Source: Pocillopora verrucosa (taxonomy: Eukaryota > Cnidaria > Anthozoa > Scleractinia > Pocilloporidae). From it: DNA of 64,000 nucleotides. Below are positions 1 to 64,000 of this stretch, piece after piece. The stretch is taken from contig NC_089318.1 of assembly GCF_036669915.1 (NCBI RefSeq), forward strand, positions 14,077,628 to 14,141,627, read 5' to 3'. How positions within the stretch are numbered: the stretch's first letter is position 1; the number at the start of each line of letters is the position of its first letter. Below the pieces are notes generated by a model. It was given only the letters and a program-made list of their open reading frames with translations. It was not told the origin of the DNA and did not search any database. Position numbers and translations under genes: made by a program.

Positions 1-1020
1 GTCATTACAAGATTCACTGGGTCTCTCACTCAATTCTATGTGAAATATGTCAAGTGCCAAGTCACATTGATTACTTATTTTCCCCTGCTCAAACCTCTGC
101 CTGGGTAGCAATTAAAAGTTACCAATTTTCACTTATTCAATCATGTAGTCTGATTGTCCAGGTGAGAGTAGTCCTGAATTGGGCTATGTCTAACTCACAT
201 GACTCTGAAGGTAACTTCTGTTTAGGGTGTTCGACATCAGTTGGGACCAGGACCGCTCTAACCCGGACGATCAGGCCACATGATCTTCGTTATCTCTGGA
301 TTGAATCCATTCACTATATCTTAACTTAGCTCTGGCTACCAGCCAGACTCTGTACACCTTCAAGATTTCAGTTCACTGTAGCGAATAACTAATAGAAGTC
401 AGCATTTTGGCATAGCTAATAATATTTAATAGTAAAACACTTAAAGTCAGGTACTTATGAAATGGATCTGATTTTTGATTGAATGTCAGTATGTAGATAT
501 TAAAAGTTCAGCTTCTTAAAGTCTCTTTATTTTATAGTAGCATTGCTCTGGTTAACCAACTATGTTATGCGCATAGAGCACTTTCGGTTGAGCGTGTAAA
601 GTAATTCAAGATCACTTTTTTTTCTCTACTACGCTCAGTAATTGGTCCAGAAAGTCGGCTTTAAAACTAAGACCATGCGTGGCTTTGTCACCCGTGTTTT
701 CTCGCGCCCTGAACAGTTTGCATGTTTTTACTTTGCGTTCTTGTTGGCTCATTTTTCATAAACTTATATTTTCATTCGTTTAGATTACTTTGATTACTTT
801 GGTTTAATTTCACAACACTCTATAGAAGAGCCCTCTAAAAAATAACGAAATCAAAGGAAACAGCTAAACGACAAAAGTAAACTTTCGTCTGCAGCCGGCC
901 AACCACCTTTGACCCCTGAGTGGTTCCTACTTTTTTAAGCGTCACTCTGCCTTTCAGTGGAGGCCAGAAAAGGGCAAAACAAAATAAAACTAAAAGAAAA
1001 TTAGGTCTCTTCAAAGAAAC
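1..1020. other. Intergenic, no gene supported
   Basis: No ORF here has convincing coding character. The plus ORF at 54-329 is short and has no recognisable motif. The stretch around 560-720 has the look of an interspersed repeat, because a similar motif with 'gcatagagc' and 'agagcac' words recurs near 39840-39900. That similarity is by eye only. Confidence 0.4.
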
Positions 1021-1026
1021 TTTATT
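1021..1026 (-). promoter_or_regulatory. Polyadenylation signal AATAAA of paralogue A
   Basis: The plus-strand bases are tttatt, so the minus strand reads AATAAA. It sits 60 bases past the stop codon at 1086, a normal distance for a 3' end. This supports the exon ending at 1086 as the last exon of paralogue A. Confidence 0.55.
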
Positions 1027-1085
1027 CGGAAGAAGTGTCCTCATTCAACTAGCGTTTTCCTAAAACCCCCTAACCAAGAGCTATA

Positions 1086-3214
1086 TTAGTCCAGAGCAAA
1101 CAGATTGACTAGAAACGCACAGAAAAGCAAAACTAAGAGTGTTTCCTGGACGTTTTCACACACCCTGAGTACAATAGTTGCATAATCCTCATGGTAACTT
1201 TTACAATTACATTTTTGAATTTTCAACTTGCACTCTTCACATTTGATAAACGTCAGCCTTCTCATATCAATATGCTTCTTGACAGTTTCTGTGGTGGGCC
1301 ATTCTCCCTTTACAATTTGGGTGAGTGTTTTCTTGACAGCGAATTCCAGTTTCAATGCCAGTTTCCCTATTACTGAGGCGTCGTTGTGTAGCGAGTGCAA
1401 TTCCCGTTCCAGTTGAGGAATGGCCTTGAATTTTCTTGCCACTTCTTTCGCCTGCTGCTCTTTCCTCTCAACGACTTGAGCATCCTGATCATGATTTAGA
1501 CAAGTATTTTTGAAAGTTTGAAGTTAATTAGTTGCTTCTGTATTTTTCTTTAATTAGGAAATAATAAATGACACCACGAAGCTAAAACGCCTTAAGTTTA
1601 AAAAATTTTGAATCAACGGCTCAGCTGTTTGGGCATTTCGTTTCGTTAACTTCACTAGAGCATACTACATAAGCATGTCACAAGTAAGCGGTTGCTTTCC
1701 TTTCATTTTAAGCCCTTTAAAAGCGTTTTTCAGCATAGACCACTCCAACCAATGGCCAGTCATCGAATAACAGTACAAATCTTTCTATATGATAAGCTTT
1801 GAAAAGGATGCGATCCAACTCAATTTACTGCAAAAGCAGTGAGTGATATTGGATGCAAAAGATATAAGATATAAATGGGTCCTGATTCACAAGAAGGGGA
1901 ATGTAAGGTCAAAATTTTCCGGCCAGCTTCTGTGATATCGAATGAACTCACCGTGAAATCTCTGAAACGAAACCTAGCGACGTTTATCCTTGTTAAGGTA
2001 AGGTATTCGCTCAGTCCGTGTAACCAAGGACATAGGGCTGCTTCAATTGGGCGGTAGTCTAAATAGTCTTCATCTGGAGGAACGATGCCGCAATGTAGGT
2101 GCCACTTCCAGAAGCAGGGATGTACTTTTACTGAAAATTTGAAACACAGACATGTTCATTATTAAAAATGGGAGTTGGCTTTACTCTGAAAAATACGTGA
2201 TGGCTGATTTAAAATCTCTTCACGTGTGGTCTCCACTTACCAGGCTGTGCAAATTTCTTGATCCAATGAAATCCCGGGCTTTCATTGGACAAGACAATTG
2301 TGGGCACCAATCTTTTTTCCAATAGCATTTTATAAAATGCGGCCCACAGCTCGTCAGTGACGTAGTCATGACCACTGGTATGCAACCCGTACACGTACAA
2401 ACCAGCTTCAAAGAGCTTAACTTCGACATTCTCGATTTCCTCTCTGCGGCCTTTCTCCTCTTTGAACACAGTCAAGATCCTGTTGTCCACGGACAAAGCG
2501 CAAATCACAGGTTTCTCAGAGTGGAAACCGTTGGGGGCGTAACAACCTACAAATTGGAACGGTAGAAAGTGACATAATCTCTCCAAGAAGTCCCACCATC
2601 TTTCAAGCTCCCTTCTTCGTGAAGTCTTTTAAGACTTGCAATTAAAATCCTCCTTGGCAAGTCGAAGTGTGCCAAGTTTCCCTTCTACCCAGAAGCACTA
2701 ACAAAATCCACTTACTTTGAGTTACCAAAAATTAAAAAATTATGTCCTCGTCGTGGCACAGATTCTGATTTTATTCTTAGAAGAAATGCTTCAAGCCAAT
2801 TTGACGATTGTATTGTTCGTGGGTCGATTTTCAACAACTACGTTTCGTTTGACTTACTCATCATTACCAGATTCAGTTCATCACAACCGATTGGCATTGC
2901 GAGAAATACGAGTCACGGGTTCACTTTTTCAATGTGTAAATCCAGCTAAATTAGCATGCAAAAATAAAGAGATTTTCTGCATTTAGAGGTTAGCTGTCGT
3001 TTGGCATGCTATTTTTAAGCTAGATTCGGACGTTGAAAATTTAGACAGGAGATCGTTTTGAGTCTTTTTTTTTTTGTCAAGTTCTCTGAGACAAACTTAT
3101 GAAGTTACCTAACATTTTCATTCGCTTACCTGGAATTAACTCCGAGCAAAGTTTGATGTTTTCTAAAAATCGGTTTTCCCACACAGCCACCAGTTTTGTC
3201 TTCCCTTTTTCCGT
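1086..3214 (-). CDS. Paralogue A, exons 2-5 (3' end of giant uncharacterised protein)
   Basis: Four short exons follow the giant exon, and each has a GT donor and an AG acceptor. Exon 2 is 3130-3214 (85 nt, contains VAVWENRF and ends IPG). Exon 3 is 2241-2546 (306 nt, contains CYAPNGF, FKEEKGRREEIENVEV and ELWAAFYKMLLEKRLVP). Exon 4 is 1952-2130 (179 nt, contains FWKWHLHCGIVP and EDYLDY). Exon 5 is 1086-1484 and ends in a stop (contains KKHIDMRRLTF). Phases run 0, 1, 1, 0 and keep one frame throughout. The same four exons occur in paralogue B with the same phases, and exon 4 is exactly 179 nt in both, which is strong evidence that these are real coding exons. I recognise no family. The whole protein would be about 2,200 residues. 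The terminal-exon call is inferred from the stop and the downstream AATAAA. Confidence 0.75.
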
Positions 3215-4127
3215 CTTGGAAAGGAAACAGAAATTATCAAAGTACTTTAAACAAAGAATGCCTTTCTTTTAAGCAGCATATATATGTATGGCTGAGAAAC
3301 GAAGCCGCACCTTAAGAGCGATTCAATTACATATTCAGAAAATGTTAATCAGCGCATTTAATGTTAATCAGCGAATCAAGAGCGCTAAAATAATTGTGGG
3401 AAGCTATTTGTTTACCTCGAGTTCATCTTGCGTTAACCTGGTGCTTTCTAACTTCTCTTTTATTTTTTAAGTTAATGACGGGCCATAAAGTCTAGTTTAA
3501 GAATATTTAGTGAGAATGTTCATAAGCATCATATTTGACATACTGAAAGGAACAGGGTGCCTACCGGCTTACTGCCCAGGATAACTTTCCTGAAGGCTAG
3601 CCAATGAAATGACTGCAAGCCAGGTATATAATAAAGCACACGAAACCCACCTTATTTTTACAAGGCTTGTCAGTCTCTTTCTGGAAAATAAAGACAAGGT
3701 TTGTTATAACGTCAGCTTTAACTCAGGCAATCGTAGCCACCCTTTTAAAATGTTTTTGAAACGAACTGATTCCATGGCAGAAAAGTTTAAAAATGCATCT
3801 CAAGGAAACTGAACTTTTTCCTACCCTATCTACAGATCGGAGCATCTTCAAATCATTTGTGCGTTGTGGTAGATTATTCGTTCCATCATAACACCACAAC
3901 TTATTCGAAGGGCTATTGACGTGTACTATAGGGAGGTTTACAGGCTATCAAATCATAGCACCTCGTCCAAGCTGTCATAATCGTTCCTCCGTAAATGTTA
4001 CAATTTGCAATTTTAACCATTGGTAAAGAAAGTATTGCATACGATACTGGAATACGTTCCAAATTCCTAGCTTCCAAGCTGCGCTCGCAGTGTCTTTGAC
4101 AAAGTTAGCGTGAGTTATTTTACTTAC

Positions 4128-7100
4128 TCTCTTGTGGAATTTAGTCACCCTGGCACGATGTCGCTGCTCTTCACGAATTAGTTGCGTCGCGCGTCTGGTA
4201 ACGCCCTCACACTCAATCCGCCCACCAATTTCTTTTATAGCTGCCGCAACCTGCTTCTCCATTTGATCCAGCGAAGCTTGAATTCCAAAGAGATCTCTCG
4301 TGGGAAAGTCACAGTCATCGATCTTTATAGAGTGAATATTCAGCATGAAAAGCAGGTCCTTCCATTGGCTCCAATGAAGCCTGAGGACATTCGTTAGTTT
4401 CGTTTCATATCGTTTCTCACTTGGAAACTCACTCTTGCTGAGGAAACAAGAGAGTTCGAGAGAGGGCGAAGCCCAAAGGTCCTTAGAGTCCACTAAGTCT
4501 CCTTGGTTGTAGCCTGCTGCTTGAAATTGAGAAAGAAGAAGCTGATTTCTTGGAAATGATAGAATCTGAAGTCGAATCTCGTCCTGTAGCTTCTTTATCT
4601 GGGAATGATTTTTCTCATACGAGAATGAGAAAAGTGATTTAACAATCTTCATAGTGTTTGAAGCGAGGGTTGGTTTGTTGGCGATACCCGACAACCAGCG
4701 TCGCATTAATACCAGCATTGACTCATAAACTTTATTTGGGAGATTATGTGGCGGCAAAGTTGAACCTTTCAAGAATGGACCTGTCGAACTTAATTCGCTC
4801 TCTTGTCCCCGAAGTGCCTCGCCACAGTTTGGAAAACTGGATTGATTATCAGCGATTGTGGGTTGTTTGGCAAACAACTCATTGAAAAGGGCCTCAAGTG
4901 TCTTGCGGAGGATACTGTAGGGATTTCTACTTTTGGTTTCATCTTTTGCAATTTTGGGTTCGTCGTTTGTGTCTTCTGTTTTATCTGCCGTCTTTTCTCC
5001 CTCGTTTTCTTCCATGTTCTCGGTTCTGGCTTCTACCTCTTTTTCTTCTTTCCTTTTTGAGTTGCTTACTGTCGTATTGGTTTGCTCTTTTTCTCTTTTG
5101 GTTACGTCTCCTCTCTTTTTGGATTTGTCCTCTGCCGTATTTGTTTTGTCTTCTTCCTGTTGTTGTTTGTCCTCTAACTGTTTGGTTCTGTTTTTTGTAT
5201 CGCTGACTTCATCTTCTTCCTTCTTGAATTTTTCCATATGACTCTTGCACAGCTTGTTACAAGCCTGGACCACAATTCTCTCAACAACAGCATCGGTGAC
5301 AGTTTTTTCAGACATTTGGAGCTTCAATATGTGAATTAATTCGCTGAGAAATCTAGCCAGTCGAAGGTGTTCCTTGATCAAAGGGTTTGGTGATTCTTCT
5401 TCCTGCAAATGCGTTTCTCGAAAGCCGTTTCCTGAAAATAAGCATCTTTTGATATTCTCAGAGGAATTTTTAACGAGCTGCAGGGACGAGGGATTGAGGT
5501 CAAGAACTGCATCAACATCACGCAGAGAAAAATTCTCCTTGGGCGTGAAGAGGAAAAACACACACCATTTGTCAATCACGTGGGCAGGGTGTCCGTCCGC
5601 CGTCATCAACCTACGCCAGTTTGAAAGCCGATCAAGGCCGTAATTTAAAACATCTAGGCTGTGTAAATCGGTTAGCCATTCGAGTTTGTCTAGCAAAACT
5701 TTAGAACTATCTCTGTAAACCCGGCCGCACGCTTCTAGCATTGACCAAACAAAGTCTTTGCACAAGGGGTTTATAAGCAATCCTTCCGTTTCGATGCGCC
5801 TCTTTACTTCCTCCAGCAACTTTTGTGCTTCATTTCTCTCCAAAGTCCACAGAGGAAAAATCGTTGCAATCGTAGTTGCAGCTTGAAGGTCTCTTCTGGC
5901 CAGTTGTAGAAGATCAAAGGTTATTTGAAACGGTAAGAACTTTTGAAGAATGCAAAGGAGTGACTCCAGCTGGGGTTTAAGACCACGAAAACAGGATGTT
6001 GTACGTGGGAAAAGGGGCATTCCGGGAAACTGACAGCTACTTCTCAGGATGTCTTGTAATATTGAAATAATGGCAACCTGAATATTAAGATGCCCCTCCT
6101 TGTCCAGGCTTTGGGCGTTCCATCCACATGATCCAAATATAACCTCAGAACATTGAAGGACGTGGTGCTGACTAAGGCCCTTGCGGATTTCATTGTCGAA
6201 CCAGAAAGGTACAACCTCAAAGTACGGTGCCTTTTCCAAGCAGTAGAGGAAAAACCCTGCCACATTATCACAAGCTGAAGAATCGTCTGAAGGTTTGCAG
6301 ACTTCATCTGGACAAGCTAAGCATTCGCTAGCAAACAAAGAATTCCAAAGCTTAACTGCAATATCACAGAGGTTTATATCATCACCTCGGAGACGTCTTA
6401 ACTGTTTCATCATTTTTTCTGCAATTTTACCTGGAGTCAAGAGAGACGCTGGTGTTAAAGCCTTAGATTTTTGTTCAAATGAACATTGGGTGGCACTACT
6501 GAACTTTGTACGGCTCCGGAAATCGTCTTTGTTTTTTGATTCGTCGTTCCGAGGAGGTAAAGGCAGTGAGTGACCATCCTGTATTTGCGAACCAGAACCT
6601 GCATACGGGCTGAAACAAGTCAGACGGTGAACACCTGGGTAACAGCAAGAGAGGTGGAAGCACAGGGCAACATCTTCGCCTGACAAAGAGGAATGGAGAG
6701 CAAGCCACTCTAGGTCGCAAGTAATAGTGCTGCCACGCTCAAAGGTACCTGGATTTTCCATAGCCTCTTTAACTATTCGTGTTTCCAGGTCTTTGACGCG
6801 TTCAATTAGTTCGTGTATTTGATCCGTGGCCTCAAGCGTTCCTTTTCCATTCCTACTACTTTCGTAGGTTTTCCAAAGGATATGAGGAATTTCATACCTT
6901 GCACACACGCTTGAGTCGCAAGCAGTTTCCCACCGGGAAGAAACCAGTGCAATAAAGGCCAATCTCTCTTTTGGGGCTACGTTGTTTTCAACAAGGTAAG
7001 AAAAGATAGAAACAGCAAGAGGCATCAGTTGTGAGTCAAATTTACAGAGTAGTTCTTCTGCTTCTTTTAGGAGACGAACTACCTCAATGGCTGAGCTGGA

Positions 7101-9797
7101 AACCTTGATAGTTGATTCCAATAGTAATAACATATGCTCCAGGAATGCTTGCTTTGCAACTCTAAAGGAGGCAATACAATCGTATATCTTGCCAACATCA
7201 TCTATGTTTGAACAAAGAACGGAACACATTGATTTTGACGGCGTCGAAGGAATACTTCCAAGGCGTTCCACCATTCCAGGACTTTCAATGATGGTTGCAA
7301 TGAGCTCAAAGTCCAAATGCTTCATTTTATCTGATTGGCAGATCTTGCAGCTAAGCGGAATCACATTCATGAGTGCACAGGGTAAGGTATTTCCAGTAAG
7401 AAGCCATGGTTTTCTTTGCACCAGGATTAAAAGTTTTCGGATCAACCTAAGCTTCGCCTCTGTTGTTAAGACATCAGACTGCACAATGATTTTCAGAGCA
7501 TCAACCAAGTTTCCGACAGGGGCTTGAGGTAATGGTTCTCTATTACCTCTCTTGGGCGAATTTCTCAACAAAAAAATGACTTTAGAAAACACCAGCCTTA
7601 ACTCAAAATACAGTAACAATGCTTCGAAGGGGGAGTTAAATCCCTTTGCCCTTGCAAAAACCGGCAAGCAACAATGCGAGTCAACCTTCTCATTAAAGAT
7701 GCCGACTGCTAATAGTCCAGCTACGACGACATTCCAAATGGTCATCACATCGACTGACACACCATCATCAAATTGTAGGTCAGTCATTTTCCGATGGTGA
7801 ATGCTAAAGACCTCACTGAGGGGTTTCGAACCGTTCAAAGTTTCAAAAATTGCTGAGAAAAGAATGTCAAAATACTCTTGAGCTCTTTCTTTGACAATTG
7901 TTGTAGCTGAGGTTACTACTCTTAAAACATATCCGCAGCATGATAGGTCATCCTTTGAATTCCTTGAATGCCTCAATATTCGAACTATATTATCAGTCTT
8001 CATGCTCGTAAGCGGAGATTTGGCCAGATCCATAATGAGCTGAAATGTTTTAGATCTAGTTTGTTTTTTCAGAAGCTTGTGTTTGAAACTCAATTGATTC
8101 AGTGTCTCTAACAGTTCGGAGAAGACTTGCTGATTACTGTCAAGGCTCTGACTGGACGTAGATACTTTAGATACAAAAGCTACAATGATGTCTTTTTCGT
8201 TCTCGTCGAGATGAGTGGAAAAGTTTACAACTTCCTTAAAGAAAGTTTCCTTGTATTCTAAGGACAAACCTTTGCATAAGCACAAAGATTTGATGATTTC
8301 ACAGGAAAATTGATCGCATCTTTCTGTACGATTGAAGCAACGCACGAAAAGGGCAACCATGTTTCCTTTCGCATCCTCGCTAAAGTCAACTTCTTGTGAA
8401 ATCCATTTTAAAAAAGAATAGGCTAATCGCTTGAATTCATCCAATACTCTAGGTACTCCAGGCAAAGGATGGATTAAAAGCAGCTTGAAAATATTCACAA
8501 TATACCCCAAGAGCCGTTCAGCTTTTTCTTGTAAGCGGTTTACTCTTTCAGTTGATCGTTTATCAAAGAGTCCTATGAAGAGGTTTAGCAATTTTTTAAG
8601 CTCCGCTTTTTCCAGATCATTCGGAAATACGTCAATCCAAAATCTGAGAATTCTTGTGACTAGACTACCGTCGGGAATTTCATGCAGCAGTTGTTTGATT
8701 GATTGGAAGCATTGTACTCTGTGGGTTGGATATTGTCTAGGCTCTTTACATTCTCTGAGAAAAAAAATGTTACACACCTCTGCTAAGTCGGCATCGTTAA
8801 CCTTTTTCCACGAGAAGATTTTCAATGAGGTAGCTGTCATCTCGTAGCCGTCTCTGAAAATATCGTACATGTGTTTAAAGAAAACATCACGTCGTTCTTC
8901 CTCACAGCCAAGATCAACTTGCTCTCCTTTTTTTTCAAGTTCCTGTAAGACAACTACCATATGGAAAAGAGGAGATATGGTGCCCGGTAATGGTTTATAA
9001 AGTGGATCTTCCCTGGCTAAACGAAGAATGAATGCAACATCCCCTTCCGTCGTTAATTGAAGGAGATCACCCCAGTTTTTGAAGGAAATCGCAGGGATCA
9101 AGTCATCAAAAGGTGCCTGTAAGTTAGGAAAAAACGTCTTCACAAGTTCCGAGTTAGGTTTGTGTTTGGAATCTGCCCGGGCAAACCTAGATGCTTGAGA
9201 GATTATATCCACAATATCTTCCGCGCAATAGTCCCTTGCCTCTAAAATTGCAATTAGGTCTTCGAAGAGATCCGCGGTACTTTTAATGCTGCAGTAATTT
9301 TTCTTCTGAGAATCCAAAGCGGGAAAAGTAAGTTTTCCTTCTTGGAGAATCTGCATAAGCTCGAGTAGCATCAAAACAATTTTTGTCGAAAAGTAGTGCT
9401 TCTTTGAATCAGAGGGAAAGCAGAATTTAACAGTCCTGATAAACACCTCAAATGATACTCTATTGGACCTGATGGGGGAACAATTACAAAATTGAGAGCA
9501 AATTTCAAAAAGTGTCACTAACTCTGTAGTAGATTGCTGAGGCTCTTTAAGTGAATCTTGAAGACGAGAGGCCGCCCATGTATTGAAAACTTGAATGATG
9601 TGATATCCTTGAAGACATTGTAGGTTTTCAAAAAATAAATCCTTTTGTTTTGCGGCTTTGAAGGTTAGGGAATGTAATCTTCCAAGGGCTGCTTCCAGGT
9701 CATTGACAGCTTCTTTAGAGAGATTCGGGCTATTTTTGCAAATATTCTCTTTTTGTTCCTTGATTTTCTCATGCACCAAGTCGCTTTTGGTCGCCAT
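4128..9797 (-). CDS. Paralogue A, giant first coding exon of an uncharacterised helical protein (about 1,890 codons)
   Basis: One uninterrupted reading frame starts at ATGGCGACC (9797) and runs to a canonical donor, GTAAGT, just below 4128. The open frame continues into the intron and stops at 3975, but that tail is not shared with paralogue B, so I end the exon at the donor. The protein is rich in Leu, Lys and Glu and reads as a long alpha-solenoid-like scaffold. No signal peptide, membrane helix or catalytic motif is evident. Residues about 1520-1620 are a Lys/Glu/Asp/Thr-rich, probably disordered or coiled-coil linker that paralogue B lacks. Blocks conserved with B include LQGYHIIQVFN near residue 65, FCFPSD near 130, a TCDLEWL block near 1025, and a C-terminal block around LMRRWLSGI. 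Function is unknown. I considered an RNF213-like giant ligase, but no AAA, RING or carbohydrate-binding motif is visible, so I do not assign it. An upstream non-coding or short first exon is possible. Confidence 0.85.
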
Positions 9798-11269
9798 CGT
9801 AGCCGGTTGGTTTCCTTATATCTGTAATAGTCACGAACAACTGAAATGTAAAGGGAAAAGTTCTCTGCTTACTCCTTTTCTTTCGCTGAAAATTTGAAAT
9901 TTCTGCTGACAAAGGTCAACAAAAGTCCTAAAATATGGCTTGTAACAAGAGATCGAGTCCCGAGCTTGATCCGTTCTTGTTCCCGTGATCACTCTATCAC
10001 TCGAGTAAATATGGACAAATAGGACAAATCGATGCCAGTGCCCGCACAAGCAAGCAACCATATGGGAACAGTCAAAATTGCATTCAGCGATACCCACAAT
10101 TTATAATACCCGTTGCCTTAACGAATCGAGCGGACGAGTTATTATATTCAAGTTTTGACATGTATGGCAAACAGTGCGTGTTATGTTTCAGTGATTATTT
10201 CATCAGCCATCACAATGCTTTGGAATGTTTCCCAAAGTTTGGTCTTTTGTTCAAAGATTCATAGTTTTCGTGTACGATTCAAAATAATCTTACCGCATTG
10301 AAGCTTAGTGAAGTGATCAAATTAATACCTGCTCGATTTAATTACAGTATATTATTTTACAGTCACGCAGATGGTTCAAACGATTGACTTTAATTAATTT
10401 GTACCTTGTTATTGTTCTTGACAAGCTCAAACAAATGAAAAGGTTAAGCTACTCAAATAGTCCTTTTCAAGACTCATTCTACACGAGAGAACATGAGCTC
10501 TACTGAGCCAAGAAGCCTTCTGGATCGTTATTTGTCTCGGCCTCAAACACGGTTACCCTGATCGAAACCTGTGTCATGATTTGAAATTTTTATTATCTCA
10601 TTGAACAAACACAATTTTTTTTTAGAATCCAGAATAATCAGACTTTTCGAGTATAGAAGGAAAAAGGCGAGGCAGAAAATGGAAATCATTGCTAAACTGT
10701 TTAGTTCACGTAAGATTTACATATGATGCGAAAGTACAATATTTCAACTCTATTCCTCTGTCATAATCATGTAATGTTCAACTTTCATACTTATAATCGT
10801 TGCTTAAGTTATGTTAGGGCTTACATAATCCTGTAAAAGACAACTCTCAGCGCAGCAAATCGTTTTGATTTCGTATCCTGCCAAAGAGGAATCTTGAGAG
10901 TGAATCGATCGACTTCCATTGAATGTTATATCATCGATAGATTTAACTGAATTATTTCTCTATGTAATCATTTCGATGCACTCGATGTCCGCAGCGTATC
11001 TAGATCTGGAAGAGTCTTTGTTTTTGTGAAGGCTGAACTTTTCATCGCGTAAGAGATTTCGTTGTGCCAATTCAAAATTTCATGAATAAATGCTACGCTA
11101 CCCTAAAGAAATGTTGTTGATAAATTTGACATACCAGACTGGGTAATTCCTTCGACACTTTCGATGCTATTCACCAGCTGTGACACTATTTTTCTTCAAA
11201 TACATCATTAGTTGATAACACGACCATGGAGCTAAGAAGATTCTTACTTTTCCTTCCCTTGATTAAGTG

Positions 11270-11545
11270 AATAGCTCAGTTGTATTTGGGAACGGCTTCG
11301 TTAGCGTTTTCAATATATGCATCGTCGGCGTTTTCGATATTTGCTTCGTAAGCATTTTCGATATTTGCTTCGAAAGCGTTTCTAATTCCGGGAAAAAACC
11401 CCCAGGTTTCTCGGAAAAACGAAAACAAAGGTCTCTCATAAGTGACCTCTGTGTCCCCGATCGCTTTTAAAGTAAGCAAAATCCGACCGCAAAAGAAAAG
11501 AAAAATACGGATAAACACACAAAAAGTATCCTATGTCTTTTTCCC
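11270..11545 (+). repeat. Dispersed repeat, copy 1
   Basis: This stretch aligns by eye with 12330-12575 in the same orientation. Shared order of words: tagctcagt, gggaacg/ggaaacg, tcggcgttttcgat, aacgaaaacaaa, ctctgt.tcc, cgaccg.aaaa, and aca.aaa.tgtatc. The copies are clearly diverged. No TIR or coding capacity is visible, so the element class is unknown. Confidence 0.6.
11296..11381 (+). repeat. 24-bp tandem repeat, about 3.6 units
   Basis: Units of exactly 24 bases start at 11296, 11320 and 11344, with a partial fourth at 11368. Each has the pattern cttcgt.agcgttttcgatatttg with a few substitutions. The array is nested in the dispersed repeat copy 1. Copy 2 of that repeat (12330-12575) has only about two degenerate units, so the array probably expanded locally. 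Confidence 0.8.
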
Positions 11546-12329
11546 CCCGTGTTTACATGGCCTTATCTAAACACGAGGGGTTGGGAGAATTAATTCGAGG
11601 TTGTTAAAACTTGTTACGCAAATCCGAGACGCACTTTAGAATTTGCGTAACTCTCGAGAGTTTTCTATTGCTTTTATGAAACATTTCTCAAAAATAATTC
11701 AACAAATGACGATAAGTGACGACAAAAACCATGTCTACATACTCTCATCTTAGGACATTTATCGACCAGTGTCAGCGAATCTTCCAAACGTTACCATAGA
11801 GCACTACCGATGAAAAAAATAATGATAATAACTGAAAGAAAACGATGACAATTCATTCAACAGTCCGATTTCGCTCCGTCTAAAAATTGGAATAGTCTTT
11901 GTTTTCAGATGAATTCAAGATATGTCATCAAATGCTGTACATTTACGTCATGTGAACTTGGAAAAAATTTGTCAATTAGAATAAAATCAAGGTACAGTAA
12001 ATCAGGAGAAATTTTTGCTATTTTCTCTTTATTAAACTTGCTTGATGGTTAGTTGAGTATTTTAAAGTTTTTTTTCTGTGGTTAAAACAAGGAAAAAATT
12101 AATTCAAATAACCGATGAAAATAATTGTAAAAAAGACAGTGAAAAGCATGAATTGATAATAGTTTTGTAAGATCACAATTTTTTTGTGTTTACGCTTTTC
12201 TCTACAATTTTTTCTTACTTACGTTTCTATTTATTAATGTGCCTATTATGTCTACAGTAATTAGTGCACTAATGTTATATGTCCCTTTGCGCTATACGTA
12301 TTGTAAATTAAATGTCTTAGTTAAGGTTT

Positions 12330-12575
12330 GTAGCTCAGTCTTTTTGGAAACGAATTTGTAAGCGGTTTCGAAACATGCTTTGTCGGCGTTTTCGATGAAG
12401 TTTTGTAAGCGTTTATAATGCTGAGGAAAAATCCGTATCTCTGAAAACGAAAACAAACGTATCTCGTAATTGATCTCTCTGTCTCCAATTTCAGTTACAC
12501 AAAACGAAATTCGACCGAAAAAGCGGCAAACGGATGGAACACATAAAATGTATCATTTGCCTTTCTTACCAATAT
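12330..12575 (+). repeat. Dispersed repeat, copy 2
   Basis: Diverged direct copy of 11270-11545. It shares the tagctcagt start, tcggcgttttcgat, the ctgaaaacgaaaacaaa block and the cgaccgaaaaa block. It lacks the expanded 24-base array of copy 1. Confidence 0.6.
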
Positions 12576-13254
12576 ATAGATAAATAAATAAATCGAAATA
12601 GCCGAAGCGAAAAAGAGGGGACACCACAAAGAATCAACCTGTTAAGTATAAAAAACAACCAATGCCAAGCGGGTATCTTAGATATACATCCATGCACGAA
12701 GGGCTTTGGTTTAAACTTAGTTGTTTGAAGTTAACATAAATGGAATAGATTGATAAGAGTCAATTTTACAATTTAACAATTTTTAATTTAATTAGAGTGG
12801 CTTCGGGATGTTTATTCTTAAACGTCTCCGAACAAGAAATTTTCTGTTCCAAGGCGTTCAGGTACTAATAAAAGAGCGCAATAGTGACGGAACAACGCAG
12901 CGGAGCGAAAAAACAAGAAAAGTTTGCGTCGGCGTGTAACGCCGGAACGGCGTTTTTATGCATCTTAACCCACCACTATCACTCCGTCCAGTGACCCCGC
13001 TTCGTTTTAGCGACTGAACGCCTGTTAGTTTGAAACACTCACATATGGCTTGGCGCTTATTCATTCACTCTTAACAAAAGAAAAGTACCAAGGCCAGATA
13101 TAGGCATTTGTTCTCAAAGTCATCGCCCTTGAAAATCGAAAGAGAATCCTAATGCACTACTCAGGCGTCTGCTACTGATGTCATCTCATTCTCTCCGGAC
13201 ACAAACTTGAAGAATCCATCTTCAAAACGGATAATATATAAGAGGACAAGACAA

Positions 13255-13850
13255 TATTTGTAAGGCTTTGCATCTTAGTTGAAATGCAAAAGCTGCCTCT
13301 TGATCGGAGACTGAAGGATAGAGAACGAGCCACTCCAGCTCGTAACATGTTATCCGTCCTGTCATGTGATCCGCCTGGGTTTTAAAAAGGGAATATTAGT
13401 AAAGGTTTCTCTTCACAAATTGAAAACTCTTTTAAGCAGTTGACCGTTTGGAAACATTGATCAGACTCACGAAATATGAACTTACGCGTGTCAAATGTAG
13501 CAAAAGGACAAACAAATTTCGGCAGACCTGTTCACCACTTCCAGAAAGGTGCCCAAAGGTTCTTCTTCTAAGGTTTCAAAAGGAACAGCTATACTACATT
13601 GAGAATTTGAATGGTGTGGTTTCCCTGTAATCTCTGAGCATGTTCAAGGAAGCTTGTTGGAATTTTTCATTGAAACGAATTATCACTGATGCTGGCACAG
13701 TTTTTAACTCTTTGATATGTTGCTCCAACAGGGTCGAAACCTGCTTTAAAATCTCCCTAATCTTCTCTCACACATTTTGAGACAGTTCTGGTGAGCTAAA
13801 GTCATTGTCTTTACTCATCTTCCAAGCAGATGGAAACTGATTTTTTCGAG
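13255..13850 (-). pseudogene. Relic C: decayed fragment of a third giant-protein paralogue
   Basis: Minus-strand translation gives two collinear blocks matching paralogues A and B. At about 13255-13365 it reads TGRITCYELEWLVLYPSVSD, against ITCDLEWLALHSSLSGED in A and ASCELEWLVFYSAISEED in B. Upstream at about 13690-13850 it reads SAWKMSKDNDFSS, an in-frame TGA stop, then EKIREILKQVSTLLEQHI, against LLWKIYNFSND and LMKRLREILRKI in B. The spacing between blocks is similar in B and C. The internal stop and the lack of a continuous frame make this a pseudogene. It lies between A and B in the same orientation, as expected for a tandem array. Confidence 0.75.
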
Positions 13851-16177
13851 GGGTTGTACATGTATCTTTGATATGCGTGCAGAACTCAGTCATCAAAATA
13901 TTTCTTCAGTAGAATAGCAGATTCTTAAGTCGCACGTGCAAAGCCTAGGCTAAGTAAAGACATATGACGTGGAGTCCAAGTCAGTATAATTTCATCGTAC
14001 ACAAAATATTTTTCAATGACCGCCCTTAGTATGGGTGCGTACGCTCTAAATTTCAGGATTTCGTCTTAAATTCAATGTAACAAGCTTTTGTTAAACCATA
14101 ATTTTTCAGCGAGGAAGGGAAAGCTAAGAATAGACTTGTAAAGCACAACTTAACTTAACAAAAAATTGGTTTAGTGAGTCGCAAAAATTGACCTGGTAAT
14201 TGAAGTTACCATCGCAATCTCTGTGGACTCACCGATGCCCGACCAACGCTTTGATGAAGGGCCAACACTCCAAACCCCAGCTTTAGAAACTTTCTACGTT
14301 GGCCAATGTCAACTAATTTGAAAAACCTACCTATCTTGTAATAGCCCCCACCGACGTAGCTCCATAGTATCTATAGAAATTTACCCCCATAATTCAAGGA
14401 TATCAGAACTCACTAAACTGAGATTTCTTTAGGAGAAAAAGGCTCCTGTGACACAGGTCAAGTGAGTCGATACATAGGAAAAAAGGTTTATTGAAAGGAA
14501 TTCGCTATAATTCTTATTAACTGTGGTAATGATCTTTTGATGGGGCCAATGATTCCATTTTGTGGAGGACAGTTGCCAAGGAGACTGAGGAGACGAGGAG
14601 CAGAGCATTGGAATGTCTCTTGAATAATAAATTTGCATAGCTGAGTTAATTTTTTTTCTACGCTTTGATCGCCGAGTTTGGTTTGCAAAAAATTTACGGG
14701 GAATTGCCTTCAGACAGCTTGAGGAAGCAATCAGCCAGTTTCCTTGAGGGTGATACAACTTTGAATGAGAAGACGTTATTCCAACTTAAGTTCATCTATA
14801 TTCATACCAGTTTTTCGAGCTTGAAATGCACTACATTGTAAGTAAAGCACTAAATTTGTTGATGTTGCGATCTCGGATTGACAGTTGTGTTTGCGACGAA
14901 ATGAGCCACCGTAAACCTCTTTTGCGACATGATCACGAGCTCTATTGTGGGAGGCGGCAGTGCAAATAGGCACCCAGGTGAAGAATTGCATTAAATTTTA
15001 AACTACAATACCAGTTTTAATTACTATAACGATTACAAGTTTTTGCTGTTCAAAGCACCTTGAAAAAGTTGCTAGAGTAAGTTAGTACGACTTACTTACT
15101 GACTTATTAACAGCAGTAATGGCTCTAAAGATACTTTGAAGTCTCCTTTTCATCCAGTAGAAAAATATGCAGGGAAACGTATCAACGACGCACTAAAACA
15201 TAGCCACAACACCACTCATGAGCCAAGCTAAATAGATGACAGAGACAAATACAGCTATAAACAAGACAGATTTACTCGCTCGCTTTAAGTGCACCAACGA
15301 AATAAACAGGAAAGAGTTTTAATTTAAACTTCTTCATTGACGAGTCCTATAATGATTTTCGTTGAAATTCTAGTTTAATAGGAGTTAAGCAGTTTGACTC
15401 TTGTTCATGCTGTGAAAACGAAGCCGAAAGCCTTTTTTCTTATTCTTGAAGTGCAATTATTCGAAGTCCTTTGGGGAAAATTTTCTCAATGCCTGACACA
15501 ATTTATATCAAACATGGAAAAGTTTTCCTCTGTGACTATACTCCTCGAACTGTTATTACACCATCTAACACTTATCACCAAACACTATATTAACACTCGT
15601 AAATATAAAGAAGCGCGCCCCAGCTATAATTATAATTACAAGAAAACAAGTTCAAATATTTACGAAATAGAAAATCCAATCGCTAAAGTTAAGAATCGCA
15701 TGGGTGCTGTCAAAAACGTGCGTATCCTTTAAGAAGTAAATGATTGAATAAATACGAAGTGAAGAGAAACGTAGACGAAGCCCTGTACTTTTTTTGCTCC
15801 AACGTTAATCCTAAGTAAGTAGTCTTCAACGTTTTAGTTTGATAAAATTTGTGAGAAAAATAGTGTATAGAGTAAGTAGGTAAGAAAATAATGGTAATGA
15901 TAGTAATAAAGAAAGGTATAGAAAAATTTGTGAGTCAAGAGGTTTGTGTGAAGAGCCAATAACAACTTAGATTTTAGATTCGATGAGTTTCTAAGATACC
16001 AAGGATATCGGGAATTAAGATCTGTCTGAGGCTCTAAGTAAAGAGATTTTACAATGCTGATTGGAAAAAATTACCAAGCTTGGTTTACATTATTGGTAAG
16101 TTGAAATGCTACGATCTTTTGAGGGGATTTAATTCCGAAAAGTTTCCTAGTGCGAATATTGACTTTTTTGTCACAAG
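13851..16177. other. Intergenic, with a possible further piece of relic C
   Basis: A minus-strand frame at 14488-14688 (contains QSVEKKLTQLCKFIIQE and APRLLSLLGNCPP) has weak coding character and lies in the direction where more upstream sequence of relic C would be expected. Its similarity to the ALEALLSLPRLPL region of paralogue B is only suggestive. The remainder is AT-rich and holds nothing I can support. Near 16129 the minus strand has ATTAAA, a possible variant poly(A) signal for paralogue B. Confidence 0.35.
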
Positions 16178-18115
16178 TTATTGTCCTGCACTCGAGGTAA
16201 ATATCAATCGCGCATGCTCACACGCACGAAGTACCGCAGCTGCGTAATGTTGTCGACCCTCATCACTCGTATCCACCTCTGGGCGTCGAAAAGCAAGTTT
16301 ATTCATATCGATATGTTGATCTACCATCTGTATCGTAGGATGTACCCCATCAACTATGCACTTCACCGTCTTTCTGACTAACACCGCTAATCTTCCCGCC
16401 AAAGTTCTTTTGGTTGGCTCGTCCTCTCCATGCAAAATCTGCAGCTCGTGTTTGAGTTGCTTAATAGCTTCTCCAACCATTTGCTTCGACTTCTTTTCTT
16501 GGTTCTCGACGATTTTGGGGTCCTCGAGATAAAAATGAAGATTTCTGATGTGACGTTTGAAGCATTGCCAGACATTTTAATGAATTAATTAACGGTAAGA
16601 ACTAGAGGGCGCCAGGTAGAGAACCTCAATAACTTAGCCCTTTACATATTACATAGGTGTGGGAGAGTTATGCATAGGCTCAGCGTTTTAAAAGGGGCAT
16701 CATACTGTGAACACTAAGTGCTTTTGTAATGATGTTTTAATTGGCAACACTTCAATTCAGCTCATAGCAAGGTGCGGGCGGGGGGAGGGAAACTGGGAGG
16801 CAACCACAAACATTTTAAAATACAAGTATTTTGCACCGTTGTAGGAGCAAAACAGTGCCACTATGATAATTATCAAACATGCATTATATGTTCCTCTGAC
16901 ATTTTTTAATACCTTCAAATCTTTGAACTGAAAACTGCTAACGTTCTCGGTCGTTAGAGTGACAAATTCTGTCAATCCACTCTCGCGGTTCCACAACGCT
17001 GCATAGAGTGGGAAGTGGTCGAAATAATCTTCCTTTTCAGGAACAATCCCCTCATGAAGGTCCCACTTCCTGGGATAAGGAAGACTTTTGGCTGTATGCA
17101 ATAAATAAGAAAAGTACTACAATTGCAACACTTCTCATATCTGGATTTGGTCGAAGCCCACCGACTAGACACCTCAGTAACCGAAAAGCAGAGCTGAAGA
17201 ATTCTCAAATGGACCCTTACATTTCTACATTCTGGAAGCACTTGATGCGCATGGTTTATTTTTCTACTTCAAGATCAGGGAAAGGGATGAATAACCAAGT
17301 AAGGGAAAATTAGCTATCTCGGCTAACAGCTGTTTTTCTTTTCATTCCAAATCAGATTGACTGTATGATTCATAACTGATGCGTTATAGAAATTGCATAC
17401 TTACCAGGTTGTGCAAAATTCTTTATCCAATTAAATCCTGGGCTTTCGTTGGACAAGACAATTCTGGGCACCAATCGTTTTTCTAATAGCATCTTATAAA
17501 ACGCGGCCCATAGTTCGTATGGTATGCAACCCGAACACGTACAAATCAGGTTCAAAGAGTTTCACCTCAACATTTTCGATTTCCTCTCTGCGCCCTTTCT
17601 TCTCTTTGAATACGGTCAAGATCCTGTTATCCACGGACAGAGCGCATATCACAGGTTTCTCGGCGTGGAAACCGTTGGGAGCATAACATCCTTTGCGATT
17701 GAGTGTCAAATTAGTATTGTTAAAAAAGTGTTGAAAAATAATAAACTCCTTCCGTTCAGCGGTATATTACGTGGGGAGTAAGCCCCATTAAACACTGTCT
17801 CCTAATGGCTTAGCATTCCTACAATTAATTCTTAAGAACAAGTACTTTTAAAGCAAATCACACAAATTCTATTGATGTGGAGTATGGTAAATCACTCGGC
17901 TGTTCAATCGGAGATAATGATGCTTGATGTCGGAGGCTAACATTTTTCGATTGAAATATATTTGCAAAAGCTAAGTAACAGTGAATTCATCAATAGCCGA
18001 CTGAAGGAGTCAGGTAAAGAAGCTTCGACTTGCCTGGAATTCTCTCCGAGCACAGGGTGACCTGTTCGAAAAACTGGTTCTCCCAAACAGCGACAAATTT
18101 CTTCATTTCAGAATC
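16178..18115 (-). pseudogene. Paralogue B, exons 2-5, with a 20-base deletion in exon 3
   Basis: Four exons mirror paralogue A. Exon 2 is 18034-18115 (82 nt, contains VAVWENQFF) and is followed by a GC donor, gcaagt, instead of GT. Exon 3 is 17405-17690 (286 nt, contains CYAPNGFHAEKPVICALSV). Exon 4 is 16913-17091 (179 nt, contains PRKWDLHEGIVPEKEDYFDH). Exon 5 is 16178-16522 and ends in a stop (contains QHIDMNKLAF). Exon 3 is 20 bases shorter than the 306-nt exon of A: between GLHT and ELWAAFYK the segment coding SGHDYVTD is lost, and the frame changes. Splice sites and phases are otherwise preserved, so decay is recent. Either this is a pseudogene, or the protein ends early. Confidence 0.75.
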
Positions 18116-18625
18116 CTGAAAAGAATCATCATAGTGTGATTTTTACTTAGATTAGTACTCCTTATTCCAATGTACATTAGCATGAGAGGTGATTTTCTCT
18201 CATACTTCTCCCATTAAATGTTATGCCCAAATTTCTACTCTAATAAAAGACATGGAAAGTTCCATTGCGTTGTAACAACGATTAACTTTAAAGCAGCATA
18301 ATTTCCTCGGGAGAAAGAGACAACATACTTAATTCTAAATCGTCAGTTTTACAGTACCAAAATATAACATGATCTGTCAAACTTGTTTTTGTGACCAGTT
18401 GAAATGACATGATTCATAATTGCTGCGCTATAATTATATAGCACTTAATTTTACAGGGCTAGAAATTTAATTCTTCGTAGGGACAATTTGTTGCTTTAAA
18501 AGTTGTAATTAGTGTCCCAGACTTAAGACGGATCCCTGTGAAAAGTCTTACCTGCTCAAATACGATTAGATCACCATAAAATCATCACAAAGAAAATTTT
18601 GGTTATGATCTATATCCTTACTTAC

Positions 18626-21600
18626 CCTCTTGCTCTTGCATAGTTTTTCATTGGCCACTCGATGCTGTTTTTCTCCACGTATCAGCTGCTCGATACGTCT
18701 GTCCAGTTCTCCCGCTGAGTGGAAGGAATCTTGGGAAAAAAGTTCCGAGCTTAGCTGTCTGGCGCACTCCTTTACGGCAGTAACCTGTTCCTCCATCTCC
18801 TCCAAGGTTGCCTGAGCTCCAAAGAGGTCGTGTCTCTGTACTTTGACATCACCAACTTGAACAAATTCAACATGGTAGATGGAAAGGAGATCCTTCCATT
18901 CATTCCAGTGTGATCTAAGGACATCAGATATTGTGTCATTCGGCGACTTTCGCTCACTTAGGTAGCAAGGAAGTTCAATTTTGGGTGAAGACCACAGATC
19001 TGGACTGTCTGGTTCCCTTTCATTGTATCCTACTGCTTGAAATTGCGCGATGAGAGATTGATTTCTTTCGACCACGAGGTTTGGTTTGGTAACGATCCCA
19101 GTAAGCCAACGCCTCAGCAACACAAGCAATGATTCATGCACTTCCTTGTATCTCAGAGCAGCTGGAAAATACTCCTGCATGGAACATGCTTGACTCGCAA
19201 CAGACATTGCATCTCTTCTTGGTTCGTCGGTTTCTTTCTTTAGTGATGTTTCCTTACCGAAGATCTTTGTCAATAGAGACTTCAGTGTCTGGTTATGAAT
19301 TTTGTAGAGATGTTTGATCCCTTCCTCTTTTTCATAGCTAACGCAAAACCTTTGGCAAGCATCGACAACTAACTCTCTGGCATTAGCATCTTTGAGATTT
19401 TTTTCAGGTTGTAGAGGTTTCAGGATATTGACGAATTCGCTTAGCAATCTAGCTAATCGTATGCGTTCGTTAGTTTCACCCGTCTTGATGCCCTCCATCA
19501 GTCACTTGAAAACCATCGTCAGGAAAGTTGACTCGTTTGATCATCTCAGGAAGAGGTGTGTTAACCTGCAGCGACGTGGAGTCTACATTAGCAAGCTGCA
19601 AAGAGCGAGAACTTAGTGAAAAAATAGCTTCAATGTCGTGTGATTTCAGATCCTTCGGTGGTGTCAGAAGAAATGCTTGACACCAAGAGTCAATTGCCCG
19701 AGCAGAAAATCCGTCTGTTATCATCGCCTGCCTCCACTTAGGCAAAATGATAAGGCCATACAGATCATCTTCCAGCTGGTCGTATAACTCACGGAGTTTC
19801 TTTAGCCTTCTTAAAAGATCTCCACTCGAATTCTTGCAACGATGAGCGATGGATTCAAGTAACTGTTATATAAATTCACTTTGCAAACGGTTCAAGGAAG
19901 ACATCGCGCCTTTTTCGCCCAAAAGACGAATTTCCCTCACCAGCTCCAGTGACTGTTCAATTGAAGACCACACAGAGACAATATGGCCAACAGTGTCACC
20001 AGCCTGGATGTTGATTTTGTATAGCTCTAGAACGCTTGATATTGCTTTAATGTGCAACTGCCTCTCCAGAAATCTATGTAGCTGCTCTGAGCTCGGCTTG
20101 AGAAGTCTGAAGTAAAGAAAGCGAGACATTTGCATCTTAGACAACGTTTCACTGACTAACTTGTGAAAATTTAAGGCAGTCTCTTTGTCGAGGTCGTTCC
20201 GATGCACCTTACAAGCCTCTACAATAACCTTTGAGTAGCAATGCGGGAAGAATTGGTCACGCTGTTTTGCCCAGTTAAAAATAATTTCTATGAACGGCGC
20301 CTCGGCTAGAATCGATAAAAAAGAATGCACAAAATCGTCTACAGAGAGTTTGCATCCTTCTGCACACCCAAATTGTTTCTCTGATTCAAAGATGAGTTTC
20401 CAAAACGCCCAGGAATTCTCATGAAGTTGATTCCTATGTACGACTAGGCGTTTGAAGTGATAAATGGCTTGCACGGCAATTAAGACTGGGGTTAAAATGG
20501 CCTCTCCCACCTTCTTGTCGGTGGAGATTGATTCCACTTTGACCACGGGCGTTGCACAGAGACCCTTGCTACGTACCCCAGAAGGTGTTTCATCTTCATA
20601 AGGGTTAAACTTGAAGAGCCCATCTTCAATTCGTACGTCAGAAAAATTCAAACATCTCGCTTGTTGACCAGAGCTAACTTGGAAGAAGCGATTACTCAGA
20701 TCTAGTGCAAGACCTGCATCTTCTTCTGAAATGGCGGAATAAAAGACAAGCCACTCAAGTTCACAACTTGCAATTCTTCTTGTCATAGGTATAATATGGT
20801 GACATCCAAAATGCCACTCAGAGTGAAATCGATCAGCGCTGATTTTCCTCAGGATTTCTCTCAGACGCTTCATCAACTCCCCTGTCCTCGATGAATCATT
20901 TGAAAAATTGTAAATTTTCCAAAGTAGTCTTGGGACGTCAAAATACGACAATATCTGGTAGCTAGGAGGAATTTTCCACCTCGCGGAAACTTCAGACAGA
21001 AATTCTTGTTTTTCTTGTTGCTCGACAGGATTTCCCAGGAGAAACGAAACGTTGAGCATCGTGAAAGGAATCAGCTCTGGTCGAACATTACGAATAACAT
21101 GCACCAGCTCTTCCAAAACATCTAGAACGCTCTTCAGTGATGACACCTTTTCAATGGCCACCTTGATAAAGGGTCCTAAATGGTCGAAGAAAGTCTTGCA
21201 TTGAGGAAATGAGGACAAGAATCTTTAGCCCGTCAGTTATGGAAGACACTGAGGAAAACTTTCCAGAAAAAGCAGACGAAAGGTCTCTTCTTACGGCTGT
21301 TGGCATTCTTGCGAGCTTGTTCAGCAGGGCGGAATCATGTAAGATATCGATGACCTGATTAAGCAAGTGGATTTCCTCATAGCTTGAAACACTGCCTTTC
21401 GCCAAAGACACTTGAAAAAAGGGAAGCAAGTGGTGCATGGCACTTGTCAATGTTGCCATAGTTGGTGGACTACTAAGAGTAATATTGCACAAATTCTTGA
21501 TCAATACCAACTTAGTCATAGTTGAGAACATATTAAAATGCAGAATATCTCCAGCAGCTCGAACTAACATCTCCAAAAGATCGGAATTCTTAGTAGAGCA

Positions 21601-24003
21601 CCCCTTAAAAGACTCTTGAGAGTTAAGGGACGAACAAGCTTCCGTTTGACTTCTGGATAGACAAGCTAGTCTGAGAGCTGTTGATCTCGTAAGAGAGAAA
21701 AGTTGCAAAATCTCATATGGAGAACCAAACCCCCATGCCATACTAAGAACAGGGCGGCAAATTTTCACATCGATGTCTTCCCTAAATAATCCCAGCGATA
21801 TCAGTCCGCTGGCAGTAAAGGTCCACACTTTTAACACATTAGTTGAAGGAAACTGAGTAGTGGAATGCTGACTGGAAAGTAGCTGTTCACATAACAGATG
21901 ATCGCCTTTGAGAGTATCCAGAACTGCATGCCAAAGAAGATCAAAGTATTCGTTTGTTTCCTCTTGCAGGACGCACGCTTGTGTTTGGATTAGTAGCAGA
22001 ATGTAGAGAACAATCTTATAATTAGTTTCAGATTCATTCGAAAGGCACTTGATGATTCTAAGTTTTCTTTCACCTGAGAGCGGCAGTCTAGGTAGGGATA
22101 ATAACGCCTCCAATGCATCTTCAGGAATGGTCGCAGGTCCCTCTTCAGCAGAAAAAGTCCTGACAACTGAGAGAACTTCACTCAAGATTTCTCCTTTACA
22201 CATATGATTTTGACTTGATCTTGTTTTAGTAGAAAATTCATTCCAAAGTGTTTTCAATTGCCTCCTAAGGGATGGGTTTGAGTCACACAGAAGATGCTTT
22301 TTAATGTTGAACGGCAGCTGCTCACACACGCTTAAGAATTCAATAAGATCCAGATCTGATGAAGGAGCCCATGAGTTGCCAGTTGTTTCATTGAGAATGC
22401 AATAAGTGAGCAGCCGAATCATCTCGCTCTTAGCTTCTTCTTTGCAATTCTGATGGTACACCCCTCGTAAAAATTGTAAAGTTGGTACCAGTCCATAGGG
22501 AGGGCGTTCAAGCCAGTGCCGTTCAACTGGTAGTCCTGCGGCTGCAGCTGAAGTCTTCTCAATCAAGACCAATACCTCTTGACGCAAGTGAAAGGAGGTT
22601 GGAAAGATCTTAGTTAGCCACCAAAGCACATTTCTCCAGACCATCATCGAAGGCAACAAAGTGCGAGGAAGTTGTTCTAGGAAATTCAGTACACTTTCAG
22701 CTGTTTCCGTATTGCTGCTTGATCCTTCATCCAAAAGGGCCAACAAGCAAGCAAGATTTCCGTAGCCTTGGTCATCAGAAAAAGCTTTTATCCAAAAATT
22801 CATGACTTTGTTGAGTAGCTCACCGTTTGGACATAGCAACAGACCTTTTAACAGGAGCGCGAGCGCTGCTTCCAAGAATCGTGACTCAGTTCTTTCTTTG
22901 TGAAAGAATCCATCGAGAACTTCTCTCAAGACATCATTGGAAATAGTAATCGCTGCTAGCAACTGAAGGGATAAGGCAGCTACGTTAGGGTGGATGCAGA
23001 AGTGATCTACATGGTTTAAAAGTATGTCCATCCTTGTCTTGTCGTTGGGCATCCTAAGGTTATCGGCCTTCCTTTTCATTTCTTCTAAAACCCCCAAAAA
23101 ATAGAAAATGGTACTTTGACAAGGTAAAGTGGATGCTGAATATTGGAAACCTACACCGAGAGGCTCGATTTTCTCTGCGGAAAGATCAACCGCCGCTAAA
23201 GCACATGCAAAAGCATTGCTGACATTCGCTGATTCCAGAAGTTTCATCCAGTTGGTTACCAAGAATGATGAAACCGTCTGTCCTTCTCGCAGTGCACCGA
23301 CATAATCGTTTGATTTCATCACATCTTTGTCGTCTACCGAGGCTAACCTTACTGTTATATCGATGACCTCGACTAGATAGTCTTTGCGTCTACTGTCAAG
23401 AACCTGGAGCAGTCTGCTGAAGAAATCTTTGGTATAATTGTGTTTGCCGAGTAATATAAAGTTATCATCATAATAAGAGTCAGCCGAAGCCTTTAACTTC
23501 CCATCTTGAAAAATTTGTACAAGTTTCAGTAAGTTAGAAAGAACTCCCAAGGACAGGCATTTCAGGTTGGTGTCAGAAGGAAAACAGAATTGTAAAGCGC
23601 TCGTGTAATAGTAAAAGGCAACTCGCTTCGACACATCATAGGTGTAACAAAAAAGGATACAAATATCAACAAGTTTCTTGAAATTTTGCTCAAAATGTAT
23701 GGAAGATTCCACCACAGAGTTTCGACATGGAGCAACAGCTAAGTTGAAAATCTGAATGATGTGGTTGCCTTGCAATTTCTGTACTTGTTCAAGGAAGATT
23801 CCTCGCTGTAGTTCATCTTTGAAGGGAAGTGCTACTAAGGTTGCAACGATAGTTTCTAACTCTTCTGAGAGTTGACCAGAGAGGCTGTTATTCTGCTTCA
23901 AAATCTGTTGAATGTGACCCTGAACACTTGTAGGCGGACATAGTGTCTTGAATTCTTTCTTTTTGTCCATTGTTACCAAAGAATTATTTCTTTTCCCATT
24001 CAA
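18626..24003 (-). pseudogene. Paralogue B, giant first exon broken by frame changes
   Basis: Homologous to the giant exon of A along its length, ending at a donor (GTAAGT, just below 18626) in the same place. The frame is open for 950 codons from 24003. It then shifts near 21210 (KILV then SSFPQCKTFFDHL), again near 19862 (LNRLQSEFI then QLLESIAHRCKN), and again near 19495 (DDGFQV then GETNERIRLARLLSEF). Alignment with A shows no room for introns at these points. The better start may be the second Met at 23970 (MDKKKEF), which matches the length of A's N-terminus. B lacks the charged linker of A. Parallel start and end sites show it was once a full gene. Sequencing error at all three sites is possible but less likely, because A is intact over the same length. 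Confidence 0.8.
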
Positions 24004-24725
24004 ACACCCAAAGATTGCTTTCTTAGTTTGTCAATGGGCCGTGCATTACCTCTAAATTAGATTGAAAACTTTAGTATATATGATATACGTACTCGACTTA
24101 GTTGAAATCCTAAATCAAGCACATTTTGGCTGAGACAAAGGAGATGTACACGTCTATTTTTCCTGATATCTTACACAGAGTAACCAACCGGACGTGCTAG
24201 TTTGTATAGCAGTAATATTCATTCCAAGAAACGGGTAACTCTTACCCCCTTTTGCATGAAAAGGTATCTGAGATCCAAACTCGTGTGATTATTTCTAAAG
24301 TTTAATACCTGATAAGACTGGTTTTCCCATGTCGTCAAAATAGAACGATCTGCGATTTCACTGTTCCCGACGTTCCCTGATTTTGCCAATATATCGATGG
24401 ATCGACAGACGTCTGTCCCATTGAGATAATTGCGCACACCATTTTCAATTGTGACTCAGGGGTACTGTAGCTAAGCAACTGGAGGACTGGTAGGGAGGCA
24501 ACACTATTACCGACTTCCTCGACCGTGAGAATCGAAGCTTTCATACACCGTGAACAAGGTTAATGATCGCCATCATCGTAAAAATCTGGGAAGGCATTAG
24601 GAAAATAGAAACGTTTCCGATTTTCTTGATTTGTCGCCGAGACAGTGGGAGGATCTCTACAATCTCAAGTGCTCATTTGTCGGAAAAATCTGGGATGTTC
24701 GGGAAACAGTGAAATCGCCGATCGT

Positions 24726-25007
24726 CTAGGATTTTCCCGAGAAAAGATAAAAGACATCGGGCGCATAATTCTGCAAATTCTCAAAAATCAGAGCTAGTAA
24801 AGGTTCCGTCTTCAGACGATCGAGATTTTCCTTTGTCTTCGAATTCGTCGCATCTTTTGAGGCAAGGTTAAGAAACGCACTGACAAACTGATTTTGTTTG
24901 GAGGAGTAATATACAGCGTTTAAAAAAACAAGGTCATAAATAATCACCGTGCCATGCACTACATCAGTGACTGGTCTGAGTTGCTCCCAACCGAGCAAAC
25001 CATGCAT
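24726..25007 (-). CDS. Unassigned 93-codon ORF, duplicated intact in copy 2
   Basis: Starts at ATGCATGG and ends at a stop without an obvious donor. It contains FLNAVYYSSKQNQFVSAF and LRPVTDVVHGTVIIYDLVFL. The copy 2 counterpart at 52316-52597 is the same length with only a few replacements. It lies upstream of paralogue B on the same strand, so it could be a small gene or an upstream exon. Nearby, the minus strand at about 24310-24455 has another exon-like stretch with TTWENQSYQ before a gtatta donor. I recognise no family. The duplication is young, so conservation alone is weak evidence. Confidence 0.3.
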   Translation of the reverse strand: MHGLLGWEQLRPVTDVVHGTVIIYDLVFLNAVYYSSKQNQFVSAFLNLASKDATNSKTKENLDRLKTEPLLALIFENLQNYAPDVFYLFSGKS

Positions 25008-25568
25008 AGTTGAAGATAATATTGCTGTCTTTAATCAGATACCCTAGCCATCCGCGATCCTTGTGCGTCGGCAAATTATATTTCGTTTGAGTTATAACCT
25101 TTTCAACATTCGCTCATCAAGTATTTTTGTAATCACAAAGCTCATAAAGCGAGAGGACCTTTTTTGAAGTCACACTTACCTCTGATATGTCCAAGAGCGA
25201 TTGTTTTCGAGAAATTCTCGCAGAAGTGAATTACTGGGAAAGACAAACGAAAACGAGGCTTTTCATAATACCGCTGACTATGATGCGCGGTTACCCAGCT
25301 GACCGTGCGACGCTTGTCACAGAAAAAAACCGGGAAAGGTGATTTAACACGGGTCTCGTTTATTTGGAAATGAATATTTTGTGAGGCTCTTTTAAGATGG
25401 AAAAACGCGTAAAAAGAAAATTAATTAGATCTTGTAGATAAATAACTTCATTGACCCAAAATGGATTATCTATCTAGACTGTTTAAGTTTTTGTTTGTTC
25501 GTAAGATGTTATTAATTTAACGGGTGCTATTCCTCTAGCCGTCACGGTGTCTGAGATAAGCTTGTCAT

Positions 25569-25862
25569 TTGAAAGATGCTATTGTTTATGAGCGCTATTA
25601 TTCAGTGGAAAAACCGCGACAATTACGATCGCAAATCGTTAATGTCAGTAGTTTAGCACCACATGTACAGCGAGTATTAAGTTCCCAATACTGGGATGAA
25701 TATTTTGATTTGATTGCTGCACAGGCAGAGAACCCTGTGGGCTTGAGGCCGCGTGACATCAGTTATTTGATGCGCTGGTTGAACTCTTACATTGTTTGTA
25801 ATTTGCAACGGTCGATCAAAATTTCCGCAAATCGTAACATTTCATCCCCAAAATCCGCTTAA
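25569..25862 (+). pseudogene. Unassigned ORF fragment, broken in copy 2
   Basis: A 97-codon frame with a regular, protein-like composition (contains SSQYWDEYFDLIAAQAENPV and DISYLMRWLNSYIVCNLQR). In copy 2 the matching stretch (about 53170-53455) has a GAA to TAA change in the middle, so it is not maintained there. It has no start context or neighbours that explain it. It could be a decayed exon or a captured fragment of a mobile element or foreign gene. I do not recognise it. Confidence 0.3.
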
Positions 25863-25891
25863 TGACAGTTAGGTAAGTAAAGTTCACTTAC

Positions 25892-26123
25892 CTTGGTTTT
25901 TCTGTGTTGTCTAAAGTGATTTTGCGGGAGTTTGGGACGGTTCATTCGCCACTTTGTACTGATGCCCCTCCAAAGGCAAAGGAAAAACACAAGGCGTGCA
26001 ACTTCCAGGACTGTCTTGGCCAAAAACCTCCAGAACTTCGCAAATTTCTTCCGCTTCCAAATGTCGCTCACCTCCCAGCTTCGGGCACGTCAAAATTCGA
26101 TAAACGTGTAAGAGCCAAGCCAA
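25892..26123 (-). pseudogene. Exon-like ORF with donor site, nonsense in copy 1
   Basis: The minus strand reads YRILTCPKLGGERHLEAEEI then EVFGQDSPGSCTPCVFPL and reaches a canonical donor (AAG, then GTAAGT) just below 25892. In this copy TGG has become TAG within PAKSLW. In copy 2 (53482-53713) the frame is open up to the donor. It may be an upstream exon of paralogue B or of an unrelated gene. Which gene it belongs to is unknown. Confidence 0.35.
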
Positions 26124-26653
26124 AAATCAGTGCAAATACCCGCGTCTAACCACCTCAAAAGCCTGCTCGATTTCCGGCATTCGCTCATCATCTGCCGTCG
26201 ACACATGATATATGTGGACCGAAGAGGTTGATCATAAGTCATAAGCCTTCGATTAACCGTAATAAATTTCAAATTAATCACTAACTGGGCTCAGATTTCA
26301 CCCTATCCTCCCCACGCCTGAGCTAGTTGGTACCGTCTTTCGACTGACACACTAGCGTATCAAATAACTGACGTCACGCGGCCTCAATCCCACAGAGTAG
26401 TCTGCCTATGATTGCTGCAGATAACATGTAGATGTCAACGGTATTATTTCGTTTAACATCAGCACCGGCTTGGCCAGCTTTCCTAAAAGTTTGAATTAAG
26501 TTAAAGCTCGAAGGATTATTTACTGTCTGAAGTCACCTAAATTATCAATTAAAACAAACTACGTTCTGAAATCAGTGAAATTACTTTCTTAAGTTAACTA
26601 GACCCTCGAGGAGCGTTCACTCGGGCTTCGGATCGAGCGTTTTACTTGAGCAT

Positions 26654-27765
26654 TCACCTCTGGATAGTTTGGTTTGGTATAATTGACTCTAAGTATGTCT
26701 CGCATACTGGGGCTCTATATTCATTTAAGGGGTCATCATTTTCTTCTCCATTACTATTTAATTTATCGTTTTCTCTTGCATCAAACTTCAAAGCAGGATC
26801 ACTATTTGTTGTTACATTGTTTGTTGTAGCTTGTCGATGTGTATCATTATCGTCTGCATCATTTTGTAAAGTTGTGAGGTTGCTATCAATATTGTTGATA
26901 TCAATTAGTACATCTTTGTAGAATGGATTATGTACTTTGAGCCAGTTAAGAACTTGTTGTATTAACTCTGGTCGTGATGCTTCAAAATAAACTTGTCCTC
27001 CAGATTGTAACTTTCTTTTAAGCTTAATTATTATTATACAAGATCTATCAGGTTGATGAGGGAGTTGATTACATGTCTGATCACATCCTACAGGTACATT
27101 GCATATTACACCCTTAATTTTTCTCTGTTGTCCTTTATGCACAACCCCAATCTTCTCAAAATACTATTCGTTGAGCTATTCGTATTTGTTCTAGTTTTTC
27201 TAATGAAGATAGTTCTGTGGGTATTTCATCCACATACATATTATTCACTACAGCCCGACATGGTAATTTCCTTTTATGACCTTTGAGTGACATGTGTTGC
27301 ATATACTCTGTTTTCCATCAAATGACTGTTGAATATTGAAATATGTTTGGCAAGGGTACTTCTCGTTTATGCATGTTATGACTGATTTCTTATAAAGTAT
27401 TTGATTACAGACAGTACATATAAAATAAGGGCCCTCTCTTATTTTCCTCTTAAATTGGTTAATACACAATTCAACCAATCTGGCTTTCACTAATTTCTCA
27501 TTGGGTCGGGAAAGTAATTCTTTCTTCTTTCCAGCATCCATAGTTGAATATTTTCTTTAATGTCTTCTAGAAACCTTTTTTTGGCAACAGGTTCCATACT
27601 GTCATACATATATTTTTTTTTCTGTGTTTTCTCATGATGTGTTTCCTTTCAATTTCAGTAATTTTAGATGAACAGCAGATAAATTGTATATCATATTCCT
27701 TAGTCTGACATTCCTGTTTATTTTGAATAATATTATTAATTTCCTTTACTAGATTATCCACAAAG
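26654..27765 (-). mobile_element. Helitron remnant, DUF6570-type N-terminal region (copy 1)
   Basis: Read on the minus strand, the order is IERKHIMRKHRKK, then EDIKENIQLW, then a cysteine pair block GPYFICTVCNQILYKKS and SICNTCHSKVIKGN, then NNMYVDEIPTELSSLEKLEQ, GQQRKIKGVICNVPVGCDQ, KLKRKLQSGG and HNPFYKDV. This order is typical of the region ahead of the Rep/helicase part in large animal Helitron proteins (DUF6570-like). The Rep and helicase domains are missing; the sequence ends just past NPLNEYRAPVCET. One frame change between KGN and the NNMYVDEIP block is shared by both duplication copies, so it is older than the duplication. A one-base A insertion near 27160 breaks the frame only in this copy. 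No certain Helitron termini were found. Confidence 0.65.
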
Positions 27766-28345
27766 AGTAAATACTCACAGAAAACCTCTGCCCAGAACCA
27801 CAGGCCTCTCTACCAAAAGAATACTTTGTTTAAGTTTGATACTTTAGGTAACTTGCTTTATTTGCAAAATAATTAATATCGAAGGCATCAGTATATACAC
27901 ATTAGCACAACTGCCAAAATTTGTTTCAGCCAGAAACTTGTTTATTTTTTTCAATCATTAGTAATCATGATGTTATCCCACTCATTGATCTGTATGGCCT
28001 TGTACAAATGTATGAAACATGTTTCTCAGTTATTTTGTTCATGGGATGCTCAAGTTCAGATTAAGTCTCCAATGATTATTGTTAGGGCCACAGCTTTGCC
28101 AAGCAGCTGGGCTAAAAAAGATTGAACAGTTGGCAATACAGAAAACAATACTGAATACACCAATTGGCAACAGGTTCCATGTTGTCATACATATGTTTTT
28201 TCTGTGTTTTCTCATGATGTGTTTCCTTTCAATTTTAGTAATTTGACATGAACAGCAAATAAATTGTATATCACATTCCATAGTCAGTGACATTCCTGTC
28301 TATTTTGAATAATATTAATTTACTCTACTAGATTATTCACACCAC
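27583..28345 (+). repeat. Internal direct repeat of about 180 bases
   Basis: 27583-27770 and 28167-28345 match by eye in the same orientation, from ggcaacaggttccat through catgatgtgtttcctttcaa to ctagattat.cacac/cacaa. Both encode the IERKHIMRKHRK motif on the minus strand. The Helitron remnant therefore contains a local duplication. Copy 2 carries the same pair (about 55185-55370 and 55769-55945), so it predates the segmental duplication. Confidence 0.7.
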
Positions 28346-30420
28346 GAATGTGTATTGTCTGTTTCATTGCAGGTGAATGACTGTCTTCATATGTCAGAAG
28401 AGAAAACAATTGCTTAACTTTTGCATTTTGTTGATAAATACAAGCTATACAGTAACTTGAAATCCACATTAAAAATCCTGTTTTCCCAGTGGGGTTCCTT
28501 AAAATCAAGGTCTCTAAAGATATTCTGCTTTCAGTTAAATTACTTAATTCTCTGTGACTTACTTCATTAATGTGTACATTTATGTTAGTGCCAAAAATTG
28601 TAAAACTGTCAGTCAGGGTAGCTGATATTAAACAGTGCTTACTCTGCATTGTATTGTTAAGCTGAGATCCATTTTCAATAATTGCATCTAAGGTATTTGA
28701 GTTCTAGTAACTACAAGGTGAAATGATTGAGTAATGTGGAATAAAGAACTACTGCAAAACAGTGGTCTTTGTGACATTTGTGTTGACCTGATATCTCTTT
28801 AATACCTCTCTTACATTGTTGCTAATTGCCACATCATATTTTGTAATTTGTTAACCTTTTTTTTCAAACCAATCAGTTGCTCCATTGAACAAATAGATTC
28901 CAAGTTGCTGTACATCTCTTCAGTTATAGATCACAGATGATGTCAATATGTGGTAAGAACAAAAAAGTGGCACATGAGGCACTGATGTTCTTGCCACATT
29001 TTGACATCCTCTGTGATCTATTACTGAACAGACGCATGGCAATTTGGAATCTATTTGTTTTATATAATAAAGAATTAAAAAAAGTTTTTAATGATGACAT
29101 CATTTATAAGTCTGTCCTCCAGTAGATCATAAGTGAGAACCAATCAGAATACGTGCATAACTGAGCTTATTATATAAATAAACTTTGAAAGTGATGCACT
29201 AAGTCGTCTGTAAATGATATCTAATAGACCACATCCCTCAAGAGTGACTTTTGCCATAAAAATCTCTGGCATGTGAGTCAAACACTTAAAAATGGCCATC
29301 ATCAGCGCAGTAACTAATACTCACAACAATACATCCAACTGTTAAAATATATAACCTATATTGTTCTGATATCAATAACTCAAATGCTCTTTTCAGGCCC
29401 ATACAGTATTGATATCCCTCAATGGTAGGCTCAACATGGACATTACCAAGGTGACTTTTGCTATATTCTAGCAGGTAATCTTCCTCTCATACTGTAAGCA
29501 TTGATGGTAAATCTGCTAGCAGTAAAAATGATTGTCTTGATAATTGTGACAAACTGCTATGTAGTTTACTTCCAATATGCACTATTTGTTTCAATTCATT
29601 GGGATTGCCTATTTCTTTCATATTGTGGTATGTTAATGCACATAAACTCATTGCAACACATTGTTGCCCAGCGTTTTGTCCAAATACAACATCCCCTTGA
29701 CTTTATGTTGTTTTTATTGTTTTCTGGAATCCACAAGGTGCCTACAAGGAACAGGGTTTTCTCTACATCATTATAGAGCTTGTTCTTTGTACAATTACCT
29801 CTGTGAATTACACCCTTGTACTCACTATATGGGAAATTACACAAAAAGAACCTTAAGTATTTGAGATATTTCTTTCTATGTTTATCTCTACATGAATTGT
29901 AGACATATCTCATTGAAGAGTAAACGTTTCTTGTTCTAAAAATTGGTTTCCTTCTCATTTCTTTGTACAAACCTGATTCTTGTTTTATATGAACCTTTGG
30001 TAAAGTTTCCGCACAGCCCCATACTATTGTAAAACAAATCTGTTTTTCCAATGAAAATGTATTGTTTTTGTCATTGTTTTCTCTGTTCAAGAACTGAATG
30101 CATAATGTAGGATGGGGCTATGCTTTTTTTCATGTTGCATTATTTTTAATAACATCATGGAATTTCATTGACTTTGGTACGTTTTTACTTAAACGGCTCC
30201 GTACATAACTCTGCAGTTTTCTAATTTTCTTAGAGACACGTTTTAACATCCTCACTGGTACTCTGCTTGGTTCACGATCACGTTTATAGCCATGGCATTC
30301 ACACACAACACGAGTACGATTACAATATACAGACTTTGCACAACGAGATCTGAATTGTTGTACTTTTATTGACACTGTAAAATCCTTATGTTCATGTACA
30401 TTGGTCATATTGACAACTTT
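28320..30420 (-). other. Unassigned reading frames upstream of the Helitron remnant
   Basis: Minus-strand frames at 28320-28649 (contains LETLILRNPTGKTGFLMW), 29596-30090 (contains [20 protein letters not shown] and [14 protein letters not shown]) and 30130-30408 (contains [17 protein letters not shown]) are duplicated in copy 2 with little change. The cysteine-rich character and position suggest either an N-terminal part of the same transposon or a different old element. I recognise no domain and they are not joined in one frame. Confidence 0.3.
28890..29057 (+). repeat. Foldback (inverted-repeat) element, copy 1
   Basis: Left arm 28890-28960 and right arm 28987-29057 are 71 bases each and complementary with few mismatches, around a 26-base loop. 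The outer ends are caaatagattcc and ggaatctatttg. Flanking bases (tataataaagaat on the right) resemble the flank of the foldback at 40918-41079, which points to one MITE family. Confidence 0.85.
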
Positions 30421-30458
30421 TCTAGTATATCACAATCATCGAGAGTATTCATCATGTC

Positions 30459-31019
30459 TTATACAAAGAACATACAACTCCATGCGGAGAGCAAACCAAC
30501 ATTCACGATCGCTTGTACAATAATAATACTGATTGTGTAAGAAATACCAAATTGTACTTTACTAGTATTGAACCCAATAAAAACCAGTAACGGAAACAGG
30601 ATATTCAACGGAAGAGTTAAGCTTAGATATTCAACCTTGCTATTCAAGTTGCTTACGTCAGTATCCTTATCCAATTCGCTGTCTTTAGCGCCATCTTCGA
30701 AGTTGTGTTCACGAACTTTCTTGATTTTTCCAGCAAATGAGGTGTTCATCTCAGCATCATAGTTCGTTGTTCAATCGGCTGTCACAGTTTTGCTAGTATT
30801 TTCGAAGTTTGAACTCACATATGGCTCATTTGTTATCTCGTAAGAACTAGTGTAAACTTTGCACATTTGGCTAGCTTTCAAGCTAGAGAGTCCGTGCACC
30901 GGCCCATTCCGAAAACGCTCGATATCATTTAGTGTGGGCCTACCACGAATAGCGTATGCATACGTATGTGAGATGAGCGCATGAGACAGGAATCTTTGAG
31001 AGCGGACTTCGTATAACAC
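30459..31019 (-). pseudogene. Copy 1 of a 210-codon ORF with two membrane helices, broken
   Basis: In copy 2 (58074-58706) this is one open frame. Here TTA has become TGA within AD(L)TTNY, splitting it into frames of 82 and 96 codons. Small indels near the start also differ. The C-terminal half holds two hydrophobic segments ([19 protein letters not shown] and [20 protein letters not shown]). Confidence 0.4.
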
Positions 31020-31384
31020 AGCATTTCGTAAACTGATTTATGATTACGAAGAGCGAGCACAAGGTAAGACAAGTGCTAGACTCTCATCCCCAGCTTCCTC
31101 GGTTTACGCAAGGAATGCCTGGGACCATGACCCCCCTTTTAGCGCCTAAGAAAGGCCTGCATTTACTGTGATGTGATGTCTTTAAACGATACAATAGAGA
31201 CGATTTTTTCGTTATTTACGATTTTTGAGGACTTGCGCACTGAGGATCTCAAACAAGCCGGACGGAACGCCATATCAATAAGGATCTGGGTGTCCTTGTA
31301 ATTCGAAGGCGTAGAGTTGAAAAGAAATATTCTTCTTAATTTGGTTTCTTCAGCTTTGATGCATACATGTACGATTGTATTTAA

Positions 31385-32602
31385 TCAAAGTGCTCTGTGA
31401 GCAAACTCGTGAATTGACACATGATTTTTTATATTATGTTCAATGTTATCTGGTTTAGGGAATTTTGTGGTTGATTGTCATATCTAGAGTACGAGCAGTA
31501 GTTCAGTGTTCGCTAATGTAGCAAAGAAACAAAGTAACGTTGGGATAAGAAGGCATTACAATTGAAATGATCATGCTATTACATTTGACAAGGTGGATGA
31601 TGTCATGTGTTTTAAACGTCTATCATTTTTGTTTCTGGTTCAAAAGAAAAGGTTGGAAGTAAATGTGGGTGAAAAGTGAAATTTACTGTCTTTCGTTGTA
31701 AATATTAGAAAATCAAGGCAACACTGTCATTTTTTAATGAAAACATTAACGATTCCCTCTTTATCAAACGAGACAAACGGGAACGGGTTTTGAGTGATAT
31801 AACTAAGCCAAGCCTGCCACCGTCATTTTGGATCTCCGCCTGGGTAGATTTAGGTCACGTGCTAGGCAACGTATGATCAATAGCAAGAGAGAATTTCATT
31901 TCAGGCCTATTTATCAATTTTGTGGTGTGTAACTTTCGCATTTTAGTACGTTGTATGTATGTTGAATCTTCAATTTGTCTTAAAAACTTAAAAGAAAATT
32001 TTTCTTTAAAAATTCACTGAAAATCGGTCGCTAAAATTGTTTGTTTAGGTGTTATCTGATTTTCGTGTTAACTTGTTATTTCGTCAGTCGCCGGCATCTT
32101 TTGTTGCTTCACACAGGAAAAACACACGCGACGAAACGTAATGATCAATTTTGTCCTCAATCTCACGCTATAACAGAAAAAGCTTTTGAACATCTGTAAA
32201 CTCCGAGCGCTTCGCAGTAAGTGATATTTTCAATGAATCTTCGGATTGTTTCAAGTTCAAGGATTGTAAATTACAATTTTATGAAAAACGAAGGTTGTTC
32301 TGTTATTTCAGTGTGAATCCTTGCATGCCTGCCAGTCGCTGGCGCCGCTTGTTGAAACTAAAACGAAAAAAAAAACTCTTTTAAGATTATCATTGGCTTC
32401 TTTTTCACCCCACCACTATTCTTAGCAACAAAGGTCGCCATTTCGTCAGTTTATTGCTCACCAAAAACTATAAAATGCACTCAAAAGCCTAAAATCTAAA
32501 AAAAAGTTTACAGGAATCGACCAATCGAGCGAGCGAGCGAATGCCATTCCCCACATCGTATCTATAACTCGTTCTTGCGCATGCGCGCAATTCACGAGTT
32601 AA
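31385..32602. other. 1.2 kb segment present only in duplication copy 1
   Basis: Copy 2 joins gattgtatttaa directly to aaatgataaaaaatgac (59121-59150). In copy 1 these flanks are 1.2 kb apart, with TTAA at both edges. No long ORF is present. The segment contains CG-bearing stretches and the palindrome at 32566-32600. It lies upstream of the membrane-protein gene and might have held its promoter or a 5' non-coding exon. The simplest reading is a microhomology-type deletion in copy 2. Confidence 0.75.
32566..32600 (+). repeat. 35-bp palindrome with an NRF-1-like core
   Basis: Outer arms AACTCGT and ACGAGTT are perfect complements. The inner arms TTGCGC and GCGCAA flank ATGC. The core TGCGCATGCGCG fits the known NRF-1 consensus YGCGCAYGCGCR. 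It ends two bases before the right edge of the copy-1-only segment. Confidence 0.7.
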
Positions 32603-33538
32603 AAATGATAAAAAATGACAATAACATCGAGAATACATTTACAATAGGTGTTAGAATCAGGAGGTACTACAAATATTAACTTATGAGATTCAAATTCAAT
32701 GATGCATCTGCAGGGGAAGATTTTCTCGTATCTTTAAGGACTTGAGTATCCCTCTTCTTTCAAACTCGGGTTTTACAAGCACTAGTTATATTTCTGCGAC
32801 TTAAACCATGATTTTTGTGCATAATCATGATCAGGGAATTATGTAAAATATGGCAAACACAAGCTTGAAAGGTTAACAAGAATATAGAGCAATCTAAGGA
32901 ATAATCCCGTTTGGCTTTCGAAAGGAAATAAATATTTTTTTTCCAATGTCCTATTCATCAATCGAATACACCTTCTACAAACCCATAACTTGTACTTTTT
33001 TGTGCGCAAAATCTAAAACTATCGTAAGCATTATGTTTATTTTCCACTTGGGGTAATGGACCAAATCGTTTGAATTGTTATGCATTAGCATCAAAATTGA
33101 AAATTTCGTTGACCTTTCTATTATTAAGATCTCAGTAACCAAGGTAAGGTCCCTAATTCAGTCATCAACAAGCAATTAGCATTTGCTATAGCTTGGATTT
33201 AGATTCCATAATTTTCACAATTTTTATTTGAATAAGACCTGATTTCTAAGATTTCTGATCTAAATACTGCTGATGCCGATTAGAAAGCTAGTTTTCCAGA
33301 GAGCCTGGAAGACTTCCAGCCTACTAGGATGCGTGACGGAAGAGAGAGAGAGCTGCGAAAGAGGTCATTAACACTTTATTTTCTCGTCCTGTTTCCAAAG
33401 TAACAAAATAATAAAGATCATGTGGTCTACACGTCTTAACAAGTCAAAAGCAGAAACCAATCTAGAGTAAGTAACTGTAAATCGAAAGTTTAAGAATATT
33501 ATCGCTGTCCTGTAGAACCCAGAAGTATCGGTGGAAAA

Positions 33539-35788
33539 ATGTCTCTACATGTCATGTGCCTCTCTCTACTATACGTTTACCCCTTCATACATTTCTTAAC
33601 TGCCGAGCGGGATGTTGACTGCAGACTTTCACCCACTGATGGGGATATTTCCATGGAATTTCGCCTCCAAGCATCCGGAAAACGTGTGAAAATGGTTTAT
33701 TTGAATTTGAAGATTGGAAACGGAAGCTACCATCCATTGGAGTTAGCGGACGAATTTCTTCCAGAAAGATGGGTTTGGGCAAAGTCAATCAAGGAACATA
33801 TGCTTTCTCTGCCCGAAAATTATGATGTTTTATCACTGGGATTGTTAAAGTATCAGGTGACAAGTCTGGACGTGCATTTGGCGGATAAACCAACAGGATG
33901 TGTAGCGAGTTTGAACTCATCCAGCCAAAACATGGCTATTGGAAAAATGCTGTTAGAATATGTAACCGTTGAGACAAAAAACTCTAGTGATTTACAGTCA
34001 CAAGTAGTCTGTGTGAGAATGATAAAGGTCATAAAGGGTGCAGGAGATAAACATCTTGAGTATCAGTGCTGTAGAATATCGCCTAACAATCTTGAATCTC
34101 ATCAGGTCCTGTGTGATCAAACTGTTAGCATAAGCCACTGGGCAGAGCTGCTCGAAACCATTCTTACTCTCATTGCTATTTTCTTGGTCCTTTTTTTTCC
34201 GGCGTTTCCATTGGCACTGCCAGATTATATATTTAGCCTTCAGCGAGAGTGTGACAAGGCCGAATATCGCCCTACGGAAGACACAGGTCCACACGCTGAT
34301 CGTTTGCATCACACGAGAAATGGATACGTTGAAATCAATCAGGATGATGAGGAGGACGATGGAATTGCCGTGGATGATGCCACTCCATTGACTATTTCAA
34401 CTCTTTTATTTCAAGTTGTTCAACGACTGCCCGACTCGAGGTTCTCGTTCAACCTTAAGTTAGCTTTTATGCTCGTCTTTCTTTGTCCACTTTCTATCTA
34501 CGTTCAGTTGGGGCTCACTTTAGCGATAAACAAAAGACACATGGATGAAACCTTAAGGAAAGAAATAGACCGTGGTTTATCTAATACCGTCTTTTTAATT
34601 GCCTATTCAATCTGTGTCTCTTTTCCTTGCTTTTTTTTAAGACCGAAAGATTTATTACTATCAAATCAGATTACAAGGAGTTGTTTATGCGGTAGATTAT
34701 CTAAGCTGCTTCGGTTTCCTTTACTAGATATCGAACGAAGCTCCGTGGGAGATGAAATACGTGTTCATTTGAACTTACTGAAATATGGAGTCTACAATTT
34801 GGTGCCGATTTTTACAAATTGGTGTCTACGTAGGTTAAACACGCTGTTTAGTACCATCACGTGTTCGACAACAATGAGTAATCATAAAATTTCCCGAATG
34901 AGGAGTGCACTTTGTGCTGCCTGGGTCATATTTTCTTTTTTTCTTACACTACTTTTGGCCATTTTTGGTGAAGTATTCTTCATCTTCCTCTGTCTTGTTA
35001 TGCAGGTTTGCTTTCTAGGTATTTTCTCACCTTTCTATACCCTTTTTCTCATTTTTTTTTTAAAGACATATAGAGTGACCAGAGCTTTTTGCGAATACCG
35101 TGTTTTGATTAGGGTAACTGGAGTTTTTATAATTGTGCTATTGTTAATGTGCTCTTATGTAATTTTACTTTTTACCATAACTTTTTTGACCTCTTCTTGT
35201 GGATTTTTTACCAATACTGTAGCGTATACTACCATAGGAATCGCCCTAAACGCAGATAATGTAACGCCATATGCAGCTTTCGTCCTTGTAATTATTACAA
35301 ACATTTATCTCTGTTACTCTAATTTTCAGAACAGGTACAAAGAGGTCAAGGGGATGATATTAACATGTCGATGGGAATTACATAAGAATACCGGAAGTTT
35401 TTATTCCAACGACACAATTCCGACCAGGCTTTGTTGGTTTGTGTGCGGCAGAGTTTTGCCAGTTAAATCTGAAATTTGTCGCATGCTTCGCAATATGGTT
35501 TTGATTTTGATATTTTTGTTTTTAGTGGTATATTCAATTGCTTTTTACGGAAGTGAAAATAACGTTTCCGCTACTTTCTCCGTCATCGCCGTAGTTCTCA
35601 CTGGGGTTCTTCCAGCCTTACTGTTAAAACTTTTGACTGAAGGCAAACCATTCAAAGGCTTGGAAAAAGTAAACTTGAAAAGAAAAATTCACTTTGCAGT
35701 GGAACAGTTTTATCAAGAGTCAAGTGATGAAAATACAATTATTAGTGACAGAGTGAATAAACAAAGTACAGATGTCGAACAAGTGTAA
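33539..35788 (+). CDS. Uncharacterised multi-pass membrane protein, 749 aa, intact copy
   Basis: A single open frame. Residues 1-22 form a likely signal peptide. An extracellular domain of about 180 residues follows, with several Cys and N-glycosylation sequons (NGSY near 60, NSSS and NSSD near 125-145). About ten hydrophobic helices follow: near 204-227 (ending FPAFPLAL), 305-330, 349-368, a long double or triple segment at 458-512, 525-548, 562-595, 650-668 and 675-700. An acidic loop (DDEEDDGIAVDD) lies between the first two helices. The tail ends VEQV. The family is unknown to me; the layout suggests a receptor-like or transporter-like plasma-membrane protein, but no signature motif is seen. 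A tgtcctgtag acceptor-like site lies just before the start, so a 5' non-coding exon is possible. It is duplicated at 61217-63456, where the frame is broken. Confidence 0.85.
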   Translation: MSLHVMCLSLLYVYPFIHFLTAERDVDCRLSPTDGDISMEFRLQASGKRVKMVYLNLKIGNGSYHPLELADEFLPERWVWAKSIKEHMLSLPENYDVLSLGLLKYQVTSLDVHLADKPTGCVASLNSSSQNMAIGKMLLEYVTVETKNSSDLQSQVVCVRMIKVIKGAGDKHLEYQCCRISPNNLESHQVLCDQTVSISHWAELLETILTLIAIFLVLFFPAFPLALPDYIFSLQRECDKAEYRPTEDTGPHADRLHHTRNGYVEINQDDEEDDGIAVDDATPLTISTLLFQVVQRLPDSRFSFNLKLAFMLVFLCPLSIYVQLGLTLAINKRHMDETLRKEIDRGLSNTVFLIAYSICVSFPCFFLRPKDLLLSNQITRSCLCGRLSKLLRFPLLDIERSSVGDEIRVHLNLLKYGVYNLVPIFTNWCLRRLNTLFSTITCSTTMSNHKISRMRSALCAAWVIFSFFLTLLLAIFGEVFFIFLCLVMQVCFLGIFSPFYTLFLIFFLKTYRVTRAFCEYRVLIRVTGVFIIVLLLMCSYVILLFTITFLTSSCGFFTNTVAYTTIGIALNADNVTPYAAFVLVIITNIYLCYSNFQNRYKEVKGMILTCRWELHKNTGSFYSNDTIPTRLCWFVCGRVLPVKSEICRMLRNMVLILIFLFLVVYSIAFYGSENNVSATFSVIAVVLTGVLPALLLKLLTEGKPFKGLEKVNLKRKIHFAVEQFYQESSDENTIISDRVNKQSTDVEQV

Positions 35789-36304
35789 GTAGTATTTTGA
35801 AGGAAAAAAAGTAAGTCAAGCGCGCTTTGTGCTTTGGTAATACTCTTGTATATACGCTTTAACTCAAGATGTAGATGAAACTTGCTCCGGTTTGGAATAG
35901 ATATGATTATTACTACAAATTTCTTGGCTTAGCCTGAAAATTTGACCTAATTCTTAATTGTAAGAATTAATATCCCTTCCCACCATACAAGGAGTTAAAG
36001 GGTTGAATTAGTACCCTGTATGATTCTTTTTATTAACTTTTTTATAACCTATAGGATTTTCCTTATGTTCATATAACACACAATTGCCTACGATATTGAA
36101 CTTTTAACCATTTTTCTCATCAAATTGGGTTATGTTTTCCCTTATTTTTTTTCATGATTTTATTTTAGTTTATTTGACAAAATCATTTCACCCAAATGAG
36201 GTAGAGTTGTAACTGGATCCCACTGATGGTTTTTCTCTTATAATACCAACAGTATAGTTCAACATTGGAACTGTAGGATATTATTATGGCTTTACAAAAA
36301 TATT

Positions 36305-39184
36305 TAGAGGTTAACTTTAATTAGATCTAAGAAGCATATTACACTGTTAATACTACATGTATCATTGTAGTTAATTTTTTTGGAAATAAAGCAAGTATGT
36401 TTTAATGTATGTGTTGGCCAATTTTAATAGCAGGATTGGTTTCATCTTAAACAGCCTGCAGGCTTAAATGTGCTGACCCCATCCCCAATCATCAGAATAC
36501 CACCACAAAAAAAATATATAGAAACACACAATTAAAAAATGTGTATATTCAATTCAAAAATTTAAACTTTGTCCAATTGGCATGGTTTGAACGTCACTCA
36601 AATTTACCTTCAACCAAACTGGTTTTTAGCTCAGCCCTTACTGAATCTGTTCAACATAATCTGGGCTGTGCATTGATGAGTCAAGAGTTAAACTCTTAGT
36701 TTTCTTCTCTACTGTAGCTGCCAGACATTTCCTTCTAAATTAGTTATGAAAATTTGGTGTTTAATCAAAGTAACAGCTTCTACCTGATAAGTTTGAATAT
36801 TCTCATTACCTGTTTGCTTGGTAATTTATGGATATCATGCAAAGAAGTGAGTGCATGTCAATCACTTCTGGGAGTTTAAGGGTCATAGAAGAACGAAAGA
36901 TGTAACTGACAGGCTCTGAAAAAAAAAGTTACTGCCATCTCCAAGAAGAGTTGAACAAGCTTGAAAAGGCTTACACCTTTTCTGTACTGCCTTGTAGCAA
37001 AGTAAGAGGATACAACTTTGTATCAAAAATACAGTTATGCCTACCATCTACACTGATTTAAAGAAATTGTGCATTGTGTACAACAAAAGAGAGAATGTTT
37101 TCAAAATTCTCTTCAAGCCAAACAAATTGTAATTTAAATTAGATTAATTTCAAGGGCTGAGTCGATCTCCTCTCCACCATAAAAATGATGGATGATTCCA
37201 AAATGCTGTGTCATTACTTCTCTGTACTTTCTCAAAAGCATATCATACCATTATTACATGTATTCACAGTGATCCCAAGTGGTTGTTGTGTTCTCTAAAT
37301 TGTGTAACAAAGTATTGACAAGACCTTAATTTAGGCCATTTACCATTGTATCAAACACTGCAGAAGAGTCGATTACATTGTGCTTTCCGTAAAATTCACC
37401 ACACAACTGCAATGCAACTTTACTTTGGTGCCTGATCATGTGCTTGATACAGTTCACAGAATATAGACCAAATAGCACTCCGAGCACATATAGCAAACAG
37501 GAATCCAATAGAAAATTATGGAATGTCTCTCCACAGGTCAAGTTTCTGTACAATCATAGAATGAATTTAATTGGCCATACATGCAGTCAATCACTACTTC
37601 TGTCTCTTTTCCCTATAATTATTTCACAATACCTCTCAAGTCAAGAAAATAAATAAGCGTGTTCGATTTTGTTGTTTGTTAATCAGATGAGATCCATCTT
37701 CCCAAGCTTGCTGTACTTATTCATGTAACCCTTTAACTCCCAAGATCTCATTAGTAATTCTCCTTAATGTCTGCCATATAGTTTTCCTGATGTTAGTTTG
37801 GAGAATTTGGTTTTAGATCAACTACATGTAATAATCCCCTTATTAAGATTTTTCTCTATTCTTATCACTTATCTGCTTGATATTGTATTGATATTGTAAG
37901 GAGAAATTCTGTCTTGATCACTCATGAATGGGAGTTAAAGTGTTAAAAAGCTGTACCTTATTTGTAATATTTTGCAAAGAGCATTTTTCCCCTGGCTTGC
38001 ATGATCTCATATAAATTAACTCATAGTGTTTTAATGTACAAACACATACATTTACATTCCATGGCCAACCTAGGGCAGCATGAGATTATTTATATATTTT
38101 TTTTTCTATGATGTCTCATTCTTCCAATGTAGGCAACATTATACTCTCCATTTCTCTTTCCCCATGTCACTAAAGTCTTTTTACCATTTTAATAGACCTA
38201 CAAATAAACCCATAAATTGTACACATTTTTGAGTGTTGTAAACATCATCTTCATTTTCCTTTAGAGGCTATGAGTCTAATCATAACCATTACAATTTCAT
38301 CAAATGTGATTGGTGCATAAGCTGCTTTATTTTTCATTAATCATTCTGTACAGCTGTGATCGGACAGCGCAAATGGTAAATGGACAGTTGGCTGTAATCG
38401 GACAACCCTAACGAACGGGCGCTTATTTAAAATTTCGGGTAAAAGGAGAGGTGCTTATTGGTCCATGAAGACTTGAGAATGGTCTAGTTGCTTCTGAGAA
38501 GTTAATTGTGTTCACCAAAACGCGGCAAAGGGACAATATTTAAAAGAACAGTAAGCACATGAAGATTGGAAAAACTGGGAGTGACTTAATGGAAAATAAG
38601 ATTTTCTGGTAACTACAGTACTTAAATGGGAAAAAAAAGGAAAAACTGGTAGTAACATGTTCATACATGTTTTACTCGTACAGATTTGGTTATTTTTCAA
38701 TTTAAATCTGAAACTATGGAGAGTTGAAGATTCTTTGGCTCTCCTGCAATCCTACAAAACAATATATTTTACCGATAATTATCAAATAGTTAGGAAGAGG
38801 CGAGAGTAGAAGAGTAGAATATCACGCTGATGATTACATCTTGTATGTTGACTCGTTTACTGCTTTGTGATGGTTGAGTAGTACTGTGCATGCTCAAACT
38901 CTGCCAGAATGACAATGAAAGAGGGCTTTGGAATAATTTACCATGAAGGGTTTCTAGTTGTACTCATTAAAAATTGCACATACAATGCAGTCCCAAGAGA
39001 TTTGACCTTCGCAGATTTTTAATATAAAAATAAAAACTATTTTAACAGCAACCCATCGAGTTTCTCAGATTCAAAGAGAATAAATAAAATTTCTATGAAT
39101 GTGTCTTCAGCCTATTCCAATGTGTTGAGACATTGAAACAAAATTCCATAAAAATTTAAACAACCGAAGGAATGATCAAGGTAG
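36305..39184. other. Intergenic, AT-rich, with a MITE
   Basis: Starts at the right edge of duplication copy 1. An AATAAA at about 36384 could serve the membrane-protein gene. A minus ORF at 37326-37553 (contains FLLDSCLLYVLGVLFGLYS) has no support beyond its length. The MITE at 37727-37944 is listed separately. Otherwise I see no gene. Confidence 0.45.
37727..37944 (+). repeat. MITE-like element with CCCTTTAACTCCC terminal inverted repeats
   Basis: The left end is aaccctttaactccc and the right end is gggagttaaagtgtt. Reverse-complemented, the right end differs from the left by one base in 15. Length is about 218 bases and there is no ORF. A gggagttaaag-like end also occurs near 36000 and near 36870, so related partial copies are probably scattered here. 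Confidence 0.7.
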
Positions 39185-39520
39185 CAGTCTCCAAAGAAGC
39201 CTAAAAGTACTCTTTTTGTGCCGGTTTCGCTGCAACCAACTCACAATAACGATTCCCTTCACCAGGAAACAATCACAATAAAGATACAGGAAGAATCGAT
39301 ACAAAAATATCTGGTGAGTGAAAATACCAACCCGATTTGGCTCTTCTCAGACTGTTTGGGTATTTCCATTGTGAAGATGACCGATACTGAAAAAAATAGT
39401 TTTGAAAGCTTTGATCAATTGGAGACGGTGAGTCAGTTCATGGCGTGTGACATATGCTTAGAAGCGTCAGTGTTCACAGGTAGGAAGTTTCCGCCCCATT
39501 CCTGGAGAGTTTGAGGTTGT
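39185..39520 (-). pseudogene. Probable relic of the methyltransferase gene
   Basis: The plus strand at about 39185-39275 (cagtctccaaagaag, gccggttt.gc.gcaaccaac, cccttcaccaggaaacaa) matches the 3' end and flank of the methyltransferase at about 41858-41943. On the minus strand it encodes FPGEGN.Y..LVAAKP, the C-terminus of that protein. A second short match lies at about 39495-39515 (cattcctgg.gagtttgagg), corresponding to 42375-42395. The distance between the blocks is shorter than in the intact gene, so the middle is deleted or unrecognisable. Confidence 0.55.
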
Positions 39521-39599
39521 GGAGATAAAGTGGTAAACAATGCCATGTCTATTGTACGTTACTTGATTTCATGCCAACATTACAACGTTCCATAGTTGT

Positions 39600-41880
39600 G
39601 GGGGCGTAAGTGAGTGAAAATACCAAACCACGTTGGCTTTTTCAACTGTTTGAGTCGTGCTCCAAATCCCACCACATGCTGAGCCACAGCGCTTACTGCA
39701 ATTAATTATGACTCATTAATCTAGTAGCGTCCAATGGTAATAATCGTTTCAGAAAATATCTCTAATTATATTTGATCTGAATATTTATATATTATCTCGA
39801 TTTCTAATAAAGTTCGGATATAACGCGCGCTGTCATTGGTTGAAAGAGCGTGCTCTATGAGAGTATAGAGCATAGAGCTGAGTTAAAGCTGTCGCCACAT
39901 CTCCCAAATTGGACTATGTCCGACCTTTCCCGGGACTTTTCTGTAGCTTTTTTTCGTTAATTGAAAGTGAAATTTCGAAACAAGCGAGCCGGCAAGTAGC
40001 AACAGAACAACCAAACAAAGGTTTATAAACATGCCAGGCACCGTAATTGACGTTATTATAACGAGAGCAGAGACGAAAATCCTGAAAAAAAAAATTGGAC
40101 AGTCCGAGTTTTGAAGGTTTTCACGCTCAGGTAGATTGCAAGCTTACGAGTGGTAATAAAAATAAAACACAGCTAACACTCGTATAGTATATAAAGTTCG
40201 ATTTCAAAAACAAAACAGAACAAAACAGGAATGATAAAAAATATAGCCAAAGTGGCATAACTGATATAATTCATACCAATCATGACGGTGTCGGAGCGAT
40301 TACTGAAGTCCAACGTGGCTAGCTCGGAGATCGCCAGTGAAGCATGCCTCAGAAATTACATCGACCGCCCTTCGAGTGAACAACTAAGGGCTTGCTCTGA
40401 TGTCCTTTCCGATGCGTTGAGTAGTGAAGTCCACATCAGTCACTGCAACCGAGTTTTACGGCTCTGTCATCACGAGCAATCTTCATGTTTCGGTGAATTC
40501 GGCTGTCCTTCTTTCGTAAAACTCGCCTTGAGCAGTTTGTTTACTAGTTGTCATGTGAAAAAACTTGCGTGTTTTTGTGAGCCACAATTCGGCCGGATTT
40601 CACTGAACATTTCACCTCCACATTCTGTAATAGAGATTAAAAAAGCAAAAGTGTTAGATTAGACCTACCAAACTATTTAAGTTTGTAAACAATTCCTGCA
40701 GAATGAACTTTGATGGTTTGACATTTTTGACAGCTTTAGTCCAGTACAGCCAATCAGATTATTTGAACTATTATAACAACAATTATGATTGGCCTATTGT
40801 AGCGTGCTTTATGAAAGTAGAAAGCATGCTGACGACACTGTGGTTCGCTTTGGATTTAAAATTTATTTTGAAAATTGAAAGTAATGCGCAGGGAATTTAA
40901 TGGATTCTTTATTATAAAACAAATAGAGAAGCCTTGACTGTGCTCTGTTCTGTTGAAAAGCACTTAGGAAGCGGTTAGAGCACTCAAGAACTCACTCTCC
41001 CTACACCTCTTTCGTGCTCTAACCGCTTCCTGCGTGCTTTACAACAGAACAAAGCACAGTCAAAGCTTCTCTATTTGTTAAGTATAACTTTATTAAGACC
41101 CGCTTATGACTGACTATATAAAACCGAATCTGTTACTCCTGATTGAGTGGTGCGTATAATCTTGTAGCGACATGTCGACATCAGTTAACTGACATAAACT
41201 ATTTATTTGACTACAATACTAAGATGAACGACACTGATAAAATATTCTACAGCTTCAGGAAGTTATTATCAGTTAAAAAGCAATACCATGATGAGAAGCA
41301 TATGCTAAGAGGCATCAGTTTCCAATTTATATGCAGCACATAAACCAGCTTTCATGAAGATAAACACCTTGTGCTGTGTACTGAATCGGGAGTGCGGGGG
41401 AGGTGGTTAACTAAACGCTTACACATTGTTCATCGTTCTCTCTGATTTGTACTTGAATCTGAACACTGTGCTTCTTTCTTGTCTAGTGTGGTCAAGCGTG
41501 GCACAAACTCGTTTTGTCTTAATATTAACATCAAGTAATTGCGTGATAATTGCTCGTTATCATTATTATGGAAATTTAAGATAACTGAATTATTAGCATT
41601 TCTTGTTTACATTCTTGGAAAGTGACTCTTCACAACATTCCAATAAGATTAACACTTATCCTTTATATCTGCCCAATCCGTGCAACACGAAAACGAGTTT
41701 CGATGATTTTTTGCTATGATCTTCGAGGATAACCAGCTACATGCTCTATAAAAAGAACTCTAACGATTTCCTAATTTGAAGAGAACAAGAATATACTGAA
41801 AATACGTTCGCATAAAATTCCGTGACATGAACACTGGAAAAATTGGCTAATTCAACAGTCTTCAAAGGAGGAAGCAGAGA
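39600..41880. other. Intergenic with repeats and one unassigned ORF
   Basis: A plus ORF of 126 codons at 40282-40662 starts MTVSERLLKSNVASSE and is Cys/His-rich in its middle (CHHEQSSCFGEFGCP). I recognise no domain and cannot exclude chance. Repeat-like words (gcgcgctgtcattgg, gagtatagagcatagagc) lie near 39830-39900, and a foldback element is at 40918-41079. Confidence 0.4.
40918..41079 (+). repeat. Foldback element with 66-base arms
   Basis: Left arm 40918-40983 and right arm 41014-41079 are complementary with few mismatches, around a 30-base loop. Ends are aacaaatagag and ctctatttgtt. The flanking attctttattata resembles the flank of the foldback at 28890-29057, although the inner arm sequences differ. 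Confidence 0.88.
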
Positions 41881-41884
41881 TATT

Positions 41885-42670
41885 TTATACCGGTTTTGCC
41901 GCAACCAACACACAATAGTGATCACCTTCACCAGGAAACAACTTAAATGGTGAAGAATTTTCTCCACTTGTGTACCGAGTGCAGAAACTTGCCAGCCTGT
42001 CTTTTCTTATTAGCTTGCGATCAAACAAGCCATGTGAATCTGCCCAGAAAAACGAAATCATTTCTTCTTCGTTATCAAATACAAAGGCATCACTTTTCAC
42101 GTCGTAACTCTTCACAATATCAAAGCCGACAGCTGCACACATCTCCTCTATCTTTGCTTTCTCTATGAAGTGCCACTTGCTTAATATAGTGTTACAGTTT
42201 TCTGGGACAAGTTCTTTAAAAAAGCGCTCAAACATGCTAACCAATGAATCTTCGTACGACAACAGAATTTTCCCGCCTGGTTTAAGGCTCTGAAACGAGT
42301 TCTTGAAGGCCTCATGTTTGTCCTGAATCCAGTGAAGCACAAAGTTGGAAAAGACAACGTCGTAACACTGTGATCCCATTCCTGGGAAGTTTGAGGCACT
42401 TCCTTCTTGAATGGCAAGATTACTGATTCCTCCGTGTGTTTTTTGGGCCAATTGAACTCGAGCAGTGTCAGGGTCCACGGCTACAACCTTTCCATCTCTT
42501 CCCACGAGCTCCGCCAAATGGGCAGACAGTTCTCCAGTGCCACATCCTAAATCCAAGATCACATTTCCAAGACGTGGTTGAACATTTTCAATTAACTTTC
42601 TGCCCCAAGATCTTTGCATCGTGGCTGAAGCTTGCTGGTAACCCTTAGCTGCTTGCGCACTGTTTATCAT
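41885..42670 (-). CDS. Class I SAM-dependent methyltransferase, 261 aa, intronless
   Basis: It transfers a methyl group from S-adenosylmethionine to an unknown substrate, probably in the cytosol, since no signal peptide or membrane helix is present. Motif I is VILDLGCGTGEL (residues 37-48). The acidic residue after beta 2 is D66 in KVVAVDPD. The motif II/III region is YDVVFSNFVLHW (103-114), and LKPGGKILLS (129-138) is the usual strand 5 motif. This is the Methyltransf_11/25 fold. Small-molecule enzymes such as juvenile-hormone-acid or malonyl-ACP type O-methyltransferases share this layout, but the substrate cannot be read from sequence. The start ATG at 42670 gives a full-length domain. The lack of introns among intron-bearing neighbours is compatible with a retrocopy or an intronless family. 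A MITE lies 116 bases upstream, inside the likely promoter. Confidence 0.85.
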   Translation of the reverse strand: MINSAQAAKGYQQASATMQRSWGRKLIENVQPRLGNVILDLGCGTGELSAHLAELVGRDGKVVAVDPDTARVQLAQKTHGGISNLAIQEGSASNFPGMGSQCYDVVFSNFVLHWIQDKHEAFKNSFQSLKPGGKILLSYEDSLVSMFERFFKELVPENCNTILSKWHFIEKAKIEEMCAAVGFDIVKSYDVKSDAFVFDNEEEMISFFWADSHGLFDRKLIRKDRLASFCTRYTSGENSSPFKLFPGEGDHYCVLVAAKPV

Positions 42671-42785
42671 GATTGATGACAGACGGAGACGGTACGGAGA
42701 ATGATTTCACGATCAGGTTGAACTGTACTCTGATGGTAACTACAAGGGGTTTCAAGAGGCCTTTATAATCATAATGCTGAGTCAC

Positions 42786-42929
42786 AAGGTTACGCTTGAA
42801 AGCATTAGTTTCATCAGATGAAGGACCATTCATTATTCATCGCCTGGGAAGGAGGGGTATGGAGCGGAGAATTCGCGGGGGAAAGATCACATGGCTTTAA
42901 GCTAAACTAATGCTTCTCAGCATAACCTT
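42786..42929 (+). repeat. MITE family 2, short copy, in the methyltransferase 5' flank
   Basis: The left end aaggttacgcttgaaagc and right end tgcttctcagcataacctt form imperfect terminal inverted repeats, followed inward by catcagatgaaggaccattc. The same ends occur at 45021-45342. At 144 bases this is an internally shorter form. No clear target-site duplication was found. Confidence 0.75.
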
Positions 42930-45900
42930 CGTCCCAAAGAAGTTTTATTTGCTTGTGAAACTACCGACTAAATACAGGAATGGCTCCGACCTGTAATTGG
43001 AAGATAAAAATAGTAAAAGAGTAAAAGTTAATAAGTTGTATCTTAAGTTCTTGCTCGTGAGTATTGTTAACCGCGTGTCTCGAAGCGGAACAATGAAATA
43101 TCAATGCGAGTGAAAACACCGATGTGTCAAACAAGAAATGGTTACTTACGTAGTGAAGGGAAGGCAGCCTTTCTTGCTCAGCGAGGTCATTCAGCGATAT
43201 TTCGGCGATGAAAAAGTCATCTGCTGACTAGCTCCGCTAACTAAACTCATTTAGTCAGTTCAGGAGGACGACCAGAGACTGGAGCCATTCCTGTATTTCA
43301 CCGCTGACAGGGATAGCTCCGACTCAAACGGTTATTAATTTTTTTTTTCAATGATTTTTTGAACAATTTTTAAAAAAATTTAAAACTGAACAAGAGAGCA
43401 GCGCTCTGCAAACAGTAGTTGTAAAACTTCTTTATTCTCTGACGCGTTTCGTCTAACTGTCGTAAACTTCCTAAGGGAGTTTTACAAGTTAACACTAAAC
43501 GCCTATATCTATATGCCATTGTTGACGGCTATTGCGGGGGCTAATGACCGTAAGGGCTTGGCTGGACCTACGGGCAGGAATAAGCAAAGTTGTGATACTT
43601 TGAATTTAATTTTTTTTAGGCAAGGTGAGAGATATATTTTGGGAGCTACAGTTTTTGCTGAAATTGTTCAAATTTGAAAAATCGAAGAGGCTTTTTACAG
43701 ATGATGCCTGGAAAGCAGTTGACAAATGAGGTTAGGATGGCTCGTGTACTTTACAGAAAATATGATTTATGTTCTACTCATTCTTTCCTAAATTTAAGTG
43801 GTATAAATACCTTGTCTAAAACAGTAGTGTGATACAATAGCAAACGAGATATACTCGTTCCAATACAGCGTCATGTGATGAACAGCCTTCATTGATTTTA
43901 GAACAAGTTTTAAACACACTGCACAGCGCTTTTCCACCCAACAACTCGCACTGTCCTTTGCGTAGATTTCCTCCTCACCACGTGGACTTCCTCTGTATAG
44001 CTTTAAAAAGCGATCAATGATCATTGGAATCTTTTCAACCTCTATGGAGTAAAGCTCTTTGAGAAGATGTCGTTGTTGTCTTGTCCCACGATCTCTTTGT
44101 GCACGTTTAAATCCGCACCAAAATAAAACCAACGAGGAAAAACAAAGAATGTATACCGCATTCATAGAAATTATCGAAAGTTCACAGAATTTGAAAATCG
44201 AGATGCTGAAAATGTGGTTGAAACCTAAAGGACCTGAAAATGCGGAGAAAACTTTAACAAAACCCCAAAATCGAAAGAAGGACCCTGAAGGTGAATCCAT
44301 GCATTTTTTTCCCCTAGCTCTTGTCAGGAAACCAAAAGATATATGAATCGATTTCAAAACTTAAACTCCAATTTTCTTTTCACGGCAAGATCCTTTGACT
44401 CTCCAGCTGTTAATATTAATGGAGAGATTAAGCTTTGCACGAGACCTGAGCCTGTTTTTGCACCAGTCGGCCATGAAAAGAAAATCTATACCACCTGTAG
44501 TTTGTCTCACTCTTAGTAGAACGAGAAGCACAAGTCGAACTAACTTCAAACAGAAGCTTCGCTATACAATTTTATTTCACTACTTTTTTTTATTTGAGAT
44601 GAATAACGAGAAGTAAGTAGCATTTCACAAGGCCTTCATTTTATTAGCGCTGCATAATAGATTTGAGACGAGTCGGGGAGAGGTTTGCCGGGGGTCTAGC
44701 ACCAATTATACAAATAAGTCAGTGCTAGACGTAGATTCTTTGCAGTCCTCTCGCTCGCTTGCCTTAACGCTTGAAAGGTTAACAATGAGGGTCTGCACGC
44801 AGGCTAAGATTTACGTCAATTTTTCACAATCCCTGTAGATCGAGTCGTGCGCAGTCGTGCGCGACTCTTTTTGTCCTTCGCGAAGCATGAATGTTATAAA
44901 GAGTGATGAAACAACATGATAAACTGTATCGTATTGTATGTAAACAAGTGTGGTTGGAGGTAAAAACGTGACTAGTGAGGAAGAGCTACTTCATGATGAT
45001 ATCATCCATGACTTCTAATGAGGTTACGCTTAGAAGCATTCATCAGATAAAGGACCATTCATTAACTATCCCCTGGTATGGGGGGGGGGGGGGAAAGGGG
45101 GAGAATGGGGGGGGGTCATATGGTTTTAAGGGGGGAAGGTAACAGACGGAGGGAGGGTAAATCGACAACAGCAGAGCATAAAGAGCGAATTGACTGTCAA
45201 TAAACTCTCAGTGAACGGAGATCATAGTAATAATATTTTATCATAACACAACAAAAATCCTCCACAACACCCATCCCTCCTAGGTGGTAAAACAATGACC
45301 GGACCTTTATCTGAGGAAACTAATGCTTCTCAGCATAACCTTACTCCCCAGGAAGTGCTATTTTTGTTTGCACTCACGTTTTGTGCTCGCAAATATAAGT
45401 TAAATGGTACTAAATTATATTGTGCAACCTAAATTTGTATTTCAAGGCAGACAATTTTCTGTTTACGGGTTTGTGAAATATGTTTGAAGATGACTTTTCC
45501 AAACAGTGTCAACTGATTTCCTCTCCTTGATAAAGCGTTTGTATTAGAAGTGTTTTATATTTCTGTGATACAAAATACGCATTTGTGCACCAGCCTGCAC
45601 CGAAGATAGCTTAAACAACCGTTTAAGCTCTCTTCTTTAAACAACTTCGGACACCTGTAATCGGACATTTGAAGCAGCCATCATCCACTCAGCCAAGTCC
45701 ACTAATTACAGAATTAATCACATTAACCATAGGAACAACCAGTAATCCTAAAATGAATTGAGGAATTTCTAAAATGGAGAATTTTTTTTCACTTTAGACA
45801 TAGTCTCTACCAGAGATATTTGACCAAAATTTATTTGTTGTTTTTGGAAATTATAATGGTTATGATTACTTGGTAACAAGACTTCTTGTCGTCTAATTCT

Positions 45901-46574
45901 GTCTGTAATCATACGAGTGACTAACAAATTGGACTCTCACTTAGCAGTCATCCAATTTTGTCAATCACTGGTACTGTATGACTACAGATGGAATTGGACT
46001 CCACTCGGTCCTATTACTGTTATAAATCACTTCATTTGAACTGAGTAGGAATTGCTGTGCATGTGCAACAGAATTGAAACTTCTCAGACCTTTCTAGCTA
46101 TGAAGTAACCCGACATTTTAGCCAAGGTAAGATCTCTTAATATAGTCTCCAACATGTAGTTAGCAATTGCTATAGGTCGAAAGTAAACTCCAGAATTTTT
46201 GCATTTCAAAACTTGATCTGTTTAGGGGTCTTAAAATCATTGTTAGTGGCAGAATTCCATATACTTTCAAGAATTCCATATTTTGTACAAAACTTCTTCA
46301 TACAAACATAAGTATTGGATAAATTTTACACGATTTTACACATAAGGCATTATCCATAAAGGATGGTAATATGAACCTATGATGACTTCACTGCATATGT
46401 GAAAGGCCAGTCCAGAAACCCCTACCTGAACAACCATGCATTTGCAGTGTACATGTAAAGCAAAAGGCTCACACTTAGGGTTTCATTTTTTGTATATTTT
46501 CACATGGTTACTGTGTGACCATGCCGCAGGTCAAGAAAAAAGACAATGCAAATCCAGTAACAATATCAGAGGCG
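42930..46574. other. Intergenic with repeats, no supported gene
   Basis: A minus ORF of 187 codons at 43794-44357 is hydrophobic at its start (contains FSALSG-like and VLFWCGFK stretches), and an overlapping plus ORF exists at 44059-44346. Neither has a motif I recognise. A long G run (about 45079-45118) lies inside the larger MITE copy. Around 45640-46250 the sequence is AT-rich and repeat-like. Confidence 0.4.
45021..45342 (+). repeat. MITE family 2, long copy with poly-G interior
   Basis: The left end is aggttacgcttagaagcatt, followed by catcagataaaggaccattc. The right end is gacctttatctgaggaaac then taatgcttctcagcataacc. The complementary termini span about 45 bases. The interior holds G runs of 14 and 8 bases. 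Same family as 42786-42929. Confidence 0.78.
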
Positions 46575-49333
46575 TTAATGATGGCTATGTATTTGGGAAA
46601 TTAAAAGAGGTGACACAATTCCAAACACCATCAAGAAAAGATCAGTCCTTTGCATTTTGTCAGACTGGCCTTGGTCGGAACTACTGTCACAATGCGTATT
46701 CATACTCATAAGTTCTGGTAGGACATGAACTGTGGAAACATAAAGAAACGTCCCCGCTGAAAACAGCGTGGCTACTCCAGTCCCCTTCACACTGGATAGT
46801 ACTTCTTTACTGCTCTGTTTGGAGTAAACGATAAGAAAAACCATCACAAATAAATGGCAATAGATTGATCTATATTCCCCAAACTATATACACATCCTAA
46901 GGTGCTCACAAAAAAGGATAATTAAACAATCTTAGACTAGAGCTTCTTAAAGTTTTCATCTCTTCCTTTATTCTTGTCACCCGTACATGTGATTTGGGGT
47001 GATATTGTAAGGAGGATTAAATGCCAATCGCTCTTATGGGTCAAAGAGTCAATGGAATTTATATCTACTTCAAACTTTGCCATAAAATGATAAAATAGCA
47101 TCATGATTATTACATTATTACCTGACTAAGACCGAAGTAAGTCACCAAAGCCATCACTGGTGCTGCTGCAGCAAACACCATAAGATGTTTACGTATTCTA
47201 GTTGTAACAAGACCCTGAGATAGAAACCCAAAATAAATAATAAATAATAAAAATCTCTTATACATGACCTATACAGCTCAATGCTCAAATAATCACGTAG
47301 ACAACATAGAGAAAGCTCATATGTGTAAAGCCAGACCATTTGACATGAGCTATAGTCTGGAATAAGTAGTCTTCTCAGGTACCGGTAAGCACTCTTGAGG
47401 TTCTGTTGCTTTGTGCTTCAGAACAGGAGATCAAAGATATAACAAAAAGTCTTCTTATAAAATTTTTTTGTACTTGTACAGCCTACCTCCCTCCCTACTA
47501 TCAAATCATGCCTTAGTGATCATAAGATTAACTACCTATCCACTGAGTTGGGTCATGCCAGATGAACTATCTCATCAGGCAGGGACCTTACTGCTCTCAG
47601 TTTGTGCCTCAAAATCTCAAGCCAAATACATGTATTTCTCATCAAGCCTGACAAAACTCAGTCAATTACAGTGTAGTGTGTCTGAAGAGCCAGGAAAAAA
47701 ACTTGAATTAAGATTTAAAATAAGGAAAATGGTGTTGAAGTAGGTTGTAAATGCATATGCATTGTGCCTTACACTGCTATTAAATAATGCACTTCCATCA
47801 GCCAATAAGACTGAACATTGGATTTTAAAAAGATTGAAAAATTTTTAAAATATTACGAGAAGGTAAAACACAATGATAGACTCACTTCATGAAGAAGAAA
47901 TGTTGATAAACCAAATGCAGCTGGTGCCTACAAAAAAAAAATAATATGACCAGAATTTAATAAACTATATGTACTGTAAATGAGCCTAGAAATGTTTCAC
48001 TATAGTCCTTGGAGACCTCACTGAGCAGAAGACCAATGATTACTTGTCATGGTAAGCAAAACTTTCCTTCCCTAAGAGGAAAAACAAATTCAACTCCACA
48101 CCAGGCAAGACTACCAAAAAACGAAAAAAAAAAAAAAACCCATACCTTATGCAACATGATAGCTAAAAACACGATTACTTCAACTTCAGTTTTTGATGTT
48201 GTCACAGCTGCACTTAGGTAACACCATCAGCTACCGAAAAAAAGGGTCATCATTAAAGGTCCACTTGAGGCTATATATTTATTTAACACTGCTGCAACAA
48301 TTTCCTGTTCTTAATCATAGATTTATTTTGGAGCAGTAAAGTAATGATAACGCCATACCTTATCATTGATACAACTAAGTATGTTGGTCAACAAACAAGC
48401 TTCACTTATCATTTGTACAGTCATGTAAAAATGTAGATGAACTTAAAAGCTGGTGCCTTGAGGGTAAGTGGTTGAAAATCAGATTTTTTTTTTAGCCACT
48501 TAGAATATAATAAATGAGAAAACAAAACAAAACTAACACTTACCTGCAGCATGAACAACTAGACCTACTGTTGCTGTGATTTTACTGTGTCTTTGTCTGC
48601 CATTTCCTTCTGGATCTACATCAAATAAAGATATAAATAATTTATTTGCAAATGAAAAAGAAAACAAAGCTGAAATCTACACATAATTATATGTAAGTAC
48701 AGAACCTTCATTGACATTCTGTTTGAGAAAGAGAAAGCAAAGACCTTTCATAAAGGCTTACAACAATGCCACTGTTAAGGTACATGGAGTAACACCATCT
48801 TTTTCCATTTCCTGATACACATTTAAAATGTATTGTGTCACATCCCACACAAAATGCAGATTCTGAAAGGAATTCCATGCAAGTTACTCACACTTTCTTC
48901 TCAAATTCTGCATTTTTTCGGACCAATATCCTAAATCAAGAGCTCCGACTAAATTCAAACGTTACTGCCATGCACGAACATGGTTTGCAAGGAAACATCC
49001 TTTCTCATCTGTGAGATAATACTGGTGAACATACAAAACGGTTTTTTTTAAGAGACTCATTGAGGAGACTGCTATACACTGGAGTTGAATAACACACACC
49101 TGATGCAGGAGGAGCATGTGAGTGGTCCCCACTGATATGATCAATCAGCAGCATGAACACGAATCCACAGCATAAGGAAAGACCAATAAATACGTCAGGT
49201 TCAACTTGAGAAATCTGGTTCTTTAGTACATCTACTTGTGTATGAGTTTCATCATGATCTGCATGAGACTGTGTTGCATCTATGTTAGTACCTGTCAAGT
49301 GCTTGTGCGGACCATGGGTATGGGAAGAGTGTC
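46575..49333 (-). pseudogene. slc39a9: SLC39A9 (ZIP9) zinc transporter, 3' six exons, with two indels and no 5' exons
   Basis: ZIP9 moves zinc into the cytosol across the plasma or Golgi membrane. Six exons are readable with GT-AG sites. They are 49100-49333 (His-rich HSSHTHGPHKHL, then FIGLSLCCGFVFMLLIDHI), 48544-48615 (SKITATVGLVVHAA), 48145-48230 (DGV and VFLAIMLHK), 47886-47927 (APAAFGLSTFLLHE), 47122-47214 ([19 protein letters not shown]) and 46575-46814 (GVATLFSAGTFLYVSTVHVL). The match to animal ZIP9 is clear along the whole stretch. In exon 48145-48230 one base is missing in the conserved DGVALG segment (ACC then TAA, near 48213) and one base is extra near 48180, so a stop falls inside the metal-binding helix. 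The exons for the first membrane helices are absent, because duplication copy 2 starts 130 bases upstream. It is either a truncated pseudogene or a gene whose 5' exons lie beyond the window. Confidence 0.85.
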
Positions 49334-49462
49334 CTTTACAAAAAAATAGAAATGAAGGTAAATGATTTAATACAATCTTTTATTCACAGACATAAATCTC
49401 ACATGATTTCCATGTTAAATGCTCTTCAACAAAGTTGCTTTTAAAGTGATTGCTTGCTTTAA

Positions 49463-51592
49463 TAGTGGTCATGCTGACTGGAAAGTAGCTTTTCACGTGA
49501 CAAATGGTCGCCTTTTAGAGTATCCAGAACTGCATGCCAAAGAAGATCAAAGTATTCGTTTGTTTCCTCTTGCAGGACGCACGCTTGTGTTTGCATCAGT
49601 AGCAGAATGTAGAGAACAATCTTATAATTAGTTTCAGATTTATTCGAAAGGCACTTGATGATTCTAAGTTTTCTTTCACCTGAGAGCGGCAGTCTAGGTA
49701 GGGATAATAACGCCTCCAATACATCTTCAGGAATGGTCACAGGTCCCTCTTGGGCAGAAAAAGTCATGACAATTGAGAGAACTTCATTCAAGATTTCTCC
49801 TTTACACATATGATTTTGACTTGATCTTGTTTTAGTAGAAAATTCATTCCAAAGTGTTTTCAATTGCCTCCTAAGGGATGGGTTTGAATCACAAAGAAGA
49901 TGCTTTTTGATGTTGAACGGCAGCTGCTCACACACGCTTAAGAATTCAACAAGATCCACATCTGATGAAGGAGCCCATGAGTTGCTAGTTGTTTCATTGA
50001 GAGTGCAATAGGTGAGCAGCTGAATCATCTCGCTCTTAGCTTCTTCTGTGCAATTCTGATGGTACACCCTTCGTAAAAATTGTAAAGTTGGTACCAGTCC
50101 ATAGGGAGGGCGTTCAAGCCAGTGCCATTGAACTGGTAGTCCTGCGGCTGCAGCTGAACTCTTCTCAATCAAGACCAATACCTCTTGACGCAAGTGAAAG
50201 GAGGTTGGAAATATCTTAGTTCGCCACCAAAACACATTTCTCCAGACCATCATCGAAGGCAACAAAGTGCGAGGAAGTTGTTCTAGGTAATTCAGTACAC
50301 TTTCAGCTGTTTCCGTATTGCTGCTTGATCCTTCATCCAAAAGGGCCAACAAGCAAGCAAGATTTCCGTAGCCTTGGTCATCAGAAAAAGCTTTTATCCA
50401 AAAATTCACGACTTTGTTGAGCAGCTCACTGTTTGGACATAGCAACAGACCTTTTAACAGGAGCGCGAGCGCTGTTTCCAAGAATCATGACTCAGTTCTT
50501 TCTTTGTGAAAGAATCCATCGAGTACTTCTCTCAAGACATCATTGGAAATAGTAATCGCTGCTAGCAACTGAAGGGATAAGGCAGCTACGTTAGGGTGGA
50601 TGCAGAAGTGATCTACATGGTTTAAAAGTATGTTCATCCTTGTCTTGTCGTTGGGCATCCTATGGTTATCGGCCTTCCTTTTCATTTCTTCTAAAACCCC
50701 CAAAAAATAGAAAATGGTACTTTGACAAGGAAAAGTGGATGCTGAATATTGGAAACCTACACCAAGAGGCTCGATTTTCTCTCCGGAAAGATCAACCGCC
50801 GCTAAAGCACATGCTGACATTCGCTGATTCCAGAAGTTTCATTCAGTTGGTTACCAAGAATGATGAAACCGTCTGTCCTTCTCGCAGTGCACCGACATAA
50901 TCGTTTGATTTGATCACATCTTTGTCGTCTACCGAGGCTAACCTTACTGTTATATCGATGACCTCGACTAGATAGTCTTCATTGCGTCTACTGTCAAGAA
51001 CCTGGAGCAGTCTGCTGAAGAAATCTTTGGTATAATTGTGTTTGCCGAGTAATATAAAGTTATCATCATAGTAAGAGTCAGCCGAAGCCTTTAACTTCCC
51101 ATCTTGAAAAATTTGTACAAGTTTCAGTAAGTTAGAAAGAACTCCCAAGGACAGGCATTTCAGGTTGGTGTCAGAAGGAAAACAGAATGCGCTCGTGTAA
51201 TAGTAAAAGCCAACTCGCTTCGACTCATCATAGGTGTAACAAAAAAGGATACAAATATCAACAAGTTTCTTGAAATTTTGCCCAAAATGTATGGAAGATT
51301 CCACCACAGAGTTTCGACATGGAGCAACAGCTAAGTTGAAAATCTGGATGTGGTAGCCTTGCAATTTCTGTACTTGTTCAAGGAAGATTCCTCGCTGTAG
51401 TTCATCTTTGAAGGGAAGTGCTACTAAGGTTGCAACGATAGTTTCTAACTCTTCTGAGAGTAGACCCGAGAGGCTGTTATTCTGCTTCAAAATCTGTTGA
51501 ATGTGACCCTGAACACTTGTAGGCGGACATAGTGTCTTGAATTCTTTCTTTTTGTCCATTGTCACCAAAGAATTATTTCTTTTCCCATTCAA
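49463..51592 (-). pseudogene. Pseudogene D: truncated duplicate of paralogue B
   Basis: Corresponds to the first 700 or so codons of paralogue B. Relative to B it has TGG to TGA near 50843 (after SSFLVTN), an 11-base deletion shortly after (near 50815, loss of NAFA with frame change), and CGA to TGA near 50483 (RTES then stop), a typical CpG transition. It also lacks the rest of exon 1 and all later exons, because the duplication ends at 49463. Beyond its end lies ZIP9 sequence, not paralogue B sequence. Confidence 0.9.
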
Positions 51593-52315
51593 ACACCCAA
51601 AGATTGCCTTCTTAGTTTGTCAATGGGCCGTGCATTACCTCTAAATTAGATTGAAAACTTTAGTATATATGATATACGTACTCGACTTAGTTGAAATCCT
51701 AAATCAAGCACATTTTGGCTGAGACAAAGGAGATGTACACGTCTACTTTTTCCTGATATCTTACACAGAGTAACCAACCGGACGTGCTAGTTTGTATAGC
51801 AGTAATATTCATTCCAAGAAACGGGTAACTCTTACCCCCTTTTGCATGAAAAGGTATCTGAGATCCAAACTCGTGTGATTATTTCTAAAGTTTAAGACCT
51901 GATAAGACTGGTTTTCCCATGTCGTCAAAATAGAACGATCTGCGATTTCACTGTTCCCGACGTTCCCTGATTTTGCTAATATATCGATGGATCGACAGAC
52001 GTCTGTCCCATTGAAATAATTGCGCACACCATTTTCAATTGTGACTCAGGGGTACTGTAGCTAAGCAACTGGAGGACTGGTAGGGAGGCAACGCTATAAC
52101 CGACTTCCTCGACCGTGAGAATCGAAGCTTTCATACACCGTGAACAAGGTTAATGATCGCCATCATCGTAAAAATCTGGGAAGGCATTGGGAAAATAGAA
52201 ACGTTTCCAATTTTCTTGATTTGTCGCCGAGACAGTGGGAGGATCTCTACAATCTCAAGTGCTCATTTGTCGAAAAAATCTGGGATGTTCGGGAAACAGT
52301 GAAATCGCCGATCGT

Positions 52316-52597
52316 CTAGGATTTTCCCGAGAAAAGATAAAAGACATCGGGCGCATAATTGTGCAAATTCTCAAAAAGCAGAGCTAGTAAAGGTTCCGTC
52401 TTCAGACGATCGAGATTTTCCTTTGTCTTCGAATTCGTCGCATCTTTTGAGGCAAGGTCAAGAAACGCACTGACAAACTGATTTTGTTTGGAGGAGTAAT
52501 ATACAGAGTTTAAAAAAACAAGGTCATAAATAATCACCGTGCCATGCACTACATCAGTGACTGGTCTGAGTTGCTCCCAACCGAGCAAACCATGCAT
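52316..52597 (-). CDS. Unassigned 93-codon ORF (copy 2)
   Basis: Counterpart of 24726-25007, same length, start and stop. Replacements include A to S in FLN(A/S)VYY and N to D in AFL(N/D)LASK. It is upstream of pseudogene D on the same strand. Function unknown, and possibly just a non-coding stretch preserved by recent duplication. Confidence 0.25.
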   Translation of the reverse strand: MHGLLGWEQLRPVTDVVHGTVIIYDLVFLNSVYYSSKQNQFVSAFLDLASKDATNSKTKENLDRLKTEPLLALLFENLHNYAPDVFYLFSGKS

Positions 52598-53481
52598 AGT
52601 TGAAGATAATATTGCTGTCTGTAATCAGATACCCTAGCCATCCGCGATCCTTGTGCGTCGGCAAATTATATTTCGTTTGAGTTATAACCTTTTCAACATT
52701 CGCTCATCAAGTAGTTTTGTGATCACAAAGCTCATAAAGCGAGAGGACCTTTTTTGAAGTCACACTTACCTCTGTTCTGTCCTAGAGCGATTGTTTTCGA
52801 GAAATTCTCGCGGAAGTGAATTACTGGGAAAGACAAACGAAAACGAGGCTTTTCATAATACCGCTGACTATGACGCGCGGTTACCCAGCTGACCGTGCGA
52901 CGCTTGTCACGGAAAAAAACCGGGAAAGGTGATTTAATACGGGTCTTGTTTATTTGGAAATGAATATTTTGTGAGGTTCTTTTAAGATGGAAAAACGCGT
53001 AAAAAGAAAATTAATTAGATCTTGTAGATAAATAACTTCATTGACCCAAAATGGATTATCCATCAAGACTGTTTAAGTTTTTGTATGTTCGTAAGATGTT
53101 ATTAATTTAACGGGCGCTATTCCTCTAGCCGTCACGATGTCTGAGATAAGCTTGTCATTTGAAATATGCTATAGTTTATGAGCGCTAATATTCAGTGGAA
53201 AAACTGCGAGAATTACGATCGCAAATCGTTAATGTCAGTAGTTTAGCACCACGTGTACAGCGAGTATTATGTTCCCAATACTGGGATTAATATTTTGATT
53301 TGATTGCTACACAGGCAGAGAACCCTGTGGGCTTGAGGCCGCGTGACATCAGTTATTTGATGCGCTGGTTGAACTCTTACATTGTTTGTAATTTGCAACG
53401 GTCGATCAAAATTTCCGCAAATCGTAACATTTCATCCCCAAAATCCGCTTAATGACAGTTAGGTAAATAAAGTTCACTTAC

Positions 53482-53713
53482 CTTGGTTTTTCTGTGTTGT
53501 CCAAAGTGATTTTGCGGGAGTTTGGGACGGTTCATTCGCCACTTTGTACTGATGCCCCTCCAAAGGCAAAGGAAAAACACAAGGCGTGCAACTTCTAGGA
53601 CTGTCTTGGCCAAAAATCTCCAGAACTTCGCAAATTTCTTCCGCTTCCAAATGCCGCTCACCTCCCAGCTTCGGGCACGTCAAAATTCGATAAACGTGTA
53701 AGAGCCAAGCCAA
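53482..53713 (-). other. Exon-like ORF with donor site (copy 2, open)
   Basis: Counterpart of 25892-26123. Here the frame stays open through PAKSLWTTQKNQ to a GTAAGT donor below 53482. It may be the better preserved version of an upstream exon, but the partner exons are not identified. Confidence 0.3.
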
Positions 53714-54254
53714 AAATCAGTGCAATTACCCGCGTCTAACCACCTCAAAAGCCTGCTCGATTTCCGGCATTCGCTCATCATCTGCCGTCGACACATGATA
53801 TATGTGGACCGAAGAGGTTGATCATAAGCCTTCGGTTAACCGTAACTAACAATTAACAAAACCGTAATTAACAAATTAATCACTAACTGGGCTCAGATTT
53901 CACCCTACCTTCCCCACGCCTGAGCTAGTTGGTACGTCTTTCGACTGACACACCAGCGTATCAAATAACTGACGTCACGCGGCCTCAAGCCCACAGAGTA
54001 GTCTGCTTATGATTGCTGCAGATAACATGTAGATGTCAACAGTATTATTCCGTTTAACATCAGCACCAGCGTGGCCAGCTTTTAAAAAGGTTTGATTTAA
54101 GTTAAAGCTCGAAGGATTATTTACCGTCTGAAGTCACCTAAATTATCAATTAAAACAAACTACGTTCTGAAATCAGTGAAATTACTTTCTTAAGTTAACT
54201 AGACCCTCGAGGAGCGTTCACTCGGGCTTCGTATCGAGCGTTTTACTTGAGCAT

Positions 54255-55364
54255 TCACCTCTGGATAGTTTGGTTTGGTATAATTGACTCTAAGCATGTC
54301 TCGCATACTGGGGCTCTATATTCATTTAAGGGGTCATCATTCTCTTCTCCATTACTATTTAATTTATCGTTTTCTCTTGCATCAAACTTCAAAGCAGGAT
54401 CACTATCTGTTGTTACATTGTTAGATGTAGCTTGTCGATGTGTATCATTATCGTCTGCATCATTTTGTAAAGTTGTGAGGTTGCTATCAATATTGTTGAT
54501 ATCAATTAGTACATCTTTGTACAATGGATTATGTACTTTGAGCCAGTTAAGAACTTGTTGTATTAACTCTGGTCGTGATGCTTCAAAATAAACTTGTCCT
54601 CCAGATTGTAACTTTCTTTTAAGCTTAATTATTATTATACAAGATCTATCAGGTTGATGAGGGAGTTGATTACATGTCTGATCACATCCTACAGGTACAT
54701 TGTATATTACACCCTTAATTTTTCTCTGTTGTCCTTTATGCACAACCCCAATCTTCTCAAATACTATTCGTTGAGCTATTCGTATTTGTTCTAGTTTTTC
54801 TAATGAAGATAGTTCTGTGGGTATTTCATCCACATACATATTATTCACTACAGCCCGACATGGTAATTTCCTTTTATGACCTTTGAGTGACATGTGTTGC
54901 ATATACACTGTTTTCCATCAAATGACTGTTGAATATTGAAATATGTTTGGCAAGGGTACTTCTCGTTTATGCATGTTATTACTGATTTCTTATAAAGTAT
55001 TCGATTACAGACAGTACATATAAAATAAGCTAAGGGCCCTCTCTTATTTTCCTCTTTAACTGGTTAATACACAATTCAACCAATCTGGCTTTCACTAATT
55101 TCTCATTGGGTCAGAAAAGTAATTCTTTCTTCTTTCCAGCATCCATAGTTGAATATTTTCTTTAATGTCTTCTAGAAACCTTTTTTTGGCAACAGGTTCC
55201 ATGCTGTCATACATATATTTTTTTTTTTGTTTTCTCATGATGTGTTTCCTTTCAATTTCAGTAATTTTAGATGAACAGCAGATAAATTGTATATCATATT
55301 CCTTAGTCTGATATTCCTGTTTATTTGGAATAATATTATTAATTTCCTCTACTAGATTATCCAC
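54255..55364 (-). mobile_element. Helitron remnant, DUF6570-type region (copy 2)
   Basis: Copy of 26654-27765. The 217-codon frame at 54255-54908 is open from MSLKGHKRKLPC through NNMYVDEIPTELSSLEKLEQ, IKGVIYNVPVGCDQTC, KLKRKLQSGG and HNPLYKDV to NEYRAPVCETCLES. The upstream frame at 55095-55364 (FLEDIKENIQLWMLERRKN) is separated from it by a 5-base insertion near 55030. No Rep or helicase domain is present. Confidence 0.65.
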
Positions 55365-55935
55365 AAAGAGTAAATACTCACAGAAAACCTCTGCCCAGAA
55401 CCACAGGCCTCTCTACCAAAAGAATACTTTGTTTAAGTTTGATACTTTAGGTAACTTGCTTTATTTGCAAAATAATTAACATCGAAGGCATCAGTATATA
55501 CACATTAGCACAACTGCCAAAATTTGTTTCAGCCAGAAACTTGTTTATTTTTTTCAATCATTAATAATCATGATGTTATCCCACTCATTGATCTGTATGG
55601 CCTTGTACAAATGTATGAAACATGTTTCTCTGTTATTTTGTTCATGGGATGCTCAAGTTCAGATTAAGTCTCCAATGATTATCGTTAGGGTCACAGCTTT
55701 GCCAAGAAACTGGGCTAAAAAAGATTGAACAGTTGGCAATACAGAAAACAATACTGAATACACCAATTGGCAACAGGTTCCATGCTGTCATACATATGTT
55801 TTTTCTGTGTTTTCTCATGATGTGTTTCCTTTCAATTTTAGTAATTTTACATGAACAACGAATAAATTGTATATCACATTCCATAGTCAGTGACATTCCT
55901 GTCTATTTTGAATAATATTAATTTACTCTACTAGA

Positions 55936-57720
55936 TTATCCACACCACGAATGTGTATTGTTCATTGCAGGTGAATGACTGTCTTCATATGTCAGAAGAG
56001 AAAACAATTGCTTAACTTTTGTATTTTGTTGATAAATACAAGCTATACAGTAACTTGAAATCCACATTAAAAATCCTGTTTTCCCAGTGGGGTTCCTTAA
56101 AATCAAGGTCTCTAAAGATATTCTGCTTTCAGTTAAATTACTTAATTCTCTGTGACTTACTTCATTAACACGTACATTTATGTTAGTGCCAAAAATTGTA
56201 AAACTGTCAGTCAGGGTAGCTGATATTAAACAGTGCTTACTCTGCATTGTATTGTTAAGCTGAGATCCATTTTCAATAATTGCATCTAAAGTATTTGAGT
56301 TCTAGAAATTACAAGGTGAAATGATTTAGTAATGTAGAATAAAGAACTACTGCAAAACAGTGGTCTTTGTGACACTTGTGTTGACCTGATATCTCTTTAA
56401 TACCTCTCTTACATTGTTACTAATTGCCACATCATATTTTGTAATGTTAGCCTTTTAGTTCAAACAGATCAGTTGCTCCATTTAACAAATAGATTCCAAG
56501 TTGCTGTACATCTCTTCAGTTATAGATCACAGATGATGTCAATATGTGGTAAGAACAAAAAAGTGGCACATGAGGCACTGATGTTCTTACCACATTTTGA
56601 CATCCTCTGTGATCTATTACTGAACAGACGCATGGCAATTTGGAATCTATTCAGTGTTTTATATAATAAAGAATTTAAAAAAAGTTTTTAATGATGGCAT
56701 CATTTATAAGTCTGTCCTCCAGTAGATCATAAGTGAGAACCAATCAGAATATGTGCATAACTGAGCTTATTATATAAATAAACTTTGAAAGTGATGCACT
56801 AAGTCGTCTGTAAATGATATATCTAATAGACCACATCCCTCAAGAGTGACTTTTGCCATAAAAATCTCTAGCATGTGAGTCAAACACTTAAAATGGCCAT
56901 CATGAGCGCAGTAACTAATACTCACAACAATACATCCAACTGTTAAAATATATAACCTATATTGTTCTGATATCAATAACTCAAATGCTCTTTTCAGGCC
57001 CATACAGTATTGATATCCCTCAATGGTAGGCTCAACATGGACATTACCAAGGTGACTTTCACTATATTCTAGCTGGTAATCTTCCTCTCATACTGTAAGC
57101 ATTGATGGTAAATCTGCTAGCAGTAAAAATGATTGTCTTGATAATTGTGACAAACTGCTATATAGTTTACTTCCAATATGCACTATTTGTTTCAATTCAT
57201 TGGGATTGCCTATTTCTTTCATATTGTGGTATATTAATGCACATAAACTCATTGCAACACATTGTTGCCCAGTGTTTTGTCCAAATACAACATCCCCTTG
57301 ACTTTATGTTATTTTTTTTGTTTTCTGGAATCCACAAGGTGCCTACAAGGAACAGGGTTTTCTCTACATCATTATAGAGCTTGTTCTTTGTACAATTGCC
57401 TCTGTGAATTACACCCTTGTACTCACTATGTGGGAAATTACACAAAAAGAACCTTAAGTATTTGAGATATTTCTTTCCATGTTTATCTCTACATGAATTG
57501 TAGACATATCTCATTGAAGAGTAAACGTTTCTTGTTCTAAAAATTGGTTTCCTTCCCATTTTTTGTACAAACCTGATTCTTGTTTTATATGAACCTTTGG
57601 TAAAGTTTCCGCACAGCCCTATACTATTGTAAAACAAATCTGTTTTCCCAATGGAAGTGTATTTTTGTCATTGTTTTCTCTGTTCAAGAACTGAATGCAT
57701 AATGTAGGATGGGGTTGTGC
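55936..57720 (-). other. Unassigned reading frames (copy 2)
   Basis: Copies of the minus-strand frames at 28320-30090: 55936-56247 (LETLILRNPTGKTGFLMW) and 57197-57637 ([20 protein letters not shown]). No domain recognised. They flank the foldback element at 56486-56652. Confidence 0.25.
56486..56652 (+). repeat. Foldback element (copy 2)
   Basis: Copy of 28890-29057. The right end is slightly changed (ggaatctattcag in place of ggaatctatttg), so the arms pair less well at the tips. Its presence at the same site in both copies shows that insertion predates the duplication. Confidence 0.8.
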
Positions 57721-58073
57721 GGAAATTTTACCGTACCTTTTTTTCATGTTGCATTATTTTTAATAACATCATGGAATTTCATTGACTTTGGTACGTTTTT
57801 AATTAAACGGCTCCGTACATAACTCTGCAGTTTTCAAATTTTCTTAGAGACACGTTTTAACATCCTCACTGGTACTCTGCTTGGTTCACGATCACGTTTA
57901 TAGCCATGGCATTCACACACAACACGAGTACGATTACAATATACAGACTTTGCACAACGAGATCTGAATTGTTGTACTTTTATTGACACTGTAAAATCCT
58001 TATGTTCATGTACATTGGTCATATTGACAACTTTTTCTAGTATATCACAATCATCAAGAGTATTCATCATGTC

Positions 58074-58706
58074 TTATACAAAGAACACACAACCCCATGT
58101 GGAGAGCAAACCAACATTCACGATCGCTTGTACAATAATAATACTGATTGTGTAAGAAATACCAAATCGTACTTTACTAGTATTGAACCCAATAAAAACC
58201 AGTAACAGAAACAGGATATTTAACGGAAGAGTTAAGCTTAGATATTCAACCTTGCTATTCAAGTTGCTTACGTCAGTATCCTTATCCAATTCGCTGTCGT
58301 TAGCGCCATCTTCGAAGTTGTGTTCACGAACTTTCTTGATTTTTTCAGCAAGCGAGGTGTTCATCTCAGCATCATAGTTCGTTGTTAAATCGGCTGTCAC
58401 AGTTTTGCTAGTATTTTCGAAGTTTGAACTCACATATGGCTCATTTGTTATCGCGTAAGAACTAGTATAAACTTTGCACATTTGGCTAGCTTTCAAGCTA
58501 GAGAGTCTGTGGACCGGCCCATTCTGAAAACGCTCGACATCATTTAGTGTGGGCCTACCACGAATAGCGTATGCATACGTATGCGAGATGAGCGCATGAG
58601 ACAGGAATCTTTGCAGAGCGGACTTCGTAACACACAGCATTTCGTAAACTGATTTATGTTGATTACGAAGAGCGAGCACATGATAAGACAAGTGCAAGAC
58701 TCTCAT
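58074..58706 (-). CDS. Unassigned 210-codon ORF with two C-terminal membrane helices
   Basis: Open here, broken in copy 1 (30459-31019). The first half is polar. Two hydrophobic stretches follow near the end ([19 protein letters not shown] and [20 protein letters not shown]). An acidic segment [14 protein letters not shown] precedes them. There is no recognised family and no neighbour that explains it. A chance frame or an exon of a membrane protein are both possible. Confidence 0.35.
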
Positions 58707-58782
58707 CCCCAGCTTCCGCGGTTTACGCGAAGAATGCCTGGGACCATGACCCCTCTTTTAGCGCCTAAGAAAGGCCTGCATT

Positions 58783-58910
58783 TTAAGACTCAGGCTTTCC
58801 TGCGGAAGCCCAAGTAAGCATCTCCAGAAATGTCCATCAGGATGGTACTTAAGACAAGCTTTAAGAAAAAAATCGATCAATCAGAAGAACAAAATTTAGG
58901 TACACCGTAG
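58783..58910. other. About 130 bases present only in copy 2
   Basis: Copy 1 joins ggcctgcattt directly to actgtgatg near 31155. Copy 2 has about 130 extra bases starting taagactcagg. Nothing is encoded. It could be a deletion in copy 1 or an insertion here. Confidence 0.6.
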
Positions 58911-59698
58911 CTGTACTGTGATGTCTTTAAACGATACAATAGAGACGATTTTTTCGTTATTTACGATTTCTGAGGACTTTGCATACTAAGGATCTCAAAC
59001 AAGCCGGACGGAACGCCATATCAATAAGGTTCTGGGTGTCCTTGTAATTCGAAGGCGTAGAGTTGAAAAGAAATATTCTTCTCAATTTGGTTTCTTCAGC
59101 TTTGATGCATGCGTGTACGATTGTATTTAAAAATGATAAAAAATGACAATAACATCGAGAATACATTTACAATAGGAGTTAGAATCAGGAGGTACTACAA
59201 ATATTAACTTATGGGATTTAAATTCAATGATGCATCTGCAGGGGAAGATTTTCTCGTATCTCTAAGGACTTGAGTATCCCTCTTCTTTCAAACTCGGGTT
59301 TTACAAGCACTAGTTCTATTTTTGCGACTTAAACCATGATTTTTGTGTATAATCATGATCAGGGAATTATGTAAAATATGGCAAACATAAGCTTGAAAGG
59401 TTAACAAGAATATAGAGCAATCTAAGGAATAATCCCGTTTGGCTTTCGGAAGGAAATAAATATTTTTTTTCAATGTCCTATTCATCAATCGAATACACCT
59501 TCTACAAACACATAACTTGTACTTTTTTGTGCGCAAAATCTAAAACTATCGTAAGCATTATGTTTATTTTCCACTTGGGATAATGGACCAAATCGTTTGA
59601 ATTGTTATGCATTAGCATCAAAATTGAAAATTCTTTGACCTTTCTATTATTAAGATCTCAGTAACCAAGGTAAGGTCCCTAATTCAGTCTTCAACAAG

Positions 59699-59705
59699 CA
59701 ATTAG
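59699..59705 (+). repeat. Left target-site duplication CAATTAG of the LINE
   Basis: Seven bases directly before the LINE fragment, repeated at 60852-60858. Copy 1 has a single caattag in the empty site (near 33173). Confidence 0.85.
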
Positions 59706-60851
59706 TTGTTGTTAGAGGTACCTTTTCTGAATGGGCACCCGTGGTATCTGGTACCCCGCAGGGCACCATCCTTGGCCCAATTTTATTCGTGTCATACATA
59801 AACGATATTGCTGACTGTGTTTCGTCCAATATTAAATTGTATGCGGATGACACTAAGATCTATAGAGAACTCCGTAATCCGACTTCTGACATACAAACAC
59901 TTCAATCTGATCTTGATAGCCTCGGTCACTGGGCGAATACATGGCAATTACGTTTCAATGAGGAAAAGTGTGAAGCAATGCGTATAACGCATTCCCGTGA
60001 AAAATCGTCCACGGATTACACTCTCGGCTCGACCTTAAAGGATGTTTATAGCTTTAAAGATCTTGGAGTTGTAATCTCAAAAGATCTCTCCTGGTCTCAA
60101 CACATCAGTATCATAGTAAACAAAGCCAACCAAGTCCTGGGACTCGTTAGGCGGACTGTTGGAACAGCCAATACAAGTACTTTTTCACTGCTTTACAAAT
60201 CTTTGGTGAGACCTCTATTAGAGTATGCTGTACCAGTGTGGAATCCCTACCTTGTGAAAGATATACAGGCAATCGAGAACGTGCAACGCCGTGCATCGAG
60301 ATTAGCTCTCAGACAGAAACGAGGTGAAATGCCGTACGAGGAACGATGTAACATTTTAAATTGGCCTCTTTTATCCACACGGAGAACCTACTTTTCACTT
60401 GTGGAATGTTACAAGATTGTTTTTGGCCTCTCCCATTTAGACTTTCAAGAATTTTTCGAATTTACAAAAGTGCGTTCCACAAGGGCTAATCATTCTTATA
60501 AACTTTACTTCAAATCTTCGAGGATAAATTGTTTTAAAAATTCTTTTTTTATTAGGGTAGTTAGCGATTGGAACAATTTACCAAAGCATGTTGTAGAGGC
60601 AGGGACTCTGGAACTTTTAAAATTAAAATTAAAAATATTTTTAAAATTGTAAACATTAGATAGTTCCTTTCTTCTTCTTCTTTTTTTTTTTTTTTTTTTC
60701 TGTACATAGTTCTACATTTGTTACTTTTTATTTTTTATTCAGGGGAGTTGTTATATAGGGCTAACCTCCAAACTCCCCTTTTCAAATTTTTATATATAAA
60801 TTTATTTTGTATATAGAATTTGAATAAAGGTGTATGTACACTTTTTATGTA
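59706..60851 (+). mobile_element. 5'-truncated non-LTR retrotransposon (LINE) fragment with reverse transcriptase C-terminal half
   Basis: The open frame enters from the left edge (VVRGTFSEWAPVVSGTPQG) and runs to 60652, about 315 codons. SGTPQGTILGPILF is the RT motif B region and LYADDTKIY carries the catalytic aspartate pair. The thumb and C-terminal part follow, with LGVVISKDLSW and YAVPVWNPYLVKDIQ, and WNNLPKHVV near the end. This pattern is that of Jockey/CR1-type LINEs. The endonuclease and the N-terminal half of RT are missing, as expected for 5' truncation during target-primed insertion. The 3' part has a T-run near 60680-60700 and no poly(A) tail. It is inserted in duplication copy 2 only, so it is younger than the duplication. 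The frame has no internal stop. Confidence 0.9.
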
Positions 60852-60858
60852 CAATTAG
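60852..60858 (+). repeat. Right target-site duplication CAATTAG of the LINE
   Basis: Direct repeat of 59699-59705. After it the sequence resumes collinearity with copy 1 (catttgctatag). Confidence 0.85.
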
Positions 60859-61216
60859 CATTTGCTATAGTTTGGATTTAGATTCCATAATTTTTACAAT
60901 TTTCATTTGAATAAGACCTGATTTCTAAGATTTCTGATCTAAATACTGCTGATGCCGATTAGAAAGCTAGTTTTCCAGAGAGCCTGGAAGACTTCCAGCC
61001 TACTAGGATGCGTGACGGAAGAGAGAGAGAGCTGCGAAAGAGGTCATTAACACTTTATTTTCTCGTCCTGTTTCCAAAGTAACAAAATAATAAAGATCAT
61101 GTGGTCTACACGTCTTAACAAGTCAAAAGCAGAAACCAATCTAGAGTAAGTAACTGTAAATCGAAAGTTTAAGAATATTATCGCTGTCCTGTAGAACCCA
61201 GAAGTATCGGTGAAAA

Positions 61217-63456
61217 ATGTCTCTACATGTCATGTACCTCTCTCTACTATACGTTTACCCCTTCATACATTTCTTAACTGCCGAGCGGGATGTTGACTGC
61301 AGACTTTTACCCACTGATAAGGATATTTCCACGGAATTTCGCCACCAAGCATCCAAAAAACGTGTGAAAATGGTTTATTTGAATTTAAAGATTGGAAACG
61401 GAAGCTACCATCCATTGAAGTTACCGGACAAATTTCTTCCAGAAAGATGGGTTTGGGCAAAGTCAATCAAGGAACATATGCTTTCTTTGCCCGAAAATTA
61501 CGATGTTTTATCACTGGGATTGTTAAAGTATCGGGTGACAAGTCTGGACGTGCATTTGGCGGATAAACCAACAGGATGTGTAGCGAGTTTGAACTCATCC
61601 AGCCAAAACATGGCTATTGGGAAAATGCTGTTAGAATATATACCGTTAAGAAAAAAAACTCTAGTGATTTACAGTCACAAGTAGTCTGTGTGGGAGTGAT
61701 AATAGGGAAAGATAGTAAACATATTAAATATCGGTGCTGTAAAATATCGCCTAACAATCTTGAATCTCATCAGGTCCGGTGTAAAACTGTTAGCAGAAGC
61801 CACTGGGCAGAGCTGCTCGATACCATTCTTACTCTCATTGGTATTTTCTTGGTCCTTTTTTTTCCGGCGTTTCCATTGGCACTGCCAGATTATATATTTA
61901 GCCTTCAGCGAGAGTGTGACAAGGCCGAAGATCGCCCTACGGAAGACAGAGGTCGGCACGCCGATCGTTTGCATCACACGAGAAATGGATATGTTGAAAT
62001 CAATCAGGATGATGAGGAGGACGATGGGATTGCCGTGGATGATGCCACTCCGTTGACTATTTCAACTCTTTTATTTCAAGTTGTTCAACGACTGCCTGAC
62101 TCGAGGTTCTCGTTCAACCTTAAGTTAGCTTTTATGCTCGTCTTTCTTTGTCCACTTCCTATCTACGTTCAGTTGGGGCTCAATTTAGCGATAAACAAAA
62201 GACACATGGATGAAGCCTTAAGGAAAAAAATAGACCGTAGTTCATTTAATCCCGTCTTATTCATTGCCTATTCAATCTGTGTCTCTTTTCCTTGCTTTTT
62301 TCTAAGACCGAAAGATTTATTACTATCAAATCAGATTACAAGGCGTTGTTTATGCGGTAGATTATCTAAGCTGCTTCGGTTTCCTTTACTAGATATCGAA
62401 CGAAGCTCAGTGGGAGATGAAATACGTGTTCATTTGAACTTACTGAGATATGGAGTCTACAATTTGGTGCCGATTTTTACAAATTGGTATCTACGTAGGT
62501 TAAACACGCTGTTTAATACCTTCACGTGTTCGACAACAATAAGTAATCATAAAATTTCCCGAATGAGGAGCGCACTTTGTGCTGCCTGGGTCATATTTTC
62601 TTTTTTTCTTACACTACTTTTGGCCATTTTTGGTGAAGTATTCTTCATCTTCCTCTGTCTTGTTATGCAAGTTTGCTTTCTAGTTATTTTCTCACCTTTC
62701 TATACCCTTTTTTTCATTTTTTCTCTAAAGACATGGCGTAGAGTAACCAGAGCTTTTGGCGAATACCGTGTTTTGAATAGGGTAATTGGAGTTTTTACAA
62801 TGCTGGTATTGGTAATGTGCTCTTATGCAATTTTATTTTTTACCATAACTTTGTTGACCTCTTCTTGTCGATTTTTTACCAGTACTGTAGCGTATACTAT
62901 CGTGGGAATCGCCCTAAACGCAGGTAATGTAACGCCATATGTAGCTTTCGTCCTTGTAATTATTACAAACATTTATCTCTGTTACGCTAATTTTCAGAAC
63001 AGATACAAAGAGGTCAAGGGGATGATATCAACATGCCTATGGGAATTACATAAGAATACCGGAAGCTTTCATTCCAACGTCACAATACCGACCAGGCTTT
63101 ATTGGTTTGTGTGCAACATAGTTTTGCCAGTTAAATCTGAAATTTGTCGCATGCTTCGCAATATGGTTTTGATTTTGATATTTTTGTTTTTAGTGGTATA
63201 TTCAATTGCTTTTTACGGAAGTGAAAATGACGTTTCCGCTATTTTCTCCGTCGTCGCCGTAGTTCTCACTGGGGTTCTTCCAGCATTACTATTAAAACTT
63301 TTAACTGAGGGAAAATCATTCAAAGGCTTGGAAAGAGTAAGCTTGGAAAGAAAAATTCACTCTGCAGTGGAACAGTTCTACCCAGAGTCAAGAAATGAAA
63401 ATACAATTATTAGTGACAGAGTGAATAAACAAAGTACAGATGTTGAACAAGTGTAA
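61217..63456 (+). pseudogene. Copy 2 of the multi-pass membrane-protein gene, with one frameshift
   Basis: Matches 33539-35788. The first 140 or so codons (signal peptide and most of the extracellular domain) are in one frame. A one-base deletion near 61640 (atatgtaaccg in copy 1, atatataccg here) moves the rest to another frame, which then stays open to the same C-terminus ending VEQV. A 9-base in-frame loss lies near 61700 (VIKGAGDKH region). The downstream part has numerous replacements but no stop, so the lesion may be recent or an assembly error. If the frameshift is real, only a short secreted fragment would be made. Confidence 0.8.
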
Positions 63457-64000
63457 GCAGTATTTTGAAGGAAAAAAAGTAAGTCAAGCGCGCTTTGTGC
63501 TTTGGTAATACTCTTGTATATACGCTTTAACTCAAGATGTAAATGAAACTTGCTCCGGTTTGGAATAGATATGATTATTACTACAAATTTCTTGGCTTAG
63601 CCTGAAAATTTGACCTAATTCCTAGTTGTAAGAATTAACATCCCTTCCCACCATACAAGGAGTTAAAGGGTTGAATTATTACACTGTATGATTCTTTTTA
63701 TTAACTTTTTTATAACCTGTAGGATTTTCCTTATGTACATATAACACACAATTGCCTACGATATTAAACTTTTAACCATTTTTCTCATCAAATTGGGTTA
63801 TGTTTTCCCTTATTTTTTTTTCATGATTTTATTTTAGTTTATTTGACAAAATCATTTCACCCAAATGAGGTAGAGTTGTAACTGGATCCCACTGATGGTT
63901 TTTCTCTTATAATACCAACAGTACAGTTCAACATTGCAACTGTAGGATATTATTATGGCTTTACAAAAATATTAAATAATCATATGTAAAAAATGATATA

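Follow-up and report, generated by a model that had tools for sequence, protein, structure and literature searches.

A tandem cluster on one chromosome of the coral Pocillopora verrucosa contains three intact paralogous genes, A, D and E, which encode giant proteins of about 2,130-2,210 aa with no match to any described family in the libraries used here. Our preferred, still tentative reading, held at slightly less than even confidence, is that these proteins are giant alpha-solenoid scaffolds, in which a fast-evolving body is joined to a near-invariant C-terminal module with a docking or catalytic role. The body of about 1,830-1,890 aa is predicted, from its first 880 aa, to be all-helical and would probably form a HEAT/ARM-like alpha-solenoid, a superhelix of tandem two- or three-helix repeats. 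Such a body would offer a long partner-binding surface, which has quickly diverged between the paralogues and may recognise differing partners or ligands. The nearly fixed module would perform one constant job. The safer guess for it is docking to a conserved partner, and catalysis is possible. The proteins are probably cytosolic.

The analysed window is a stretch of 64,000 nucleotides (C7:14077628-14141627) of a genome of 353 Mb in 52 contigs; for five Pocillopora assemblies, sizes of 234 to 408 Mbp are given in the literature (PMC9646523). Gene A occupies positions 9797-1086 on the minus strand, exactly where the first-pass annotation had placed it. It lies in a stop-to-stop frame of 1,946 codons (3975-9815, minus strand), while the longest frame was at most 202 codons when the window was resampled 40 times with a first-order Markov model. 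The giant exon has no internal stop, all introns of gene A are GT-AG, and the five exons join in frame to a protein of 2,212 aa (Table 1), which bears out the view of an intact giant gene encoded mainly by one exon. A possible 30-nt mini-exon (3680-3651), which would keep the frame, was set aside; no counterpart was seen in D and E, whose modelled exon 2 directly follows exon 1. Residues ~1525-1625 of A (about 4925-5225) form a highly charged, low-complexity insertion missing from D and E. Among the three proteins, only A is closed by the hydrophobic tail ETLLVLLFCAFLVNLFALD (1086-1145), which could serve as a tail anchor.

Table 1. Features of gene A, its relatives and neighbouring frames, in positions of the window.
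Feature	Position	Strand	Description
Gene A exon 1	4128..9797	-	ATG at 9797, 1,890 codons without stop, donor GTAAGT after 4128
Gene A exon 2	3130..3214	-	TEKGKTKLVAVWENRFLENIKLCSELIPG; phase 0 to 1
Gene A exon 3	2241..2546	-	near-invariant module of ~100 aa, CYAPNGF...ESPGFHWI
Gene A exon 4	1952..2130	-	KWHLHCGIVPPDEDY...; phase 1 to 0
Gene A exon 5	1086..1484	-	carries the stop codon; hydrophobic tail at its end
Gene A poly(A) signal	1021..1026	-	AATAAA; stop codon 59 nt away
Relic of a further copy	13176..13818	-	several frames, heavily deleted
Paralogue B	16178..23970	-	pseudogene with one in-frame TAA and three or more frame changes
Paralogue C	49463..51559	-	recent, truncated duplicate of B's N-terminal part
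Membrane-protein-like frame	33494..35788	+	member of the ~760-820 aa family
Membrane-protein-like frame	61214..63456	+	member of the ~760-820 aa family; frame-broken
Open frame between giant copies	41885..42706	-	resembles a SAM-dependent methyltransferase by its motif
Reverse-transcriptase-like frame	59654..60652	+	presumably of a retrotransposon

Paralogues D and E are located on the same chromosome, downstream of the window and on the plus strand. Their exon 1 is open over 1,857 and 1,853 codons, and after reading of the splice sites both genes give intact joined proteins (2,139 and 2,126 aa) from five exons each, with the intron phases of A. The proposed layout of one giant exon and four small ones, with all four intron phases, thus recurs in two further intact genes. 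Intact five-exon frames are found in 3 of the 6 copies seen (A, D and E), and the other three (B, C and the relic) are disrupted. The small exons had originally been described as kept in a second paralogue. This stands for the exons themselves, which B supports; since B is a pseudogene, it does not represent a second working protein, a role filled by D and E outside the window. Intron 2 starts with GC instead of GT in B (18033) and in D (L009:6614), and with GT in A and E.

Whole-genome protein searches gave 12 matches for the long frame of A, 11 for exon 1 of D and 5 for the exon-3 region of A. All of them fall into one cluster of ~90 kb on the same chromosome, in searches that score the best candidates only, so that distant relatives could be missed. 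Part of this cluster was recently copied. Segment 21858-31164 is 96.6% identical to 49463-58783, which places paralogue C in a 9.4-kb block copied from that of B, and segment 33173-36304 is 95.1% identical to 60852-63973. Taken over its full extent (21858-36304 and 49463-63973, 95-97%), the duplication includes part of pseudogene B and a membrane-protein gene. The latter belongs to a family of single-frame proteins of ~760-820 aa, by eye apparently multi-pass membrane proteins, which are arrayed next to the giant genes and in between them (C7:14111121-14255610). The copy in the window has no Pfam match, and 31 matching pieces were found genome-wide, 27 on C7 and 4 on C6. Elsewhere in the assembly, contig C30 carries three cox1 copies at spacings of 17,407 and 17,411 bases, with cox1 reading through in genetic code 4; from these spacings, the contig is a probable mitochondrial genome assembled as tandem 17.4-kb units.

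For identification of known domains, the giant exons of A, D and E were run against Pfam and PADLOC, and exon 1 of A and the exon-1 profile served as queries against PDB sequences. For exons 2-5 the libraries were Pfam, PADLOC and PDB, together with NCBIfam and PHROGs, which were applied to these exons only. In Pfam nothing exceeded the cut-off for any of the three proteins (best E 0.017). HEAT, ARM or TPR profiles of Pfam-A matched none of the three exon-1 proteins, and no GTPase, AAA+ or RING/RZ domain was found by Pfam. Outside Pfam nothing was convincing either. The PDB chains listed for exon 1 of A, bacterial ADP-ribosyltransferases, had E values of at least 0.49, and the exon-1 profile and the joined exons 2-5 reached PDB E values of at least 2.6 and 0.034; all were set aside as chance, as were weak NCBIfam (E 0.015) and PHROG (E 0.0089) hits of exons 2-5, each confined to one member. 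PADLOC gave only weak matches for exon 1 (E 0.57), also regarded as chance, and none for exons 2-5. A literature search for the peptide CYAPNGF retrieved no paper. The earlier statement that no known domain is visible therefore agrees with these searches, in which a clear profile match was looked for and did not appear. The word "system", used there for the same genes, goes further than the data, as no evidence of partners was found.

The structure of the body was predicted by AlphaFold2 for residues 1-880 of A. The model contains 44 helices and no strands, at a mean pLDDT of 48 from a four-row alignment. For exon 3, three aligned rows of window pieces gave a model (pLDDT 52) with four strands and two helices. 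Both low-confidence models are in line with the helical scaffold and compact C-terminal module that had been proposed. The small alpha/beta module encoded by exons 2-5 would lie mainly in exon 3. The body model supports helices but points to no particular fold, so "solenoid" is a guess at its class. Internal duplication of exon 1 was considered and found not convincing, with scores slightly above shuffles and no clear repeats. Among 105 pairs of window profiles the three best share a 480-column offset, and the scores were 12.1 on average and 18.9 at best, against 10.9 and 16.5 for shuffled pairs. Only one of the three non-overlapping pairs (0-600 vs 600-1200) exceeded 15 shuffles (21.2 vs 18.4, probability 0.4%).

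The alternative that survives best is a highly diverged housekeeping solenoid of the karyopherin, CAND1 or cohesin-regulator type, present as tandem duplicates, whose module binds a conserved partner with no recognition involved. Foldseek returned mostly helical-repeat proteins among the best 50 of 618 matches to the 880-aa model, with importins, CRM1 and CAND1 among many families, and purifying selection acts across the whole gene, both as expected for such a protein. However, the matches are scattered over unrelated families, the top two are designed proteins, TM-scores in the best 50 do not exceed 0.22 for a model of low confidence, and exon 1 of A, D and E has no Pfam or PDB profile match. 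We consider this origin unlikely, at roughly one chance in five.

The case for a divided protein draws on the comparison of exons 1 and 3. Identity in exon 1 is 30% between A and D, 33% between A and E and 43% between D and E; the corresponding values in exon 3 are 84%, 93% and 83%. Bootstrap medians of dN/dS for the three pairs are 0.27-0.33 in exon 1 and 0.016-0.08 in exon 3. The pN of exon 3 (0.03-0.085) is below that of even the lowest exon-1 window (0.23-0.285; windows of 102 codons, 1,613-1,623 windows). The first-pass annotation had listed several conserved C-terminal motifs; a compact conserved module is indeed present, but conservation is concentrated in a single exon (CYAPNGF...ESPGF) and is not spread evenly across those motifs. 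The rapid evolution of exon 1 may reflect relaxed constraint.

Gene conversion was rejected as the cause of the similarity in exon 3. Both exons approach saturation at synonymous sites, with pS for A-D, A-E and D-E of 0.56, 0.67 and 0.58 in exon 3 and of 0.73, 0.71 and 0.67 in exon 1. When the 100-base flanks of exon 3 were compared among A, B, D and E, 8 of the 12 comparisons stayed at or below the top score of 20 shuffles. The four exceptions were three upstream flanks (A-D, A-E and B-D) and one downstream flank (A-E), with A-E upstream as the strongest (0.62 vs 0.53). The DNA match between A and B stops within 6 bases of the exon 3 ends. Because synonymous sites are near saturation and the flanks mostly dissimilar, purifying selection is a better account of exon 3 than conversion. 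The somewhat lower pS of exon 3 in all three pairs leaves room for some old exchange or codon constraint.

A module so strongly conserved might be an enzyme, for example a PD-(D/E)XK or RNase H-like nuclease regulated by the helical body. Exon 3 is near-invariant including its charged residues, and the possible active-site residues D20, E41-V-K43, H55, H59-D60 and E88 are identical in A, D and E. PD-(D/E)XK nucleases carry the motif D...(D/E)xK on an alpha-beta-beta-beta-alpha-beta core fold, and the order D...ExK, together with modelled strands followed by a helix, fits this pattern. The motif has little weight, however, because most residues of exon 3 are invariant. No enzyme profile matched exon 3 or exons 2-5, and the best Foldseek match of the exon 3 model has an E value of 0.41 at its pLDDT of 52. 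A nuclease or similar enzyme appears improbable.

The rate contrast and the tandem cluster with its pseudogenes, and nothing further, would suggest a role in recognising non-self or symbionts. In the most far-reaching form of this idea, exon 3 founds an undescribed domain and A, D and E an undescribed coral receptor-like family, in which a diversifying solenoid senses microbial or symbiont ligands and passes the signal to an invariant effector. We regard this form as improbable to the same degree as the enzyme.

An origin of the giant frame from a mobile element or virus is very improbable: the very long single exon and, by eye, reverse-transcriptase-like and other element-like frames nearby would agree with it, but introns and phases are conserved, purifying selection acts, there are no dispersed copies (all best-scoring candidates lie within the ~90 kb), and the hits of two exon-3 peptide patterns (20 in IMG/VR contigs, 39 in GTDB contigs) led to no confirmed relative. 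The least probable alternative, which we hardly credit, makes the protein an ARMC5-like adaptor of CUL3, with a solenoid for its body and a divergent BTB/POZ domain in exons 2-3. It originated from a four-row exon-3 profile that matched the BTB domain of SPOP over positions 1-80 (E 0.003, nine SPOP sequences listed). With the joined exon 2-5 profile SPOP was absent up to E 10, and Pfam gave no BTB match in the family. BTB matches in the coral's own genome, among the 150 listed, lie only on contigs C1-C14, and against 30 BTB frames of this genome the exon 2-4 profile gave noise (best E 0.81). In hhalign comparisons with 29/30 own-genome BTB domains, probabilities were 2.0% for exons 2-4 and 3.1% for exon 3, exceeded by 3 and 2 of 60 column shuffles, and the alignments covered 13-14 columns only. 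In addition, the exon 3 model has strands at positions where the BTB structure has a helix. BTB/POZ identity was rejected on these controls, which largely refute the adaptor.

For the preferred scaffold reading, the practical interest lies in exon 3. If the split between body and module holds in other corals, exon 3 would mark out a compact piece that can be expressed by itself and whose function is constant and under strong selection, within a protein otherwise refractory to homology searches. It would thereby give entry into one of many coral families of genes with no assigned function. If the proteins are ordinary solenoid adaptors, the family is one further lineage-restricted one.

Among known systems, the HEAT/ARM-type alpha-solenoids such as importin-beta, CRM1, CAND1 and UTP10 are closest in architecture, sharing the predicted all-helical body over 880 aa and many Foldseek matches. 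A, D and E differ from them by the lack of any sequence or profile match and by the low TM-scores given above, and these proteins are not known to carry a comparable conserved alpha/beta module at the C-terminus. In ARMC5 a small C-terminal module follows a body of helical repeats. This arrangement and the weak SPOP profile match are reminiscent of ARMC5 and SPOP-type BTB adaptors of CUL3, but the BTB homology of the giant family failed its controls. GVIN/VLIG and RNF213 are likewise giant animal proteins, and GVIN genes also consist of one giant exon and occur in tandem clusters, whereas Pfam scans of the coral proteins found none of the GTPase, AAA+ or RING domains. NLR proteins show the division of labour of the receptor-like reading, with unrelated parts. 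Stony corals also have lineage-restricted "dark" gene families, for which an origin from known genes that duplicated and rapidly diverged has been proposed (PMC13044578). These families resemble the giant family in having no assignable function, and the giant family differs from them by one near-invariant internal exon.
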